Positions 1 through 64,000 of a DNA stretch of 64,000 nt are shown piece after piece; within the stretch, counting starts at the first letter, position 1, and each line of letters begins with the position of its first letter. The position numbers and the translations under genes are program-made. The stretch lies in NCBI GenBank assembly GCA_014871385.1, contig CM026426.1, positions 38,905,799 through 38,969,798 of the forward strand, given 5' to 3'. The DNA comes from Ceratodon purpureus. Taxonomy: Eukaryota; Streptophyta; Bryopsida; Pseudoditrichales; Ditrichaceae. The notes beneath the pieces are model-generated. The model saw only the letters and a list, made by a program, of their open reading frames with translations, did not search any database and was not told the DNA's origin.

Positions 1-2519
1 TAAAAGAATAAAAACTATCAAAAATTCACTTTTAATTAAGTGGTGCCCTCTGTATGTTTAGTAAGTATTCTAAAATAGTCAATTCATATACTCATTGATT
101 GGTTTAGAGTTCCAAAAGTAAGGCAAGGATTTGTTTTAGGAGGGTCACTTCCGCAGCACTTTTGTGCGTCTTTTTTCACCATACATTGTTTTTTATATTG
201 AAAAAAACATCCTCTAAAGACAATAGAGGGCACCAAATGAAGAAATCAAGGCTTTGGAAAAGTTCATTTTCATGATTTAGAACTAGTGGTCAAATTAGTT
301 TCAATTAAGAATGTTCTTTTCACGAAGATGCGTGTAAGATACCATATGACACCCTAGAAAGTGACCAAAATGCTCAAAATCAGCTTTGAGCAATAAAAAA
401 CAGCACACTTCATGTTCACTTCTTGGTGATCACATTTTGCACTTTGTGGTCCACTTTATTGTGCCCCCCGCCCCCCCCCCCCCCCCCCCCCCTCCCCGGT
501 TACTGTATCAACCTAGTCAAAAATCTTGTTAAAAAATGTTGTATCTAAATTTCAATCAATAAAATCTTCTAATTTCTACGATCAATGATGATGAACTATC
601 TTCTACCATAATTCAGTTTAAGATTTGACGATTAGAATTAGAAAATAAAGATTTTTTAGTCATTCATGCATTTTAGCTATAGAAAGGCAGTTTTGAAGTG
701 TTTTTTTGGTGAAATATGGTTAAGGAACTTGATGGATTAATTGAGAGAAAATAAATCTGAAAAGGACTAATGTGCTGCAAAGTTTTATATTAATTTGTTA
801 ACTCACTAAACACATGTATTCTGCAACTAAGCCAAAAAATTGGAGTTTTGTTGTTGTTCAACATTTCACACACCATTTTAGAATCAAGCGCATCATCTAT
901 GTTGATGGAGATTGTCATTTTTACGGCTCAAGAACATTAATGCCTCGGAAATGGATAATATGTATTAGACCTACATTTGATATGGCTAAGATACATCAGA
1001 CCTAGATTTAAATTTTTTGTAGAATTAATAATATGTAAACTTACATAAGATACTATTAAAAATAAATATTTAAAAGCAATTTTCCATAAGAAGTTCATTA
1101 TATAAAATTGAATGAACTACAAGAAGTGAAACATGGAGATGATTTCAAAATAATATTTACATTATCCAATAACAACTATTATCATTAATACTTATCCAAT
1201 AAAAAATGTCATTTTGAAAAATTGAATTTTATTGATTAAAAACTATTGAAGTAATTTCTTAAATCTATCATGTTTTTGTATCAATATATTAGTTTTGCTG
1301 TCCACTAGAACATGATTTTGCACATATACAAGATCCACGCTGTTACTTGACTAAAAATTTGACAAAAAGATGACAATGATTAATAAAAAGGCCGAATGGA
1401 CAAGCCCACAGAGCACAATGTTCAAGTTATCATATTGGACATTTCGCTGTCCACTTCGGTCTCAACGTTGCCAACCGAGCCCATGATGTTGCCAACTGGG
1501 CCCATGACGTTGCGACATTGGCCCATCACAATGCCAACTTGGCTATGGCCTCGAGTATTGATTGGCTTGCGATCCAGATTGCAACTTGCTACAGTTACCA
1601 TATATTTGCAATATTTGCCATTTTTGAAAAAGAAAAATTATTTCTAAGCCAAAAGTACCGGCCACAAAAGACCCCAAATTCTCTCTAATGGAAGAATTGC
1701 AACTTCTAAACTAGGTGAACCATTTAAATAGGCATTTTGTCAAAAAAAACCATGATAAAACCATATTTCCAATAAGCTCAAAGTCTCGGCCGTGTAAGTC
1801 ATTAAATCATCTAATTCCTCTGTATCAATGATTTTGGCAAATATCCTTTTAAACGCGTTGCTCGTGGAAATCAAAACATCGTTGGCCCATTGATGTAATT
1901 CAATACATTGTCTTTCTCTCTAAGTATGTAGCCCAACATACCCTGGTTTACATTTTCTTGCAATAGTCAACTAACGTAGACCTCAAAATGACTCTTGTTC
2001 ACTAAAGTCAAGCGTTTCGATGTAAATAAACAAGAATGCGTTAAATGATAGAACAAGAAAACATAATCTATACTATAGTCACATAGCGTAACTTAAGCTA
2101 TACAAAACCACTGACTGCGACATACTTAATCTTAAAAAAAAATCTCAAAATAGAATGCAAAAATTATAGTCATTATTAAAGTTAAAAGCATGTAGAGTTC
2201 ATTACAATGCTCTTCCTTAATTATCCATAAAGGAGAAAATAGACTTCTTGAAGACGTATGAGGAGGGTGACAAGAACCCTCGGGGGATTCACTTAATAAA
2301 AACTATAGAAACTAGGAGAGAACAAATATACGGTATGTTTTATAACATTGGGCTAAAAATTATAAGAATGTTTATTTAAATATAGGCCTCAAATAAATAG
2401 TGCAAATTAATTGGAAGGAATATAGGGTATATGATAATGTTTTGTATTTGAATTTCTTTTATATTAATATACTATGCTATATATTAAATTATAGAATCTA
2501 ACATTGTAATTAGTAGCTA
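1..2519. other. AT-rich region without a recognisable gene
   Basis: No open frame here resembles a known protein. The longest frames (814-1005 and 1396-1647) are short and of ordinary AT-rich composition. Around 1455-1540 a word of about 24 bases of the form TTGCCAAC..GGCCCATGA recurs three to four times, so that frame is repeat-derived rather than a gene. I see nothing else that can be supported. Confidence 0.6.
464..497. repeat. Poly-C tract
   Basis: A near-pure run of C interrupted by one G at 470 and one T at 493. Long homopolymers of C are rare in AT-rich plant DNA, and the exact length is likely to be unreliable in assembly. Confidence 0.85.
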
Positions 2520-2529
2520 GGATTGGGTC

Positions 2530-2556
2530 TAGGTTTTAGGGTTTAGGTTTTAGGGT
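2530..2556 (+). repeat. Short interstitial telomere-like repeat
   Basis: Two to three degenerate copies of TTTAGGG, the common plant telomeric unit, lie just before the COMM-domain locus. Such words are also common in plant 5' leaders (telo-box), so a promoter or 5' UTR role is as likely as an old telomeric insertion. Confidence 0.4.
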
Positions 2557-3146
2557 ATTCAATTAGGGTCTAGGATATTTTGTTTACTGTTGGATGGGGA
2601 GGTTTTAGAACCGACGGTGGAGATTGCTGGATATTAAGGCCGGAGAAAAAGGGCGGGTTCTCTAGGATTCCAGGGTTTCTGCGCGTGGAAGAGCAGGAGA
2701 TTGTCAGATCCGCTTCTTGCGGCGTTTTCAAAACTTGTGTGTGGGTCAGGTCGGATGATGCTCCGAGCCGTAGGTTTGAATACCGTTTGCTGTGTCCACC
2801 GAGTCTGTCTTGCATTGTGGTTCATTTTTTGATAATCTTGATTTGGAGTTAGGGTTTCAGATTTGTGTGTTGCGGCTTGTTGGATAGGAGATGTCTTCAT
2901 GCTTCTGGTTTTGATTGAGGATTGTTGGATTTGGGTGTTAGGCAGTGTAGAGAGTTTTTAGTGTTTGAATTGTTTGATTTTAAGTAGATTTAGAATTCTA
3001 TTGAAGAGTTGGAGTTTGGAGAGCTCAGATTAGGAGGGGGTTACATGGATCGAATCACATGTTTGGATTAGATCTGTTCTCGAGTTTTTGGGCTTCAGAT
3101 GTGTATTTTGTTGTACTTCTATTGTATTGAGTGTGCGTTTGTGCAG

Positions 3147-4168
3147 TGTTGCAAGAATTCGCCAAAATAGCGCTAGAGCGCATTGTGAAGAGTGAGGCCG
3201 GGACCCAAGGGTTTGCGAAGGCAGCAAGGGTATTATAGGTTTCCATAGAAGAGGTGGAACAGGCTGTGGCAACTTTGACGACATTCTTCTCTCGCAGTTC
3301 GATTGCACCTTCAGCATGCGGAACTACTCTCGCTTTTTAGTGACATAGGTGATACTACGAACAGAGAAAACATTTTCAAGAATCGTTGCTCTAATCTTGG
3401 ACTATGAGTGTACAAGGTTCTAACTCAAAGTACATGGTTAATAGGTTTTGAAGATTCAACTGAGGAGGTGCTGGCAGACATGTTTGCTCAAAGACACCAA
3501 GAGCTTTTTGGTATTGTTGCCTTGTGTGGCACATCTTATGGCCGTCTTGACTGGCGTCTTGACATTCAGGCAAGTTGAGCAACATCCTCTAATGTATTGA
3601 ATAATGCAGATTAAGTTTCGAATTTTTGGATCCTTTTACCTACTCTACTTATGAGTGTGTGTTTCTCATTTTATTATCTATTCTTGGTTATCAAAACCTG
3701 TAAGATGTCGTGGCCAGATACACATGCATTGACCATATGAGCTATGGTTGTTGATTCGAGTTCCTACATTGGCAGTGTGTGTAATGATGTGAGGTGACTT
3801 GCTCGTTGCAATTCTTCCCTTGACCCATTATAAACTGCTCAAGACATTCATCGTAATATGAAATGCAGGTTGTTAGTCGAAGTGTGGGACAACAAGCCAT
3901 CCCACGCTTTTTATTGGCACTACAAACAACCGATGGCTTGAAACACTTAGAAGCTGATTACACTGTGCTCAAGGATGTTTGTCTTCAATTAGAAGCTGCT
4001 TTAGCTGAGTCTTGCAGCACTCGTAGTTGGCGGTTTCTATGTGTGTTTCACCGCTATCCGCTACTTATGGTTGATCTTCTTGTGTGCACCTTAAACCCTC
4101 GAATACTTCTGTACAAATTGATGCTCTCAGCTTTGTGTAAGAATGTCAAGCTGCAATCAGGTTGTTAG
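3147..4168 (+). pseudogene. COMM-domain protein (COMMD2-like), probably broken
   Basis: COMM-domain proteins assemble in the Commander/CCC complex, which acts in endosomal cargo recycling. Three exon-like blocks are visible. From 3147 (after a GTGCAG acceptor) comes the N-terminal helical domain, with EFAKIALERIVKSEAG and VSIEEVEQAVATLTTFF. From 3445 to 3569 comes FEDSTEEVLADMFAQRHQEL ending in the COMM-domain signature DWRLDIQ. From 3869 comes VVSRSVGQQAIPRFLLAL, then LEADYTVLKDVCLQLEAALAE. The 3569/3570 junction uses a GC donor (GCAAGT) and a normal AG acceptor at 3868. An in-frame TAG at 3236-3238 interrupts the first block, and I cannot find a clean link between blocks one and two, so the copy may be dead. 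The start codon and first exon were not identified; 2580-3146 looks like leader sequence. The family assignment rests on remembered COMMD2 sequence, mainly the W-R-L-D region. Confidence 0.6.
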
Positions 4169-4177
4169 AAAGTCTAG

Positions 4178-4880
4178 TTTATGAGATTATGCAAGTTAGG
4201 CCGAAGATGCATGCGAATTGAAAATATTGTGTTGCAGTTAGATAATTTTGTATGTCCACTGTTGAATGTGTGTGAACTTGACGAATGTATAGCATTTTTG
4301 TAAGAATTGGTTGCGGTTTTGATATTCGTCGACATTTTCCTAATTTTGTATTAAGTTCCACCCTAAAACCGTGTAAAACTAATTTTTTCAAACTAACTTA
4401 GCATGCAATCTATTCCAGTTCATTAAATTTATAATAAAAACAATTGTACATTCAATTGAGCAAAACAAGGGTATTATGTAATTGAACATAGTACAATATT
4501 TGTCCCCTCAAAAATAATACCCCTCCTGAAAATACCTCCTGTTCGCAACTGGTTCTAGATTTATACACTAAATGGTCCCCCCGAGCAAGAACCTTATACT
4601 CTAGTGAGGCAATGTCAATAGCACATACAATCTTTCCACCCCATGCCGACACACATGATTGTCCTATGCCCACCTGACTCGTCCGCTGTTAAGCCATTCT
4701 TACCTCACCACATTGTAATATTTCCTGCTCGATCAATTCGGGTGGTTTAAGTCTTCTCTCTATCCAGCCACGGTACTGTTCCTCGTTTTTTGTAAGTAGT
4801 GAAATTGTGGAAGATATATCTAGTGTTGATTATTCCAAACACAATTCTTCAAATATTTTGATCTCCTGCAGATGATGTTT
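4178..4880. other. Intergenic, no supported gene
   Basis: This lies between the COMM-domain locus and the CACTA transposase remnant. A reverse-strand frame at 4452-4673 has no recognisable domain. It lies downstream of the tnp2 fragment in the same orientation, so it may be a decayed transposase tail. Confidence 0.4.
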
Positions 4881-6121
4881 CGGCCACAACATACACATCC
4901 TTTGCAACCTTTGGTCACAAGTCCTACTACAATTTAAGCGGATGGATAGTTGAAGATGGTGAACATGATAATAACTGAGATGTAAAGAAAGGAATCAACG
5001 TACGGCTTTGACGCAACTCTGATTAAAGTATCCATTGACCATAGCAGTCTCATCTCTTCCAGTAGTGGTTCTGTATACATGTCAAAGTATTCTCCTAAAA
5101 CAGATCTCTTGCTTGGAATAACCACTAATAGGAGCACAAAAACTCTTTCAAAGTTAACCAGGGTGCTACATTCAAGTTGAGAAGCATACGTAGCCATATG
5201 AAATACGTGTTTTGCTTTTCTGAAAAGGGATTTATTCCCTCTGTACACAAGGCTAACCTAATGATCCGGGGGTCAACACAATATCTTGGATAAATTCTAT
5301 CTATAAAGCGTTATATTTTTGAATCCGCTACAGTCCTCATCTTGCCATTCGTACTCTCGTGAGTGGCAGCAAAAGACAAAGAAGGAACCAAGAGAGGACT
5401 TTTGAAGAATCTAATTAACCTTAGGATAAGTGAAAAGTGGCGTGGGACCCGTTGGGATACCAAGCTTTTGCCACACATCCAACGTCTTCTAGCATCGCAC
5501 CTTAGACAGGTGTCAAATTTAGCAAATTGACAACCTCTAAATAATATGCATTGATTAGGACAAATGACAATCATTTTATATTTTAATCCGAGCTTCCTTG
5601 AAATTCTAGATGCTTCATATTCACTTCAAGTAAGGTGGTTGATTTTTGACAGAATCACCTTCGAAAGCAAAAGGAATAGTTCATTCATCAAAGGAGAGGA
5701 TGTTGCGTGCATCCTTAAACAATAGATGATGAATTGACAGCACTAAACACCAATATCTTTGCACAATAGAAGAGTGGTGTCTTGGCGGCTTCTCTTAAGT
5801 GAGCTTACTCTAGAGTCATGTTGTCAAAGTAGCATTTCTTCATCGGTTTGTTGTTTCGGAGCAGTATGCCTCTTGCCTTTCATATTGAATGTGTCCATCA
5901 TCCGCACGAGCCGTGCCTTGGTCGGCCATGTCTTGGTTTTTATCCCTCTCCCTTAGAGTGTCATTGTGTTGTTGCACCTCTCCGACATTCAGGTCTCTGA
6001 AGATAGAGTCATATATTGAGAATATAACTGCAACGCATTCATTTAGGTCAAAGTCCTCGTCATAATGGACATGATTATTTTCCTGGGTATTCGTTGCGGC
6101 AATAGCTTTGTATGTTTTCAC
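4880..6121 (-). mobile_element. CACTA (En/Spm) transposase remnant, tnp2 type
   Basis: Reading the reverse strand from about 5720 downwards, the blocks match the plant tnp2/Transposase_21 order. First comes a segment with SEYEASRISRKLGL (about 5640-5590). Next is a zinc-binding segment, CPNQCILFRG then CLRCDARRR, then VPRHFSLILRLIRFFKSP (5574-5311). Last is RGNKSLFRKAKHVFHMATY then LGEYFDMYTEPLLEEMRLLW and MFTIFNYPSA (5248-4934), followed near 4900 by GLVTKGCKGCVCCG. The blocks sit in different frames with stops between them (for example a TGA just after KINHLT), so this is a dead, old copy. An acidic frame at 5840-6121 (DEDFDLNECVAVIFSIYDS) lies upstream in the same orientation and may be its N-terminal region. 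CACTA terminal repeats were not found. Confidence 0.75.
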
Positions 6122-6610
6122 AATATGATTTTCCCATTTGGCATCCGACTTGTTAATGTCATAAACTTGTAAAAGCAGGCAACGTTGGTTTTAAGACAAA
6201 ACGCTGAACCGGATGATGTCAAACCAAAGACAAAACATTGAACAATAGATCAGTCTGTAACAGTGCCAAACATGTAGACATTGTTTGGAACAGTGGAGTG
6301 TTTTTGTTGCTCTAACACTATAATCTATCTTCATTATTAATAAACCAAAACCACATAACCGTAACAAAAACTTCATGTCATTGAACAATACAAAACATAT
6401 GAGCATATAAAGAGCACAATGTTAAGCCATACGAGATGGTAATGGAAAGAGCATTCTTGGAAACAATCAAGGTATAAGATAGACAAACGGACTTTGAAGG
6501 CCTATAAGATCACTTTTTTAACCATTGCACTACCAAAGGTAATGAGAAGGAACAATACAAACCTTCGATTTTTTGTATTTTTTTAGATCTCTTTTGTACA
6601 TCTTTGTTGA
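6122..6610. other. Intergenic, nothing recognised
   Basis: AT-rich sequence between the CACTA remnant and the hAT-type element. A reverse frame at 6191-6406 is Cys/Leu-rich and resembles nothing I know. It continues, once the element at 6619-8125 is removed, into the sequence after 8134. Confidence 0.4.
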
Positions 6611-6744
6611 GTCAAGATCATGGTTGTCATAATGGACCGACCGTCCGTTAGTCCGTTAGTCCGTCATGGTGACAAGACAGACCCCCGTGTCCGTCACATA
6701 AGGGCGTTGACCAGTTGACTCACGGTAAGGGTAAAACGGGATTA

Positions 6745-7075
6745 TCCTACGCTGAATTAGTGCGGGCGCGAGCGGGTGGGCGAAAGCAGGACGACGGGCG
6801 CGAGCATCCGCGCGAACGGGATGTCACGGGCGCGCGCAGGAGTGCGGGAGAGCGAGGGCGCGTGCGTCCTTTCGGCCGCGCGCGTGCGCGAGCTAACGGG
6901 CGCGAGCGTCACTGCGGGCGCGATTCAGTTGACGGTCGCGAGCACACTTATTGGGCGCGGTCATGTGGGCGCGAGCCTGGATCGGGCGCGCACAGTATTG
7001 GGCGCGTGCGTTCGGGCGAGTGCGCTGCATCGGGCGCCGACGGTTGGGCGCGAGCGCTGCAGGTTAGTAGGGAAA
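6745..7075. repeat. GC-rich degenerate tandem repeat (GGGCGCGAGC-like)
   Basis: About 330 bases made of imperfect copies of GGGCGCGAG/GGGCGCGTG, far richer in G+C and CpG than anything else nearby. It yields long open frames on both strands (Arg/Gly/Ala-rich) that are by-products of composition. Similar words recur at 7925-7975 inside the same element. Confidence 0.8.
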
Positions 7076-7248
7076 GAGTACCATCTGGCAAAATGACAAG
7101 AGAGGGCATGTATTTCAGGAGAGGGCAATTGGGAAGTGCAATGTTTATCGAAAAGTATTTCAAAATTGTGGCAGTAAATCACTTACAAAAAATGTCCCCT
7201 CTTATGGAGAACTGAGAATATCACATTGTTGTCACTACTTGCCTACTT

Positions 7249-7920
7249 CTAAATATGTTTGCGATAACAACACTCTCGGATCTGGAAATTGTAGGGAGGG
7301 GGTGTTAGAGTAGCGTGGACCAACTGCAAGGTGGAGCGGTTCTTGGGATCGGTATTTGTGAGCTCCTTCAACGCCACTGCAAATCTAGCCTTCTCCGCTG
7401 CATCCTTGAAAAGGTCGAAATCGTCCTTGTCCTTCCAAATCATATTTGCTACCACTCCAACCGAGTAGGCATCGGCAGCTTGCGTATATAGCTTGGCCCG
7501 ATGGGTGCGGAAGGCCTTAACACGGTCACGTGTTTCCATGGGCATATCGGCCTGCTTCTCGATGTTACGGTTCTGAGTACCCTCACCGATATTTGAATTA
7601 AACTTGTTCAGAAAATTCTGCAGGCAATCCCCATTCCACCAAAGCGTGTAGGCTTCCATCGTCGAGTCATTGACCGCAAAAAACTTAATAACGCCGGGAT
7701 TGTCAATCCTGCAAACCATGGCTTCTATTGATGTCTCGTATCGCTACTGGGTCTCGTCAGGAGCCTTGGACATCTTCCCCGCAAAGACACAAGTCTCAGG
7801 TATGGTTTCCATGCCAACAATACGTAATTTTCGGACATTACCATACCCGCCTTCCCTTATGCCTGACAGCGGAACCAACTTGACCCCTCTTGGAACTGAG
7901 ACCACTGCTTACCACAAGTA
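7249..7920 (-). pseudogene. Captured host coding fragment, possibly kinase-like
   Basis: Inside the hAT-type element the reverse strand reads, from about 7910 down, VPRGVKLVPLSGIREGGYG, VRKLRIVGMETIPETC, then DNPGVIKFFAVNDSTMEAY, TLWWNGDCLQNFLNKFNS and finally AADAYSVGVVANMIW. The composition and order look like a real protein. The last motif resembles the DxxSxGxxxxxx segment of a protein-kinase C-lobe, but no glycine loop or HRD/DFG motif is present, so if it is kinase-derived the core is missing. One in-frame TAG at 7744-7746 interrupts it. There is no obvious promoter or start. I infer gene capture by the transposon, because the fragment lies wholly inside the TIR/TSD-bounded element. The kinase identity is tentative. 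Confidence 0.4.
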
Positions 7921-8712
7921 GCGAACAGGCGCGAGCAGGCGCAAAGATGCGCGCGGACATGACGACGGGCGCCACCCATGGTAAACAGTAGTAAACTGTG
8001 AGGACAGTAATTTTGCTCGCGGTCGGGAGCCCGTCCGATAAGCGTCCGTCCGATAACCGTCCGTCACGTTCGTCACGTGACTAGACGACAATTTTATGGC
8101 CCGTCCGTCTATTATGACAACCCTGGTCAAGATGTTGTAGTGTCGTGCTAAGATATATTTCTTTTTAGAACCTTCTCTCACATAGCTAATATGGACATAG
8201 TATTTTAAATGTGGTTGGAATGTACTCATTTGCTCTCGAATCCTCCAAGACACTTCTCTTGCCCACAACTTCTGCTCTCGAGCTTTGATTCTCCGCGCGT
8301 GATCTAGCTCCAGAGCGAAAGTTGGCTCAATATATGTGGAAAGTGATTTCCACGGTTGGCACGCCGGAATACTAATTCCGGTAGAAAAATGATAAAAATT
8401 AAAAAATTTTGTGTTAGGAACACGGAAGTACTACTTAGATAAATGTATAAACCGGTTAAGACGGTTGGCTGAATAAATAAGAGAACCGGAAGGTCTGCCG
8501 GGTGAGATCCGGTCGTCTGAGTCGAAGGAGAGGAAGCACCGTCCATGTGACGGAACCGTGACCCAGCGGACTTAGGGTAACAGCCGGAGGGTGCGATTCA
8601 CGCGGGAAAAGTGGCTGCGACCATTAAAGCGCCGCCCGCCGCGACCATTCAATGATGAAAGGCTACGACCGTCCGTCATGATGGGCTACGAACGGGCGGG
8701 AATGAGTGCAGG

Positions 8713-8720
8713 TATAAAAG
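8713..8720 (+). promoter_or_regulatory. TATA box of the CCGG-rich element
   Basis: TATAAAAG in the context GCAGGTATAAAAGGAGG, about 210 bases upstream of the ATG at 8923. A C/T-rich stretch 30-45 bases downstream (CTCCTCCTTTCTTTTG) suits a transcription start near 8745. This is the best core promoter by eye in the first 12 kb. Confidence 0.55.
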
Positions 8721-8922
8721 GAGGAAGAGCAACCGTGCTCCTCCTTTCTTTTGTCATTTTGTGGAGCGCTGGATCCTTGTGTTCCTCGGCGGAGTGCGCA
8801 GTTAGGGTTGTGACGGTAGGAGAGTGATGGTGAGACGGAAGTATTTTTTGTTAGTCGAGGGATTGTGGTGAAGACCGTGCGTGCAGGTCCTACCGGAGTG
8901 AGAGTGAGGAGGACTTAGCAGG

Positions 8923-10776
8923 ATGAGTAGGAAGGGGAAAGAGCCGGCGGAGGAGGGACAGTTGTTGAAGGTACAACGGGTCGTTGATGCCGGTAGACGA
9001 CCGAGAGTGAGAGCTCCTCCGGACCGCCTTAGAGGTCATGGGCTATGCGTTACTATTGGACAAGGCGTGGGGGTGGAGACATTCCCTTCCGGCATAGGAG
9101 ATCCTCGTCAAGAACCCCGACAATCGAGGAACCATCCGGGGAGAACCGGAGCAGTGGACGGCACAAGACTGGAAAGATACGTACGGCTTCACCAACGTTG
9201 GGGAGGTCTCCGTACCGGAGGCTTGGGACTTTGTGTGGAATTATATCACGGGGTCCGGAGACAGGAGAGAGGGGTGGGACCTGGACGACATCAAGGATGC
9301 GAGAGCCCGGAGGGTAGTAGGGTTTATGAACCCTATTTTCTATCCGAAAAAGCCCAAACGGATCACCATCAAGTGGGCGTCTATTTTCCTCGGAGCCATG
9401 GACGGTGAGATCTCCGTAGACTGGGGCCTCATGATAAAGACGATAGTCGACCGGCAGGTAGCCAACCTCCGGAAGACCAAGAAGCAGGCCACCTGCCTTC
9501 CGTCTTTCCTCGTCCACCTCTATCGTCACCGGGGACTGTTAAACCCTAAGGAGATCCTCGAGTATGACGAACCGAAGAGCATGCAAAGGTACGCTGAACC
9601 GGAAGAGGTGTCTGACCAGGAGGATGATGACGACTGTATGGAGGTCCACACGTGCCGGCTAAGAGACCCCGTCCCAGCCCGGAGAAGGGACAGCCAACCG
9701 GATCACCTCGGACTCCCACCCCGACCAAGCGGAACCTGAACACGGACGTCCTGAAACCCAGCGGACCACCTGACCACACCGAGGTCTCGTGCCAAGACTT
9801 AGTCAACCTTTCGGAGCAGGTGTCGGCGTATGCCCAGTTCCTATTGTCGACTAGGCAACTGGAGGACCGGTTGGCGAAGGAGGTAGTTTCACTTACGGGC
9901 ACTAACCGGTTGGAAGACTGCCTGATGTCCTTCGCAAGCTCCGGGACCTAGCCAGTCTACAAGCCAAGCACATTGACCAGCTGGAGCAGTACCGGGAGAG
10001 GATCAACAAGCTCCAGCAGGAGGTGCATGATGCCCAAAAGGACTTCAATGACGCCCATGACCGGGCAGCTCATGCCATCCAGTCGGTTGTAGAAGTCAAG
10101 GCCACCTTAGCCCTTCCGGTGGACGTGGCCAATCAGTGCGCCGTCTACCAAGCCTTCTTGACCCGCCAACCGGATCCGGCTTGGAAGTTGATCGTGAAAT
10201 TCATGCACGACCGGACGCAGGTGATGAGGGACACTTGGTTGCAGATGAGACACTTCGTGGAGATCATCAGCGCCGGAAAGGATGGTTCGTCAAGACCACC
10301 AGAGCCACCGGCAGATCGAGAGGAGCCCAAACCATCGGCACCACCCATGGGCCAGGCACAGGTACTACCTTTAGCCTCTCCGGTACAGTCACCCATCTGG
10401 AGCCAAGACAACCGTTGGAGGATCCTCTCCCGGACACCTTGGACAGTTTGCACAACCTCCCCCCCCGGCTGGAATTGAGACTGTTAACCCCGGGAACATC
10501 TCTTTGGAGCCAGACCAAGGTCCACCACCGGAAGACTTTGTTCCGGTACAGGGATCTCCGGAACATCTCTAGGTAGATCTCAGCGCAACCCTGGTGGCTG
10601 CACGATCTCCCTCCCCGGCGGTCCTGGCAGGACTAGCCCAGAAGGCTATCGACCAGCCGGCAGCTGATACCTTGGAAGAGGGCCCTTCGCTGAAGAGGCT
10701 GAAGAAGGGAGCACAGAAGAAGGAACAACCGGATGGAACCCGGCACAGCCCAAGGTTCGATAAGAACAAGGAGTAG
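8923..10776 (+). CDS. Coding-like region of the CCGG-rich element (gag-like or plant-transposon protein)
   Basis: The first ATG after the TATA box (8923) opens a basic N-terminus (MSRKGKEPAEEG). The best-preserved part, about 9233-9560, reads KRITIKWASIFLGAMDG, DWGLMIKTIVDRQ and LPSFLVHLYRHRG. This helical segment resembles, from memory, the uncharacterised domain found in gag-like frames of plant repeat elements. After it come a Pro/Arg-rich linker (about 9650-9760), a Leu/Gln-rich probable coiled coil (about 9780-10160), a segment with PAWKLIVKFMHDRTQVMRDTW, and a Pro/Ser-rich tail. No enzyme motif is present. The region is an old copy that is not one continuous frame. Function unknown. Confidence 0.4.
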
Positions 10777-11760
10777 AAGTTAGGATAAGGACCGGATAAA
10801 ATGGCAGCGACTAACAATGGGGCTCAAGTGCACCAGGCTGTCAATCCGGATAGATAGCGGCAGTAACTAGGAATAGAAGGCGGCCACCGGTCCGGGATAC
10901 CCGGGATCCAAGATCCGGAATTTCTGGATCTCGGTTGGCCACTTGGTTGCTATAGGCCCGATAGGTTTAGTACTTAAGCTGGACGTTTCTCCAAGGCCGG
11001 GGCCTTGTTTTGTACGCCGTTTTGTTGTTGCAATTGAGAATATACTTTTGGATTTGTTGTGTCGACCGCCTGGCTGACGGGTCCGTTACCGTAATGGTTT
11101 GTTGGTACTATTGTCTTCAGTAGTGTTCCGGAGGAGTGTTGAACAGTGGGATAGTTTGGAGAGCGCCCGGAGAGATTGGAAAGGTGTCAAGCGTCGAGTG
11201 TTGACGGTTTTCAATCTGGGAAGGAGCCTGGAGGGGAGGAGAGACGTACTGCAGCAGGGCTAGTAGTCTTAAGGACACGGAGGGCCGTGTGTACACCGGA
11301 ATCCGGAAACGGACCGGTCGCTTCCTGTAGATGGGATAAAAGCCGGATTTCCTACTGCGAACCAATCCGGAAGGGAGATGATATAGTTAGGGTACCGTAC
11401 AACCGTAAGGTGATGTCGTTGTAGTATGATTTCCGTACCCATAACCGGCACTGAGTAGCTTTCCGGACCGGTACCTAGCCATAGAGAAGGATTATTACTC
11501 CACTCTCCGGGTGGTAGATAGGAACATTGGGGTGTCCAGCCACTTTAAGTCACGGGACGGTGGAGAATCCAGCCACTTGAAAGGATAGACGGATCAGTGG
11601 GAACCGGCCACTAGTCTAAAAAGCCGGAAAATAGGAACGAGGCAAAAACTACCGGATCAGACCGACCGGTCAAGAGACGGAAGACGGTTGGATTCGGGTG
11701 GTGATTTCCGTTATGATCTAAAAGGAGGAAAACTATAGGTCTTCGTGGGAACGAACACGG

Positions 11761-12053
11761 AGTGGTTTACTTTGGAGGGTATTTAGAGTGAATTAAGTGC
11801 CTTCTGGAGGAATACGGGTACCACGTCGTGCTACAATAAAACCTTCAGTGTAGGGCACATTGACTAAACGCCGGTAGAATCTCTTATACCAAGATATGTG
11901 ACCAACAATTGGACAAGACATGATCGGCTTTGATTGGAACATAACAAAATATTCGAAAGGAATAGCTTTCACTATTTGCGGCGAAGAGAAATATAACTGC
12001 ATTAATTGCTACATGAGGCAATATTTAGAAGATGGTTGGATAATGCAAATCAT
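11761..12053. other. Flank between the CCGG-rich element and the large transposon
   Basis: No gene. Composition drops back to AT-rich after about 11760. The segment ends at TTGT (12054-12057), which is also found directly after the right end of the large transposon and is the candidate target duplication. Confidence 0.4.
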
Positions 12054-12057
12054 TTGT

Positions 12058-12089
12058 AGGTGAGAGTACACTAGACCCTTGTACTTTTG
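12058..12089 (+). repeat. Left terminal inverted repeat of the large transposon
   Basis: It starts (A)GGTGAGAGTAC and ends CTTTTG, pairing with 22971-23003. It contains the GTAC core that recurs through the element's non-coding sequence. Confidence 0.7.
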
Positions 12090-12312
12090 TATGTCACAGT
12101 GAAAAAAAGGCAAAGTACTAGAATTTGTACTTTGAATTACTCAATATTGGAGGTCGTTTTCTGTTGATTTGTTGTGTCTCCTATATTATACAATACTTAA
12201 GGGGGACTAATTCAATAGTAGTTGAGAAAAAAAACATTAGCACATACATATAATTGATACTTTTGCACAGCCTTAGGCGGATGTCACAAAGTACAAAAGT
12301 ATCAGAAAAGTA
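12060..12312. promoter_or_regulatory. Left subterminal GTAC-word cluster
   Basis: Within 250 bases there are at least six GTAC-centred words, mostly AAAGTAC or its complement GTACTTT (near 12066, 12081, 12115, 12129, 12290, 12310). Subterminal arrays of a short palindromic word are a common form of transposase-binding site. That role is inferred. Confidence 0.45.
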
Positions 12313-12889
12313 CAAAGTTCATGCATCATTGAAACTCGAATGGAAGCTGCCGCTTGTTGGAGAATACCTGACAGGGAGGCCAGTAAGGTGGGAAATGAAT
12401 TGCCATGGTAGCATGATTTAAATTTTGTAGATCTAGCAAAGAAGTAACGGTTTTTTTGCAGCGAAAAAGTTGTGCAAAAGTTGTCTTTTTTCTTAATTTC
12501 TTGGCAGAATCTGGTAGAGCAAGAACCAATCCAGAATGGCCAAGCGTCGAATCTGCCAAAAAGCGCTCTACCGGATATATCTTTTTTTTATTGGTGGCTG
12601 CGCTGGCGCTTGTACTCGTAGTCCTTAAAATACTCTTTGTACTACCACGCAAATACGTGGCATTCCACATTGCCTGTCAGTGAGTTCATCGGACGCTGAG
12701 CCTAAATTAGTTAGTTACTATGGCGCATCATTATGCGTCGGGGCGGCGCCTCAGTCTCCATCAAACTTCAGTCCTCTCATGAGATAGTAGAGGGGGGTCT
12801 CCTTGAATCCTTCCTTCTGATTTTATTTTTGTGTCCATACTTCTGTTGTCCATAGCTGGTGGAGAAGTTCATGTCGACTTCTTCTGTGA

Positions 12890-15800
12890 TTGTTCCTTCT
12901 GCATTTCTCCACGTTGAAGACTTTGCAAAAGTTTTCTTCGAAGGATTTGCTCATGGGAAATACCGCAAAGAGGCGGAGGGTACGAGAGGGACTGAGTCGT
13001 CCTGGTCCAGCTGAACGTGCTGCCGAGGTCGAAGCCCTTGAGGCTCAAAGACTAGTTACCGCTAGTGCAGCGCGGGAGAGGAAAACTAGCCAGAGAGTAC
13101 ATGATAGGGAGAGGGTAGCAGAGTCTCAAGTTCTAGCACATGACTTGGCGGGGCAAGCTGCACCTTAGTCTTTTACAGTCAGAGAAAATAGTAGGATTTC
13201 CTTGCGAATTTGTCAAGCCATTGTTCAAGAGTTGAAATAGTGTCCTAATCTAGCTGGGCGGAGAGATGTCATGGAAAGGGTTCTTCGTCATTCTACAGTT
13301 TCTCCCTTTTTGCCTGATTGTTATCACCGTCCACAAGAAGCCCGAGCTAGGGACGCGTTCATTGACAACTTTAAGAATGAGCTTCGTCTAGTTAAGGTTG
13401 CAAACTCTCATGATCTGTTAGCTCGGAAATCAGCACTCTTAGATGCCGCAGTTAGTTCCGGCTCCAATGTCCAAGTGAGTGCGTTGTCTAGAGTTTTGGA
13501 CACAACTAAAGAGAGTATTAGCATTGCTTTGAGAAGGAGGTTGCCAGAGGAGGACTCTCAGGGGTTACTTCCGAAGTTGCGTTTGTCTCCGCAGCCAAGG
13601 GCTGGTCTTTTGGAATATGTCAAAGAGTGCATACTCCGTTGGTGGGAGATTCAAACCAAAGTTTCTCCTAACAAGAAGGACATTGTTAGGCACAGAGTTG
13701 GGCGCAAACTTTGGCTTTTACCTCATCCTACTCATTATCTCTGTGAGACGCAAGTAAGTTTGCCTATACAATCTCTCTAACTCTGTTTTAAAAATTGGCA
13801 ATGTCGAGTACGCAGAGTGCTCTAACTTCTGCAGTATTCACTAGAATGTACTGTTCCTCCACCTTTGTTGTCGAAGAGTACATTACGTCACAATTGTCTA
13901 TGCTATGTAGGTAGAGTACCTTGCCTCGGAGTACACTTGTATTCTTTTGGAAGAGAACAATCATATTCGTACTTTTGATTGTGTTAGAGTACAGCCATTT
14001 ACAAGTTCAAGGTATTCATAGTTCCGATGTGTACTCACAGTGTAGTAGTCCTACTGAATGTAAGAAGCTCATGTACACTTTGTATCCCTTTCGAACTATG
14101 TATCATGAGATGCTACTTTCATAAGTCTACTAGCGTACCATTTGTATTACATTTCTACTTCAAAGTACTTTAAGTAATTTCAAAGTAAACAAAGTACTCA
14201 ATGTGTACTATGATGTGGTTATTTAATGGTATATGTAGATTATTAGTTTTTTAGTATCCGGGATTGTAATTAAGTACTAACAGTTAGCAACGTGTGCTAT
14301 GCTCTGATTTTTTACAGACTTCGTATTTCCAACGTTTCCTCGAAGTCCACCCTGAATGCAGTGTTCGGCAGAGGGCATTCGAGAGGTTGAAGCCGTGGTG
14401 GGTAAAGAAATTAAAAGAGAGGAATACATGTTGCTGCATCTATCATGTTGAGATGGACATGATGAAGGCTAGATTAATCAATCTGAGGGACAAGCTGAGG
14501 GGTTTTCATACCTCAACAAATTGCACTTGTCTATGTCTAGTGTGTGCAAACGAAGAAGAAGGGACTGGTTGCCATGCTCACGTCTCTATTTTCAAACACA
14601 TTACAGCTATGTGGGAGGCTTGTTTATGTCCAAAGGGAGAGTATCATAGATGGCATAGGTTGGAGTGCCTTATGGGTGATTGTACACAGTGTGGCTTTCA
14701 TTTATTCAAGGTCTGTCCATTAGAGTTACAAGATTCTCAGTCGTTCCTACTAAAGTGGAAGTGCTTTGAGTACTACAAGGTTAGAGTGCATGCAGAAACA
14801 GGGCAGCCGAAGAAAAGACTGAGAGAGGCTTTCAAGGAGACGCCAGTCCATGAGTTCCTCTCGTACATGGAGAAAACAGTGACTACTTTTGTGACTCACA
14901 ATTTCAGAGCGAGGTGGCAAGATGAGCAATGTCAGCTCATGATGAAGAATATCCCAGAAGGAGTTCTTGTGTCCCATATAGACTATGCTGAAAATTATAC
15001 CTTTGCAATTCAAAACGAAGTGCAAAGCATGTATTACTTCAGCACTAGTGTTACCATTCTTGTGCATATTTCGATGTGGAAGGAAGGTGACGATATCATG
15101 AAGCAAACGCATGATTACATTTCGGATGACAAGGCGCATGATTCTGCATTTGTGCAACATTGTTTAATGTTGCATTGGGATTGGGTGGTTGATGCTGGAC
15201 TTTCCATAGAGGAGCATTGGGTATTCAGTGACGGCTGCAGCTCGCAATTCAAGTGTGCGACTGCCATGTTTTTTGTTGGTCGGTATCCGTCGCTCACTTG
15301 GGGGTGCTTGATGCGGTGGAATTTTTCTGAATCAGCTCACGGGAAGGGGGAGTGGGATGGTGCAGGTGCAGTGGTGAAAAGGGCGTTGAAGGCCGAACAA
15401 ATTCGAAACCCCCTGAGACCGCTTTAGAATGTTGGGCACGTTGTCGATTTTTTGAAAGAAAACTACTCTGAGCGTGTTTCCAGCACATACGCTCAGTCAA
15501 CAACTGACCCAATCTCTCGCGTCTTCTGGAACATAGGCGAATTTGAAGTAGATCACAGAGATAGTAGTATTAAATGTCGCACTTTACCTGGCTCTAAGAA
15601 TTTGGATTCGGTTATGGGTTTCTCTGTGTCTGACCCTACTCTTCTTAGAGCTCGTGAACTCTCTTGCTTTTGCATCCCCTGTGTCGATGGTAATTGGAAT
15701 AACTGTGAAAACTCGTCTCATGTGCAGGAGTGGAAGGTCCAGCATCTACGGCCGCTTAGTACCGGCGATGTAGCAAACCAGATTGAAGTGCTTGATGACG

Positions 15801-16222
15801 ATGGGATTCATGATGGGACTTCCGTGGAGATAGGTGATTTGGTGTCTGTCGGTGACAATTTCATGATCCCAGCAGAGAGTGAAAACGAAGACGGAGTGGA
15901 CTACTACATACTGCAATGTCAACGTACAAAGTTTGTATTGCAGGAGGGTTTGTCATATCTATGGGGCGGTGTTTTTTCAGCAGGGGACAAGGTGATCCGA
16001 GCTAAGTACTATAAGAAGTATGGAAGAGGTGATAAAACATACGTGTCTTGTGATAGGGCAGTTGATGCACATATAGATGCTCATCTGGTCAGAGCTTGCA
16101 AGTTCCCAATGGTTCTTGCAGCCCATAGAGTTAAAGGTAGTCCAGTGTACAAGATTACAGCTGAGTCAAAGAGGATTTGTGAGGATGCGTTGAGGGACAT
16201 GTGGGCATTTAACGAAGAGTAG
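12890..16222 (+). CDS. DDE-like transposase of an unassigned superfamily
   Basis: Block one (12890-13753) holds a basic start (GNTAKRRRVREG), an Arg/Ala/Glu-rich helix and a helical domain with RARDAFIDNFKNELR and SALSRVLDTTKESI. It ends at a CAA|GTAAGT donor. A short exon-like stretch near 13912-14010 (SEYTCILLEENNHIRTFDCV) follows. The main exon opens after TTTTTTACAG at 14318. It contains a Cys/His cluster (CTCLCLVCANEEEGTGCHAH; CLCPKGEYHRW), then three motifs that look like a DDE core: DYAENYTFAIQNE (about 14980), WVFSDGCSSQFKCATAMFF (about 15220) and SAHGKGEWDGAGAVVKR (about 15335). The C-terminal part has EIGDLVSVGDNFMIP and DYYILQCQRTKFVL, loosely like a BAH fold. Similar motifs (SDG..SQ.K; HGKG..DG.G..VKR) occur in a family of animal transposon proteins, recalled from memory. 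TAG codons at 13166, 13238 and 15425 interrupt one otherwise continuous frame. Confidence 0.65.
13795..14290. promoter_or_regulatory. GTAC-rich intronic sequence in the transposase gene
   Basis: Words such as GAGTAC, AAAGTACT and AAAGTAC recur about fifteen times between the first and last transposase exons. That is far denser than in the flanking genome and the same word class as at the element ends. Confidence 0.4.
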
Positions 16223-16415
16223 AAGTCCACAACATAGCATCAAAAATGTATTTCCTATAGCTTAATACAAACTCTGAATGCCATTGTCGTAAGTTCAGCC
16301 GATGATATAATATGTCCATTGTGTCCATTGTGTACAATATTCAAAATATGTACAAATTGTCTTCTAAGAAATGTACTGCATTTGTACACTGTGTACAATA
16401 TGTGCTTAGTGTACC
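16223..16415. other. Convergent intergenic spacer between transposase and SET genes
   Basis: The transposase (forward) and SET gene (reverse) converge here with under 200 bases between stops. The spacer repeats TGTACAATAT/TGTACAAATT and TGTGTCCATTGTGT and presumably holds both 3' ends. Confidence 0.5.
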
Positions 16416-17519
16416 CTAGGTAGAACAAGTACTTTGTAAGTCTACTTTTCCCCTGCATAAAGAACTCTCACACTTGCATTCAAAGTACGGCAAATCAGGG
16501 TCTTCTCTGTTGAAGTCAGTTCCGTAATCCCAGGATAGTTCCTCCAATGGCTGAATTTTGCGTTTTGTGAAGAATGCCAGCTGGTAGAAGCTCCGGTCTA
16601 ACCTTCCGACTAGGACTGGGACATCTACCAAGTTCGAATCCTCGCACCTGTAGACATAGGAAACAGGGGCATTAGAAGTATGGAGAATACGCATAAACCG
16701 ACTAAGAACATACGGTGCAAATAGGAGTGGGACCCACCGGTGATTGAGGAATCGGGCCACATTTCCGAACTGGGTTGCATCAAGGCACAAAGCTGAGTTG
16801 TCGTTCAACACCCGTTCAGCGGCCCAGTCCGCATCAATCTGTAAGCTGTAAGAGGAGCCCCCCTTCACTGCCCGGTTCCTAAGCATTTGCTCGGCATTGG
16901 TCAGAATCTCCCCCGTCATCTCAAATACAAACGCCCCTCTAGAAATAGGTTCTCTTGCCCGGATACCCCAACCCATGCGGGGTGTACGAAAAACCTCTAC
17001 ACTGTATCTCATGCCCTGCTGTACAACACGGTTCCCACAATCGATACGACATCCACACTTTGCATTACACTCAGAAATGAAGGCCCAGGACTTGTATGCC
17101 TAACATGTGACAACACTCTCAATACGGCGTAGCTTAGTACAGTAGCACTGTAGAGTACAAGTACAGTCATAGGCTTCATTTATGCATCGTTGGAGAAAAG
17201 AATCCTTGAGGAATCCGCCTGCCCTATATGCAAATCTGCCACCGTTGGCGGTTGTTGCACATGTACATGGACACGTGGCGGTCAAGCAGTCCCTTGATGG
17301 GCAGGAACAGAACAATCCCTTGCCTAGACTGGACAGCGTTGGGTTCACAATTGCCTGGTCGTAAACAATGCTCTTGTTGATGTATTGAAAACTAGGAAAA
17401 GAAACATCAGAGAACACAAGAGGTATTGGGGTCTTCTCTAGTCCCCTAGACAAATCTTCAACCATATAAGTGAACTGGCCCTGGTAGGTTTCCCATTCCA
17501 ACAGCCCACATTCCCACAA
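16416..17519 (-). CDS. SUVR-like histone-lysine methyltransferase (pre-SET, SET, post-SET) carried by the transposon
   Basis: SUVR-family enzymes methylate histone H3 lysine 9 at plant transposons. From 17519 down, the pre-SET region has VEDLSRGLEKTPIPLVF, then clustered cysteines (CSCPSRDCLTATCPCTC; CINEAYDCTCTLQCYC; SECNAKCGCRIDCGNRVVQQ), the SUVR arrangement. The SET domain follows: MGWGIRAREPISRGAFVFE, DATQFGNVARFLNHR then CEDSNLVDVPVLV (the NHxCxxN cofactor motif), FYQLAFFTKR, and ELSWDYG. The post-SET motif CKCESSLCRGK ends it. A 90-bp intron (16648-16737, GTGGGT to CTACAG) splits NHR from CEDSN and splices in frame. One TAG at 17100-17102 interrupts the frame between the Cys clusters. 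All visible catalytic residues are present, so the ancestor was probably active. It lies inside the inverted repeats of the large transposon, convergent with its transposase. Confidence 0.85.
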
Positions 17520-17660
17520 TTGTTATGCGACAATGTCAATGTATTGAAGTCAACCCCGCAATTGAGGTTACAATACAAAGCTGGCCACAAGTGAACTACA
17601 TTCCGCAAACCCTCCACAAAATCTACCAAAATTGACAACGACGTTCCATCTCCAGCGCTG

Positions 17661-18797
17661 CTACTTCCGGCCCTTGGACGTCGCCATATCTACCTTGCGT
17701 TTCTTCTCTCCTTTCGTCTTTCGCGCGCTCCCGGGAGATGCCTCATCATCGCCTTCTACAGGTTCTGGAAGTTCCTTCGCACGTGCCCGGGTGATCCTCT
17801 CAGTCGCAATGTGGGTTCTCGGTTCTACTTCCTCTCCACCAGCAAGAGCCTCATGAAACAATTGTGTCACGCTCTTATCCACGCAGTGCAGATTTTCAAT
17901 CGCAACCTGTTCACCGTGGTCTCTTTCTCTCTCGCTCGGAATAGTCTGCTGCGGCCCTATAACTGGTTGCTTGACCCTCTTGCCGCGGCTCTCTACTCCC
18001 CTCTAGACAACACGTGTAATGGAAACCTATGGTTAGTAATATAAACTGAAATCTAAAAATCCATCCCAATCTTTTATAAATCTATCCAGACTACGCATAT
18101 TACAAAACAGTAAAGGAGTTTCACCTGTGGGTTCTACGGCTGGACTTTCCGTGTGGCTGACGTCGTGTTTCCTCCCGGTTAGACACTGAGATCCGGGAAT
18201 CGGTTGAGTGGGTGGAGATGTAACCTCCATCTGTGTGCACACCACCTGCAGAGCCTCAACAACGTTATCTCTGTCCAGAATTTGTAGGTGTCGGATAAGA
18301 GATTTGGACGCTGCATTCTCCCCGGGTTCCACTTGATTGGGGACCTCTGCAGTTACAGGGCTGATGAACTCAGTGTCGTAGGACTTGAATACCGGCAGCA
18401 CTCCCAGAGAAGTTTTTGCAGGTTCTACCCCTCTACCCGAGCCTGTTGATCTGGTTGTCCCGAAACTGGAGGGGAGGGTGGGCATCTTCTCATCATTATC
18501 TTCATTGCTTGAAGAGTTGTCGTCAGAGTCCAGCTCCGGCTCCGAAGATCCTACTTTTCGACCACCTTCTCCGTCCAAGCATTCGAAGACAACTGGATCC
18601 TCCCTCTTCCGTTTGGCGCCACTCGCAGTCTGCTTCGACAAGATCCTGGAAGGGCCATCCTGCAACAGCACTGGCAACTCAGTGTCTTCGATGACGTCCG
18701 GATCAGGTAAGTAAACCTGGCTCAATCTCTCTTCCACCACAATAGGCAGCGTTACAGCAGGCGCATGAAAGGAAAAAGTGGAAGACTCTGCAAACAA
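17661..18797 (-). CDS. Probable N-terminal region of the SUVR-like gene (disordered, acidic and basic)
   Basis: From 18797 down the frame is open and rich in acidic and Ser residues: PDPDVIEDTELPVLLQDG, GAKRKREDPVVFE (nuclear-localisation-like), SDDNSSSNEDNDEKMPT. A second open block (about 18000-17661) is charged and Lys/Arg-rich (ERERERDHGEQ, ERITRARAKELPEP, RKTKGEKKRKVD). A splice site is likely near 18033-18120. SUVR proteins have long disordered N-termini before pre-SET, and this block sits directly upstream on the same strand. I infer it is the same gene, but the join across 17520-17660 was not resolved and it could be a separate nuclear protein. Confidence 0.45.
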
Positions 18798-18829
18798 CCA
18801 TTCAATCTTCTAGGTTAAATTTAATCGCA

Positions 18830-19378
18830 AAGTACAAACTCTGGTTACAAGAATCAAAAACGGACTTTCTAGTACCTCTAACAGGACTCTAATGTACATT
18901 GTGTACTAATATTAGAGTGTGGGTACAAACAATAGTCTCGGCGTTATACAGTAGATACATCATGTTCAAAGGGGTAGACTATGTACAATAGATTTGTACC
19001 TAGACTCATCAAATTAGTACACCAGCATAGTGGCTTAATTGCAGCATTCACAAAGTACTATACATTTAGGACTCTAAAAAGGAAAGATGAAAGTATGTAC
19101 GAAGATTTAGTACACTGCAGATCCAGCTCCTATAGACAGTGTATCACCAACTACCATAGTGTACTCAGTACATCACACATACTACAAAGCATAGCACGCC
19201 CAAATGGACTGTAACAAAGATAAGTACATTCACAGTGACTTACCGCAACATCATAGTTTAATTCGAGAATTAAGTACATCTAGACTCTGCTAAGTACTCT
19301 ACACGCTAGCAAATTCCACAACATAGTACCTAAACTATACAATATACGCGGATATTAGAGACAATGACCCATTTGTAC
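18830..19378. promoter_or_regulatory. GTAC-rich spacer between the SET and RING-like genes
   Basis: About 550 bases with roughly twenty GTAC words (AAAGTAC, GTACATT, GTACACT and similar), the densest patch in the element. It lies directly upstream of the SET gene and downstream of the RING-like gene, so it may hold the SET promoter as well as element-specific binding sites. Confidence 0.45.
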
Positions 19379-21124
19379 TTAGCAAAACATTCGCACATCA
19401 TCAACAATTAACATACCGTTTGTTGGCAACATCGACTTTGCACAGTGTGCCCTTGCTTGGAGAACTCTGACCCTCTTCTCTAACACGCCTAGCTTTCTCC
19501 CTTGATCACGCATTTCCGACGATGGATGTCCCCACCCGAAGCTATTGTACCAGTCCGGATGGGGAACCGCTCCGCAGCCCTTGGCCAAGCACGCCCCGCA
19601 ATTCACGAATACAACAGAAGCACAGAATGGGTGGTAAAGGTGCCTACAACTAGATAGAACAACATCATTGCATGGGAAAGGAAATAGGCACAAACAGCAA
19701 GCTGTAATTGCGATAGAACCCGAATCTCTAGAACTCCCAACGACGGACTCATCAACTGTCTCCGTATACACCATTGGGCGTGACCAGATGGAGGCGTTGC
19801 TCTTCCCTTGCTTCAGCTGGAAGTTTTCGGCGGATAATGCATCGAATAACTTCTGCCTCCCCTCAAGCATCGTTGCCACACCCTCCAGCTCCAATTCGGC
19901 TGCTTTCTGTTCAGCCAAGTCAACCCGCATCTGAGCCTCCTCCTCCTCCAGCTGCTCTTGAATCCCTTCCATCTTGATCTTCTCCCGGACTGAGCTCTGA
20001 CCCTCCGACTCTAGCACGTCGATTCTGACCCTTTTCTGCTGAATTTGATGCTTGCAGCTATCCACCAAGCAGGTCCTCTGCTTGCACTTCGACCTCGCTG
20101 CCTCGGTCCTCTCCAGACAGTGGACCTTCTTCACAGCAAATGCCTTAAGTTCTAAGTGCAACACCCCCATCAATCCCTCTAAATCCTTCAACCTCTCCTG
20201 CACAAGTCCCTTCCTCCATCCCACCAATCCCTCACTCCGATCTTGCACACTCCCCTGCACACAAACCCCAGAACCCATCCCACTTTCGAAATTCCCATCA
20301 CAATCCTCTGTCTCCCCAAAACAAGATCCCAAACCCGGTTCCAGTCCCTCCTTCGCAAGCAGCGACTTCCTCCCACTGTCGAAGGTCCCTCCCCCACCAT
20401 CCCCATCCGTCCCAGGCTCCAATTTGATGCTGCACCACTCTTTTCCCCGCACATCGACGGGACCCTTCCCTTCAAATGTCTTCCTCAAAGCTAGGAGTTT
20501 AGAAAGGTCCTGTTTGTACCTCAACCGCTGGCGCTCATTCGTCTCTGCACCAAAACCGCACCAATCAACGAACCGAGCACCCTCCTTGTATTCAAAAGTT
20601 ACACCTTCCGCAAACTTCACCTTGACGTTGTTAGGGATTTCTCCCGGTCCATGCTGGTACAGGATGGGATGTAGGAATTTCACCCGCGCCACAACCTCCG
20701 GTACCTTGCAATTCAACCAGCAGAATCCGGCACGGCCTCCATCTCCGTAACGACCCCCAAACAACTTCTTCACAGCATCGGCCCACACGGTATTCTTTCG
20801 GAAACGGTGGAGGTTGTCACCTTCTAGAGGAAGACCGTACTTTCTGTGGAAATCCTCCCTAGTCAATGTGCGAGGGGGCGCCTTCAAGCGCCGTATCTCA
20901 GCCTCAACATCCTCCACCGACTGTATTTTCTTGACAGACCTCCCAGCCTTCTTCCGATTCGACGCAGGGACCGCCTTGTCGTTGCGGAGCACGTCGGTGT
21001 TGCCTCCTTCGTCGTCGGTGCACACCTCCGTCGCGGACTCCTCCCTCTTGCTCGAAATGCCAGACTTCGACTGCACCAGTCTCCGGTGTCCGCGCCGTCA
21101 GGCTCTCCTCCATGGCGACCCTAA
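19379..21124 (-). CDS. Coiled-coil and RING-like zinc finger protein carried by the transposon
   Basis: A single open frame of about 565 codons. The N-terminal third is basic (SNRKKAGRSVKKIQ) and holds a conserved-looking segment, REDFHRKYGLPLEGDN, KNTVWADAVKKLFGGRYGDG, RAGFCWLNCKVPEVVARVKF. The middle is a long probable coiled coil rich in Glu/Gln/Leu (about 20150-19850). Near the C-terminus is a RING-like cysteine/histidine array, CCLCLFPFPC, CRHLYHPFC, CGACLAKGCG, suggesting E3 ubiquitin or SUMO ligase activity or simple zinc binding. A good ATG at about 21115 (GGTCGCCATGGAGG) is in another frame, so the true start needs either splicing or a later codon. The composition is more G/C-rich than its surroundings. 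The function within the element is unknown; a DNA- or chromatin-binding accessory protein is a guess. Confidence 0.6.
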
Positions 21125-21199
21125 ACGCTAACACCAAAATGTCGCTACGGCATTCCCCAACAACCTAAACCTCCTAACTCTGACCCTCACACTCACTCT

Positions 21200-21600
21200 G
21201 ACCCTAAACCCTGCGAATGGAGCTCACGGTAAAACCCTCCCAGACGAACCCACAACACCCGCAGCAACGCATAGCACACAGCAGATTCAAAACTAAGATT
21301 CACGAACCCCCCGCCAAACTGAGGTGCGAGACGACGACCGGCGGTCACCGGTCACCCAATGTAACAACCTGCGGTCACCGGTTCCCTGCGTTAGCAGCCA
21401 ATGCAGCAACTGGTGACCACCGGTTACCATTCAAAATTACACCTACCTCAAGAACCGAAATTAATAACTCTCAAATGCTCCGTGACTTCTAGGATTTATG
21501 AAATCTACTTGCGGGGCTATTCTCAGTTAACAAACTAGGCAAAAACGTAGATGAAGTGGACAGCTTAGATTAAAGTTTTTAAAAATCAAATATTAAACAA
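21200..21600. other. Probable promoter region of the RING-like gene
   Basis: Upstream of the reverse-strand gene. It contains several copies of CCGGTCACC/GGTGACCGG-type words between about 21335 and 21430 (CGGTCACCGG, GGTCACCGGTTCC, GGTGACCACCGG), a small palindromic cluster that could be regulatory. No gene is seen. Confidence 0.35.
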
Positions 21601-22560
21601 TTAAAAAAATAATTATAACAAGCAGATAAAAAAGAAATGGATAATGCACAAGGTGCAAACATATAAGTATAAAACAAAAAATATAAAGGAAGTGGATAAT
21701 GCACAAGGTGCACAGGGAGGTCGGAATAAAATATAATGAATGGATGAAGAAGAGAGAGATGAAAATTGAATCATTTGATTGGAAAATAAATTATGTATAA
21801 ACCCAAAAATAAAAAATAAAGTAAAATAAAATAAAAAAGTAGAAGATAGAATTCATAGGAAGATGGTATAGGATTTCTAGAGAAAGATTGAGCAAAAAAA
21901 GACAACTAAATAAGTAGATAAATAAAGGTAGGACTCTAAAAAAAAATTGAATGGATGAATAAAAAAAAATGTGAAAATTTAATCAATAGAATAGAAACAA
22001 GAAAAAAGGAAAATAATGAAAAGGAAAACTCACTAGGTGAGTAAATGGTAAGTTCAGTGAAATGGTATAGGATGTGACGAAAAAGATTGAACAATAAAGG
22101 AGAAATAAAAAAAATAAAAAATAAAGGTAGGACCAAAAAAATAAAAATAAATAAATGAGAGAATGATTAGAATTTGAAAAAATCAAAATCAAAATCAAAA
22201 TCAAAATAAATAGTGGACAAATAAAAAAAAAATAAAAAAAAAAATAAAAAAAGTAGGACCAAAAAAAAAAAAAACGAATAAATGAGAGAATGAATAGAAC
22301 TTGAAAAAAAAAAAAAACAAAAAACAAAAGAAAAAAACAAACAAACAAACGAACAAAATAAGGACGAAATATATGGAAATGAAATGGAGGTGAGTAAAAC
22401 ATAGATGTACGAAGATGGTGTACGATGTCTAGATAAGGATTGAACAATAAAGATCAATTAACTAACTAAATAAAGATAGGACTCCAAAATAATATTGAAT
22501 GAATGGATGAAGAAGACAAAAATGAAAATTGACTCATTACATTAGAACTTAAAAAAAGTG
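21600..22560. repeat. Degenerate A-rich tandem array inside the large transposon
   Basis: The phrase GATGGTATAGGAT..CTAGA..AAGATTGA.CAA recurs near 21861, 22053 and 22412. GAATGGATGAA.AA and TAGGAC(T)C.AAAA recur between those copies. The units are therefore imperfect and of uneven length (roughly 190-360 bases), expanded by A-runs and a (AAAATC) microsatellite at 22185. The long Phe-rich reverse frames here are composition artefacts. Confidence 0.6.
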
Positions 22561-22970
22561 TAAGTGGCGAGATGTTTGTTGACTTTGAAACACTTTTGAT
22601 AATATAATATATTTGAATTCCTATATCTATCTTTTGTAAAATGTCAAGGTCTGCACGATCAAGCCTACAAGAAACCCCTCATGCATACCATGACCACTAT
22701 ACCTAGGTTTAATCTACCCAATACCATGTCTTCTATCACAAATGAACCCTGTTAAAATTCAATGATCAAGTAAGACCCTAAAGTCTACACCCTAAATTTA
22801 CAAGTTCAATATGGACACCAAAATTCTAATTACATTCAAATTTTCATCAGATCCGACGATGCTCGTGGCCCGAACCCTATCCCTTCATCCGACGGCCAAT
22901 GTTGACCAGGAATTAGTACTCCCGATAGAATAAAGTACTTTGGGGTACAATTGGTACAACAGGTTTTTGC

Positions 22971-23003
22971 CAAAAGTGACATGGGTCTAGCGTACTTTCA
23001 CCC
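22971..23003 (-). repeat. Right terminal inverted repeat of the large transposon
   Basis: Read on the reverse strand it begins GGTGAAAGTACGCTAGACCC and ends CTTTTG, pairing with 12058-12089. GTAC words continue inward (TAGTACTCC, AAAGTACTTT, GGGTACAATTGGTAC at 22915-22960). Confidence 0.7.
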
Positions 23004-23007
23004 TTGT

Positions 23008-23284
23008 TTTCTATTAGACGCATTACATTCCCTGATTGAAAAAAATAACGGAGGACAAATTGAGAGAGAAACTACGGTCTCCGGAGGAGACCAAAGTGAA
23101 TTAAGTGTCTGTTCGATCCACCCCCAATCCAATGCCCACAAGACAAAGGTATGGAAGTAAAGATCTACTCCCCCTTTTGAGAGTAGACACTTTAGTCACA
23201 AAGTAACCAGTAACCAGTAAGAAGTAACAAGTAACAAGTAAGAATAGTGATTATCTTCTCAATATTCATTTGATTGCAATTTTG
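23008..23284. other. Flank with a short AGTAACA-type tandem repeat
   Basis: No gene. At 23202-23243 a stuttering run built from GTAACCA, GTAAGAA and GTAACAA units forms a small minisatellite. Confidence 0.5.
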
Positions 23285-23530
23285 GACACCATGCCACGAG
23301 CTCATTGTTGGTTGGAGGTGAGCGTTTGTCTCAATAATTTGGTCCGGGTTCGAATCCTGATGGACTCGTTTGAGTGGATGTAGGGGATGAAGTGGCTTGG
23401 TACTGCTGAGTGAGCGATCGGAGGCAGTAGATGAGTTGTGCCAACCAAGGGCCCCCATTGCGAGAAGTTGACAAGAGACTTGACACTTGTATGCTAACAA
23501 TTTAAATAAAGTAGCTCTAGCTACTAAAAA
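23285..23530 (+). mobile_element. tRNA-derived SINE
   Basis: A tRNA-like head is present: an A-box-like stretch near 23297-23316 (CGAGCTCATTGTTGG) and a clear B box at about 23347 (GGGTTCGAATCC), spaced as in RNA polymerase III promoters. An unrelated body follows, ending at 23509-23524 in a self-complementary AGTAGCTCTAGCTACT and a short A-rich tail. It abuts the 3' end of the LINE. The family was not identified. Confidence 0.65.
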
Positions 23531-23547
23531 AATTATTTGTATTTTTA

Positions 23548-25237
23548 TTATAATTTTGGTTTTTGACTATGGGGATCTAATGTTTTGGGTAATGGTTGGT
23601 GGTTTTCTATTCTTCTTTTGTAAAGAAGAATAGACATGGCATATTGTATGGAAATACTGTTTATGTTTTTAAAGGTGTTTTTGATGGTAGGCAAAGGTAT
23701 TTTGAAATTGTCTACAAGTAGTTTCATTGATGGAATTTGCGTGGTAGCTCTAGCGCCTGCTGTGATGACAATAAGGGGGTCAACTTTCCATCCTCTAGCG
23801 GTAATATTGGCAATTAATGGATTGTAATTGTTGGTTTTAGCGTCAAATGTTTCTGGTAAGAATCTGTCATTGCAGTATGCGAATTCAATGAATTGTATGG
23901 TAAGATTGGGGTTAATTTCTGTAGGGGGATCGCTTTGGTATGGTAAACCTTTAACGCAAAGAATGTTTGGTCTAAATCTAGAGTTACAATGGCATCTTTG
24001 TGTGTCATATGTGCATGGAAGTAACCAATTGGAAACGGTATTTTCTGAGGGTTTATCATTGAAGGTGCCCGCGTTCATTAGAATAAAACAACAAGTTTTT
24101 TCGGATGAGACTAGTAGTTTTCTAATTTCCCATACTGCTTTGTTGTGTCTTTTGACTCGGAGGGAATGTATATGTTTTGTTGGCATGTGAGTAATACATG
24201 TAGCCATGTATCCGGTTTATGTGAATTGCAAATGGGACATTTGAAAGATGGAAATCTTTCTCTTCCAAAAAACATTTGTTTCTAGCTTGGCCCATGTAAG
24301 TTCCCGCACGGAATTTTATGAGGCATGATTTTTGTTTGTCAGTGATGGCTGGATTTTCCCAAAATTTGTTAGAAAGTTCATTGTCTATGTCTGCATTTCC
24401 CGTCCATTTGCAAATGTTTGGGGTTTGTATGGCCATTATTTCTAGATTGTTTTCTCTGTCATATTTTTTGATTTGTTTTTCTAGAGTTCTAACTGGTCCT
24501 TTATGTGAAACATCTATTCTCGAAGGCCAGTTATCATTTTGGAAGTAGAGCGGAGTGGCATGGGCATGTTCGTATGAGTGTAGGGCTTTTCTATGTGCTA
24601 GCTTTAGGCCTTGTTTTGCTAAGTAATCTGCTTCTTTGTTGCCGTCAATGTTGATGTGTGCTCTAACTTTGTATAATGAAATTGGTTGTGTTCTTTGTTG
24701 GAGTAGTTCTACTATGGAGGCAAGTGTGGTTTGATCGGGGTGACTATTATGTAGTGTGGGATGTTTTATTTGTGTATTAAGTAAGTATAGTACATTTAGG
24801 CAGTCGGTAAATATATATGCTGGTTCGTTGGGGAATTGTGTGTTGATAATTCTAAGTGTTTTGTGTACTGCCATCATTTCTGCACGTAGTATATTTTGGT
24901 GTCCGTGGAGTCTTTTGGGGATATTGAGACCTTTGGGGCTGTAAATACCGTATCCAACTCTTTCTCTCAGCCATTTACCGTCGCCAATTTCTTTTGGGGG
25001 TTTAAATGATCCATCTGTGTAATAATTGAACTGGAGGTGGAATTTTAGTGGTAGATTTGTTTGGTAATTTGGTAGTTGTGGGATAGGTGTTGAGTTATTT
25101 GTGGGGCTGTTTGGATAGTTTAATTTGGACCATTTTTTACTGGGATTGACATGGGTGTTTAAGGGTGTCGGGGATGCAGTTTGTGTGTGAATTTGTAATA
25201 TTTGGAGATTGTTAATTGTATGAACGAGTTGATTCAT
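23548..25237 (-). pseudogene. LINE RNase H domain and C-terminal domain
   Basis: From about 25060 down: FNYYTDGSFKPPKE (first Asp), NILRAEMMAVHKTLRI (Glu), AYIFTDCLNVLYLL (Asp) and KVRAHINIDGNKEADYLAKQG (His/Asp), which together give a complete RNase H active site. After it come CLIKFRAGTYMGQARN and CPFAIHINRIHGY-like sequence, the remnant of a zinc-knuckle region. A further domain continues in a shifted frame from 24207: NAGTFNDKPSENTVSNWLLP, NITARGWKVDPLIVITAGAR and the tail YAMSILLYKRRIENHQPLP. The frame change falls near 24150. Confidence 0.75.
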
Positions 25238-25707
25238 TTGTTCGTGAGTACCTATGTTGTTGTTTTGGTGGTGGATACAGAGTATTCTGAGCGTAGAAAG
25301 TTCTTTTCTTTCAAGTTTAAGTTCGGGGGGAATTGTTGGCTCTTCATATATAATGGTGTCTACGGCAAAATGGGCAATAATGTGTGTGTTTGGGAATGGG
25401 CCGGTGTAAGGGTTAAAGTTCTGGTACCAGTTAGTATCCGGAGAGATGAGTATGGTGATAGTGTTTGGGTCATTTTTTGCCGCAAGGCGGGTCCAATGAA
25501 TGGCTTGTTGTAAGTCGGTTTCATTGTGGGGGTGAGCGTAGCCAATTCCTTTCCATTTATGATCAAATGCTTTTCCTAGGGAGCCAAATATTATATATCG
25601 TTAAAATAGTGAGTAAAATTGGGTAAATTGTGTAAGGCATGTAACTGGTGATGAAAAGTAATATTGGTGGATGTTGAATGTTGCTGTTAGTAAGTCTAAT
25701 ATTTCAG

Positions 25708-27196
25708 TTAATATTGTATATTGAGCACATTTAAGTAGATCATTTTTTGGAATACGATATTTATATCTTTGATATAGCTACACAATTTCAGTTTCAAATG
25801 ATTGGGTGGATGGCTCAAGGCCATGTGGGGTATTTTTTGCATGTTGATATTGTTTCCATAGCCATAGTAGTCTAGTTTTCGGGATGGTGATGAGGTGCCG
25901 GCCATTGTTTTCGTATATATCTGCGACGACATGTTGTGTTTGGATAATGTTCGAGTCCGTTTCGATGTCATTTTCTGGATTGCATTCATTAATAGAGACA
26001 TGTGCTAGTGGAATAATTGTGGCCGGAGTAACGTATCTCGCATCTTTTTGTTGTTCTATGGAGAAGTGTTTTTTGATGATGTTTAAAAAGTGTTTATGTT
26101 GTTGTTTAGTGTAGTATTGGGTAAGTAATTCAGTATTGTGGAGACAAGTGTTAGTGTCATTCCAAGGGAAAAGTTTGCTTTGACTACGCCATTTGTTGTA
26201 TGTGTTATTATTTGGCGTGGTCCATTGGCATAAATATGTTGTATCTTTATAGTTTATCCCATTTGGATCTTTGATTTTATGTTGTTTGTGGCTTAATATT
26301 GAGTGTATGGGGAATTGTCTTGGATATTTAAGCATATTGTTGGGAGGAGGAGGAAGTTCGGGAATAGGAGGGTTGGGAGGGTGTATTGGGGGGATCAGTT
26401 GTTGTGGTAGGATGTTAAGGTTTAATAATATGTAATCATTTTTTAGAGTTCTTGGGGGGAAGTGGAATCGACATGGTATTTGGCATCTTTGATGGCAAGT
26501 GGGTTGACAGAATAATTGATTTGCAATATTTAGCGCACTTTTTATGAGTTTTGTGAGGTTGGAGTGGTATATTTAAAAATCGTCTGGATTCATTAGGGTG
26601 GTACCGTTAGGCATGGTTATTTGTTCTAATTTTATTATAATATTATGTAATAGTAGTTTTTTTAGTAGTTTGAGAGCAGTTTTGGGGTTTAGGCCATGTA
26701 GATATTGTGCTTCTTGCATCTAGGCGGTTTCAAGTGGAGATGGGTTTAATAGAAAAAATTTCTATTGTACTTTTAAAGTGGACTCTAGCTTCATGTTTAA
26801 GTAAAAACAATGTTCTAGTGATAAGGGATCTCACACAATCTTGATATTTGATGCGGTCTATTTCTTTGGAGCCTCCAAATTTTGCAAGTATGAACTGTAT
26901 CAAGCTAAAGTATATTTACCGAGTCTGCCTTTGTCATTGAGAGCATTTTATAATTGTTCTCCAATACATCGTAGATAGGCATTTTTTAATGAAAAGGCTT
27001 CCATTCCGAATAGATCATGTGGGAGTTGTGTAGCAATATTAGATGTACTTTTTGGTAGTCCACATATTGTTTTGTGGAGTGCTATGATCTTTTTGTCAAG
27101 TTTTTTAATGGCTGGCATAGAGTATGGTACTGCGTAGAAGCTGTATGCAATACCGGCACGTATGACTGTATTGGCCATATTGATTTTTTGTCTCAT
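25708..27196 (-). pseudogene. LINE thumb and linker between reverse transcriptase and RNase H
   Basis: It contains the thumb-like block INMANTVIRAGIAYSFYAVP, SMPAIKKLDKKIIALHKTIC then LPHDLFGMEAFSLKNAYLRC (27196-26948), characteristic of the region just after the reverse transcriptase. Further down is a poorly conserved linker (26335-25778: KWRSQSKLFPWNDTNTCLHN, KTRLLWLWKQYQHAKNTPHG). The blocks are separated by stops and small shifts. Confidence 0.65.
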
Positions 27197-27404
27197 AGTG
27201 GCTGGGCAAAGCCACTAAGGCTTGACATTGTTTGATGACTTTAGCCGTGGTGGTGTTTATTTGTGTTTTCTATTTAAGTGATGGTGCAAGGTTTATTCCA
27301 AGGTATGTATAAGGATCATGTTGGTCCAAAACTGGTATTGGTTGGTTTCTCTAGTTTATATTGGTGGCTTGGATCTATACTTTGAATGCTATGGGGTTCA
27401 TTTT

Positions 27405-28508
27405 TTATTTATTTGGGCATCCGGTCACTGCACATTTAGGTATACCAAGATCCATTCCAGCCCATTCGCAGAATTTGTCTAATATAATTAATTGTGTTTG
27501 TAGTGCTGCTAATTTGTTGGCAATAGTTGCTAAATCATCAGCATATGCTGCGGATGAGATTGTAACTTTGGATGTACCAAAGGTGTATCCATTGTCACCT
27601 TGTTGTAACCATCTAAGAAGTGGTTCTAAGAATATTATAAATAAATATGGACTAAGAGTATCTCCTTGTATTGTTCGTCTTTGGATGGGAATAGGTAGAG
27701 TTTTACCAAAGTGTTCTCCAGAAAATATAGTAGAGGATTGTGAGTTTATATTTCCTATCAGGTTTATAGCATCGGTTGGGTATCCAAGATCTTTCATTAT
27801 GGCTAAGAGTCTCGCATGGTCAATGGAGCCAAAAGCATTTTTGAAGTCAATGTAGGGAATATATATATCATGATTTGTAAATTTTGCATCTTCTAAGGCT
27901 GCAATGAGTAGTTGAAGTTGTCTGGATGTTCCTCTTTTAGCTCGGAATCCTTCTTGGCTGTCATGCAGAACTTGATGTCTTTCACCGTAAGTGGAAAGGA
28001 TAAAGGTTAATGTACTAGTAAAGAGTTTGTATATGGTGTTCACTAAAGCCATAGGCCTATGGTTTGGAAGTTGTGATGGATCACCTTTTTTGTATAATAA
28101 GACAGTTAGACTGGTTTTGCATGTTGCAGGTATTTGTTTTTGTTTGTAGCAATGTTTAAAAAATAAAAATAGTAGTTTGTAGAATCGTGGAGGCATGTTT
28201 TTCAGAATAGAGTTAGGTATTTTGTTTGGGCCTGCGGCTTTGTTATTTCCTAGGTTTTTGAGGCATAAATCGTAAGTTTCTTGATGAGAATATGTGTGTA
28301 AGGGGATTTGTGGTTCTCTGCGTTGATCAATTGTGAGTCCGTCCAAGTCATGCCATGGGTATTGTCTAATGCTACATATGCATTGTGGAGGATGTGTAGT
28401 TTGATAGTGACATGTGGGGACTGTTGGCCGGTTACTAATAGACTGTTGGATGTAAATTTCTTGAGCAATATCTTCCGGACTAGTTAAGATGTTATTTTGT
28501 CTATCCAT
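27405..28508 (-). CDS. LINE reverse transcriptase
   Basis: An uninterrupted stretch of 367 codons covers the palm and fingers: NKAAGPNKIPNSIL, LTVLLYKKGDPSQLPNHRPM, LVNTIYKLFTSTL, SQEGFRAKRGTSRQLQ, YIPYIDFKNAFGSID (first catalytic Asp), IQGDTLSPYLFIIFLEPLLR, and AAYADDLATIANKL (catalytic DD of the YADD box). All reverse transcriptase core motifs are seen in order. It is part of the reverse-strand LINE; no endonuclease lies upstream. Confidence 0.9.
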   Translation of the reverse strand: MDRQNNILTSPEDIAQEIYIQQSISNRPTVPTCHYQTTHPPQCICSIRQYPWHDLDGLTIDQRREPQIPLHTYSHQETYDLCLKNLGNNKAAGPNKIPNSILKNMPPRFYKLLFLFFKHCYKQKQIPATCKTSLTVLLYKKGDPSQLPNHRPMALVNTIYKLFTSTLTFILSTYGERHQVLHDSQEGFRAKRGTSRQLQLLIAALEDAKFTNHDIYIPYIDFKNAFGSIDHARLLAIMKDLGYPTDAINLIGNINSQSSTIFSGEHFGKTLPIPIQRRTIQGDTLSPYLFIIFLEPLLRWLQQGDNGYTFGTSKVTISSAAYADDLATIANKLAALQTQLIILDKFCEWAGMDLGIPKCAVTGCPNK

Positions 28509-29091
28509 TATAGAGTCAAGAGGTGAAGTTTCAGAGTTTTTGAAGACTTTTCTATTTACTTTTTGGGACTTTTTTCATACAATTGTCGATATTTTGATAC
28601 GGCTTTGCGGATGCAATCTTTAGTGTATTTTGTAGTTATTTTTCTGGCTTCTTTGTTAGCGGTTTTTGCAATATTAGCTATGACATCAATCCATTCGTTC
28701 GGTGTAGAGTCCGTTACTGGTAGATGTGGGATTTGTACGTATTGGTGGCTACGTATTTCGTTCAGTATGGGGTGTGTTTGCCATTGTGGGTTGTTTTTTG
28801 CGATGTATATAGTTTTTCTGATAAGATGATATGTGGCAAGATGTTTTTTCCCTTCTTTGGCTAGTTTTCAAGGTAAAAAGCCGCCTTGTTGCCTTGTTCT
28901 ATTTGTGAGTTGTGGTAGTGGGGTTGCGTTACATGTTTTTTCAATGGTTTCTGAGATTTTTTCTACGATTTTGTCTAAGGATGCGCAAGCTTCTTGCCAT
29001 AAAGAGAGGGTAAGATGGTCATTGTTTTCTAATAGTCTGGTTAGTTCATTTATTTGTATAGAGTTTTTTTCAAAAAAATTCAATATTAAAT

Positions 29092-29290
29092 TTTGAGGCT
29101 TTGATGAATTTTGGGTTTTGGATCAATCTTGTCCTTTGAATAAGTTTTGAATTTTGGAAGAATTTTGGATTTTGAATGATCTTTGAAGATTGGATGATTT
29201 ATGGATTTTGGGTGAATTTTGCATTTTGGATGGATTCTATATTTTGGATGATTTTTAGATTTTGGATGAATTTTAATTTTTGGATGAATT
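29092..29290. repeat. Minisatellite of TTTTGGATGA units
   Basis: About fourteen imperfect copies of a 12-15 base unit (GATTTTGGATGAA / ATTTTGGATGATT). Its reverse-strand translation is a Lys/His/Pro repeat (KIHPKSKNHPKYRIHPKCK-like) that should not be taken for a gene. It begins where the LINE coding sequence stops. Confidence 0.8.
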
Positions 29291-29417
29291 GGAGATGATA
29301 TGTATTCTTTTTGAATGGTAGTATCTATAGATACTTTATTTATAGTTTTTTGTTTTTTATATTTATTATATAAATATACTATATAATATAAGTATACTGT
29401 CGCTACATCTGAAGTAA

Positions 29418-29669
29418 CTAGTTTGTCAAGTCCATGCATCCTTCCATTTCTGTGGTGCTTGGATGGTCCGCTTGAAGGGCTTCAAGAGTAAATATCATTT
29501 GTTTTTTCAATTGTTCAATTTGATATCTTGAGTTTTTGTTAGATTCCGCCTGTACCTTATCTCCATATGTTCTTGCTTCGATTACTATCTCCTCCTTAAG
29601 TGTACTCATCTCCTTCCGAATCTCCACCATTGTTGTTGTTGTGCCTTTGAAAACCGTATCTTCTACCAT
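29418..29669 (-). CDS. Short coiled-coil coding fragment, unrecognised
   Basis: An 83-codon frame, Glu/Lys/Gln-rich with a heptad-like pattern (EIRKEMSTLKEEIVIEA; RYQIEQLKKQMIFTLEAL). It may be the downstream exon of the larger reverse-strand frame at 29933-31414 or a remnant of a retroelement ORF1. No ATG with strong context was identified. Confidence 0.3.
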   Translation of the reverse strand: MVEDTVFKGTTTTMVEIRKEMSTLKEEIVIEARTYGDKVQAESNKNSRYQIEQLKKQMIFTLEALQADHPSTTEMEGCMDLTN

Positions 29670-29932
29670 CTTGTGAAGATCCGCCTTGGAATATCCACTG
29701 GATGGTCCATTTTCGAGGGCTTTAATAGTATTTGCTAAGGCGGTATTGACATCTCAAAACCCTAATCTTACCAATTCAGCACTAGATGGTGCACTTAATC
29801 CATGCAAACTTTTGGGGTGTGGTGCAAATTCTACCCATTTGTTGAGTATTTTTGCACTTTGTTTGACATGTTTTTTGTAAACTATAGCATTTAGGCATTG
29901 CACATTATAAGTGCCTACATGCTTTCCTTTTT

Positions 29933-31414
29933 CTAGGCGGAAAAAGTTACAACATTGCCAACCTCCATATATGACTTGATTCCTTCTTCCAACATCTCAA
30001 TGGACTTGGTCTTATTGAGATTTTTGGCAATGAGGACAACGACATTCTTCTTTGCTTTATCATCCTCGGAGATCTTTTTCGTACTTGCAAACTTCAGATC
30101 AATGATTTCATTCCAAAATGAAACCTTGAGAAGTTTGAGACGTTCCGCCTCCTCCGGAGATGGGGTTTTAATCCATGCCAAGTCAGCCAAGTCATTTTTT
30201 TGGATGTTTGAGACCTCAAAGTCAAAACCTCTCTTGAAACTATCATCCACAAGCTCTTCAAACATTTCAAACCATTTTTTACCCTTCAAACTAGGGCTCG
30301 CAACTCGGACGGATAGGAGGCTTGCAATGGCTATGGCATCAAAGGATTTGCATACTTTCCTTCTCCAAAAAGTGGTATCATCCACTTTAAGGATGAAGGG
30401 TCGGATGCCTTGGAGGAGTATTGAACCATCCTTTTCGGGATTTTTGAGATGGAGTTTCAAAGATCCACTCCATCTCTTCGAACCATGGAAGCATATGAAT
30501 GCCAATGATTCTCCCAAAAGATCCCCCAATTCAATCTCCATCACTTTGAGCCTATCCATTGTCCAAGCAAAAACTTTATTCTTCTGGATGACTTTTTCCC
30601 CTACCTCAAAAAAAATCGCTACTTGGTAGTCCAAGGCAAATCCAAACTCATCAATTTCCACGTCATGTGGTAATTGTGTGAGGTTGAAATGTCCACCATC
30701 CTTTCCATCTGCCCTTTTAGACGGCCACTCATCTTGAAGGACATAAGGAAAGGATGGAATTGCCTCTACATACTCAAGTGCATCTTCATGAGTCATCCCA
30801 AGCCTCACCAATTCACGTGCCGAATACGAAGGCTCTTTGGGGCCCTTTTCTTCAATTGCCAAACAATTCAATGCATAAAACCTCAACCAAAAGGGACGTT
30901 GCATCTCAGATGCTTTGCCCTTGACCTTCTTTTGGCTGAAGAGAGTCACAGCCAAGACTGGAAGCTTTTGACCAGATGACAATTCAGCAAGACTTTCAAC
31001 ATTATTTTCAAAAAGCTTTCTAGTGCTAGAGATATTGTTGGATGAGGTTGTCATTCTGTAACAATAACAAAGAGTTTGTAAGTATTTCATAGGATTTGTA
31101 GAGATTTTTCCTGTTCTCATCCGACATACTATATCATTCCACAAATTAAGTTGTGGGCCTCCTTGATAGAGAGTAGGTGGGAAGAGGACAACATTGCAAA
31201 GCCTTTCTAATTCAATCATACATTTGGAAGACAGTTTCAAACATTGCAAAGGTCCTACAATCTCAGAGCATCTTCTGCTCTTCAATGATTGATCATTGGC
31301 AAACATATCAGAATCTAGATTTCTAGTCCATACATTCATAGAAACAAACACAAATTGGTTGTGCTTGCTCTTACAATATACACAAAACATGTAGCCACTA
31401 CTAGACAATAACAT
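29933..31414 (-). CDS. Large unrecognised protein frame (493 codons)
   Basis: An uninterrupted frame with ordinary protein composition and no signal peptide or membrane segment. Distinct blocks include LERLCNVVLFPPTLYQGGPQ, LPVLAVTLFSQKKVKGK, ARELVRLGMTHEDALEYVE, ELGDLLGESLAFICFHGSKR then LKLHLKNPEKDGSILLQGIR, and a charged C-terminus (LAWIKTPSPEEAERLKLLK). The block around ICFHGSKRWSGSLKLHL loosely resembles the RRM-like half of plant retroelement ORF1/DUF4283 proteins, so a LINE ORF1 or gag-like origin is possible. It is on the same strand as the LINE but about 0.85 kb upstream of its truncation point with a minisatellite between. A host gene cannot be excluded. Confidence 0.45.
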   Translation of the reverse strand: MLLSSSGYMFCVYCKSKHNQFVFVSMNVWTRNLDSDMFANDQSLKSRRCSEIVGPLQCLKLSSKCMIELERLCNVVLFPPTLYQGGPQLNLWNDIVCRMRTGKISTNPMKYLQTLCYCYRMTTSSNNISSTRKLFENNVESLAELSSGQKLPVLAVTLFSQKKVKGKASEMQRPFWLRFYALNCLAIEEKGPKEPSYSARELVRLGMTHEDALEYVEAIPSFPYVLQDEWPSKRADGKDGGHFNLTQLPHDVEIDEFGFALDYQVAIFFEVGEKVIQKNKVFAWTMDRLKVMEIELGDLLGESLAFICFHGSKRWSGSLKLHLKNPEKDGSILLQGIRPFILKVDDTTFWRRKVCKSFDAIAIASLLSVRVASPSLKGKKWFEMFEELVDDSFKRGFDFEVSNIQKNDLADLAWIKTPSPEEAERLKLLKVSFWNEIIDLKFASTKKISEDDKAKKNVVVLIAKNLNKTKSIEMLEEGIKSYMEVGNVVTFSA

Positions 31415-31495
31415 AGGTAACGTAAACTTTTTGTAATGAGGGAAAACGTCATCATAACCTGGCAGATTTTGAATGTTGCAATGATCAATTATAGA

Positions 31496-34198
31496 CTAGC
31501 TGTAATAACCATTGCTACTCACATATCCAACCAAACAAGTATTTCTAATCATACAACCATTTCCAAACAAACATAGAGATTTAATGCAAAAATCATCTAC
31601 AAACCTAATTGTAATAACCTTTATAATTGACCTACGTTTAATTACACTTACACAAAGTTGCTTCAGCCTTTGGCTGAAAGCATTCCAAGTTTCCAGTTCT
31701 CTCTTATAGTTTGAGGTGATACATTTCCATTCATTGCAACTGCAGTGCAAGTAAAGGTTTCGTAGTCTAATGCATAAAAGAAAGAGCATTTTACCTGAGA
31801 TTGGCGTCGATGCACCTCTGTACCCTTGCTGAATATTGTTTGGCTGCCAGCTCGAGGCTCTGATGTCTACCTCCACCGGTGTCGAGATGGCTTTCTCCAC
31901 AAAGGTTTCTAGGGTCCCCTCTTGGTCACCCTTCGCGGTCTTGATCGCCCCCTCAGAAGCTGGTGATCTCGGTATTACCTCCTTCACTATTGGGTTCTCT
32001 CCTTTTGAAGCAGCCTTTGCTGATGTAAGAGTTGTCTCCTCCGTTGCTGTTGGGGTTACTGCTATCGCTGCCAAAGTTGCCCGACCTGCCGTTGTCGGGG
32101 TCGATTCTTCTGCTGCCGGTATTTCTTGTCGATTCGTCACAACCTTCGCCTTCAGAGCTCTCACCGTCGTCTTACTAGGCCATGTAGAAGCAAAGTTATG
32201 GTTGGAAAAGTCCTTTGCTAGAGCACCAACATCCTCAATGAAATCCAAACTCTCGGTCTCTGCTACTGCAAGTTGAGTAATCAACGTCGCAACGCCTCTC
32301 CCCGCCTTCTCCTTTGCCGTGGTGACACAGCCGACAGTCTCCTCCCGGCAGTCTCCTCCGCCGAATAGTTTGTCCCGTTGACTTCCGCCTGCTGCCTCAC
32401 TGTTGTCCGCCTTGCAGCTGCAACTTCTTCCGCCCGCTCTCCCGGTGTTGATGCGCTCCTCGCCGGTTCAATTTCTTTCGCTTGCTGCCCTCGTGCTGTC
32501 ACTCTTCTCGTCGCTCTGGTATGCCGTCGTGTCGCTCCCGCTTGCTGCCGTGGTGCCGTCGTGCCGCCCCAACCTTCGGTATGCACAAGCCTCCAGCCTC
32601 CAGCCTCCAGCCTTTGGTGCCGCAGCAAGGGTGTCTGTCTCTTCTACCGCAGCGAGGGCTGCTACTATGGTAAGCTCTCTCGCCCTATGTCTCCGAAGAA
32701 TTGAACCTATGCTAGAAGTAGAATCTCCAATCGTCTCCTGGGAATGCAGCGGAACACTTGAAAGAGATGAGAAGACAAGTTTGTCTTCAGGACCATCCTT
32801 ATAGGTGTCACTTAGGGTTTCACAGATTTTGAGGTTTGTTACCCCCTCTTTTGCTACTAGGCTGCGGCGCTGCGTTGGAGGATCTTTTTTGCTGCTAGGG
32901 TTCTCATCTCCACCACAGATAGTTTGATCGAGCGGTGCTTTGGTGTCATAGAATTTACACATGCCTAGGATTCTATTATTTTCACCTTGAGTAACTCTAT
33001 TCTTGCTGACATTATTGTTGAGAGGATGAAGTTTAGTGTTTACCTGTTCCATTGGAGAGCCGTTGTTGGCGTGTCGAAGAAATTGGTGGAAGCCGTTGCT
33101 ATGTTGGACTTGAGAGGATTTTCTTTCGCCTTCACATCCTCTTCCACTGTCATGTTGGAGTTGCTCCTGAGCAGTCTCGAATGCAGAGCTAGCAGCCGCA
33201 AGTGCAACTTTGCCTTCAGATTCTTGCTGAGGACTGTCGTCAATCGCAGCCTTCGCTTCGTTACCAGCACTTTCAGCTTCAGTTGTCTCTTCCGACAAGG
33301 TCATGGCCTTCTCACCCATCTTCCGCGCCTTCTCTGCCAGTCTCTCACAGTTTCTCCTTGCCATCTCAAGGTCCTCTTGTCCTAGTCTCGAAAGCTCTTT
33401 CAATATAGCGACCGGAGACTCGAGCACCATATTGAACGCATCCTCATTTTCAGCTCCCCTGTAGCATTTACATTGAATGCTTTTGTGAAATTTCTTCAAC
33501 TCTAATAGCGGCTGATCTGTCTCATGTTGCTGGTTTTCGACTTTTTGTAGTGTAGGCGCTTGGTGTGATGCCATGGACGTTGCTGGTTGGGTTCGTTGCG
33601 GTGCAGGTGTAAGTGCTTGTTGTACGGCTCTGAACGTCGTTGTTTGAGCTCCTTTCAAAGCAGGTGCTTGCTTGTGTTGTGCACGGTTGGTACTGCAATG
33701 ATGGTCTTGCAGGTGGTGATGTGTGCAGCTTCGGTGATGACAGCTTTGGTACTCTCTGTTTGCAATCTGTCTCCTGCAGGTGCTTGTACGATCTTGGTGA
33801 ATGTTCTTGCGGTCTCTCCAATCTTCTTGGTGGCAGTGTTGATTGCTTCTACAATTTCGGTGATGGTGACTCTGTTGACTTCAGTTTTCACCATGTACGA
33901 TCCAGCTCCTCAGTCTGCAGTCTTGGTTATGGCAGATTTGCCCTTGGCTGCGTCGATGGTAACGATGGCCTTCACGTTGGTTCTTGTAGATGCTGAGGTT
34001 GTGCACGCACTTGGACTGTCTGCTGATCCTGTCGATGTTGTGGTTGTACACCCACTTGAAGTTACTGCTCTTATCGATCTTAAAATTGCATCTGCTCATG
34101 TCGATGGTGGGGTTGCACATGCTAGGAATGTAGTCGGTGCAGTTCTTGATGTCTGTGTTGTTGTGGGAGTAGGGCTTGTTAAGGTTGACTTTTGCTGA
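31496..34198 (-). CDS. Low-complexity Ala/Thr/Glu-rich coding-like region, unrecognised
   Basis: Three open blocks follow each other on the reverse strand in different frames: about 34198-33655 (Thr/Ala/Ser-rich: TTTTSTGSADSPSACTT, TITEIVEAINTATKKIGE), 33658-32468 (LGQEDLEMARRNCERLAEKA, then an Ala/Glu-rich helix and KAPLDQTICGGDENPSSKKD), and 32284-31496 (ESLDFIEDVGALAKDFSNHN, then Ala/Thr repeats). Composition and order suggest a single spliced or frame-shifted gene for a coiled-coil protein. The neighbouring 493-codon frame may be its C-terminal part. No domain was recognised and no product is claimed. Confidence 0.3.
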
Positions 34199-34379
34199 TA
34201 CGTGTGTTGAGCTGCTCTTGAAGTTGATGCTTGCCTCCAGGATGTCAATGAGTCCATTTCGAGTGGCTGTGGAGCGGAGGAACTACTTTACATCAAGACT
34301 TGTGTTGCTGGTGCTGTGTGGAAGTGATCTGCTCATAGATAAATCTGTAAAGGAAGTGGGAGAGGAGTAGACGTAGGTA

Positions 34380-35830
34380 ATGAAGAGAGATAGAAATATG
34401 ATACAATTTGTTCTATATCTAAGATTTGTCATGGTAATTGAGTCCGGTTAAGGTCAGCAAGCAAGAAGTTTAAGACAAGCAAAGTTCCTAGGATGCACCT
34501 CTATTAGCATCATAGATCTAGATCTGTCAATGGTATGTGTTTTGTGATAAGCTGAGCAGAAGCAGATCTAGACACCAATACAAGGCCAGCTCTCTTAGGG
34601 AACCTCTGTTTAGATTTGAACTACCAGCAGCTTTGACAACATAATACACATATGAATTAGATCTAGATCTATTTTGCCTTCTCCCACCCAACACAGATCC
34701 TCCCTATGCTTGTCAACATCTCTAACTCATTGTGTGTGAGGGAGATCTTACAAGCCCAGCACTCTTGCAAGCCACACACTCTACAGCAGAGACTAACTCC
34801 TACAGCTTCCCCTCACCAGAAAATGCGGAGCTTACCTAGCACTCATCTCTCTCTCTTCCTTGCCAAAAGGACAAATTGACATAGTCTAAAAACCTTATGT
34901 TGCTTGGTTTTTGTTATGTATTAACAGAATTTCCCTCTGTGAAATGTCTAACGCTCTATGGGATTCATTGCGCAGTTAATTTAAAGCACCAACATACCTT
35001 AGAATATTTCCATGTGTGTATCAATCAATCAATATATTTGAAAGTTTGTGGTAAGTAACCTAAAATACTTTGATTAAGAACAATCGTCGTATAATTACAA
35101 TGTTGGGTCAAATCATCTACTAGAAAGCAACAAACATTTGTATGTAGATCTGAGCTCTTTATGTTTGATTTGATACCAAAGTCTAACAAAGACGTTAATG
35201 TTTAATATTTGTGGGAAGTTGAGAAGGGGGTTAAGAAGGAGTTGAAAAGGGATGCTTTGCAAAGTAGAATATATGAACTAGATCTTCATGAAATGAAGAA
35301 GATGCTTCTTTGGCATATTGTACAATCAGTTGTTGTAGTTATCATCTACAAAATTGAATGTAATTTTAAAAAGAATTCAAAAGATGAAACCTCAATATTT
35401 GCCTTTCAAGAAATTAAAAGGTGGATAGAAATACTAAATGTTAGTAAAACCTAAATCACTAATCATGTTGACATGTAATACGGAAATGTTAATACCCATG
35501 GTGAGAATGTTGTAAAAATTAATTGTAACCTTTTTTATTTTTTATTTTTTTTAAATTGTTGAAAATTAGTTGAAGGTGAAAATTCAAAGCTTTTTTTTAT
35601 TTAGAATTTTTGAATGAATCATTTTTTTATTTAGATTCTATTTTTAGACTTAAAAATTTGATTTGGAAATTTGACCCTAATCTATACTGCCCTAATTTGG
35701 GCTAAATCTCAAAAAATTCATAGTTTTTTCAATACTAATTAGAAGTCAATAGAAATTATTTCTTCTATATGGTCCTAAAAATATCTACCTTTATCAAAAT
35801 TTCAAAAACAAATAAAAAAACTGCAATTAT
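34380..35830. other. AT-rich stretch, no supported gene
   Basis: A forward frame at 35209-35454 (Lys/Glu-rich) is short, with no known motif. The word AGATCTAGATC recurs around 34500-34680. Nothing else is seen up to the TA that flanks the Tc1/mariner element. Confidence 0.5.
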
Positions 35831-36064
35831 ATGTACAGTCAGGTACAGCTCATTTACGAATTCTTGTCTAGAGCCCAAAGGCACAGGGAAGTTCATAAAC
35901 TTTGGAAAGTTGTATCATGCTCAAAAACAGTCCGATTTTCAAACCAAAAGTTGGTGTGGGTTTGTACTAAAGAGTACTTTATTTAAAAAACAAATAAAAT
36001 ACATAAACGCTTTGAAATAATGAAACATTCTACAATTAATGTGCAAACTACCTACCATCGAGTG

Positions 36065-37434
36065 CTACCCCCCCTTACTAAAATCACAGCTTACATTCAG
36101 CTGTTGTAGTTGTTCAAGAGAAATGTCATTCCAAATGACTTGAATGAGTGCCCTCATATCCTCCTTGTTGCGCGGTCTCTTGTAATAACGAAACTTGTTT
36201 TTCATGTTTTTCCAAAGGTTCTCAATGGGGTTCAAGTCGAGTGAATTGGCAGGCCATTGCAATTTTTGAATGCCATGTGCTTGTCTCCAAAGTTCAGAAA
36301 GCTTAGCACGATGCACAGGAGCACCATCTTCCATTAAGAGAAGTTCATGTGATGCATTGTGCATGAAATAAAAGCCACAAAGAACACTATCATAGACATG
36401 TTCCACAAAAAGAATTGTCGTTCACTCCCCTTCTGGTAAAAAAACGAGAGGACTCTTGTCAAAACCTGTGAATGCTCCCCACACATTACGTGCAAAAACA
36501 GGTCTAGAAAAGGCCGTGTAAGCGGCACGTGAGAGAAAAAAATGGCCGCTGCCCGCGTACTTTTTGACATGGCATTGGCTATGCCACCGTGGTGCCAGCA
36601 ACCGCCACGGGGGCTCGAACCAATGACCTCCTCGCGAGGCGTGTGGAGGGTGTTGCTACAGTGGCGGGCTGACAGCATCTGCCCACTTTGGACCAAACTC
36701 CGAGCCGACCCGATCATGTCAGCTCGCATATTCCGAGGACCTTTGTTCAGGACGCGCCACCGAGGTGCGTGCGGGCAGCGATTCTGGCATCTGCTGCCAA
36801 CGGGGGGCAGGGGGTTCACCTACAAAGGGCAGGCTTACACGGCCTTTTCCAGACCCCATTTTGCACGTAATGCGATAACAGATGTTCTCCTTGATTTGAA
36901 TGTTGGGGCAAGACATTGGTCGGCATATTTTTCATGACCTTTTCTCCAAACTCGAATCCGCCGAGAATCTTTACCCAATTCAAAAGAACATTCATCGGTC
37001 CAGATAATCTTTGACCAATCTTCGGCTGTCCAATGCCTGTATTTACGAGCAAATGCTAATCTCTTTTTTCTGTGCATAAAACTAAGGAAGGGTTTCCTTA
37101 CAGCTACTCGACTTCCAAATCCAAGTTGTCGCATGTAAGTGCGGATGGTGTTTCTATGAACATTAAAACTCTCTGCATTCGATACTAAATTTAATTGACG
37201 ATCTCTTTGAACAAGGCGTGCTAGATCCCTATCTGAACGATCAGATAGCTTTGGTGGTCGCGGTTTAGGTTTCAGAGTGGTATTCAACCCAAATTACTTC
37301 CACTTTGTCAGAACTGTGGAAACTGTAAAACGAGGCATTCCTAGTAATTTTGCAATCCGTCCAGATTTAATCCCAGCATTCCTCAATTCTATGATTGGAC
37401 CCCTCTCCTGATTGCTCAATGTTTGTGTACGCAT
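36065..37434 (-). pseudogene. Tc1/mariner transposase, interrupted by a nested element
   Basis: It starts with MRTQTLSNQERGPIIELRNA (ATG at 37434) and helix-turn-helix sequence (GRIAKLLGMPRFTVSTVL), then a TAA near 37290, then a second helix-turn-helix block (SDRSDRDLARLVQRDRQLN; NVHRNTIRTYMRQLGFGSR). The catalytic residues follow as IIWTDECSFELG (first Asp), LLMEDGAPVHRAKL (second Asp) and SLDLNPIENLWKNMK (Glu). The spacing of the last two fits the DD34E group. The 379-bp insertion (36489-36867) falls between RTSVIA and the VWGAFTGFDKSPLVFL segment. The copy cannot encode a functional enzyme. Confidence 0.9.
36489..36867. mobile_element. Nested TIR element (MITE-like) inside the Tc1 transposase
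   Basis: Its ends form a 35-base inverted repeat, 36489-36523 against 36833-36867, with about four mismatches. It starts CGTGCAAAA and contains AAGGCCGTGTAAGC. TA flanks it on both sides (36487-36488 and 36868-36869), compatible with a TA duplication, though because the flank is palindromic (ATTA..TAAT) another duplication length is possible. The interior is GC-rich. Its reverse strand holds GGTTCGAGCCCC near 36610, a perfect RNA polymerase III B box, so part of it may be SINE-derived. Confidence 0.8.
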
Positions 37435-38756
37435 GATGATCTGCAGATTGCAATTCAGTCTATGAGAATCGAAGAAACATTTGAGAATTCATTGTACAAT
37501 TAGACCAAAGAAGATATGGATATAAAATTCACCAAATATATATTTGAAGATGATGTGGAATCGAGAAGAAACGATTGAAGCTGAGCTCATAAGACGATGA
37601 ATCATTATCCACTTCAAGCTGCTTGATGGCAATATCCACTTCAAGTTGAACCAGTATCGAATCAGTATCCACTTCAAGCAGCATCTCAACAAATCTATGT
37701 AGAACCAACATCTCAACATATCTATGCAGAACCAAAAACTGCTCTCATATTCAACAAAGCTAAGATCCATCAACCACTGACTTGGAAAAGAAACTTACAA
37801 CGAACATAGCAATTGGGCCCAGTGAAGGTATCTGAGCAGCATCTACGACCACAGGCTCATTAAACACAAATGACTTGAGAGCTTCTGTTGATGTGGTTTG
37901 CGGATATTAACCAAAATCCTGCACATAACAACATACGGCAAAGCCCAGGCAGCTCAGCTTTCATGCCTTGGAGAAATAGCATCTAATTTCTGAAATCCAT
38001 GACACACATGATATGAATATACTTCCATTCACTTCCGAGGATCTCACCAGAAAAGCAAGAGTACTATGCCGATGAGTAACTTTCTCAGAAGCAGTGCTTG
38101 CAGATTATCCCATAAGCACTGGGGTTTGGCAATCTCACAAGGATAAATACTTCCTCCTCGAGCTACAGAGCATGACCTGAGCTGCTTTCCTGGGCTGAAT
38201 CTGAGCTAAACCTGAGCTGAACTTGAGCATTCGTGAACTGGGTGTATCCTATGCATTTCGGGGAATGCAGGGGCGGGGGAGCAGAGGAGATGTTCTAAAG
38301 CTTGGGGACCTGCTGACCAAGCATGTGTGGAGCTTGAATAAATTGAGAAAACACGAATGTTATATCTCTAAATTGGGAGAGCGGTGGCGATAAGCATGAA
38401 GGGGCGGCGTGGCCATGTGAAGCCCATGTTGAGATTTAAATTTTTCATCTGAAAATGGTATTGCATTTGACGGCGGAGAAATAAGTCTTCGGCCTATTCT
38501 AGCAGTGGGACCAGGTGAAAATTTCGAAGTCAACAGCCAATTCCACCGACATTGGCAAATTTTTAAAGTTTTGGAATTTGTGAAGCACAGAGAAGGCTGA
38601 GGGCAAGAATTCGTAAGTGAGCTGTACCTGACTGTACATGCCCAAGATTTGCAAAAAACTCTTTTGGTCCCTTCAGTCTTTTAGAGGTTAAGCATTTCTA
38701 TACTTTGCTAAGGTTGTTGTTTTGCACAATTGAAGAATGCATCTAGCCCTAGCCCT

Positions 38757-39840
38757 TGGATGCATTGTCTCATTGGATTTGAGCATACTTCCAAAGGTCT
38801 CGCAATATTACTTGAAGATTTTAGAGTTGCCAACATACACATGCCCATATTTCCAGGAGACGGCAACAAAAGCAATTGGAAGGCGTGGTTGGTGGGCCAA
38901 CTTTAAACACTTGTGTTATGTATCTACTATCATTTGTTGTTTGGATTCAAAATTTGAAACATACATGCATGTAGCTAGTTTCAGCTTCAATCTAAAGCAA
39001 GTTCTATAGAATGGCGTGTTGAAGCACTTGCCCTTTAAGACATCTGCCAAGACATGCTTTGCTTCAGAAGCAGATACCAAGAAAAAGTGCATCACAGAGA
39101 TTGTGCAAGATAGAAGGACCACTGCAACTTCAATATATATGGACATGATGGACAACTACATGAAGAATAAACGGGGGTCTATGTAGTTCTCTTTCTACAA
39201 TGACAAAATCAAACAATGCATGAAGGTCACTTGTTGGAAGTCGGTGTTGTCAAGATTGGAGGTTTCAGAGGTATAGTTGGTTAAGTTAGGATCTAACTTA
39301 GCATACAAAGATATCCTATCCTTAGAGAATGCAGCCTTTAGACTTCCCCAACGGAAGGAGATCAAGACCATTTATCATCTATAGACTTATCAGCTTACAT
39401 GACTCTAGCATATCTTGACAATTTTCTCATCCGCCAATCATGGAAGAATATTAGGTGCAACAAGAAGGCCCCATCTATGAAGCACGTCAACAGCTGTTTG
39501 TTTGCCCTATCATTGAAAGGAATTTTGCGCAAGTTAGGTTTGAATCCAACTTCTACCTTTGAATGCATCATTTCAATAGATATAAGCACACCTCCAAAGA
39601 TTCAACAGAATTACTTGACAATTTTACAGCTCGCAGCATACACCCGCCCATATTCCAAGTAGATGGCAACAAAATCTATTGAAAAGCGTAGACAGAGGCC
39701 CACTTATAAGCACTTGGATTATTTGTTCAAAGAGTTTGTGGTTTGAATTTTAAATTAGACACATTCATACTCGCAACTAGTTTTAGCTTCAACAAAGTGA
39801 AGCGAGCTTTAAAGAATTGCTTACTAAAGCATTTTTTTAA
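38757..39840 (+). repeat. Diverged direct duplication of a coding-like segment
   Basis: Two segments about 0.8 kb apart (38757-39030 and 39560-39840) align along their length. Each encodes a related peptide: CIVSLDLSILPKV then ELPTYTCPYFQE in the first copy, CIISIDISTPPKI then QLAAYTRPYSK in the second. Both then share AT-K-I...R and KHL-Y-blocks. Stops occur in the second copy. No known domain was found. It may be a decayed gene or repeat element. Confidence 0.5.
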
Positions 39841-39844
39841 ATGT

Positions 39845-42650
39845 AGAGAAATGAATCCATCCAACCTTTGAATTAATTATGAAGTTGTGAGACAAAAAAG
39901 GCCACTACAAGATATTCGAAAAAACAAATTTTTTTAACCTTAAAGCAGTATTTTTTTATTTTTTACTGATTTCTATTCACTTAACTGAAATTATAAGTGA
40001 TTCCAACTCTAATACAGTGAGAATCCATTAACTAATCTAGAATGTCTCTAAATCACTAGACCCTAAATATCATTCAAATTTCCCACGGTTGTAGGCCCTT
40101 ATTGTACATGATCATAGTTCCAAATGTTCAATTTTCCAAATTTACCAAATTTATCACTCGTATTATTACAATTTTCCTATAACAGAGCCCTTAGTTGTCC
40201 ACGACCATAGGTCCCAATATTTACTAAGTTTAGGAAAAATTTACAAAAAAGATGGTTTGTCCAAAAATACCTTAAACTTACTGCTTAAAGTTACATTTTA
40301 ATCAAAATATCTCAAAACTTATCACTCACCGCTCACAAAATAGCTTTATCCCTCGTAGATGACAGTCTTATAGGAATGTCTTGAATAATCTATTCAACAC
40401 TATCCATTCTACTACTTTCTTTTGGACTCTCAAAGGCCTTCAGTATCTACCCCTTTTCCCGTTTTATATTTAACTAGGGTACCAACACCATCCTCATAGG
40501 ACTTAAGCACTCTCGATTGAATGTTTAGGAATACTGCTGTAAGAATTCTTGCGTTAGGAAGCCACACCTCCTACCAAGTTTTAGCAAATATTGAAATTTT
40601 AGAGAGGTTATTCCTTTTCATGCCAGCGGGTTTGACGTGCCATGGGATCCCAAAACTTAGCATGTGAATTTACCCTATCTTGTTGCAGCCTGGTTTCTTC
40701 CACCGTCAACGGTTTGCAAACTGCTCAAGGTCTACATTAGCTTTGCTATTTTTTGATGATCTCATATAAAACATTGCATAATTTTGTTAAGAACGCTAAA
40801 ACTGTTCCACTTCCACACTTCCACACTCCACACATTTATATCCAATGCTTCTCATGTCTTTTGTTTTTTGTAGATCCATGCATGAATTTCTCCATCTTGC
40901 ACATTTTTTCTTGCTCTTGCTCTAATCTTCCAATTTGTCGGCTGTTTGCTGACGACTTTGAATATCATAAACTTTACATCATAAACTTTCTCCTGTTCAT
41001 CGATTTCCGTCATTGATTGCACTTCATATTCTTTAGGCACGTTGTTTTATTTCAAATGCATTCACGGTCCATACAATCCTGTCAAGAAATGTATTGTCCC
41101 ATGTGTCAATGGCCTTCTCTGCCATGTGGATCACAATATTCCTATCTTGCCATGTAATATGCATCGGAATGTTGTGCAACACCAATGTATGTAAAAACTA
41201 TTTGACATGGTTTTCTTGCATTTTCATGTCGATCTGTGATTGAAGATGCCAATGGGATAACTAAAGCCTCTACTCTCACATATACTCCTGCTCGTTGTCA
41301 TAGAGAGGCTGTCATGCATCTACAACAGAGGTGACCTCGTCAACGCGAAGAAGTTCCCTTGGAATTATAAGACGTTAGGTTCACAAAGGCACCACTGCTG
41401 TGGTATAGTGCTTTGAGTCATGGCACACCAGTGAGGTGGTTGTTAGTTCAAATTCCATTGCCAACGTGGTGCCTACTACCATAGTCCACTCAACTATGGT
41501 AGGGGAGATTGAGACCTCGTTGTATGGGTACCCAAAAAGACCTTTGGGGGTATGACATGTTGGTTGTCTTCAAGGCACTTAGTGAAGAAAAGTGTTTACC
41601 TTTGAAAAGGGGGAGTAGCTCTAGATTCATTATCCTTTGTCCAGTGGCCATCGGATTAGTAAATAGAAAGAACAAACACTATATTCTTTTTGGCCCTTTT
41701 GGAGCCGGAGTTCTTCTTCACGTTAGGTTTAGTCTTGTAACGTCTACAGGTTAGATCAAGGGTTCTTTGTGGATGTCCATCAGAGGTCCTTGAGGAGGAC
41801 ATCAAACTTTATGTGCTACATTTTTACTTCTTGGTAACTCTGGATCATTGGTGATCCTAATTTGACCAAATCTAAGCAATTGAACAATACAGTGATCCTC
41901 TGGTGGCAAGAAATAATAGAGTTATCGCGACAATGGCGAGTGAAATTCAATGTTTCTTCAACCATCTTTCGGTCTCTATGCATTTGGCCCAAAGTGCCAA
42001 CTTGGCTTTACTACATTCCATTCAGCCATTCTACCAATATAATGATCCAAAAAGTGGGCCCTTTCATTGTTGATAAAGTGACAAGAGTATCTAAAAATTT
42101 AAAGGAAAAAATTAAGCAAGTAGGCCCAACGCAAGTAGAGAGATTAACATTATTTAGTAAACATCTATGTTATTATTGTCGACCTTAATTCAAGCCAATC
42201 CTTCAAAACAAAGAGTAGTTTTTTCTTACTTAGTTATTAAGACATTTTAATCATGAATAATGCTTTATACCAATAAATTTATAGGATTCAAGAACACTAA
42301 TCTTTTTCATTTAAAAAAAAATGCGGTGTTGGTTGAAATAGTTACTTTAATAGTTGCACGCACAGGAGAACATTGAACCTTGAATTTTTTAAAAACCTAT
42401 TCTAGTCTTAGCACATCTAAGGAGGCTTATTTAGAATTTTTTTTTGAGATTTTACAAATTTCTCCACCAATATTTTTCACAAATAGCTTTCTAATTGCAC
42501 ATTTAATGCAAATGGTGTGAATTTTAGAAGAATTTGCCTTTAATAACAATCATCCATTTTCTGGCCATGTTGCCCGTCAATCACATGGGCAAAAAGGAAC
42601 AAGACTAATTTTCAAAGATTTATTAGTAATTGAGAAAATTTAATTCATGT
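39845..42650. other. AT-rich region, no supported gene; one SINE-like stretch
   Basis: Short frames only. At about 41395-41480 a tRNA-like stretch appears (GGTATAGTGCTTTGAGTC, then GTTAGTTCAAATTCC), a weak A/B-box pair that may be a degenerate SINE. Otherwise nothing was recognised. Confidence 0.45.
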
Positions 42651-42660
42651 CGACGTTGTA

Positions 42661-43356
42661 CAGTCGGGTACAGCTCAATTACGAATTCTTGTTTTCGTAA
42701 GGGAAAAAAACCTTCATTGCTGCCAACTTTGCCGCCCTCCCAAGAGCTCAAAAACTAGTTTCTTACCATGAAATTTTTACCACAACATCATCTTCAAGTT
42801 AATAACACGTGTACCAAATTACAAAGCCAGAAGATCTACTTAAAAAAAGATATTCAAAATCTACCAACATGTGTAGCTACGGAAAAAAAATTCAATACTA
42901 CCACCTTTGACAACCTCCCAAAGAATGGAAAAACTGAATTTGGCCATGAAAGTTTTAGCACGAGATCATCTCTATGTTGATAATATGGGGTAAAAATTTC
43001 AACTTCAAAAGATTTGACCACAATGAGGTATTTGAAATCTACCAATCAACAAGTGTTTTTTGAAAAAAACAATTTCACTACTGCCCACTTCCACACCGTC
43101 GCGAGGGTTGAAAATATGTTTATTTACCATGAAAATGTTGGCATGATATTATCTCTATGTTGAGAATATATGTGACAAATTTCAAGTTCAAAAGATTCAA
43201 ACATAAAAAGACATTCAAAAACTACCAACATGTGTAGTTGTGAAAATTTTCTAAATTTCATGGTAAAAACCAGTTTTTGAGCTCTTGGGAGGGCGGCAAA
43301 GTTGGCAGCAATGAAGGTTTTTTCCCCTTAGGAAAACAAGAATTCGTAATTGACTG
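42661..43356. mobile_element. Tc1/mariner-derived MITE with internal triplication
   Basis: It is flanked by TA at 42659-42660 and 43357-43358. The left end, CAGTCGGGTACAGCTC, matches the ends of the 2.8-kb element at 35836, so it belongs to the same or a sister family. The inverted repeat is long (about 120 bases, including GAATTCTTGT and the GGCGGCAAAGTTGGCAGC block). The right copy lacks about 10 bases close to its tip. Inside are three imperfect direct copies of a unit of about 180 bases (starting near 42765, 42945 and 43126), each carrying ACCATGAAA..TT and a CTACCAA.ATGTGTAG-like word. No coding capacity. Confidence 0.85.
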
Positions 43357-43358
43357 TA

Positions 43359-44070
43359 CATGGGTGCCCCGAGAACGTTGAAAGCCTTGAAAACTCTCGT
43401 CTCCTTCTCTGGGTCGCGGCAGAGGTACAAGAGCACGGTGTGCCATGGCAGGCCGACCTCTGTTTCTCTGTAAAGAAGTCCGAACACGAATTTCTTCATC
43501 TCTGAGGCGAAGTCCCATGCTGGTTGTTTTACTGATTCTGGTGGCGGTTCACTTGGTGGCGGTTCATCAGGAGCTCCGTTACCGTCTTCATTTTCTTCGT
43601 TGCTGTCCACGACTGTCTCCACATCCTCCACGACTGCAAGGTACATATCACAATGCACGTCAATTATCCATGTTGCTAGCCACCGGTTCGTCAAGCTCGT
43701 GACCACATCCAAGTCTCCAGGAGGTCCTCCAAAGTGATGAACTCATCTGTGGGATCCATCAAACTCTTTGTCACCACCACCAAGAAGAAATCTGGATTCA
43801 CCCATTTCATTTGTCAGATAACTACAGTACATAACTGTAATGCCTTCGAACAATGCCTTGTACTACAAATGTTGACTCCATACTGAGGAAATAACAAAGC
43901 TGTAGAAAGTGATCACCAGTGCGCGCTTGCATGATGTCATCCAGAGTGGATTTAGAGAGGAAAAATTCAAAGTAGGTGTCAGCCAACGCCACGAGGAAAT
44001 GTCGCCAGTCGATGACGAGTCTGATGCTCTCTTGTGGGGATTCAATGTCCTCCATGGTGGCCTGAAACGA
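43359..44070 (-). CDS. Unrecognised gene fragment next to the MITE
   Basis: Reverse-strand blocks look like real protein: ESIRLVIDWRHFLVALADTY then FEFFLSKSTLDDIMQA (44055-43820), VNPDFFLVVVTKSLMDP (about 43800), LDVVTSLTNRWLATWIIDVH, an acidic/Pro linker (DSNEENEDGNGAPDEPPPSE), and SEMKKFVFGLLYRETEVGLP then RVFKAFNVLGAP (ending at 43359). They are in neighbouring frames and may be joined by small introns. The reading frame runs into the MITE. With the MITE and one TA copy removed, the frame would end a few codons later (after NVDMN). No domain was recognised. It could be a host gene whose last exon was hit by the MITE, or a captured fragment. Confidence 0.4.
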
Positions 44071-44114
44071 CTCAATCGTTCAAGTGAGTTATTCAAACAC
44101 TGCTGTCGGTAGAG

Positions 44115-45166
44115 ATTTGCATACTTTGATCACAGAAATGAACCTTACATCACCTGATAGAGTTCTTCGATCCATTTAGAAAAATGAAGCGGTTTACCTT
44201 CATGATATCTTCGAGCTTCTCAAAGATTAGTAATTTTCAAAGAGTAATTGTAGGGTCTTGAATCTATCTTGTGTAAGGAATGTATACCAAATTATGGCAT
44301 GATCCATTGTACAACTTTGAGAATTATTGTTCTACATGTTTCATACTATCCAAGTACTATACCTAATTTTTGGTGACCATTAAGTATACTTTTCAAAGCC
44401 ATTTGATTTATGAAAGGTCATTAATTCTTATAGATACCAAAGTTAGGTTTGTGCTTATCAAATTTGAACCCTGTGCTTGCTTGATAAGGATGAGAAACCA
44501 TCCTTTTTAGCAATGGAGGTGTGCTGAAATTCCATCACTCCAAAATTCAAAACATGTAAATGGGTAATTATTTCATATTCAACTAACAGTAGATATGTAC
44601 TCGTCTATGAAAAGAGTATCTACAAAAAAATTCAACACAGTCAGAGAAGATTGTAAATTTATGCAAATTTTTGAAATGCAATCACTTTAATTTTCTAGAA
44701 TTTCAAAGGAGTAGCTTTACAATTGTGGATCTTGTGGATGGAACTGCAGCCATGTCATACAAGTTGGATGATATGTAAGTGTTGGATGAAAACTTTAGCA
44801 AGCGTGAAAAGAGTATTTTGGATGTAAACTAACTATAAGTGGAAACTTCAAGCCAGATGATAACTTTGCTTTGGATAGAAATTGTCAACTGGTTTAAAAA
44901 TATATATGGAATGAAAAATTGCCTCTATGGATGAAAACCGATCATTAGATGAAAAATGCCCTCTTGATGAGCATTTTTGTTAATGTGTATGGATGAGAGA
45001 AAACTGGCCCCATTATGTTGCAAGTGCCTACTCTTTGAAAATTAGTCTTGTTCCTTTGAAAATTAGAAATGAGTAGTAGCTATCAATAGAGGTATGTTTT
45101 TAATTGTTTAAACTCAGAATATACCAAGAAATTTTAGGAATTAACTAAGATCCTACTTTACTTTTG
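44115..45166. other. AT-rich spacer, nothing recognised
   Basis: No frame of interest and no clear repeat. It ends at the TA (45167-45168) that flanks the second Tc1 element. Confidence 0.5.
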
Positions 45167-45168
45167 TA

Positions 45169-46790
45169 TAGTCCCCGGTACAAAGTAAGGAAATCTTTTC
45201 GACATTCTTTGTACAGACAGTTCAAGAGAGTAGGAAGAAAATTTAACAGCGTTCCATATTCAGACATTTTTTAGAATTCAAAGCCATGAACATGTAGTTA
45301 GGGTCTTGAAGAAGCTATTACAACAAAGATTTGTAATTGATCTCTTGTAGATCACTATATATTCTATGATAATCTTCACACTGACTACCACCGAGTGGAG
45401 TTGCCTTTGGCTGCAACTACAGCTTGCATTCGCATAGATGAAACAAGCATGTATAAAGTTTCTTGAGAAAGGTCCTTCCACACTACATTCACCACTCTCC
45501 ACATATCATCCGTGCTCTTTGGTCTATAATGATGTCGAACTCAATCTTTGCAGAGCTTCCACACATTCTCAATTGGGTGCAAATCTGGAGAATTTGCCGG
45601 CCATTGAAGCTTCTTCATCCCAAGTGCTTCCCTTCAAAGCTTTGGTGCAGTGCTGCGATGGGCTGGTGCACCATCCTCCATCAAAATAAGATGCTTGTAG
45701 TTGTTGTGTCCCTTGTAGTAAGACTCCAATCGTGATTTATACACTACGTCTACAAAGTCTATTGCAGTGCGCTTGTTAGGAGGAATAAATACCAAATCAC
45801 TCATACTAGAACTTGTAAAAGCACCCCAAATCATAATTGAAGTCCTACCAGACTTGAATGTAGGTGCCAAACAGTCTCAAGAATACTTACCGTAAGCATT
45901 TCGCCAAATTCGAATAGTACGTGACTGATGGCCAACTTCAAAGGATGATTCGTCTGTCCAAATGACCAAGCTCCAATCTTCCACTGACCAATGCAGGTGT
46001 TGCTTTGCAAATTCCAACCTCTTTACCTTGTGCTTCAGGCTTTAAAAAGGCTTCTTGATAGCAATCCGGCTTACCAATACCAGGGTCATGAAGCTCTTTT
46101 CGAAGTGTCCTTAGACAAACAGGAGTTGTCAAATTGCTTCCAATTTCCGCCATTAGTGCATGTCGATTCAAGACAACCTCCCTCTTAAGCGTCCACAAGT
46201 CACGACCTTGCAACTTGCGCGGCCACCCGGATCTCTTTGCAATCTGCACTGAGCCACGTTCACGATATCGCTTTAGAACCTTTGAAATTGTACCTTTATG
46301 TGTCTCAAAGTGAGCTGCGATCTCAGTTAAAGGTGAACCAGATATGTGCATGCCAACCATCATGTACTCGACATCAATAGACAAGTATTGCTTTACCATA
46401 CTGATAGACAAAAACCAATCAAACACAAAATTCAAACGAATCTGTAGACATAAACCACAAAAGCTCTAAACTCAAACGTTTTTTGCACATTGCTACATAG
46501 AAATCTTGACAGCCAACTTTGCTTGCTTTGATATGCTCACAGAACGATTTGCTTAAGTTTTGGTGAAAAAAAATAGTTGCCGCATGATAAGTTGCTCATT
46601 CACGGTACTTCCATTCTGAAGCAGCTGATTCACGATTGCATGATCCCCACAAATCCGGATTTCCAAAATACTGCATTTCTTGCTGAGGTCGTTTAGTAGA
46701 TGACAGTTCTGTGCTCATCTACGTTGGTGTCTCTACCCAAAAAAACCCGATGAAGGTCGACAGGGTTTCCTTACTTTTTGCCGGGGACTG
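45169..46790 (-). mobile_element. Second Tc1/mariner element (1.6 kb)
   Basis: TA flanks both ends (45167-45168 and 46791-46792). The inverted ends read (C/T)AGTCCCCGG then AAAGTAAGGAAA: left from 45169, right (reverse strand) from 46790, about 35 bases with several mismatches. The size is typical of complete Tc1 elements. Its end sequence differs from that of the 35.8-kb element, so it is a separate family. The transposase is on the reverse strand. Confidence 0.9.
45278..46435 (-). pseudogene. Tc1/mariner transposase of the second element
   Basis: The N-terminal helix-turn-helix is clear (SGSPLTEIAAHFETHKGTIS, KVLKRYRERGSVQ, then RSGWPRKLQGRDLWTLKREV and HALMAEIGSNLTTPVCLRTL). After a frame change near 45990 the catalytic parts follow: IWTDESSFEVGHQSRT (Asp), GRTSIMIWGAF, ILMEDGAPAHRST (Asp) and NSPDLHPIENVW (Glu). 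Three in-frame TGA codons (near 45885, 45633 and 45548) and the shift show that it is dead. A Tc1 DD34E arrangement is likely. Confidence 0.9.
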
Positions 46791-46810
46791 TACACTCAGA
46801 GTCCAATTTA

Positions 46811-47227
46811 AGGTATGTTCCCACTTGGCCTTAGAGGGGGTCTTAGGAGGGGGTGTTATCTCCATTAAAAAGTGTGTGTTCCCACCTACATGCTTTAGTA
46901 ATAACCAATCCTACATGGATGTCCACATGGCACACTTTCAAGAGTGGGTATTAGTTAATATTTAAGAAGACAAAAGAGCTTTGAGAGATAGTAGGCAATA
47001 CTTATGGGGCCACCAATATTGGAAAGATTCTCTAGTTTTCCTCTCATAAGAGTGGTCTTATGTATTGTCCCATTTGGGGGACCATTACATAATCCCCTTC
47101 CTATTGATAAGGCCTTTACGAACCTCATTGATTACACCTTTTCCAAAAAGAAGGCATTGCTCCCCAAATTGTGGAGTTGTTAAATTTTTAAGCATGCTCT
47201 TTGCAAAGGCCAAGTGCGAATGGGCCT
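46811..47227. mobile_element. PIF/Harbinger Tourist-like MITE (417 bp)
   Basis: TTA lies directly on both sides (46808-46810 and 47228-47230), the 3-bp duplication of PIF/Harbinger elements. The inverted ends are AGGTATGTTCCCACTTGGCC (left) and AGGCCCATTCGCACTTGGCC (right, reverse strand). No coding capacity. It lies only 20 bases from the Tc1 element. Confidence 0.75.
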
Positions 47228-47231
47228 TTAG

Positions 47232-48401
47232 AAAAGTATTCTATCAGAGATCCTGGTAGTGGCCACTGCTACCTAACGTCACCCTTTACTGCTGAGAGCG
47301 CTCTTATAATAGCATAATACGAGGTTATATTACCATTTCTTTAAGGTCATTGAAACTCTTCTCTGTGCAAACAAGAGGATGGCCACTGGTTGGCAAGCAG
47401 GACACCATTTAGATGTGAACTAAGCAAAAGAATTGGATAGAATAAGCCATGACTACTCTACCCAGTGCAACAGTCATCAAGGACCTAAATTGCAAGGCAG
47501 GAGTCTAGTGCTACATGATCTTCTGTTACGCTATTTTTATACTGGCTAGAAAATGGTGTTCTCTTGGATACCTGTATATATAAGGAAAAGTCATACCCGG
47601 TCTGGATTCGAAATTGTACATGGCTTTTCAGACAACTTCAATAGACACGGATTTGATCGTGCAGAAATCAAGACATACAGACATTAGGATTGCTGGTAGC
47701 CTTCCATCGTGAAAACAAATTGTTGATAGGATGAAGACTTTGCAAGGTCCCAATGGTGACGAAGGAGGATTAATAAATATCTTAGAAAATCCAACAGATC
47801 ATAGAAAATCACAAACCGTCTGCACAGCAGCAACAAATTATCTTCCTGTAGAACAGATTTTGAATTTTGACGACTCACTGGACTCACCTACAACGCACTT
47901 CTCTTCCAAATACAATCAATCCCATTCGCATGGCAGCTTCTACCAGAGAAAAAATAGGTTAATAAGGATGGAGCTAGAAGATACCATGGGTGAAAATCCT
48001 CAGGAAATTTGTGTCAAAAAGAAAAAGGGAAGAAAAGCGAGGCAAGCGGAGAATGGAACATTTCCTTGATCGCAATGGATCGCGAAAATCAAACAAGGTT
48101 TCATGGAAATAATGGTCAGGCACTGATCCTCAAAAATTCGGAGGTCAGTTCAGTAGTTCTATGGAAACAGGTCTCAAACGCTCTTCCTTCCGACTCAAGA
48201 AGAACCTACTCTCAATATGGACAAAATTTCAACAGTACAAGCTCCCCTGGCTCTAACCACGTTGTGCTTCCACGTTCAATCATCTTGAATCAACATGGAT
48301 CACATGCACTTTCAAAGCACGCATATAAAGTGATATGCAGGCAGGCCATCAGCAGACGCGAAGGAAACAATACACAAAGGGTGAACTCCTTCCAAAATCT
48401 A
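47232..48401. other. Region downstream of the NSP1-like gene
   Basis: Forward frames at 47731-48069 and 48009-48413 overlap each other, have no recognisable domain and run head-on into the NSP1-like gene. The part nearest 48401 is probably its 3' UTR. No gene is claimed. Confidence 0.4.
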
Positions 48402-51250
48402 TTAGCTGTGTAGCATGCTGCACTTACAAGAGCTTCTCGAGCAGGACGCGACTTTCCAAACCGAGGTGAAGGTGGTGGGCTGCTTGCGCCACTGCAGGCT
48501 CACCGTATTGGGCTCGTTGAAAGCAACATCCCAAAACTCACTATGGTTTTGCACCAAATTCTGGGAAGCTTTCTTCGTCTCCTCGCTCATATCGCGCGGG
48601 AGGAACCCTGCCCTTCGAATACGCCGCTCCCAAAACTGATACGACTCGTTGCGCTCGATGCGGGCGATGCCCTCGCATGCCACCATGTTGAGCAGCATCA
48701 TGGCCCCCTCGTACTCGATAATCTGTCGCTCCTCGGGGTCCCTGCCATTGTACCCGATGTCGATGGCCTCGAAGCAGCGCCACCAGAAGCCAATGGCGTT
48801 CTCGAACCGCGTCAGGAAATCATGCGAGCAGTGGTCTGAGTCGTTGTCGCTTTGGATGAACACATGCGGCTCCAGCTTGTAGAGAAACTTCAGAAACTCG
48901 TCACGGGGAGAGAGAGGCGGGGGTGAGGACGAGCTCTGGCGTGCGGGCGGCTCCTCTGAAAGTCGATGTAATCGGAACTGGCAAACTACTGCCAGAATCT
49001 GCTTAACAAAACCAGCGTCAATTTTCTGCATTCCTATGTTGAGAAGCTTCGTCAATCATGCAGAATTTGTAGAGAGACATAAGAGATCGTTCGAGGGTTT
49101 AAAGTTTTGAGTTACCTCGCCATCTCTGAGTCTGAGATCCTCGCGAGTGACGCATTCCAGTGGCTTCTGGACCATGTTCACTTCCACATGCAGGCCTAAC
49201 AAGCTGGCGAATTTCACCAACCTCGTCATGAAGTCAGCAGCTTCAGAGTTCACCGACTTAGCAGTGTGCATGTTGAGCTCTTCTCTTCGCAGGTCTCGAA
49301 TCATGGTCATCCTGAGAAGAGACGGCGGGCCGCCAGAGCGGCTCACGAGCGCATCGATGAAGATAGGCCACTCTATGCCCTTCCCAGCACCGATGTCGAT
49401 GAGGTGCAGCCTGCTCTTCCCTGCGCAAACCTCGAGGAGGATCTGACTGGTGACGGAGTAGCAGTTCTGGTGCCAGGGGACGTACTCGTGGAACTTCACG
49501 AGCGCACGGTGGACCGTTTTAGGGCCGAAGCTCACTTCCTGCTCCTTGTGCCGTGGCCTCAGGAACGTCGCGGCGGCTTCCATTTTACCTGTAATCCTAC
49601 AGAAGAGTGCTCGCAGCCCGTAAGCTGCAAACCTCTGGTTCGCGTCGCCGACTACGGATGCTAAGTCGTTCAACACCCACATGAGATGCTGGGTGCGGCT
49701 GATGTTCTTACTAGCTATCGCGGCCGCGCAGAGGTTCAGCAGCTGCTCAGCCCACCGCGTTTCACCCAGGTGCCGTATACCCGATTGCCCAGGCGCCAGC
49801 AATTGAGAGAATTCACTCTCTATCGGCCTCGCCTCAATATTCATACTTCCCGAAGCATCAAATGTAGGTAGCTCACCTTGCATCTGCTCCCTGAAGTTAT
49901 TTTCAGGCTGGGAGAATCTCAGCGCGGCTGCGTGGTGGTCTCTAAAGCCTCCTGGATTGTTGCCGTATGCGCCATACCCAAAACGCATTTGTTGTGCCTG
50001 CCGCGATTGACCTGTACCTGGCCTGGCGGTGCTGGAGATGTCGTCGGAGATTTGGTCGTCCATGACCGTATCCATGAAGTCGAATATGGGGTCCACTGCC
50101 ACATTCCCATACCGAGTGTTCGGGAGCGTGAAGCCATGATGAAACGCTTGGTTAGAATTTTGTGCTATGGCATCCCTACGGTGATGAAAAGCATAACCTT
50201 GCTCGAGTCCTTGCTGTTCTGAAAGTCCATGCATGTGACTTGTGGATGTTGTTGTGTTTCCAATAGAAGCGGAAGTATTGTAACCACCTCGGCCGCTAGT
50301 TGAGCTCTGCGCTTCCTCAGTTGCGATGTGAGAGAGCATCGTCCAGGTGCTGTTATCTGTTGTTGAAGAAGGTCCACGATTGGGAGCAACGCTCGGCTGC
50401 CTTTGAATCGCCAAAGGAGTCGGCATGCTTGCGCTTGAGTGATTGAATCCCTGTGATGCAAAGATGTCCACCAAGTTGATGTTTTCGGGAGTGACATTGT
50501 ACTCCACCGACGCGTGAGCCAGGTCAGATTCCAAAATGGTCCAAATGTCGTCGAATTGCTGTGTGTCAGTCTCTCCCTGCACTCCATATAATCCATGGGA
50601 GGAAGCTTGCGACTGTGTCTCTGCTCTGTAATTCATTTGTTGCGAGGCTAATCTTTGTGCAAGATAGTGTTGGTAGCTCGGGTCGGGCATTGGCACGTAA
50701 CCCGATTGCGCGCAGGCCATGACCGCCGCGGCGAAGCCCTGCTGTTCCGGCTGCTGCTGATAAATGTTGCCTGGTGTTGACTGCGATCACAAAAATATTC
50801 CTACAATCAGCATTGCTCTGTTATGAAGAAAAAGCATATGCAAAACTGTAAAAATATTATGATGGAGAGGACGAGTTACTCTACCTGCAGGTTGTGAAGA
50901 TTGCTCGAGACAAATGAAGTGACCGGGTCAGGCAGGTGTGTCTGAGGAGAGCCTTGGGATGTTTGTGGAGAGCCCTAAAATCCAAAACCCAGATACAAGG
51001 ATCAGCTTAGATATTCTGATTGGTCAGTTTTCGTGCAGGAATCAGGCCTGTCACAATGGCTTTGAGCAACTAGGGCTGATGTGTCATGAAGAAAGACTCA
51101 CTAGATACACGTATTCTAAGTCGGGGTTGTTGTAAGGTGAGCGCCAATTCGGCGAAGAACCGCGCCGACCCCGATTTCCTCTGGCTATGTCCATAGCGTG
51201 CTGGCTCCCGCCTCCAAAAGTGTTGTTCCCAAACATCACTGGATTTGAAG
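48402..51250 (-). CDS. GRAS transcription factor, NSP1-like
   Basis: NSP1 is a GRAS regulator of strigolactone synthesis and symbiotic signalling, partnered by NSP2 in the nucleus. Exons (reverse strand): 51250-51102, 50974-50885, 50780-49116 and 48998-48402, all with GT/AG borders and matching phase. The N-terminal part is Gln/Asn/Ser-rich and low in structure. The GRAS domain opens with RWAEQLLNLCAAAIASKN then GDANQRFAAYGLRAL (LHRI, NSP1-specific wording). It continues with LHLIDIGAGKGIEWPIFIDA (VHIID motif), SRSGGPPSLLRMTMI, FRLHRLSEEPP, the PFYRE-like region (LEPHVFIQSDNDSDHCSHDF, FWWRCFEAIDI, EGAMMLLNMVACEGIARIER) and the SAW end (EFWDVAFNE; SLQWRKQPTTFTSVWK). The domain is complete and uninterrupted. 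The fourth exon could alternatively start a few codons earlier. The first coding exon was not fixed; short candidate exons lie at 51712-51759 and 51545-51582. Confidence 0.92.
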
Positions 51251-51259
51251 CTGCAAGTC

Positions 51260-53470
51260 CGAACGCCTTTGCAACGGCTCTGTGTCAAGGGAAGATTCTC
51301 CTATAAGCAATAAATCTCAATTTGATGAAAACATCGGTTACACTTGATCTTCGGTTAATGGATGTACTCATTCAGACCCAACCTAGATGCACTCAACATG
51401 ATCAAGCGAACAATTGCCAAGTTTCTATACAGAACAGAGACTTCGAAACAAATTCAGAAGTTTACTCTGTGAATTTATATACATAACCCGAATCGTGTCT
51501 CAGACAGAAACGGTTAGTATGAGAAGTAAAGGGGGGATTCTTACAGAGCAGCTAGAAGATTTGAAGGGTCAGCGGGAGAGCTCTGTGACACATTCGGGAA
51601 TACACTACGCAAATTCAGATCATGAACATCACATAATCTGGTAGAGATCAAAGAGTAGACAATTTTCTAACACAAAACAATCGGGAATGTGGGGTCGGAG
51701 GAATAAAATACCTGTGATGCAAGAAATGGATTCTGAGGTGGTTGAGATTGGCGTGTCGTCTGCCAATTATGATGAGTTAGATATCTTAATGCAGAATAAA
51801 TAACCTCCCAGGTTGTAACCCAGGACAGCTTCAATTTCATTCGGTATTGAAAAGGGTACGAGTCATCACCTTCATGCTAATAGGCATTCATGGTCCGGCA
51901 ATCTTTCTTGTGACTCCAATGGCCCCTGCTAATAGCTCAGTGGGTGATAAGCATTCTCTTACACATCTAAGTTGAAGGACACGCTCCATCCCGACACCCA
52001 TTTTTAAGCAAAGATTACCTGCGTCACCAAGTGATTCGAAATCATTCGTCAGGAGATTACATTCGTCACAAGGTCACTTTTACACGGTAAACAAAATAAA
52101 TTCGAAATCCAAAATTCTAATTTTCTTCCATGGTTATAGAGTCATGCTTTCACTTTAACATGTTGCTGAAGTTAGAGCTGCTGCGAAAGTGCAGAAAAAA
52201 CCTTCTATGCTACCTCCAGACACAACCTGCGGAATGCCATTTTGTTAACTGAGTCAATAATTGCCCACAAACATTACATGCTCAAAAGCCGGAGGTGGAT
52301 AAACTCAAGATGACTCGCTACGAAATCTCCGATGCTAATTCTCAATTTACGGTGGTCTAAGTTAAATGATAGTTCATGATTGTTCCACAAATCCTAATTC
52401 AAAACTTTATATCAAAACAAATCCACTCTATGACAACTCATGTAAGCTTGTCTAGTTACATATGATGCTGGAAATCCTCTTCTTTAGCATGAACAGAATA
52501 AAGATCTTTTCCTAATATTACATAAAACGCTCAATCCGACTTCTCATCACCGTTTCAAATTCCTCTTTGGATTCAGACAAAAATAAACAAACTACACCCT
52601 ATCCACACTCGAACCCCCAAAGCAATCTTTCAAAGGATCCATTCAATCCCAGACGTACTTCGAAGAATTCACCACTGCCGTTCAATCCTCACCGGACACA
52701 CTGTCGATGAAAGTCACATAGAACAAGGTCATGTTGTTAAGCGCTAGAATTTAGAGAACCGCATTCTCTCGTGGGTAGGGCGACCATTAGGACTTGTGTA
52801 GTTCGCAGAATTCTATCCAAAAACTTCCACCGAGACGAAGTTAAAGGTGCGTGCGCTTGGGAGGTACTCGAAACCTACACTGCTGCGGAAAGTTCTGGAA
52901 AATATGACGAAGATAATGTCAGACGGCTTCACCTGTTGTGGCACCAGGGGCGTGAACCATTCACTAGAATGCAGAGAAGCAGGGATCAGAAGGTCTGAGA
53001 AGGTAGCCAAAGTTAGGCATTCGTACGAAGACGACCATGGCCAACAAAACCGTTACCCATACTGAGTACAACGACTATGAACTGGACACTTTAAAGTGCA
53101 CACACCAGACGTACGCTGGGTTTTGTTATTGCGCGAGCCTGCGTTCAGGGGATCGCTTCCTCGAAGCACTCAGACCGTCATATAACGAGCGCCGGTTCGG
53201 AATCTCAATCCACTTCCCTTATCCTTGCATGGCCCCCTCCCGTTGCGCACTACGCACCTGACTAGACGGTCAAGCGGTGCTCCCCGAATCCCACCCTTCC
53301 TAATTCACCAGCCTCGCTCCCCGGCTCAAAACCTCCCCCATCAATCATGTCACCCATATGCCAGTCCTCTGCATCCAACTAGCTAGAAACTGACCCGACA
53401 ACCATGACCACTTCCACGAGTACTCGGACAACAGTCACAAGCATCGTTCCTGCCCTGCATCACTCAACCT
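51260..53470. other. 5' region of the NSP1-like gene: candidate exons, leader and promoter
   Basis: Two short exon-like segments have good splice borders on the reverse strand: 51712-51759 (reads TTRQSQPPQNPFLASQ, same Gln/Pro style as the known N-terminus) and 51545-51582 (SSPADPSNLLAA). The second does not match the phase of the exon at 51250, so an intermediate exon or another start is needed. Further upstream there is no clear gene. 52770-53300 is more mixed in composition and may be promoter or old repeat. Confidence 0.4.
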
Positions 53471-53479
53471 GACGGTCAC

Positions 53480-54220
53480 TGGACGTTTGAGACCTCTAGA
53501 AAACTAGTAAAACTGGAAATTCACGATGACGTCTAGATGATCTTCAAGCGTGATCGCTCCGCAAGATGGGTTGGCAAAGGTACTTCGTGATACTGGAGCG
53601 CTTTGGTTTGCGTGAGAGACTTCGTCACTCAGTCACGAATAACCCCTAAAGTTGGGAAGTCGATGAGCCAGCCATGTAACAGTGTGATGTCACATCGACG
53701 ATGCTGTGAGACTAAACGAACGGGGCGGCTAAGTTCTGGACACAGCCAATAGGAACGAAAGGGAATATGCAGTGAGCTGTCAAACAAGCACGGAAACCTA
53801 AACGGGAAAAAGAGAGAGAGGGTCTTCAAGGGATGAACAGGGGGCTTAGCGTGCGAACAGAGACTTGGGACTCAAGAACAGTAAACCACCTGACTTGAGT
53901 ATTAGCGTGGGATTCTTTTATAATAAGCATGTAAGCACATTCAGGTGGAAACCTCGAACCCTATTCTGATTGGTCCTGTCCAAACTACTTACCTAACCAA
54001 AACTTAGCCTTACAGATGCCCAAAGTAATCTCAGCATCTGGGGCCCTCCACAGGTTGACCTGCTTATCGCCTCGCCTAGGAGCGGGAGGCACCCACAACC
54101 GATTAGTAGATTTCTCCATTTCCAACAAGTTTACTTCTCCATTTCTGACAAGTTTACTTCTCCATTTCCGAGAAGTTTTTAAATTCAAAATCTTGGGAGA
54201 TCTAGAAGAAACTATCAAGC
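53480..54220 (-). mobile_element. LTR retrotransposon fossil: LTR and 3' internal end
   Basis: Read on the reverse strand, an LTR-like unit starts TGTAAGGCTAAGTTTTGG at about 54015 and contains a TATA box (TTATAAAAGAATCC, about 53915) and a C/T-rich leader. The sequence before it (54016-54220) would be the 3' internal end and includes a triple tandem repeat of a unit of about 22 bases (TTCTCCATTTC..ACAAGTTTAC, 54108-54178). No coding domain was assigned. The family is uncertain (copia or gypsy). Old and incomplete. Confidence 0.45.
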
Positions 54221-54386
54221 ATGATTGGTAGAAAAGGAATCATATAGGAATATTCAGGTAGTAGCATAGTGATCAAGTTTTTGTATCATGGTGGTCAGTT
54301 TTAGGTGGGCCTAGATGCTTCAAGAGCATGCACAACCGAATGTGTGCTCAAAATCACACTGCTACAAGCTGCATTCTAAGCTGCAA

Positions 54387-57300
54387 CTATCCTTCCATAT
54401 GCCGGCCATTCTTCTTGGCCCTTTCAGACCACATGTCGTATGTGGCATCGTACGGAAATGTCCTCAGATCATAAATCTTCTGAGAGAACATGGTGACAAC
54501 TAAGGGCAGATGCTCGTCCAGTGAGTTCCTCACTTTGTTCTTGAGGAAATCCAAGGAAGAAAAACATCGTTCATCCTCAACATTGCCTAGAACGTGAACT
54601 ACTGCTATTTCAGCTAGCTTCACATATTCTGGAAACAAGTGATTGGTGAGAGAATTGGCATTGAGCGAACGCCACAGCCTAGTAAGGGGATTCAGGTCAA
54701 ATGGGGGCTCCATTGCACGTTCCCAATTGCTCATCATTGCAGTCTTAAACATCCCTTGCTGAGTATCCAGTTTCCACCGATCCAAGACCAGAGGAATGAG
54801 CCGCTGGCCCTTATCAGTCTCAATGTTTTTGGGCTCACAATAGTACTCTTTGAGGACATCAAGGTGCTTAGAAAAGCTGCCTTGTGCTGAAGCCCCTTGA
54901 GCCCAAAATTGACGATAAACAACACCAAGTGCGTCTATGGTTGCATGATCAGGGAAACGAGACTTCATTTCGTGCTGCACTTGAGCAGCAGCCACTGCAC
55001 ACCAAGAACCAAACATTCAGTTGATCGGAGTTAGAAACTGCAAGCAGAATTGACTGAACACAACATTTCAGCAATTGTACAAAAAGGTAGAGGGAGTAGT
55101 AAGGTACCAGCACACTCGGCTTGAACTCGAAGTACAAGTGAACTGTACATTTCCTTATCAACCGGCTTCATCAGATGCTTTGCAAAATGTTTGTCTTCAT
55201 TGATCATAAAGGCCAAATGCTCACTACTGGTGTTCATGTCTGGCCACCACTTCAAGAAAATGCTCTCGTGGGTAAGCTCAACAAGGCCTTGATGAGCCCA
55301 GAATTCATCCGACTTGAAAGCAGTTTTCTGATCCAAATACATAGAGAAAATCTGCATGTCGCAGATCTTTAAAGCAGCCACGAAATCACACACATAAACA
55401 TCCCGCTTTTGAGCAAACTGCATGAGGCAATTGATGCTGTCAAGAAGCGGCAGCATGCATGTGATTCCAAGCAGGGTGTACGGGTCAAGAAGAAGGTCGA
55501 GGGTCTCCTACAACAACACACCACAAGTCAAAACGATGAGCAAAATCAGCCACAAGCAGCAGTAAACAACCAGCAACAATAAAACGATGAGCAGTAACGA
55601 ACTAGCAGCAGCAGTAACGAACCAGCAGCAGCGGTAACCAACCAGCAGCAGCAGTAAACGAGCAACAATACTTCAACAAAAAAAATAAAAAAATTGTAGT
55701 AACACTTACTTTGGCATCTTTGTTGTCATCGATGTCTTCAATCATTTTTACCATCACCAAGCGCTACTAAGCAAGCAGCCTGCGCAATGGCTCTATCATC
55801 GAAACCCATCTAGTCTTCACGTTCTTGAGAAGCCGAACCCCTTTTGTTTCCATTACTTCAGCTAATTTAACAAACTCATGATGCCTCTTGGGGGAGTGTG
55901 CGAAATAGTTGTATGTCTTTGCCAACACCTTCTCTATGCTCTGCATGCACAACATGTCTGAAAGAGTCTTGACTGCACGTTGCAGCCGGTGGGCATGGCA
56001 ATGGACACCGATTAGAAAAGGTGCGGCCCCCTGCTGCATCTGTTTGGTCACTCCTTTGTGCACACCATGGAAAGCAGCAACGCCGTCTGCTCCAAAGCAA
56101 AGAAGCTTCGAAGAGACATCATCCCCTACCAGCCCCCCTTTAGTTTCAAGAGCCTTCAATAGCAAACTAGCTAGGTTGTCAGATTCGGTGCCGTCCACTA
56201 TCTTTTGCAGAGACAGCAAATAAGAGATTCTCATGAAATTTTTGACCACATAGACATGGATTGAAATCCAATTGCCGTTGTCATTTGTGGTGACCTCATC
56301 TGCTATCAATGCAATGAAATTAGCGGAACTAACAGCCTGCTGAATTGCTATCCGAACTTGTGCATACATGCACTCGGCCATATCCCAACCCCCATTGTCA
56401 GACCAATGCTTTCGGGGGTTATTGGGCATCTGCAAGAAGTCATAAAGCTCAAAACGACTTTCAAATTCAACCAAAGGCCTACCATTCTGAAGAAACTAAA
56501 ATAGTGTTGCGAATTGGACCTTTTTCTTATCCCTTTCAAGCCGGTTAGTGGTGTTCACTACTTGCTGGAGGACAGTGGCACGTTGCTTTGACAAGGCCAA
56601 CCTCATGTTCTTTCTGTGTCGACAATCCTTGGCAATGTAAAACTCCCCCTTCTTGACACCATACCTCGGCATGTCTTTTTCTGCTGTCCTTCTTCCTTCA
56701 TGTTTTACTAGTGTATCCCACTTGGCTGCCAATATGCAAGGCTTCTTGCTGAATTTAGAGCAAGGCACACACTTGACTATGTGCAAGACACCATCAGGAG
56801 CCAATATGCCCTCGGCCCACGGCAATTTGGCAGCCCAAACCATTTGGAATTTTCTGGTACAGTCATAGTTCTTCCTCTTCTTAGGAGGTGGGGGACCGTC
56901 GTCATCTGATTCATCATCAGAATCGGACAACTCTCTCAACGAAGAGAAGTCGACCTCAGGCTCACACAGCTGCATTGAGCAAGCTTGCTCATTAAGCATG
57001 TCCATCATCCCACCCTCCCCATCAGAGCTAGAACCAGGGTTCGAAGTGTCTGGGGACACACCGATGGTCTCCTGAGAGGGGCCGGACGAGGCCATGTGAA
57101 GCAAATCTTCGGCAGCTAAGTCCGAACTCAGAGAGATCGGATCTGAAGGCGTCGGCTGGTCAGAAACCCACGCCAACGGCCAGGCTCCATCATCCTTGTT
57201 GCAACTGCTGCTGAAGTACATGTCCATCGTTGTCTTCTGCTTCGCCTTCAACCTCTGCGTCATCTCTCCCGCTGGCAAAGGCGTGACCGGGAGCTTCCTC

Positions 57301-57531
57301 TTCTTCCCGACTTGCAACTTCACCTTCTCAGCAAGGGCATCCTCCATCCTCTTCTTCTTCTCGGCCCTAACCCTTGTCCGCTCCTTCTTTTCTTCCTTCT
57401 CTCTCGTTCGCTTCAGCTTCAGTGTCCCCTTCCTCTTCTTCTCTTCTGCCTACTCCCTCAAGGTCCTCTCAATCGGAACGCCAAGTTGCTCCTGGCCACT
57501 GTCCTCCATAGCAGATGAACCCCTCATCCTC
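54387..57531 (-). pseudogene. hAT transposase (zinc finger, RNase H-like core, dimerisation domain)
   Basis: It starts at MRGSSAMEDSGQEQL (about 57531). The basic N-terminus and an acidic stretch (LSDSDDESDDDGPPPPKKRK) precede a zinc finger of the TTF/BED-like sort (CVPCSKFSKKPCILAAKWDT then HRKNMRLALSKQR). The catalytic core has ANFIALIADEVTTNDNGNWI, LLCFGADGVAAFHGVHKG, CHAHRLQRAVKTL and VKTRWVSMIEPLRRL. The hAT C-terminal dimerisation domain is at 54690-54480 (LAEIAVVHVLGNVEDERCFS, LDFLKNKVRNSLDEHLPLVV). Introns separate the parts (about 55502-55713 and near 54995-55110). It resembles the ZNF862-like group of hAT proteins. Four in-frame TAG codons (57450, about 56475-56500, and two adjacent near 55765) interrupt an otherwise continuous frame, so the gene is probably dead. 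Confidence 0.85.
55545..55675. repeat. CAGCAGCAGTAACGAAC-type minisatellite in a hAT intron
   Basis: Four to five imperfect copies of a unit of about 26 bases (AACCAGCAGCAGCAGTAACGA and variants), lying between two transposase exons. Confidence 0.75.
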
Positions 57532-57700
57532 GACATCAAGAGAAAACACGAATTAGAAAAGATCCAAAACCAAAACTGATTTCAAAACTCAAAACCCAGA
57601 AACAATGAAGAGCAAGAACTGAAATGAAGTGAACACCGAATGCAAATGCTGGGTTTAAATGAGAAGCACCAAGATGGGATCAGCCAACGTTCACGAACCT

Positions 57701-58261
57701 CCAACAAGCCGCCGTTGCAGCTTGCTCCGGCACGGACGCACGCCATTTTGAGCAGCGGGCTAAATGAATCCTAACCCTGACACAAGGATTACCGAAATTG
57801 CAACAACCATGGCGAAAACCATCTGACACAACATCGCAAATAGGCACATAAGGTAGCACGATGAGCGCCTCAAGTGGCGAAGGCCACACACAACAATAAT
57901 GCTCGGAGATTTCTAAACCTGGCGACTAAGTATGGAGGGGAGGAGCACTGAATGCAATGCAGGCGATTCCTGTCCTTATGTTAAGAACGAAAATGGCGAA
58001 GAAAGGGTGGGATTTCTGGAATGAGTGGGCTGGATGGCACTGCCATCATGTGACATGGTGCATTTCCGATTTGAGACGTCGTGCGTACTAGCGAAGGCTG
58101 CGAGGTGACACCATGCCTTTGACGCAGATAAGCACCACTCCCTGATGAATGGGGGTGTTCATGGCAAAAAAGACAATTTTTCATCCGTATTTTTCATAGT
58201 ATTTGTAGCCAGACGTAGAATTACGGTGCAATCTAGCCGTATGGTGCCAGTTATAAAAATG
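57701..58261. other. Probable 5' region of the hAT gene, no other gene
   Basis: Mixed composition and no convincing frame. Several GCGAA and GGCGAAGG words occur. It ends near the start of the LTR-like sequence at about 58262. Confidence 0.4.
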
Positions 58262-59525
58262 CTGGTCTAAACTACTTATCTAACCAAAACTTAGCCTTAC
58301 ATATGTGAGACTACTCCCCCTTCCGGAAGTTTTTGGCCTGATCATAGTGGGTAAAACTCCACCAATAAGCCCTTAAAAACTGATTAAACACAAACTCTCA
58401 ACCTAATGACTTATGAGTCAACACAACACTATAGTATTATAAAACTTGAATCAATAAAACCCGGTGGGAAAAAGCCCGATTCTACAATACCGATGATCAC
58501 CGTTGTGCCTTGGGATCCCAGCTGACGATTCTTCCCTCAACATTGACATCAGACAGATCAAGGTCTAGAGCACAATGCACCAGATCGAAACCAGGTACAA
58601 AAAACAGGATCGGTTCCACCCCAGTGAGAGCCGGTGCTACATCAAATTTATATCGCTCTTCATGATTTGCATCAATTATGTAAGGGTCCACATATTTCGC
58701 ACAAAATTTCCCTTTCTTCTCATTCTTCTTGTCCTTTCGATATGCCACCAGTTCCCCAACCTTGAAATTGCAATCATACTTCACTTTCTTGTCATGTGTT
58801 GCCTTCTGCATAGCTTGTGCCTTGTGGATGTTGTCTCAAACATGCAGTATAATCTCTCACCTAGCTGTCTCAAAGTTGCGGACGTATGCATTGAAGTCAG
58901 TCGGTGTCGAAACCGGTCCAAAGGCACTCACGTCAGTGATCGGTAGATGAGGCTTCCGGCCATAGAGTAGCTCAAACGGTGAGTACCCTGTGCTAGAGTG
59001 TACACTAGTGCGGTAAGCAAATAAAATTGCTGGTAAGAGTGTATGCCACTGGTCATTGTAAGTGCCATTCTTCTCAAGTAATGAGCACAATGTCCTGTTG
59101 AATCGTTCTGTCAACCCGTTACATTGAGGATGATAGGGATTCGTCGTAACATGCTCGGTGTTCATCTATATGTTGATGATGTCCATGAGCACGTTACAGA
59201 ACTCTATGCCATTGTCAGATAAAATCTCCACTGGGCTGCCGTGTCTCATGATGATTTCCTCGAAGACAAAGCGAGCAATGCCCTCAGCATCCTTGCTGAC
59301 GAGTGGCTTGAGCTCGACCCACTTGGTCGGATATTCAATTGCCACTACTATGTAGCAATGTCTCAACGAGGTGAGTACTAGAGGCCCTAGCAAATCAATT
59401 CCTATTCTGGCAAAAGGCTCTGTGATCGAAATAGATTTGAGCATTCTATAGCTAACGTCTCTCGGATAGTTCTTCTTCACCTTACACGTTGCACAAGAAT
59501 CAATAAATTTTTGCGCGTCACGTAC
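58262..59525 (-). mobile_element. Ty3/gypsy-type retrotransposon fossil: integrase and 3' end
   Basis: Reverse strand, in order: integrase zinc-binding region (FIDSCATCKVKKNYPRD), catalytic core (FARIGIDLLGPLVLTSLRHC, PVEILSDNGIEFCN, TTNPYHPQCNGLTERFNRTL), and the C-terminal part with a KVKYDCNFKVGELVAYRKDK-like tail. A purine-rich tract (GGAAGGGGGAG, about 58313-58325) and an LTR start (TGTAAGGCTAAG at about 58302) follow. Only the first 40 or so bases of that LTR are present. Upstream, the element is cut at 59526 by the CACTA insertion, so the rest of pol would be expected beyond the right edge of the window. An old, broken copy. Confidence 0.8.
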
Positions 59526-60061
59526 CACTAGTACAAACCCCGGCTCCCGGGAGTTGGCCGGGGAGCTGGGCTCGTGGATCCTGGAAGCAGCCTCCCAGAG
59601 TCACCCCCTTTCGTTAGGGGTAAGCGCAATTCGCGAGCTAAGTTACCCCACCCATCAATTTACCGTCGTCTTTCGTTTTGACTGTCTGCTTGCCAAGTGG
59701 TAATCCTTGATCTCGTGTTGCGATGTTCCTGGAGACTTCGGAGTTCAGTTTAGCGTGACATGTGTATATCAGATGGCCCTGCTCCTGGGAGCTGGTGTAG
59801 AGGTTTTCAGGAGTCGTCTTATTCGACTGGCAAATGTAAACCATCGCGGATTTCCGGAATGTTTTGATGCATCCCGATTTTGGCATGTGTCATGCTCAAC
59901 TTCTGATAAACTCAATATTAATTCTGATAAATGTCTCATACACACCAGTAGTTGAATAATGTACACAGACAAGAAATGCAATTTCGGATAATGAAAATTT
60001 TCAGAGTATATTTCATTATTCAATATTGTAGTTTCAAACAATTGATAGGTGTTTCTCACCC

Positions 60062-60126
60062 TGATCAAATGCGTCTACTCAAGATCAAATACGTCTACTC
60101 AAGATCAAATGCGTCTACTCAAGATC
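60062..60126. repeat. 20-bp tandem repeat, three copies, near the CACTA end
   Basis: Unit GATCAAATGCGTCTACTCAA, three copies with a single mismatch, about 540 bases inside the left terminus. Tandem subterminal units are typical of CACTA elements, where they bind TnpA-like proteins. Confidence 0.85.
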
Positions 60127-60182
60127 ATAAAACGAGCTGGCAATGCGACCTACGCCTAATCTGCAATGTAGGAGACTTCGAA

Positions 60183-60455
60183 CTAATTTTCTGTACTCTT
60201 TGCAAGACACCTCACACCCTTAGCAACCAGAACGCACCTCCGAGGGTTGATGTAACGGATGATCACGAATGATGTAACATTGCTATGACGGATTGAGATG
60301 ATGCGACCACCAATCCATGGAATAACATTCAGTAAAAGGTTACCGGCTTCCAGATCAATTGGCGACAACACACCACCGGCTCCTTTCACAGCTTCGTGCT
60401 CCTGGAAAACCTCGTCCAGGAACGTCTGTGTCCTCTCTGTTGACTCAACAAACAT
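60183..60455 (-). CDS. Short unrecognised frame inside the CACTA element
   Basis: A 90-codon frame: STERTQTFLDEVFQEHEAVK, LEAGNLLLNVIPWIGGRIIS, HSNVTSFVIIRYINPRRCVL. The composition is protein-like and the strand is opposite to the transposase. It may be part of a second CACTA gene or a captured host exon. No domain was recognised. Confidence 0.3.
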   Translation of the reverse strand: MFVESTERTQTFLDEVFQEHEAVKGAGGVLSPIDLEAGNLLLNVIPWIGGRIISIRHSNVTSFVIIRYINPRRCVLVAKGVRCLAKSTEN

Positions 60456-60786
60456 CCACTATGTGTGTTAAAAAAGATGAAATTCTACCAACTAATTTCA
60501 ATAGATTTGAAAAGATGATGTGGTGTTACGGAGGGAGAGTGATATGGGGGGCAAAAGACGAACCTCTTTCAGCTGTCTCGATTTTGTGGTAGGTAGTCGA
60601 ATTGAGCTCGTGTAGGTACCTTAATCCTTAGTTCCTCTCCATCTTTGCACTCGCCTTCAACCTACACAACTCTCCACTATCAAGTAAGCAAGTTAGCATT
60701 GCTTTAGAATAAGCAGAACAGAAGGCTCTAACATTCAAGAGGTCATTATTCATAAAACTTTCGAAAGGTTCGGATCCAGTACCTGT

Positions 60787-61230
60787 GTGGTCGGTTGCCC
60801 CCAACGAAAAAAGGACTACCTTTCAAGTGCCCGGGAGTCCCTTGGAGGGCCCCTTGGAGACTCAAAAACTTTTCTAATGGAGGATCACAGACTCATTGCT
60901 GAACTAGGATTTGACAGATGGTGGAACATTGTAAGGAATGGGCCAGTGGGCTTGGCAAGTGGGATAAATGTAAAGGGGCAGAATTTGTATAGGTTCACCC
61001 TTACACAATGTCGGATTTCATGTGTCAGCTTGTATACAGAAGACGAGTATGAGGAGCTTATTGTGGAGGCACACTACAAATGTCGGTATCACGTGTACCG
61101 CTGCAATGATGGGAAGGAGAGGAGGAGACGGTATTGGTGTAGGTATTGCAAGGAAGATTTCTCCGATAAGAACGCCCTTTCCTATCACCGTCACAGAAAC
61201 TTGTGTTCAGGTTGGAGAGCACTACACTAA
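60787..61230 (+). CDS. CACTA-borne frame with a C2H2-like zinc finger
   Basis: A forward frame with LGFDRWWNIVRNGPVGLASG, VKGQNLYRFTLTQCRISCVS, and a C-terminal zinc-finger-like YWCRYCKEDFSDKNALSYHR followed by HRNLC. It precedes the tnp2 domain on the same strand. I infer it is either an N-terminal exon of the transposase or a separate DNA-binding protein of the element. The start at 60787 is not supported by a good ATG context. Confidence 0.45.
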   Translation: MVGCPQRKKDYLSSARESLGGPLGDSKTFLMEDHRLIAELGFDRWWNIVRNGPVGLASGINVKGQNLYRFTLTQCRISCVSLYTEDEYEELIVEAHYKCRYHVYRCNDGKERRRRYWCRYCKEDFSDKNALSYHRHRNLCSGWRALH

Positions 61231-61392
61231 GATAAGGGTGGGGTACTAAAGATGTACCCTACTTTCAGTCCTTCTGACACTAAGTCCATGGGGTTGACCT
61301 TGACTAAGCATGGATTAAAATTCCCCGAAGTAGAGGGAAGGCGGCCTTAGGCTCCACGTGACGGAGTTGCGGCCAGTCGGAGTGGAGGACAA

Positions 61393-62208
61393 TTGCACAG
61401 TCCCCTCCCATCAACTTCAAGAAGCGTACCATTTGCTGCAAGAGAGGAGGGCCAAGGTAGCAGGAGGAAAAAGAGACCCGAGGAAATTGATCAACCACAT
61501 GTAGTGCGAGGTAATATTGTTGTACTACGGAGTCAGCCTACTTCGACCCTTCGGCTGAGGAAGAGGAACCTTGTGCTAAGTGTAGATGAGGATTCAGATG
61601 AGGTACATGCTTCTGATGTGTCTTGCGTGGAAGGAGTACGTAAGAGTAAGAGAAAGAAAGTACTAGGGACTACCTCGGGTACAACAACAGAAGAAGGTAG
61701 AGAAGAGGGGGCTAAGCCGAGAAGGGAGGGGCTGTGGCGTCTACGGAGGGTTGGTGTGTGCAAGGAAAAAGAAAATACAGCAAGTGAATCTGGTTTAGGA
61801 GGGGTATCACGCATCGGTTTGGAGATGAACGAATTAGAAGGAGGATACTCCGAGCCTAGGGGGACAACTGGTGAGTGTACATTGAACTATGCACAGACAG
61901 GTTATGTGGAAGATGACAACTCAAACTTTCATGTGATACTGAGGATGTTGGTATATGGAGCCAGTGAGGAAGATTGGAGAGGCAATGGGAGAAGGGAAGG
62001 TACAAGGACATGGACAGAAACAGGGACAAGGAAAGGAGAAGGGGAAGGGGAGGGGGAAGGGGAAAAAGAAGGGGACGGTTTAGGGATAGGGGAAGGTGGG
62101 GGGGAGGAGGGGACGGGGAAAAGGGAGGGGAAGGGGGAGGGGAAGGGGACGGGGAAGGGGACGGGTCTCCTAACAAATCCCGGTTCCCTAGATTGTTGTC
62201 TCCTGTAG
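61393..62208 (+). CDS. Charged linker frame of the CACTA gene, ending in a polypurine tract
   Basis: Arg/Lys/Glu-rich and disordered (EGQGSRRKKRPEEIDQ; LRKRNLVLSVDEDSDEVHA; VRKSKRKKVLG), then a Gly/Glu/Lys repeat encoded by the purine tract at about 61985-62165. It probably links the upstream frame to the transposase body by splicing or a shift near 62205, but the junction was not resolved. Confidence 0.4.
   Translation: MHSPLPSTSRSVPFAAREEGQGSRRKKRPEEIDQPHVVRGNIVVLRSQPTSTLRLRKRNLVLSVDEDSDEVHASDVSCVEGVRKSKRKKVLGTTSGTTTEEGREEGAKPRREGLWRLRRVGVCKEKENTASESGLGGVSRIGLEMNELEGGYSEPRGTTGECTLNYAQTGYVEDDNSNFHVILRMLVYGASEEDWRGNGRREGTRTWTETGTRKGEGEGEGEGEKEGDGLGIGEGGGEEGTGKREGKGEGKGTGKGTGLLTNPGSLDCCLL
61985..62165 (+). 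repeat. Polypurine GGGGAAGGGGA tract
   Basis: About 180 bases with almost no pyrimidines on the forward strand, built of GGGGAAGG/GGGGACGG units. Such mirror-like purine runs can form triplex or quadruplex DNA. The long reverse-strand Pro/Ser frames here are artefacts of it. Confidence 0.85.
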
Positions 62209-62209
62209 T

Positions 62210-64000
62210 GCAATTTGCAGGGTCTAGGCGAGACAAAGTGGTTCGGACAGCAGAAGCTGCTGCTGCATTGCTTACACTAGAGGATGTCACTAACATTCAC
62301 CCTGCCCCACGGCATCAGCCTGTATCAGGATTATATACTCTCCTCAGAGAAGGGCCTGTTCCAGTTGTAGACAAGGCACTACTGCTTGAACCGGAGAAAT
62401 GCATGCAGCATCTCTACAAGTTGGAAAGCGATGGACTCCTCTCGGATAAGATCCTTGGAGCGCTGGGACCCTGGATCCACTGGCGTTGTGCTAAATTGCT
62501 GCAGGTAAACACAACCTGGGTAGATTGTATCGATTTGTAGTGCAGCATTCTATGTAGTGTGTAGTAAATATTGTATGACCGCTTTCTAATATGTTCGTAG
62601 TATTTTTCCTTTCGCTGTGCAGGAACCATCTAATGTTCCATATCGGGAAGAGAATATACGGGCTGCATTGCACTATGCAATAGGTAGTTGGAATCCATAC
62701 ACGAGAAGGAAGGATAAGGAAGGAAAAGACACAGAACTCCGAAAGCTTCATGGGTACTTACACCACCAACGCGAGCTTAGGGAGTACGAGGTTTACAAGG
62801 AGAGTGCACTGTAGGAAGCCCGAGAGTTGTACGTTAAGAAAGCTATAGAAGAGTTCGAGTCCTTGGAACGGGCTTCGGTGGACGAGGACAAGAGGTGGTC
62901 TTGGTCGCCTCTATACCAGGCCCTACTCAGGGACCCTCTAGGAGATGGACCCAAGCGCCCCTGGAAGCACACCCAGGACGAACTGGAAGAGGTAATGAGA
63001 ATTTTGGGAGAGGAAGTTGGGTCATTTAAGTCGAGTTTGGAGTCAGAGTGCCCTCATGTGGTGCGTGCTTTGAAATTGTATATGAGGGTGACAGAGGGCC
63101 GTGGTGAAGACACAAATTCTGATCCGCCTGGCCACCACGATGTTCATAAGCAGTTTGAGGACGCTCTGCGAACCGCTGAAGAGTTACAAGAGATTGCGCG
63201 AATAGGTCCAATGAGGACACTGATGAGGCCGACTTTGCAGATAGCATAGTCAAGGCGTTGGAGTTACTTTACTCGGAGGCCTCACATCCAGTGTATCTAG
63301 GTAGTCTTGTGAGCCTAATTTCAGCAGTGGTTGTCATCATGACATTGTGCACGACGCACGGGGTGAGCAACGCATTTGTAACTGAGCCACTTCATTACCT
63401 GTCGAGGAAGCTTCTTCTAAAAGAAAACGTCTTGCCTGCAAAGCACTACAACTTGAAGAGAATGCTGCAGGCACTTGGACTAGCGTACAATGTTATACAT
63501 GCTTGTCTTGCAGGTTTTGTTCTATTTTGTGGTGAGCACGAGGACTGCGAATCATGTCTCTGCTGCGGGAAAAGCAGATACAGAGAAGGTAGTGTGTATC
63601 ATTTGTAACGCAATGTATGTCGTTTGGAGGTCAATGTGTTTTATCCGTAACGCACCTTATGTCATCTGCAACTTAGTTTTCTACATCTGTAACGCAGTAT
63701 ATGTCATGTCAAACGTAATGAATGTCATCAATAACTCAATGTATGTCATTTGAAATGCACTTTATGTCTCCCTTAAGGATGCATTGATGTCATTTTAGAC
63801 GCATTGTTTGTCTTCACTAACACAATTTGTGCCATCTGTAACGTAATGTAGTGTTCGCTGTATCTGTATGAAGGTACGAAGACAGCACCGATGAAGGTTG
63901 GAAGGCACTTTCCCCTCATTCCGAGGTTGAGACGCATGTTTGGCTCTCCTGCAATTACAAAGCTTCTGAAATGGCATTCAGAGCGTAGAGTGACCACAAA
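62210..64000 (+). CDS. CACTA transposase (tnp2/Transposase_21), partial, runs off the window
   Basis: Blocks: EAAAALLTLEDVTNIHPAPR and GALGPWIHWRCAKLLQ (to a GTAAAC donor at about 62506), NVPYREENIRAALHYAIGSW (from about 62624), ELYVKKAIEEFESLERAS, then the conserved core SHPVYLGSLVSLISAVVVIM, TLCTTHGVSNAFVTEPLHYL, YNLKRMLQALGLAYNVIHAC and CESCLCCGKSRYREG. An intron (63589-63873) is followed by TKTAPMKVGRHFPLIPRLRR and ITKLLKWHSERRVTT at the window end. This matches tnp2 order; the catalytic half lies outside the window. One TAG at 62812-62814 interrupts the frame between KESAL and EARELYV, and a shift or small intron is needed near 63200-63240. Confidence 0.8.
63589..63873 (+). repeat. Intron of the CACTA transposase made of a ~24-bp repeat
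   Basis: Almost the whole intron consists of imperfect copies of ATCTGTAACGCANTNTATGTC (ten or so). Its donor (GAAG|GTAGTG) and acceptor (ATGAAG|GTACGAAG) join the two conserved transposase blocks in frame. Confidence 0.7.

Follow-up and report, generated by a model that had tools for sequence, protein, structure and literature searches.

Within the 64-kb window (the whole stretch of DNA analysed), a pair of inverted ends delimits positions 12058–23003. The left terminal inverted repeat (TIR) (12058–12089, plus strand) and the right one (22971–23003, minus strand) were aligned over 32 columns, of which 28 are identical, with three mismatches and one gap. The outermost base of the ends, which falls outside this count, differs (A versus G). 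By allowing up to three mismatches, the 20-base core GGTGARAGTACRCTAGACCC was found at both ends and at no other site in the 64-kb window, and 100 shuffles gave a mean of 0.00 occurrences. The ends are flanked by TTGT on the left (12054–12057) and on the right (23004–23007), an identity of four bases that is weak evidence when taken alone. Both the inverted ends and the TTGT on either side had been claimed in an earlier note on this DNA, and both were recovered here; together they give the locus the inverted ends and target-site duplication that characterize a TIR DNA transposon. When the element was compared with everything else in the window, at the limits used, no second copy of its ends or genes was revealed. 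Joining the two flanks into a putative empty site produces an open reading frame of 102 codons; 1807 of 3000 random joins reach the same length and 373 of 3000 equal its match on both sides, so this frame was not used as evidence.

The transposase-like gene that had been proposed to lie between the ends is on the plus strand (12953–16222). It comprises an exon from the first ATG (12953–13753), a GT-AG intron with phase 0 on either side (13754–14317), and a second exon (14318–16222), and its frame is interrupted by in-frame TAG codons at 13166, 13238, and 15425. A candidate DDD triad is found in order within 14981–15358, with aspartate codons at 14981 (HIDYAENY), 15230 (FSDGCSSQFK), and 15356 (HGKGEWDG), and these three residues would be the catalytic acids of the transposase. 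No convincing match was obtained for the protein in Pfam or PDB. Its likeness to the Sola transposases is presumed. The best reading of the element is a Sola-like one, by its 4-base target duplication (TTGT) and DDD-type motifs: Sola transposons, which have been reported in moss, are described as having a 4-bp target-site duplication and a DDD-type transposase (PMC10741241). Compared by description only, the two share the duplication length, the TIR length, and a size in the reported range, with the candidate DDD motifs as a further putative resemblance; a SET gene goes unmentioned in the Sola description used here (PMC10741241).

On the minus strand, the region 16419–17522 encodes a pre-SET, SET, and post-SET part, in which a GT-AG intron (16737–16648) splits the sequence FLNHR|CEDSNL. 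The catalytic motifs FLNHR (16751–16737), ELSWDYG (16541–16521), and CKCESSLC (16478–16455) are all visible, and the SET domain matched its profile with an E-value of 4.6e-19. Once the predicted intron had been taken out, matches at 1e-10 or better were obtained for 48 PDB sequences, the best being G9a (1e-33), followed by GLP, SETMAR, Clr4, SUV39H2, and DIM-5, while H3K36 enzymes such as SETD2 and ASH1L gave weaker matches, at about 1e-18 and below. Removal of the intron also merges two separate stretches of G9a similarity, of 76.0 and 28.6 bits, into a single alignment of 119.8 bits, which spans the second pre-SET cysteine cluster and the post-SET, the first cluster contributing only 4.7 bits; the Pfam Pre-SET model was under the cut-off in one scan and absent in another. 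Thus, the part carries a SET domain together with the pre-SET and post-SET cysteines of the Su(var)3-9 type, and its sequence places the SET domain in the H3K9 class. The basis for the SUVR label is the presence of NHRC..SNL and ELSWDYG, which we take to be SUVR-type motifs. No WIYLD domain was matched in the frames scanned by profile, the N terminus of the gene being provisional.

In this copy, the Su(var)3-9-type coding frame is interrupted by an in-frame TAG (17102–17100) located between the first cysteine cluster and the SET domain; an intact frame is a requirement for activity, not for kinship. An intron that could hide this stop was looked for by eye, and no frame-keeping GT-AG pair was seen on both sides of it. 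An alternative code, in which TAG would be read as a residue, was also rejected, as long Gln-rich frames (e.g., the GRAS exon) run without TAG, and neighbouring decayed elements show TAA and TGA too. Of the SUVR-type SET gene with intact motifs described in the earlier note, the visible motifs and the H3K9 class therefore stand, and the intactness of the gene does not. Because SUVR2 silences without methyltransferase activity and acts in complexes (PMC4260354), a SUVR-like fold need not be an active enzyme. The data support a TIR element that bears both a transposase-like gene and a SET gene of SUVR-like type.

Upstream of the SET part, and also on the minus strand, are linker exons (17661–18787, with approximate splices), a GT-AG intron with phase 1 on either side (18788–19416), and a first long exon (19417–21097), whose frame is open from 21097 and whose N terminus is provisional. 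In this exon, the RING-H2 (C3H2C3) pattern C-x2-C-x13-C-x-H-x2-H-x2-C-x7-C-x2-C was found at 19589–19699, within an open frame of 572 amino acids, and the spacing did not occur in any of 20,000 shuffles of that frame. A Pfam profile scan gave no RING match for the 572-amino-acid frame, and the best PDB match of the RING-like part was Praja-1 (E = 0.67). Single-sequence structure predictions had mean pLDDT values of 33.4 and 39.2 (about 39 for the RING-side model), which are unusable; long helices were predicted, with low confidence, on the N-terminal side. The RING-like and SET frames are probably one chimeric spliced gene, since the intron that joins them is a phase-matched GT-AG junction, 811 codons are free of stops across it, and the earliest ATG of the SET-side frame appears only at codon 109; the RING-like frame itself has no ATG in its first 273 codons. 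The RING-like gene had been presented as a separate one, and what remains of that claim is the RING-H2 spacing pattern, the frame being best read together with SET.

A feature that adds to the earlier description is an array of the palindrome GTAC, shared by the ends and by the introns of both genes. Five noncoding blocks, picked after the sites had been seen, are enriched for it roughly ten-fold, with 22–48 sites per kb versus 2.64 outside. The blocks are the left end (12058–12330; six sites, 22.0 per kb), the transposase intron (14 sites, 24.8 per kb), the gap between the convergent genes (16223–16418; six sites, 30.6 per kb), the RING-SET intron 18788–19416 (18 sites, 28.6 per kb), and the right end (22900–23003; five sites, 48.1 per kb). 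Over the whole window, GTAC density per 600 bases peaks in the RING-SET intron, and outside, no segment equal in length to either intron holds more than nine sites. In the noncoding parts, AGTAC was observed 45 times, against a shuffle mean of 11.8 (sd 3.8, maximum 26, n = 500), while in the coding parts eight were observed and 8.3 expected. As in VANC-type systems, an element-specific motif is therefore dense in noncoding parts and introns, with exceptions: no GTAC occurs in 17524–18035, assigned as noncoding, or in the intron 16648–16737, and just two are found in each of 12331–12949 and 21121–22899. When the flanks were used to draw control sets, AGTAC was outscored in two of 300 (by ACCGG and by CCGGA in one run, twice by CCGGA in another), and in none of 300 with the right flank alone. 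The neighbouring stretch at 8.0–11.8 kb has a CCGG cluster of its own. Because the array is common to the ends and to an intron of each gene, the SET gene would be integral to the element rather than a neighbour. Through the array, the RING-SET gene is linked with the ends, which argues against a recent capture, and the gene looks like a long-standing part of the element.

Plants silence transposons via H3K9 methylation, a mark some of whose writers, the SUVR proteins included, are less well understood than others. The anatomy of the element is well supported, and its function is inferred. Our best explanation, held tentatively and, for all its parts jointly, at a little under an even chance, is that the interval is a single decayed cut-and-paste DNA transposon of 10.9 kb, Sola-like, encoding a self-addressed H3K9 methyltransferase in a chimeric RING-H2/SUVR-type gene convergent with the transposase. 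GTAC would be the core of a putative binding site for a protein of the element, either the transposase, a candidate because both ends contain GTAC, or the RING-SET protein through its N-terminal part. Binding may address the methyltransferase to copies of the element itself, on which it would write H3K9 methylation. The RING part could supply a ubiquitin signal, an idea prompted by the reported in vitro responsiveness of SUVR4 to ubiquitin (PMC7218100, PMC4260354). The likely outcome would be self-addressed heterochromatin, with less expression and less host damage between bursts. Counted against this explanation are the single copy seen, the in-frame stops in both genes, a RING known from its spacing pattern and unmatched by profile, the choice of the five blocks after the sites had been seen, the neighbouring CCGG cluster and the control sets that outscore AGTAC, the noncoding stretches poor in GTAC, and the silencing by SUVR2 without methyltransferase activity. 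A fuller version, in which the RING-H2/SUVR chimera is a complete, GTAC-guided writer of heterochromatin, both ubiquitin ligase and ubiquitin-responsive H3K9 methyltransferase, and the element, rather than its host, sets its silencing level, is unlikely.

The same cargo could instead work against silencing, as a SUVR-like decoy that occupies host SUVR complexes or through a RING part that removes silencing factors, with GTAC as the address, in a VANC-like manner. VANC anti-silencing is reported to go with arrays of a motif in introns and other noncoding DNA (PMC5735166), and the element does present a GTAC array; since SUVR2 works in complexes and needs no catalysis (PMC4260354), a captured relative could poison such complexes. 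Such counter-silencing is rather unlikely, as the visible SET motifs are retained and a pure decoy would not need them. Pack-type elements pick up host genes or fragments, and a host SUVR gene or fragment taken up in that style, functionless for the element, would fit both the retention of at least one intron in the SET part, as in DNA-level capture, and the stop in the SET frame. We consider a passenger quite unlikely, because it is an intron assigned to this gene that holds the window's densest array of GTAC, at a density similar to that of the ends and transposase intron, so that gene and element seem to have been together for a long time, and because a RING-SUVR chimera is, to our knowledge, no plain host architecture.

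GTAC could also be no more than a set of transposase-binding sites used in transposition, the RING-SET protein acting elsewhere, for example on general host chromatin. The sites inside both ends, at 22–48 per kb in the end blocks, agree with such a role, which is nevertheless very doubtful, given that one would expect such sites close to the ends and the largest arrays are in the introns 13754–14317 and 18788–19416. That unrelated sequences, by chance or assembly, simply lie between two coincidentally matching ends is hardly credible: a single copy of the element was examined, but its ends were unmatched in 100 shuffles, a target-site duplication is present, and the same motif signature appears in ends, gap, and introns.

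Searches for relatives were made in viral and genome contigs. In viral contigs, two transposase searches matched one and 20 stretches and a SET query matched three, none a confirmed relative; another transposase search gave zero matches, and a further one gave 61 loci, for which tblastn with the element proteins returned one row (E = 0.16, 25 residues). In genome contigs, one transposase pattern found two loci (best E = 0.65), which are not relatives. As the patterns were narrow and the collections viral or prokaryotic, these results say little about plants.

A literature search for a plant DNA transposon bearing a SET gene found none. The earlier note knew of no described plant TIR element with transposase, SET, and RING-like cargo, yet a near parallel exists outside plants: in Phytophthora, HarbingerS and MuDR transposons have acquired SET histone methyltransferase genes, according to PMC12730594, which cites Repbase Reports 2014. 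These are likewise DNA transposons with their own SET histone methyltransferase gene, and they differ in having oomycete hosts and in belonging to superfamilies other than that of the Sola-like element.

VANC is not known to be a SET protein, and VANDAL elements belong to the MuDR group. In Arabidopsis, VANDAL elements with VANC carry motif arrays in their noncoding DNA, introns included (PMC5735166), and share with our element a short motif that is dense in those parts and scarce in coding parts; the effect there, however, is a loss of DNA methylation, and GTAC is here a candidate motif. DNA methyltransferase (DNMT)-bearing retrotransposons are described in dinoflagellates and the charophyte Klebsormidium (PMC5890265). 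There, too, a host silencing-type methyltransferase was taken over, in one case in a charophyte, but these are retrotransposons with DNA methyltransferases, whereas here a DNA transposon carries a histone methyltransferase. If the self-addressed methyltransferase reading is true, the element would be a histone counterpart of both VANC and the DNMT-bearing retrotransposons. It could also be a route for chromatin enzymes to spread and recombine in plant-lineage genomes. By keeping a writer, and a motif array inside the writer's own intron, it would offer a natural test of self-tuned transposon silencing.

Primate SETMAR, which was among the PDB matches, also combines an H3K9-like SET fold with transposon parts, although it is a host gene, domesticated and coding for a single protein, while here two genes lie inside the element ends. 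With the plant SUVR1/2/4 the element shares the presumed SUVR-type motifs and the pre-SET and post-SET cysteines. Host SUVRs are described as bearing a WIYLD domain at the N terminus (PMC4260354); the present gene has the RING-H2 pattern and the low-confidence predicted helices.

The element, a putative Sola-like DNA transposon, is delimited at 12058–23003 by inverted ends that agree in 28 of 32 columns of a pairwise alignment, with three mismatches and one gap; the outermost base, which differs between the ends, was left out of this count. TTGT flanks the element on the left and on the right. With three mismatches allowed, a 20-base core of the ends matched only the two ends in the 64-kb window (0 of 100 shuffles). 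The transposase gene lies on the forward strand. Its exon 1 is an open frame that has the first ATG at 12953 and extends to 13753; a GT-AG intron at 13754–14317, in phase 0 on both sides, separates it from exon 2 at 14318–16222. Three TAG codons, at 13166, 13238 and 15425, break the frame of the gene.

Pfam and PDB searches with the transposase frames returned no convincing relative, the best profile match being the helix-turn-helix of ISL3 transposases (E 0.0073, under its cut-off). The motifs of this gene are presumably Sola-like. HIDYAENY, FSDGCSSQFK and HGKGEWDG occur in that order, with their D residues spaced by 83 and 42 residues by coordinates, an arrangement compatible with a DDD transposase. 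Together with the 4-bp target site duplication, these candidate motifs suggest the assignment of the element to Sola, whose members are described as having DDD transposases, 4-bp duplications and terminal inverted repeats of 11–1124 bp, as being mostly 2–9 kb and in some cases >15 kb long, and as present in moss (PMC10741241). By eye, the C-terminal part of the transposase (15428–16222) has the look of a BAH/Tudor-type chromatin reader, a reading for which no Pfam model gave support.

The second gene, on the reverse strand, is a proposed chimera of a RING-H2-like exon and a SUVR-like SET part. For the PDB search of the SET part, a predicted intron at 16737–16648 was taken out, which fused two separate G9a pieces into one alignment across the FLNHRC motif. 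With E values no higher than 1e-10, the query matched 48 PDB sequences; G9a ranked first (E 1e-33), and H3K36 enzymes such as SETD2 and ASH1L came further down, at about 1e-18 or weaker. At the sequence level, the SET part thus matches H3K9 enzymes. Its N-terminal side (SRGLEKTPIP ... CSCPSRDCLTATCPC) aligned weakly to G9a (4.7 bits), and a TAG at 17102–17100, after the first cysteine cluster and ahead of the SET domain, breaks the frame.

Upstream of the SET part, a frame of 572 residues holds a RING-H2 spacing pattern that appeared in 0 of 20,000 shuffles and was without support in the profile search. The junction 19416|18788 is a GT-AG pair, in phase 1 on both sides, and yields a joined frame of 811 codons without a stop. 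The first ATG of the SET-side frame comes only at codon 109, the RING frame has none in its first 273 codons, and an ATG near 21113 lies in a different frame. Because the junction is phase-matched and stop-free and neither frame has an early ATG, we read the two as one predicted chimeric gene, with the splices at about 18090–17480 and the 5' end provisional.

Transposons with epigenetic enzymes are already known. Phytophthora HarbingerS and MuDR transposons are described as bearing SET genes (PMC12730594, citing Repbase Reports), fungal transposons as carrying TET/JBP (PMC12730594), and retrotransposons of dinoflagellates and a charophyte as carrying DNMTs (PMC5890265). A partly targeted search of the open-licence literature gave, among the top matches listed, no DNA transposon of the plant lineage that bears a SUVR-like or RING-SET gene.

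The noncoding parts of the element share a motif, AGTAC being their most enriched 5-mer. Counting both strands gives 45 sites; 500 dinucleotide shuffles averaged 11.8 (sd 3.8) and never exceeded 26. When the exon limits were set slightly differently, the noncoding count was 48 against 6.6 expected, and the coding count 8 against 8.3. A or T directly follows GTAC in 39 of the 45 sites, and there is little bias at the other flanking positions; the sites are thus not repeated copies of a single longer unit. GTAC is dense in the left end (6 in 273 bases), the transposase intron (14 in 564), the gap between the genes (6 in 196), the RING-SET intron (18 in 629) and the right end (5 in 104), densities that are descriptive since the five blocks were picked after the site positions were known. 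Outside the element there are 140 sites (2.64 per kb), with a maximum of 9 per 564- or 629-base window (2597 and 2591 windows).

The shuffles and the control sets drawn from the flanks of the element are fairer measures. Of 300 control sets, 2 beat the AGTAC score (ACCGG, CCGGA), as did 2 of 300 in another run (CCGGA); these trace to the stretch at 8.0–11.8 kb, and the right flank alone gave 0 of 300. Counting against an array are 17524–18035 and 16648–16737, assigned as noncoding and devoid of GTAC, and 12331–12949 and 21121–22899, with two sites each. One GTAC signature is common to the ends, the transposase intron and the RING-SET intron, which would be unexpected from a recently captured host gene; judged from the enrichment and block densities, the RING-SET gene is thus most likely a long-standing part of the element. 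The region 21500–22560, A-rich, of low complexity and with imperfect 84-base direct repeats and only two GTAC sites, is perhaps a promoter region, or else was inserted later.

This layout, in noncoding regions and introns, resembles that of VANDAL21, where VANC21 is reported to bind YAGTATTAY motifs mainly in noncoding regions including introns (PMC5735166); GTAC may likewise be a binding target. The RING pattern N-terminal to a SUVR-like enzyme suggests a ubiquitin signal fused to a methylation writer; in vitro, SUVR4 is reported to respond to ubiquitin (PMC7218100, PMC4260354). SUVR2 is described as acting in silencing without catalysis (PMC4260354), and the direction in which the RING-SET gene would affect silencing we can only infer.

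TAG accounts for all four in-frame stops that turned up in the two genes of the element; neighbouring decayed elements have TAG, TAA and TGA stops. This bias, in four events only, would fit decay at methylated non-CG sites. In a hAT-like frame at 57449–55770, the single interrupting stop and the two terminal stops are all TAG.

Several other features lie in the window. Adjoining the element, the GC-rich 8000–11800 holds a dense cluster of the short palindrome CCGG (5 to 14 per 500 bases), with open frames at 8908–10475, and is possibly another element with a motif array. At 6500–7100, GCGC (21 per 600 bases) and CGCG (19) are very dense, with imperfect 42-base repeats. A decayed LINE-like element with reverse transcriptase and RNase H matches and TAG, TAA and TGA stops occupies 24125–28868. 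Tc1/mariner-like transposase remains are found at 36068–37400, with a Tc3-type helix-turn-helix match, and, by eye, at 45941–46465. Remains of a hAT-like transposase (54390–57449) and a Gypsy-like integrase (58500–59600) were recognized by eye, with no supporting Pfam match in the frames scanned. Finally, a GRAS-family transcription factor gene (GRAS domain E 7.2e-37), whose presence points to a host of the plant (streptophyte) lineage, lies on the reverse strand at 48405–50786, with an intron placed by eye near 49058.
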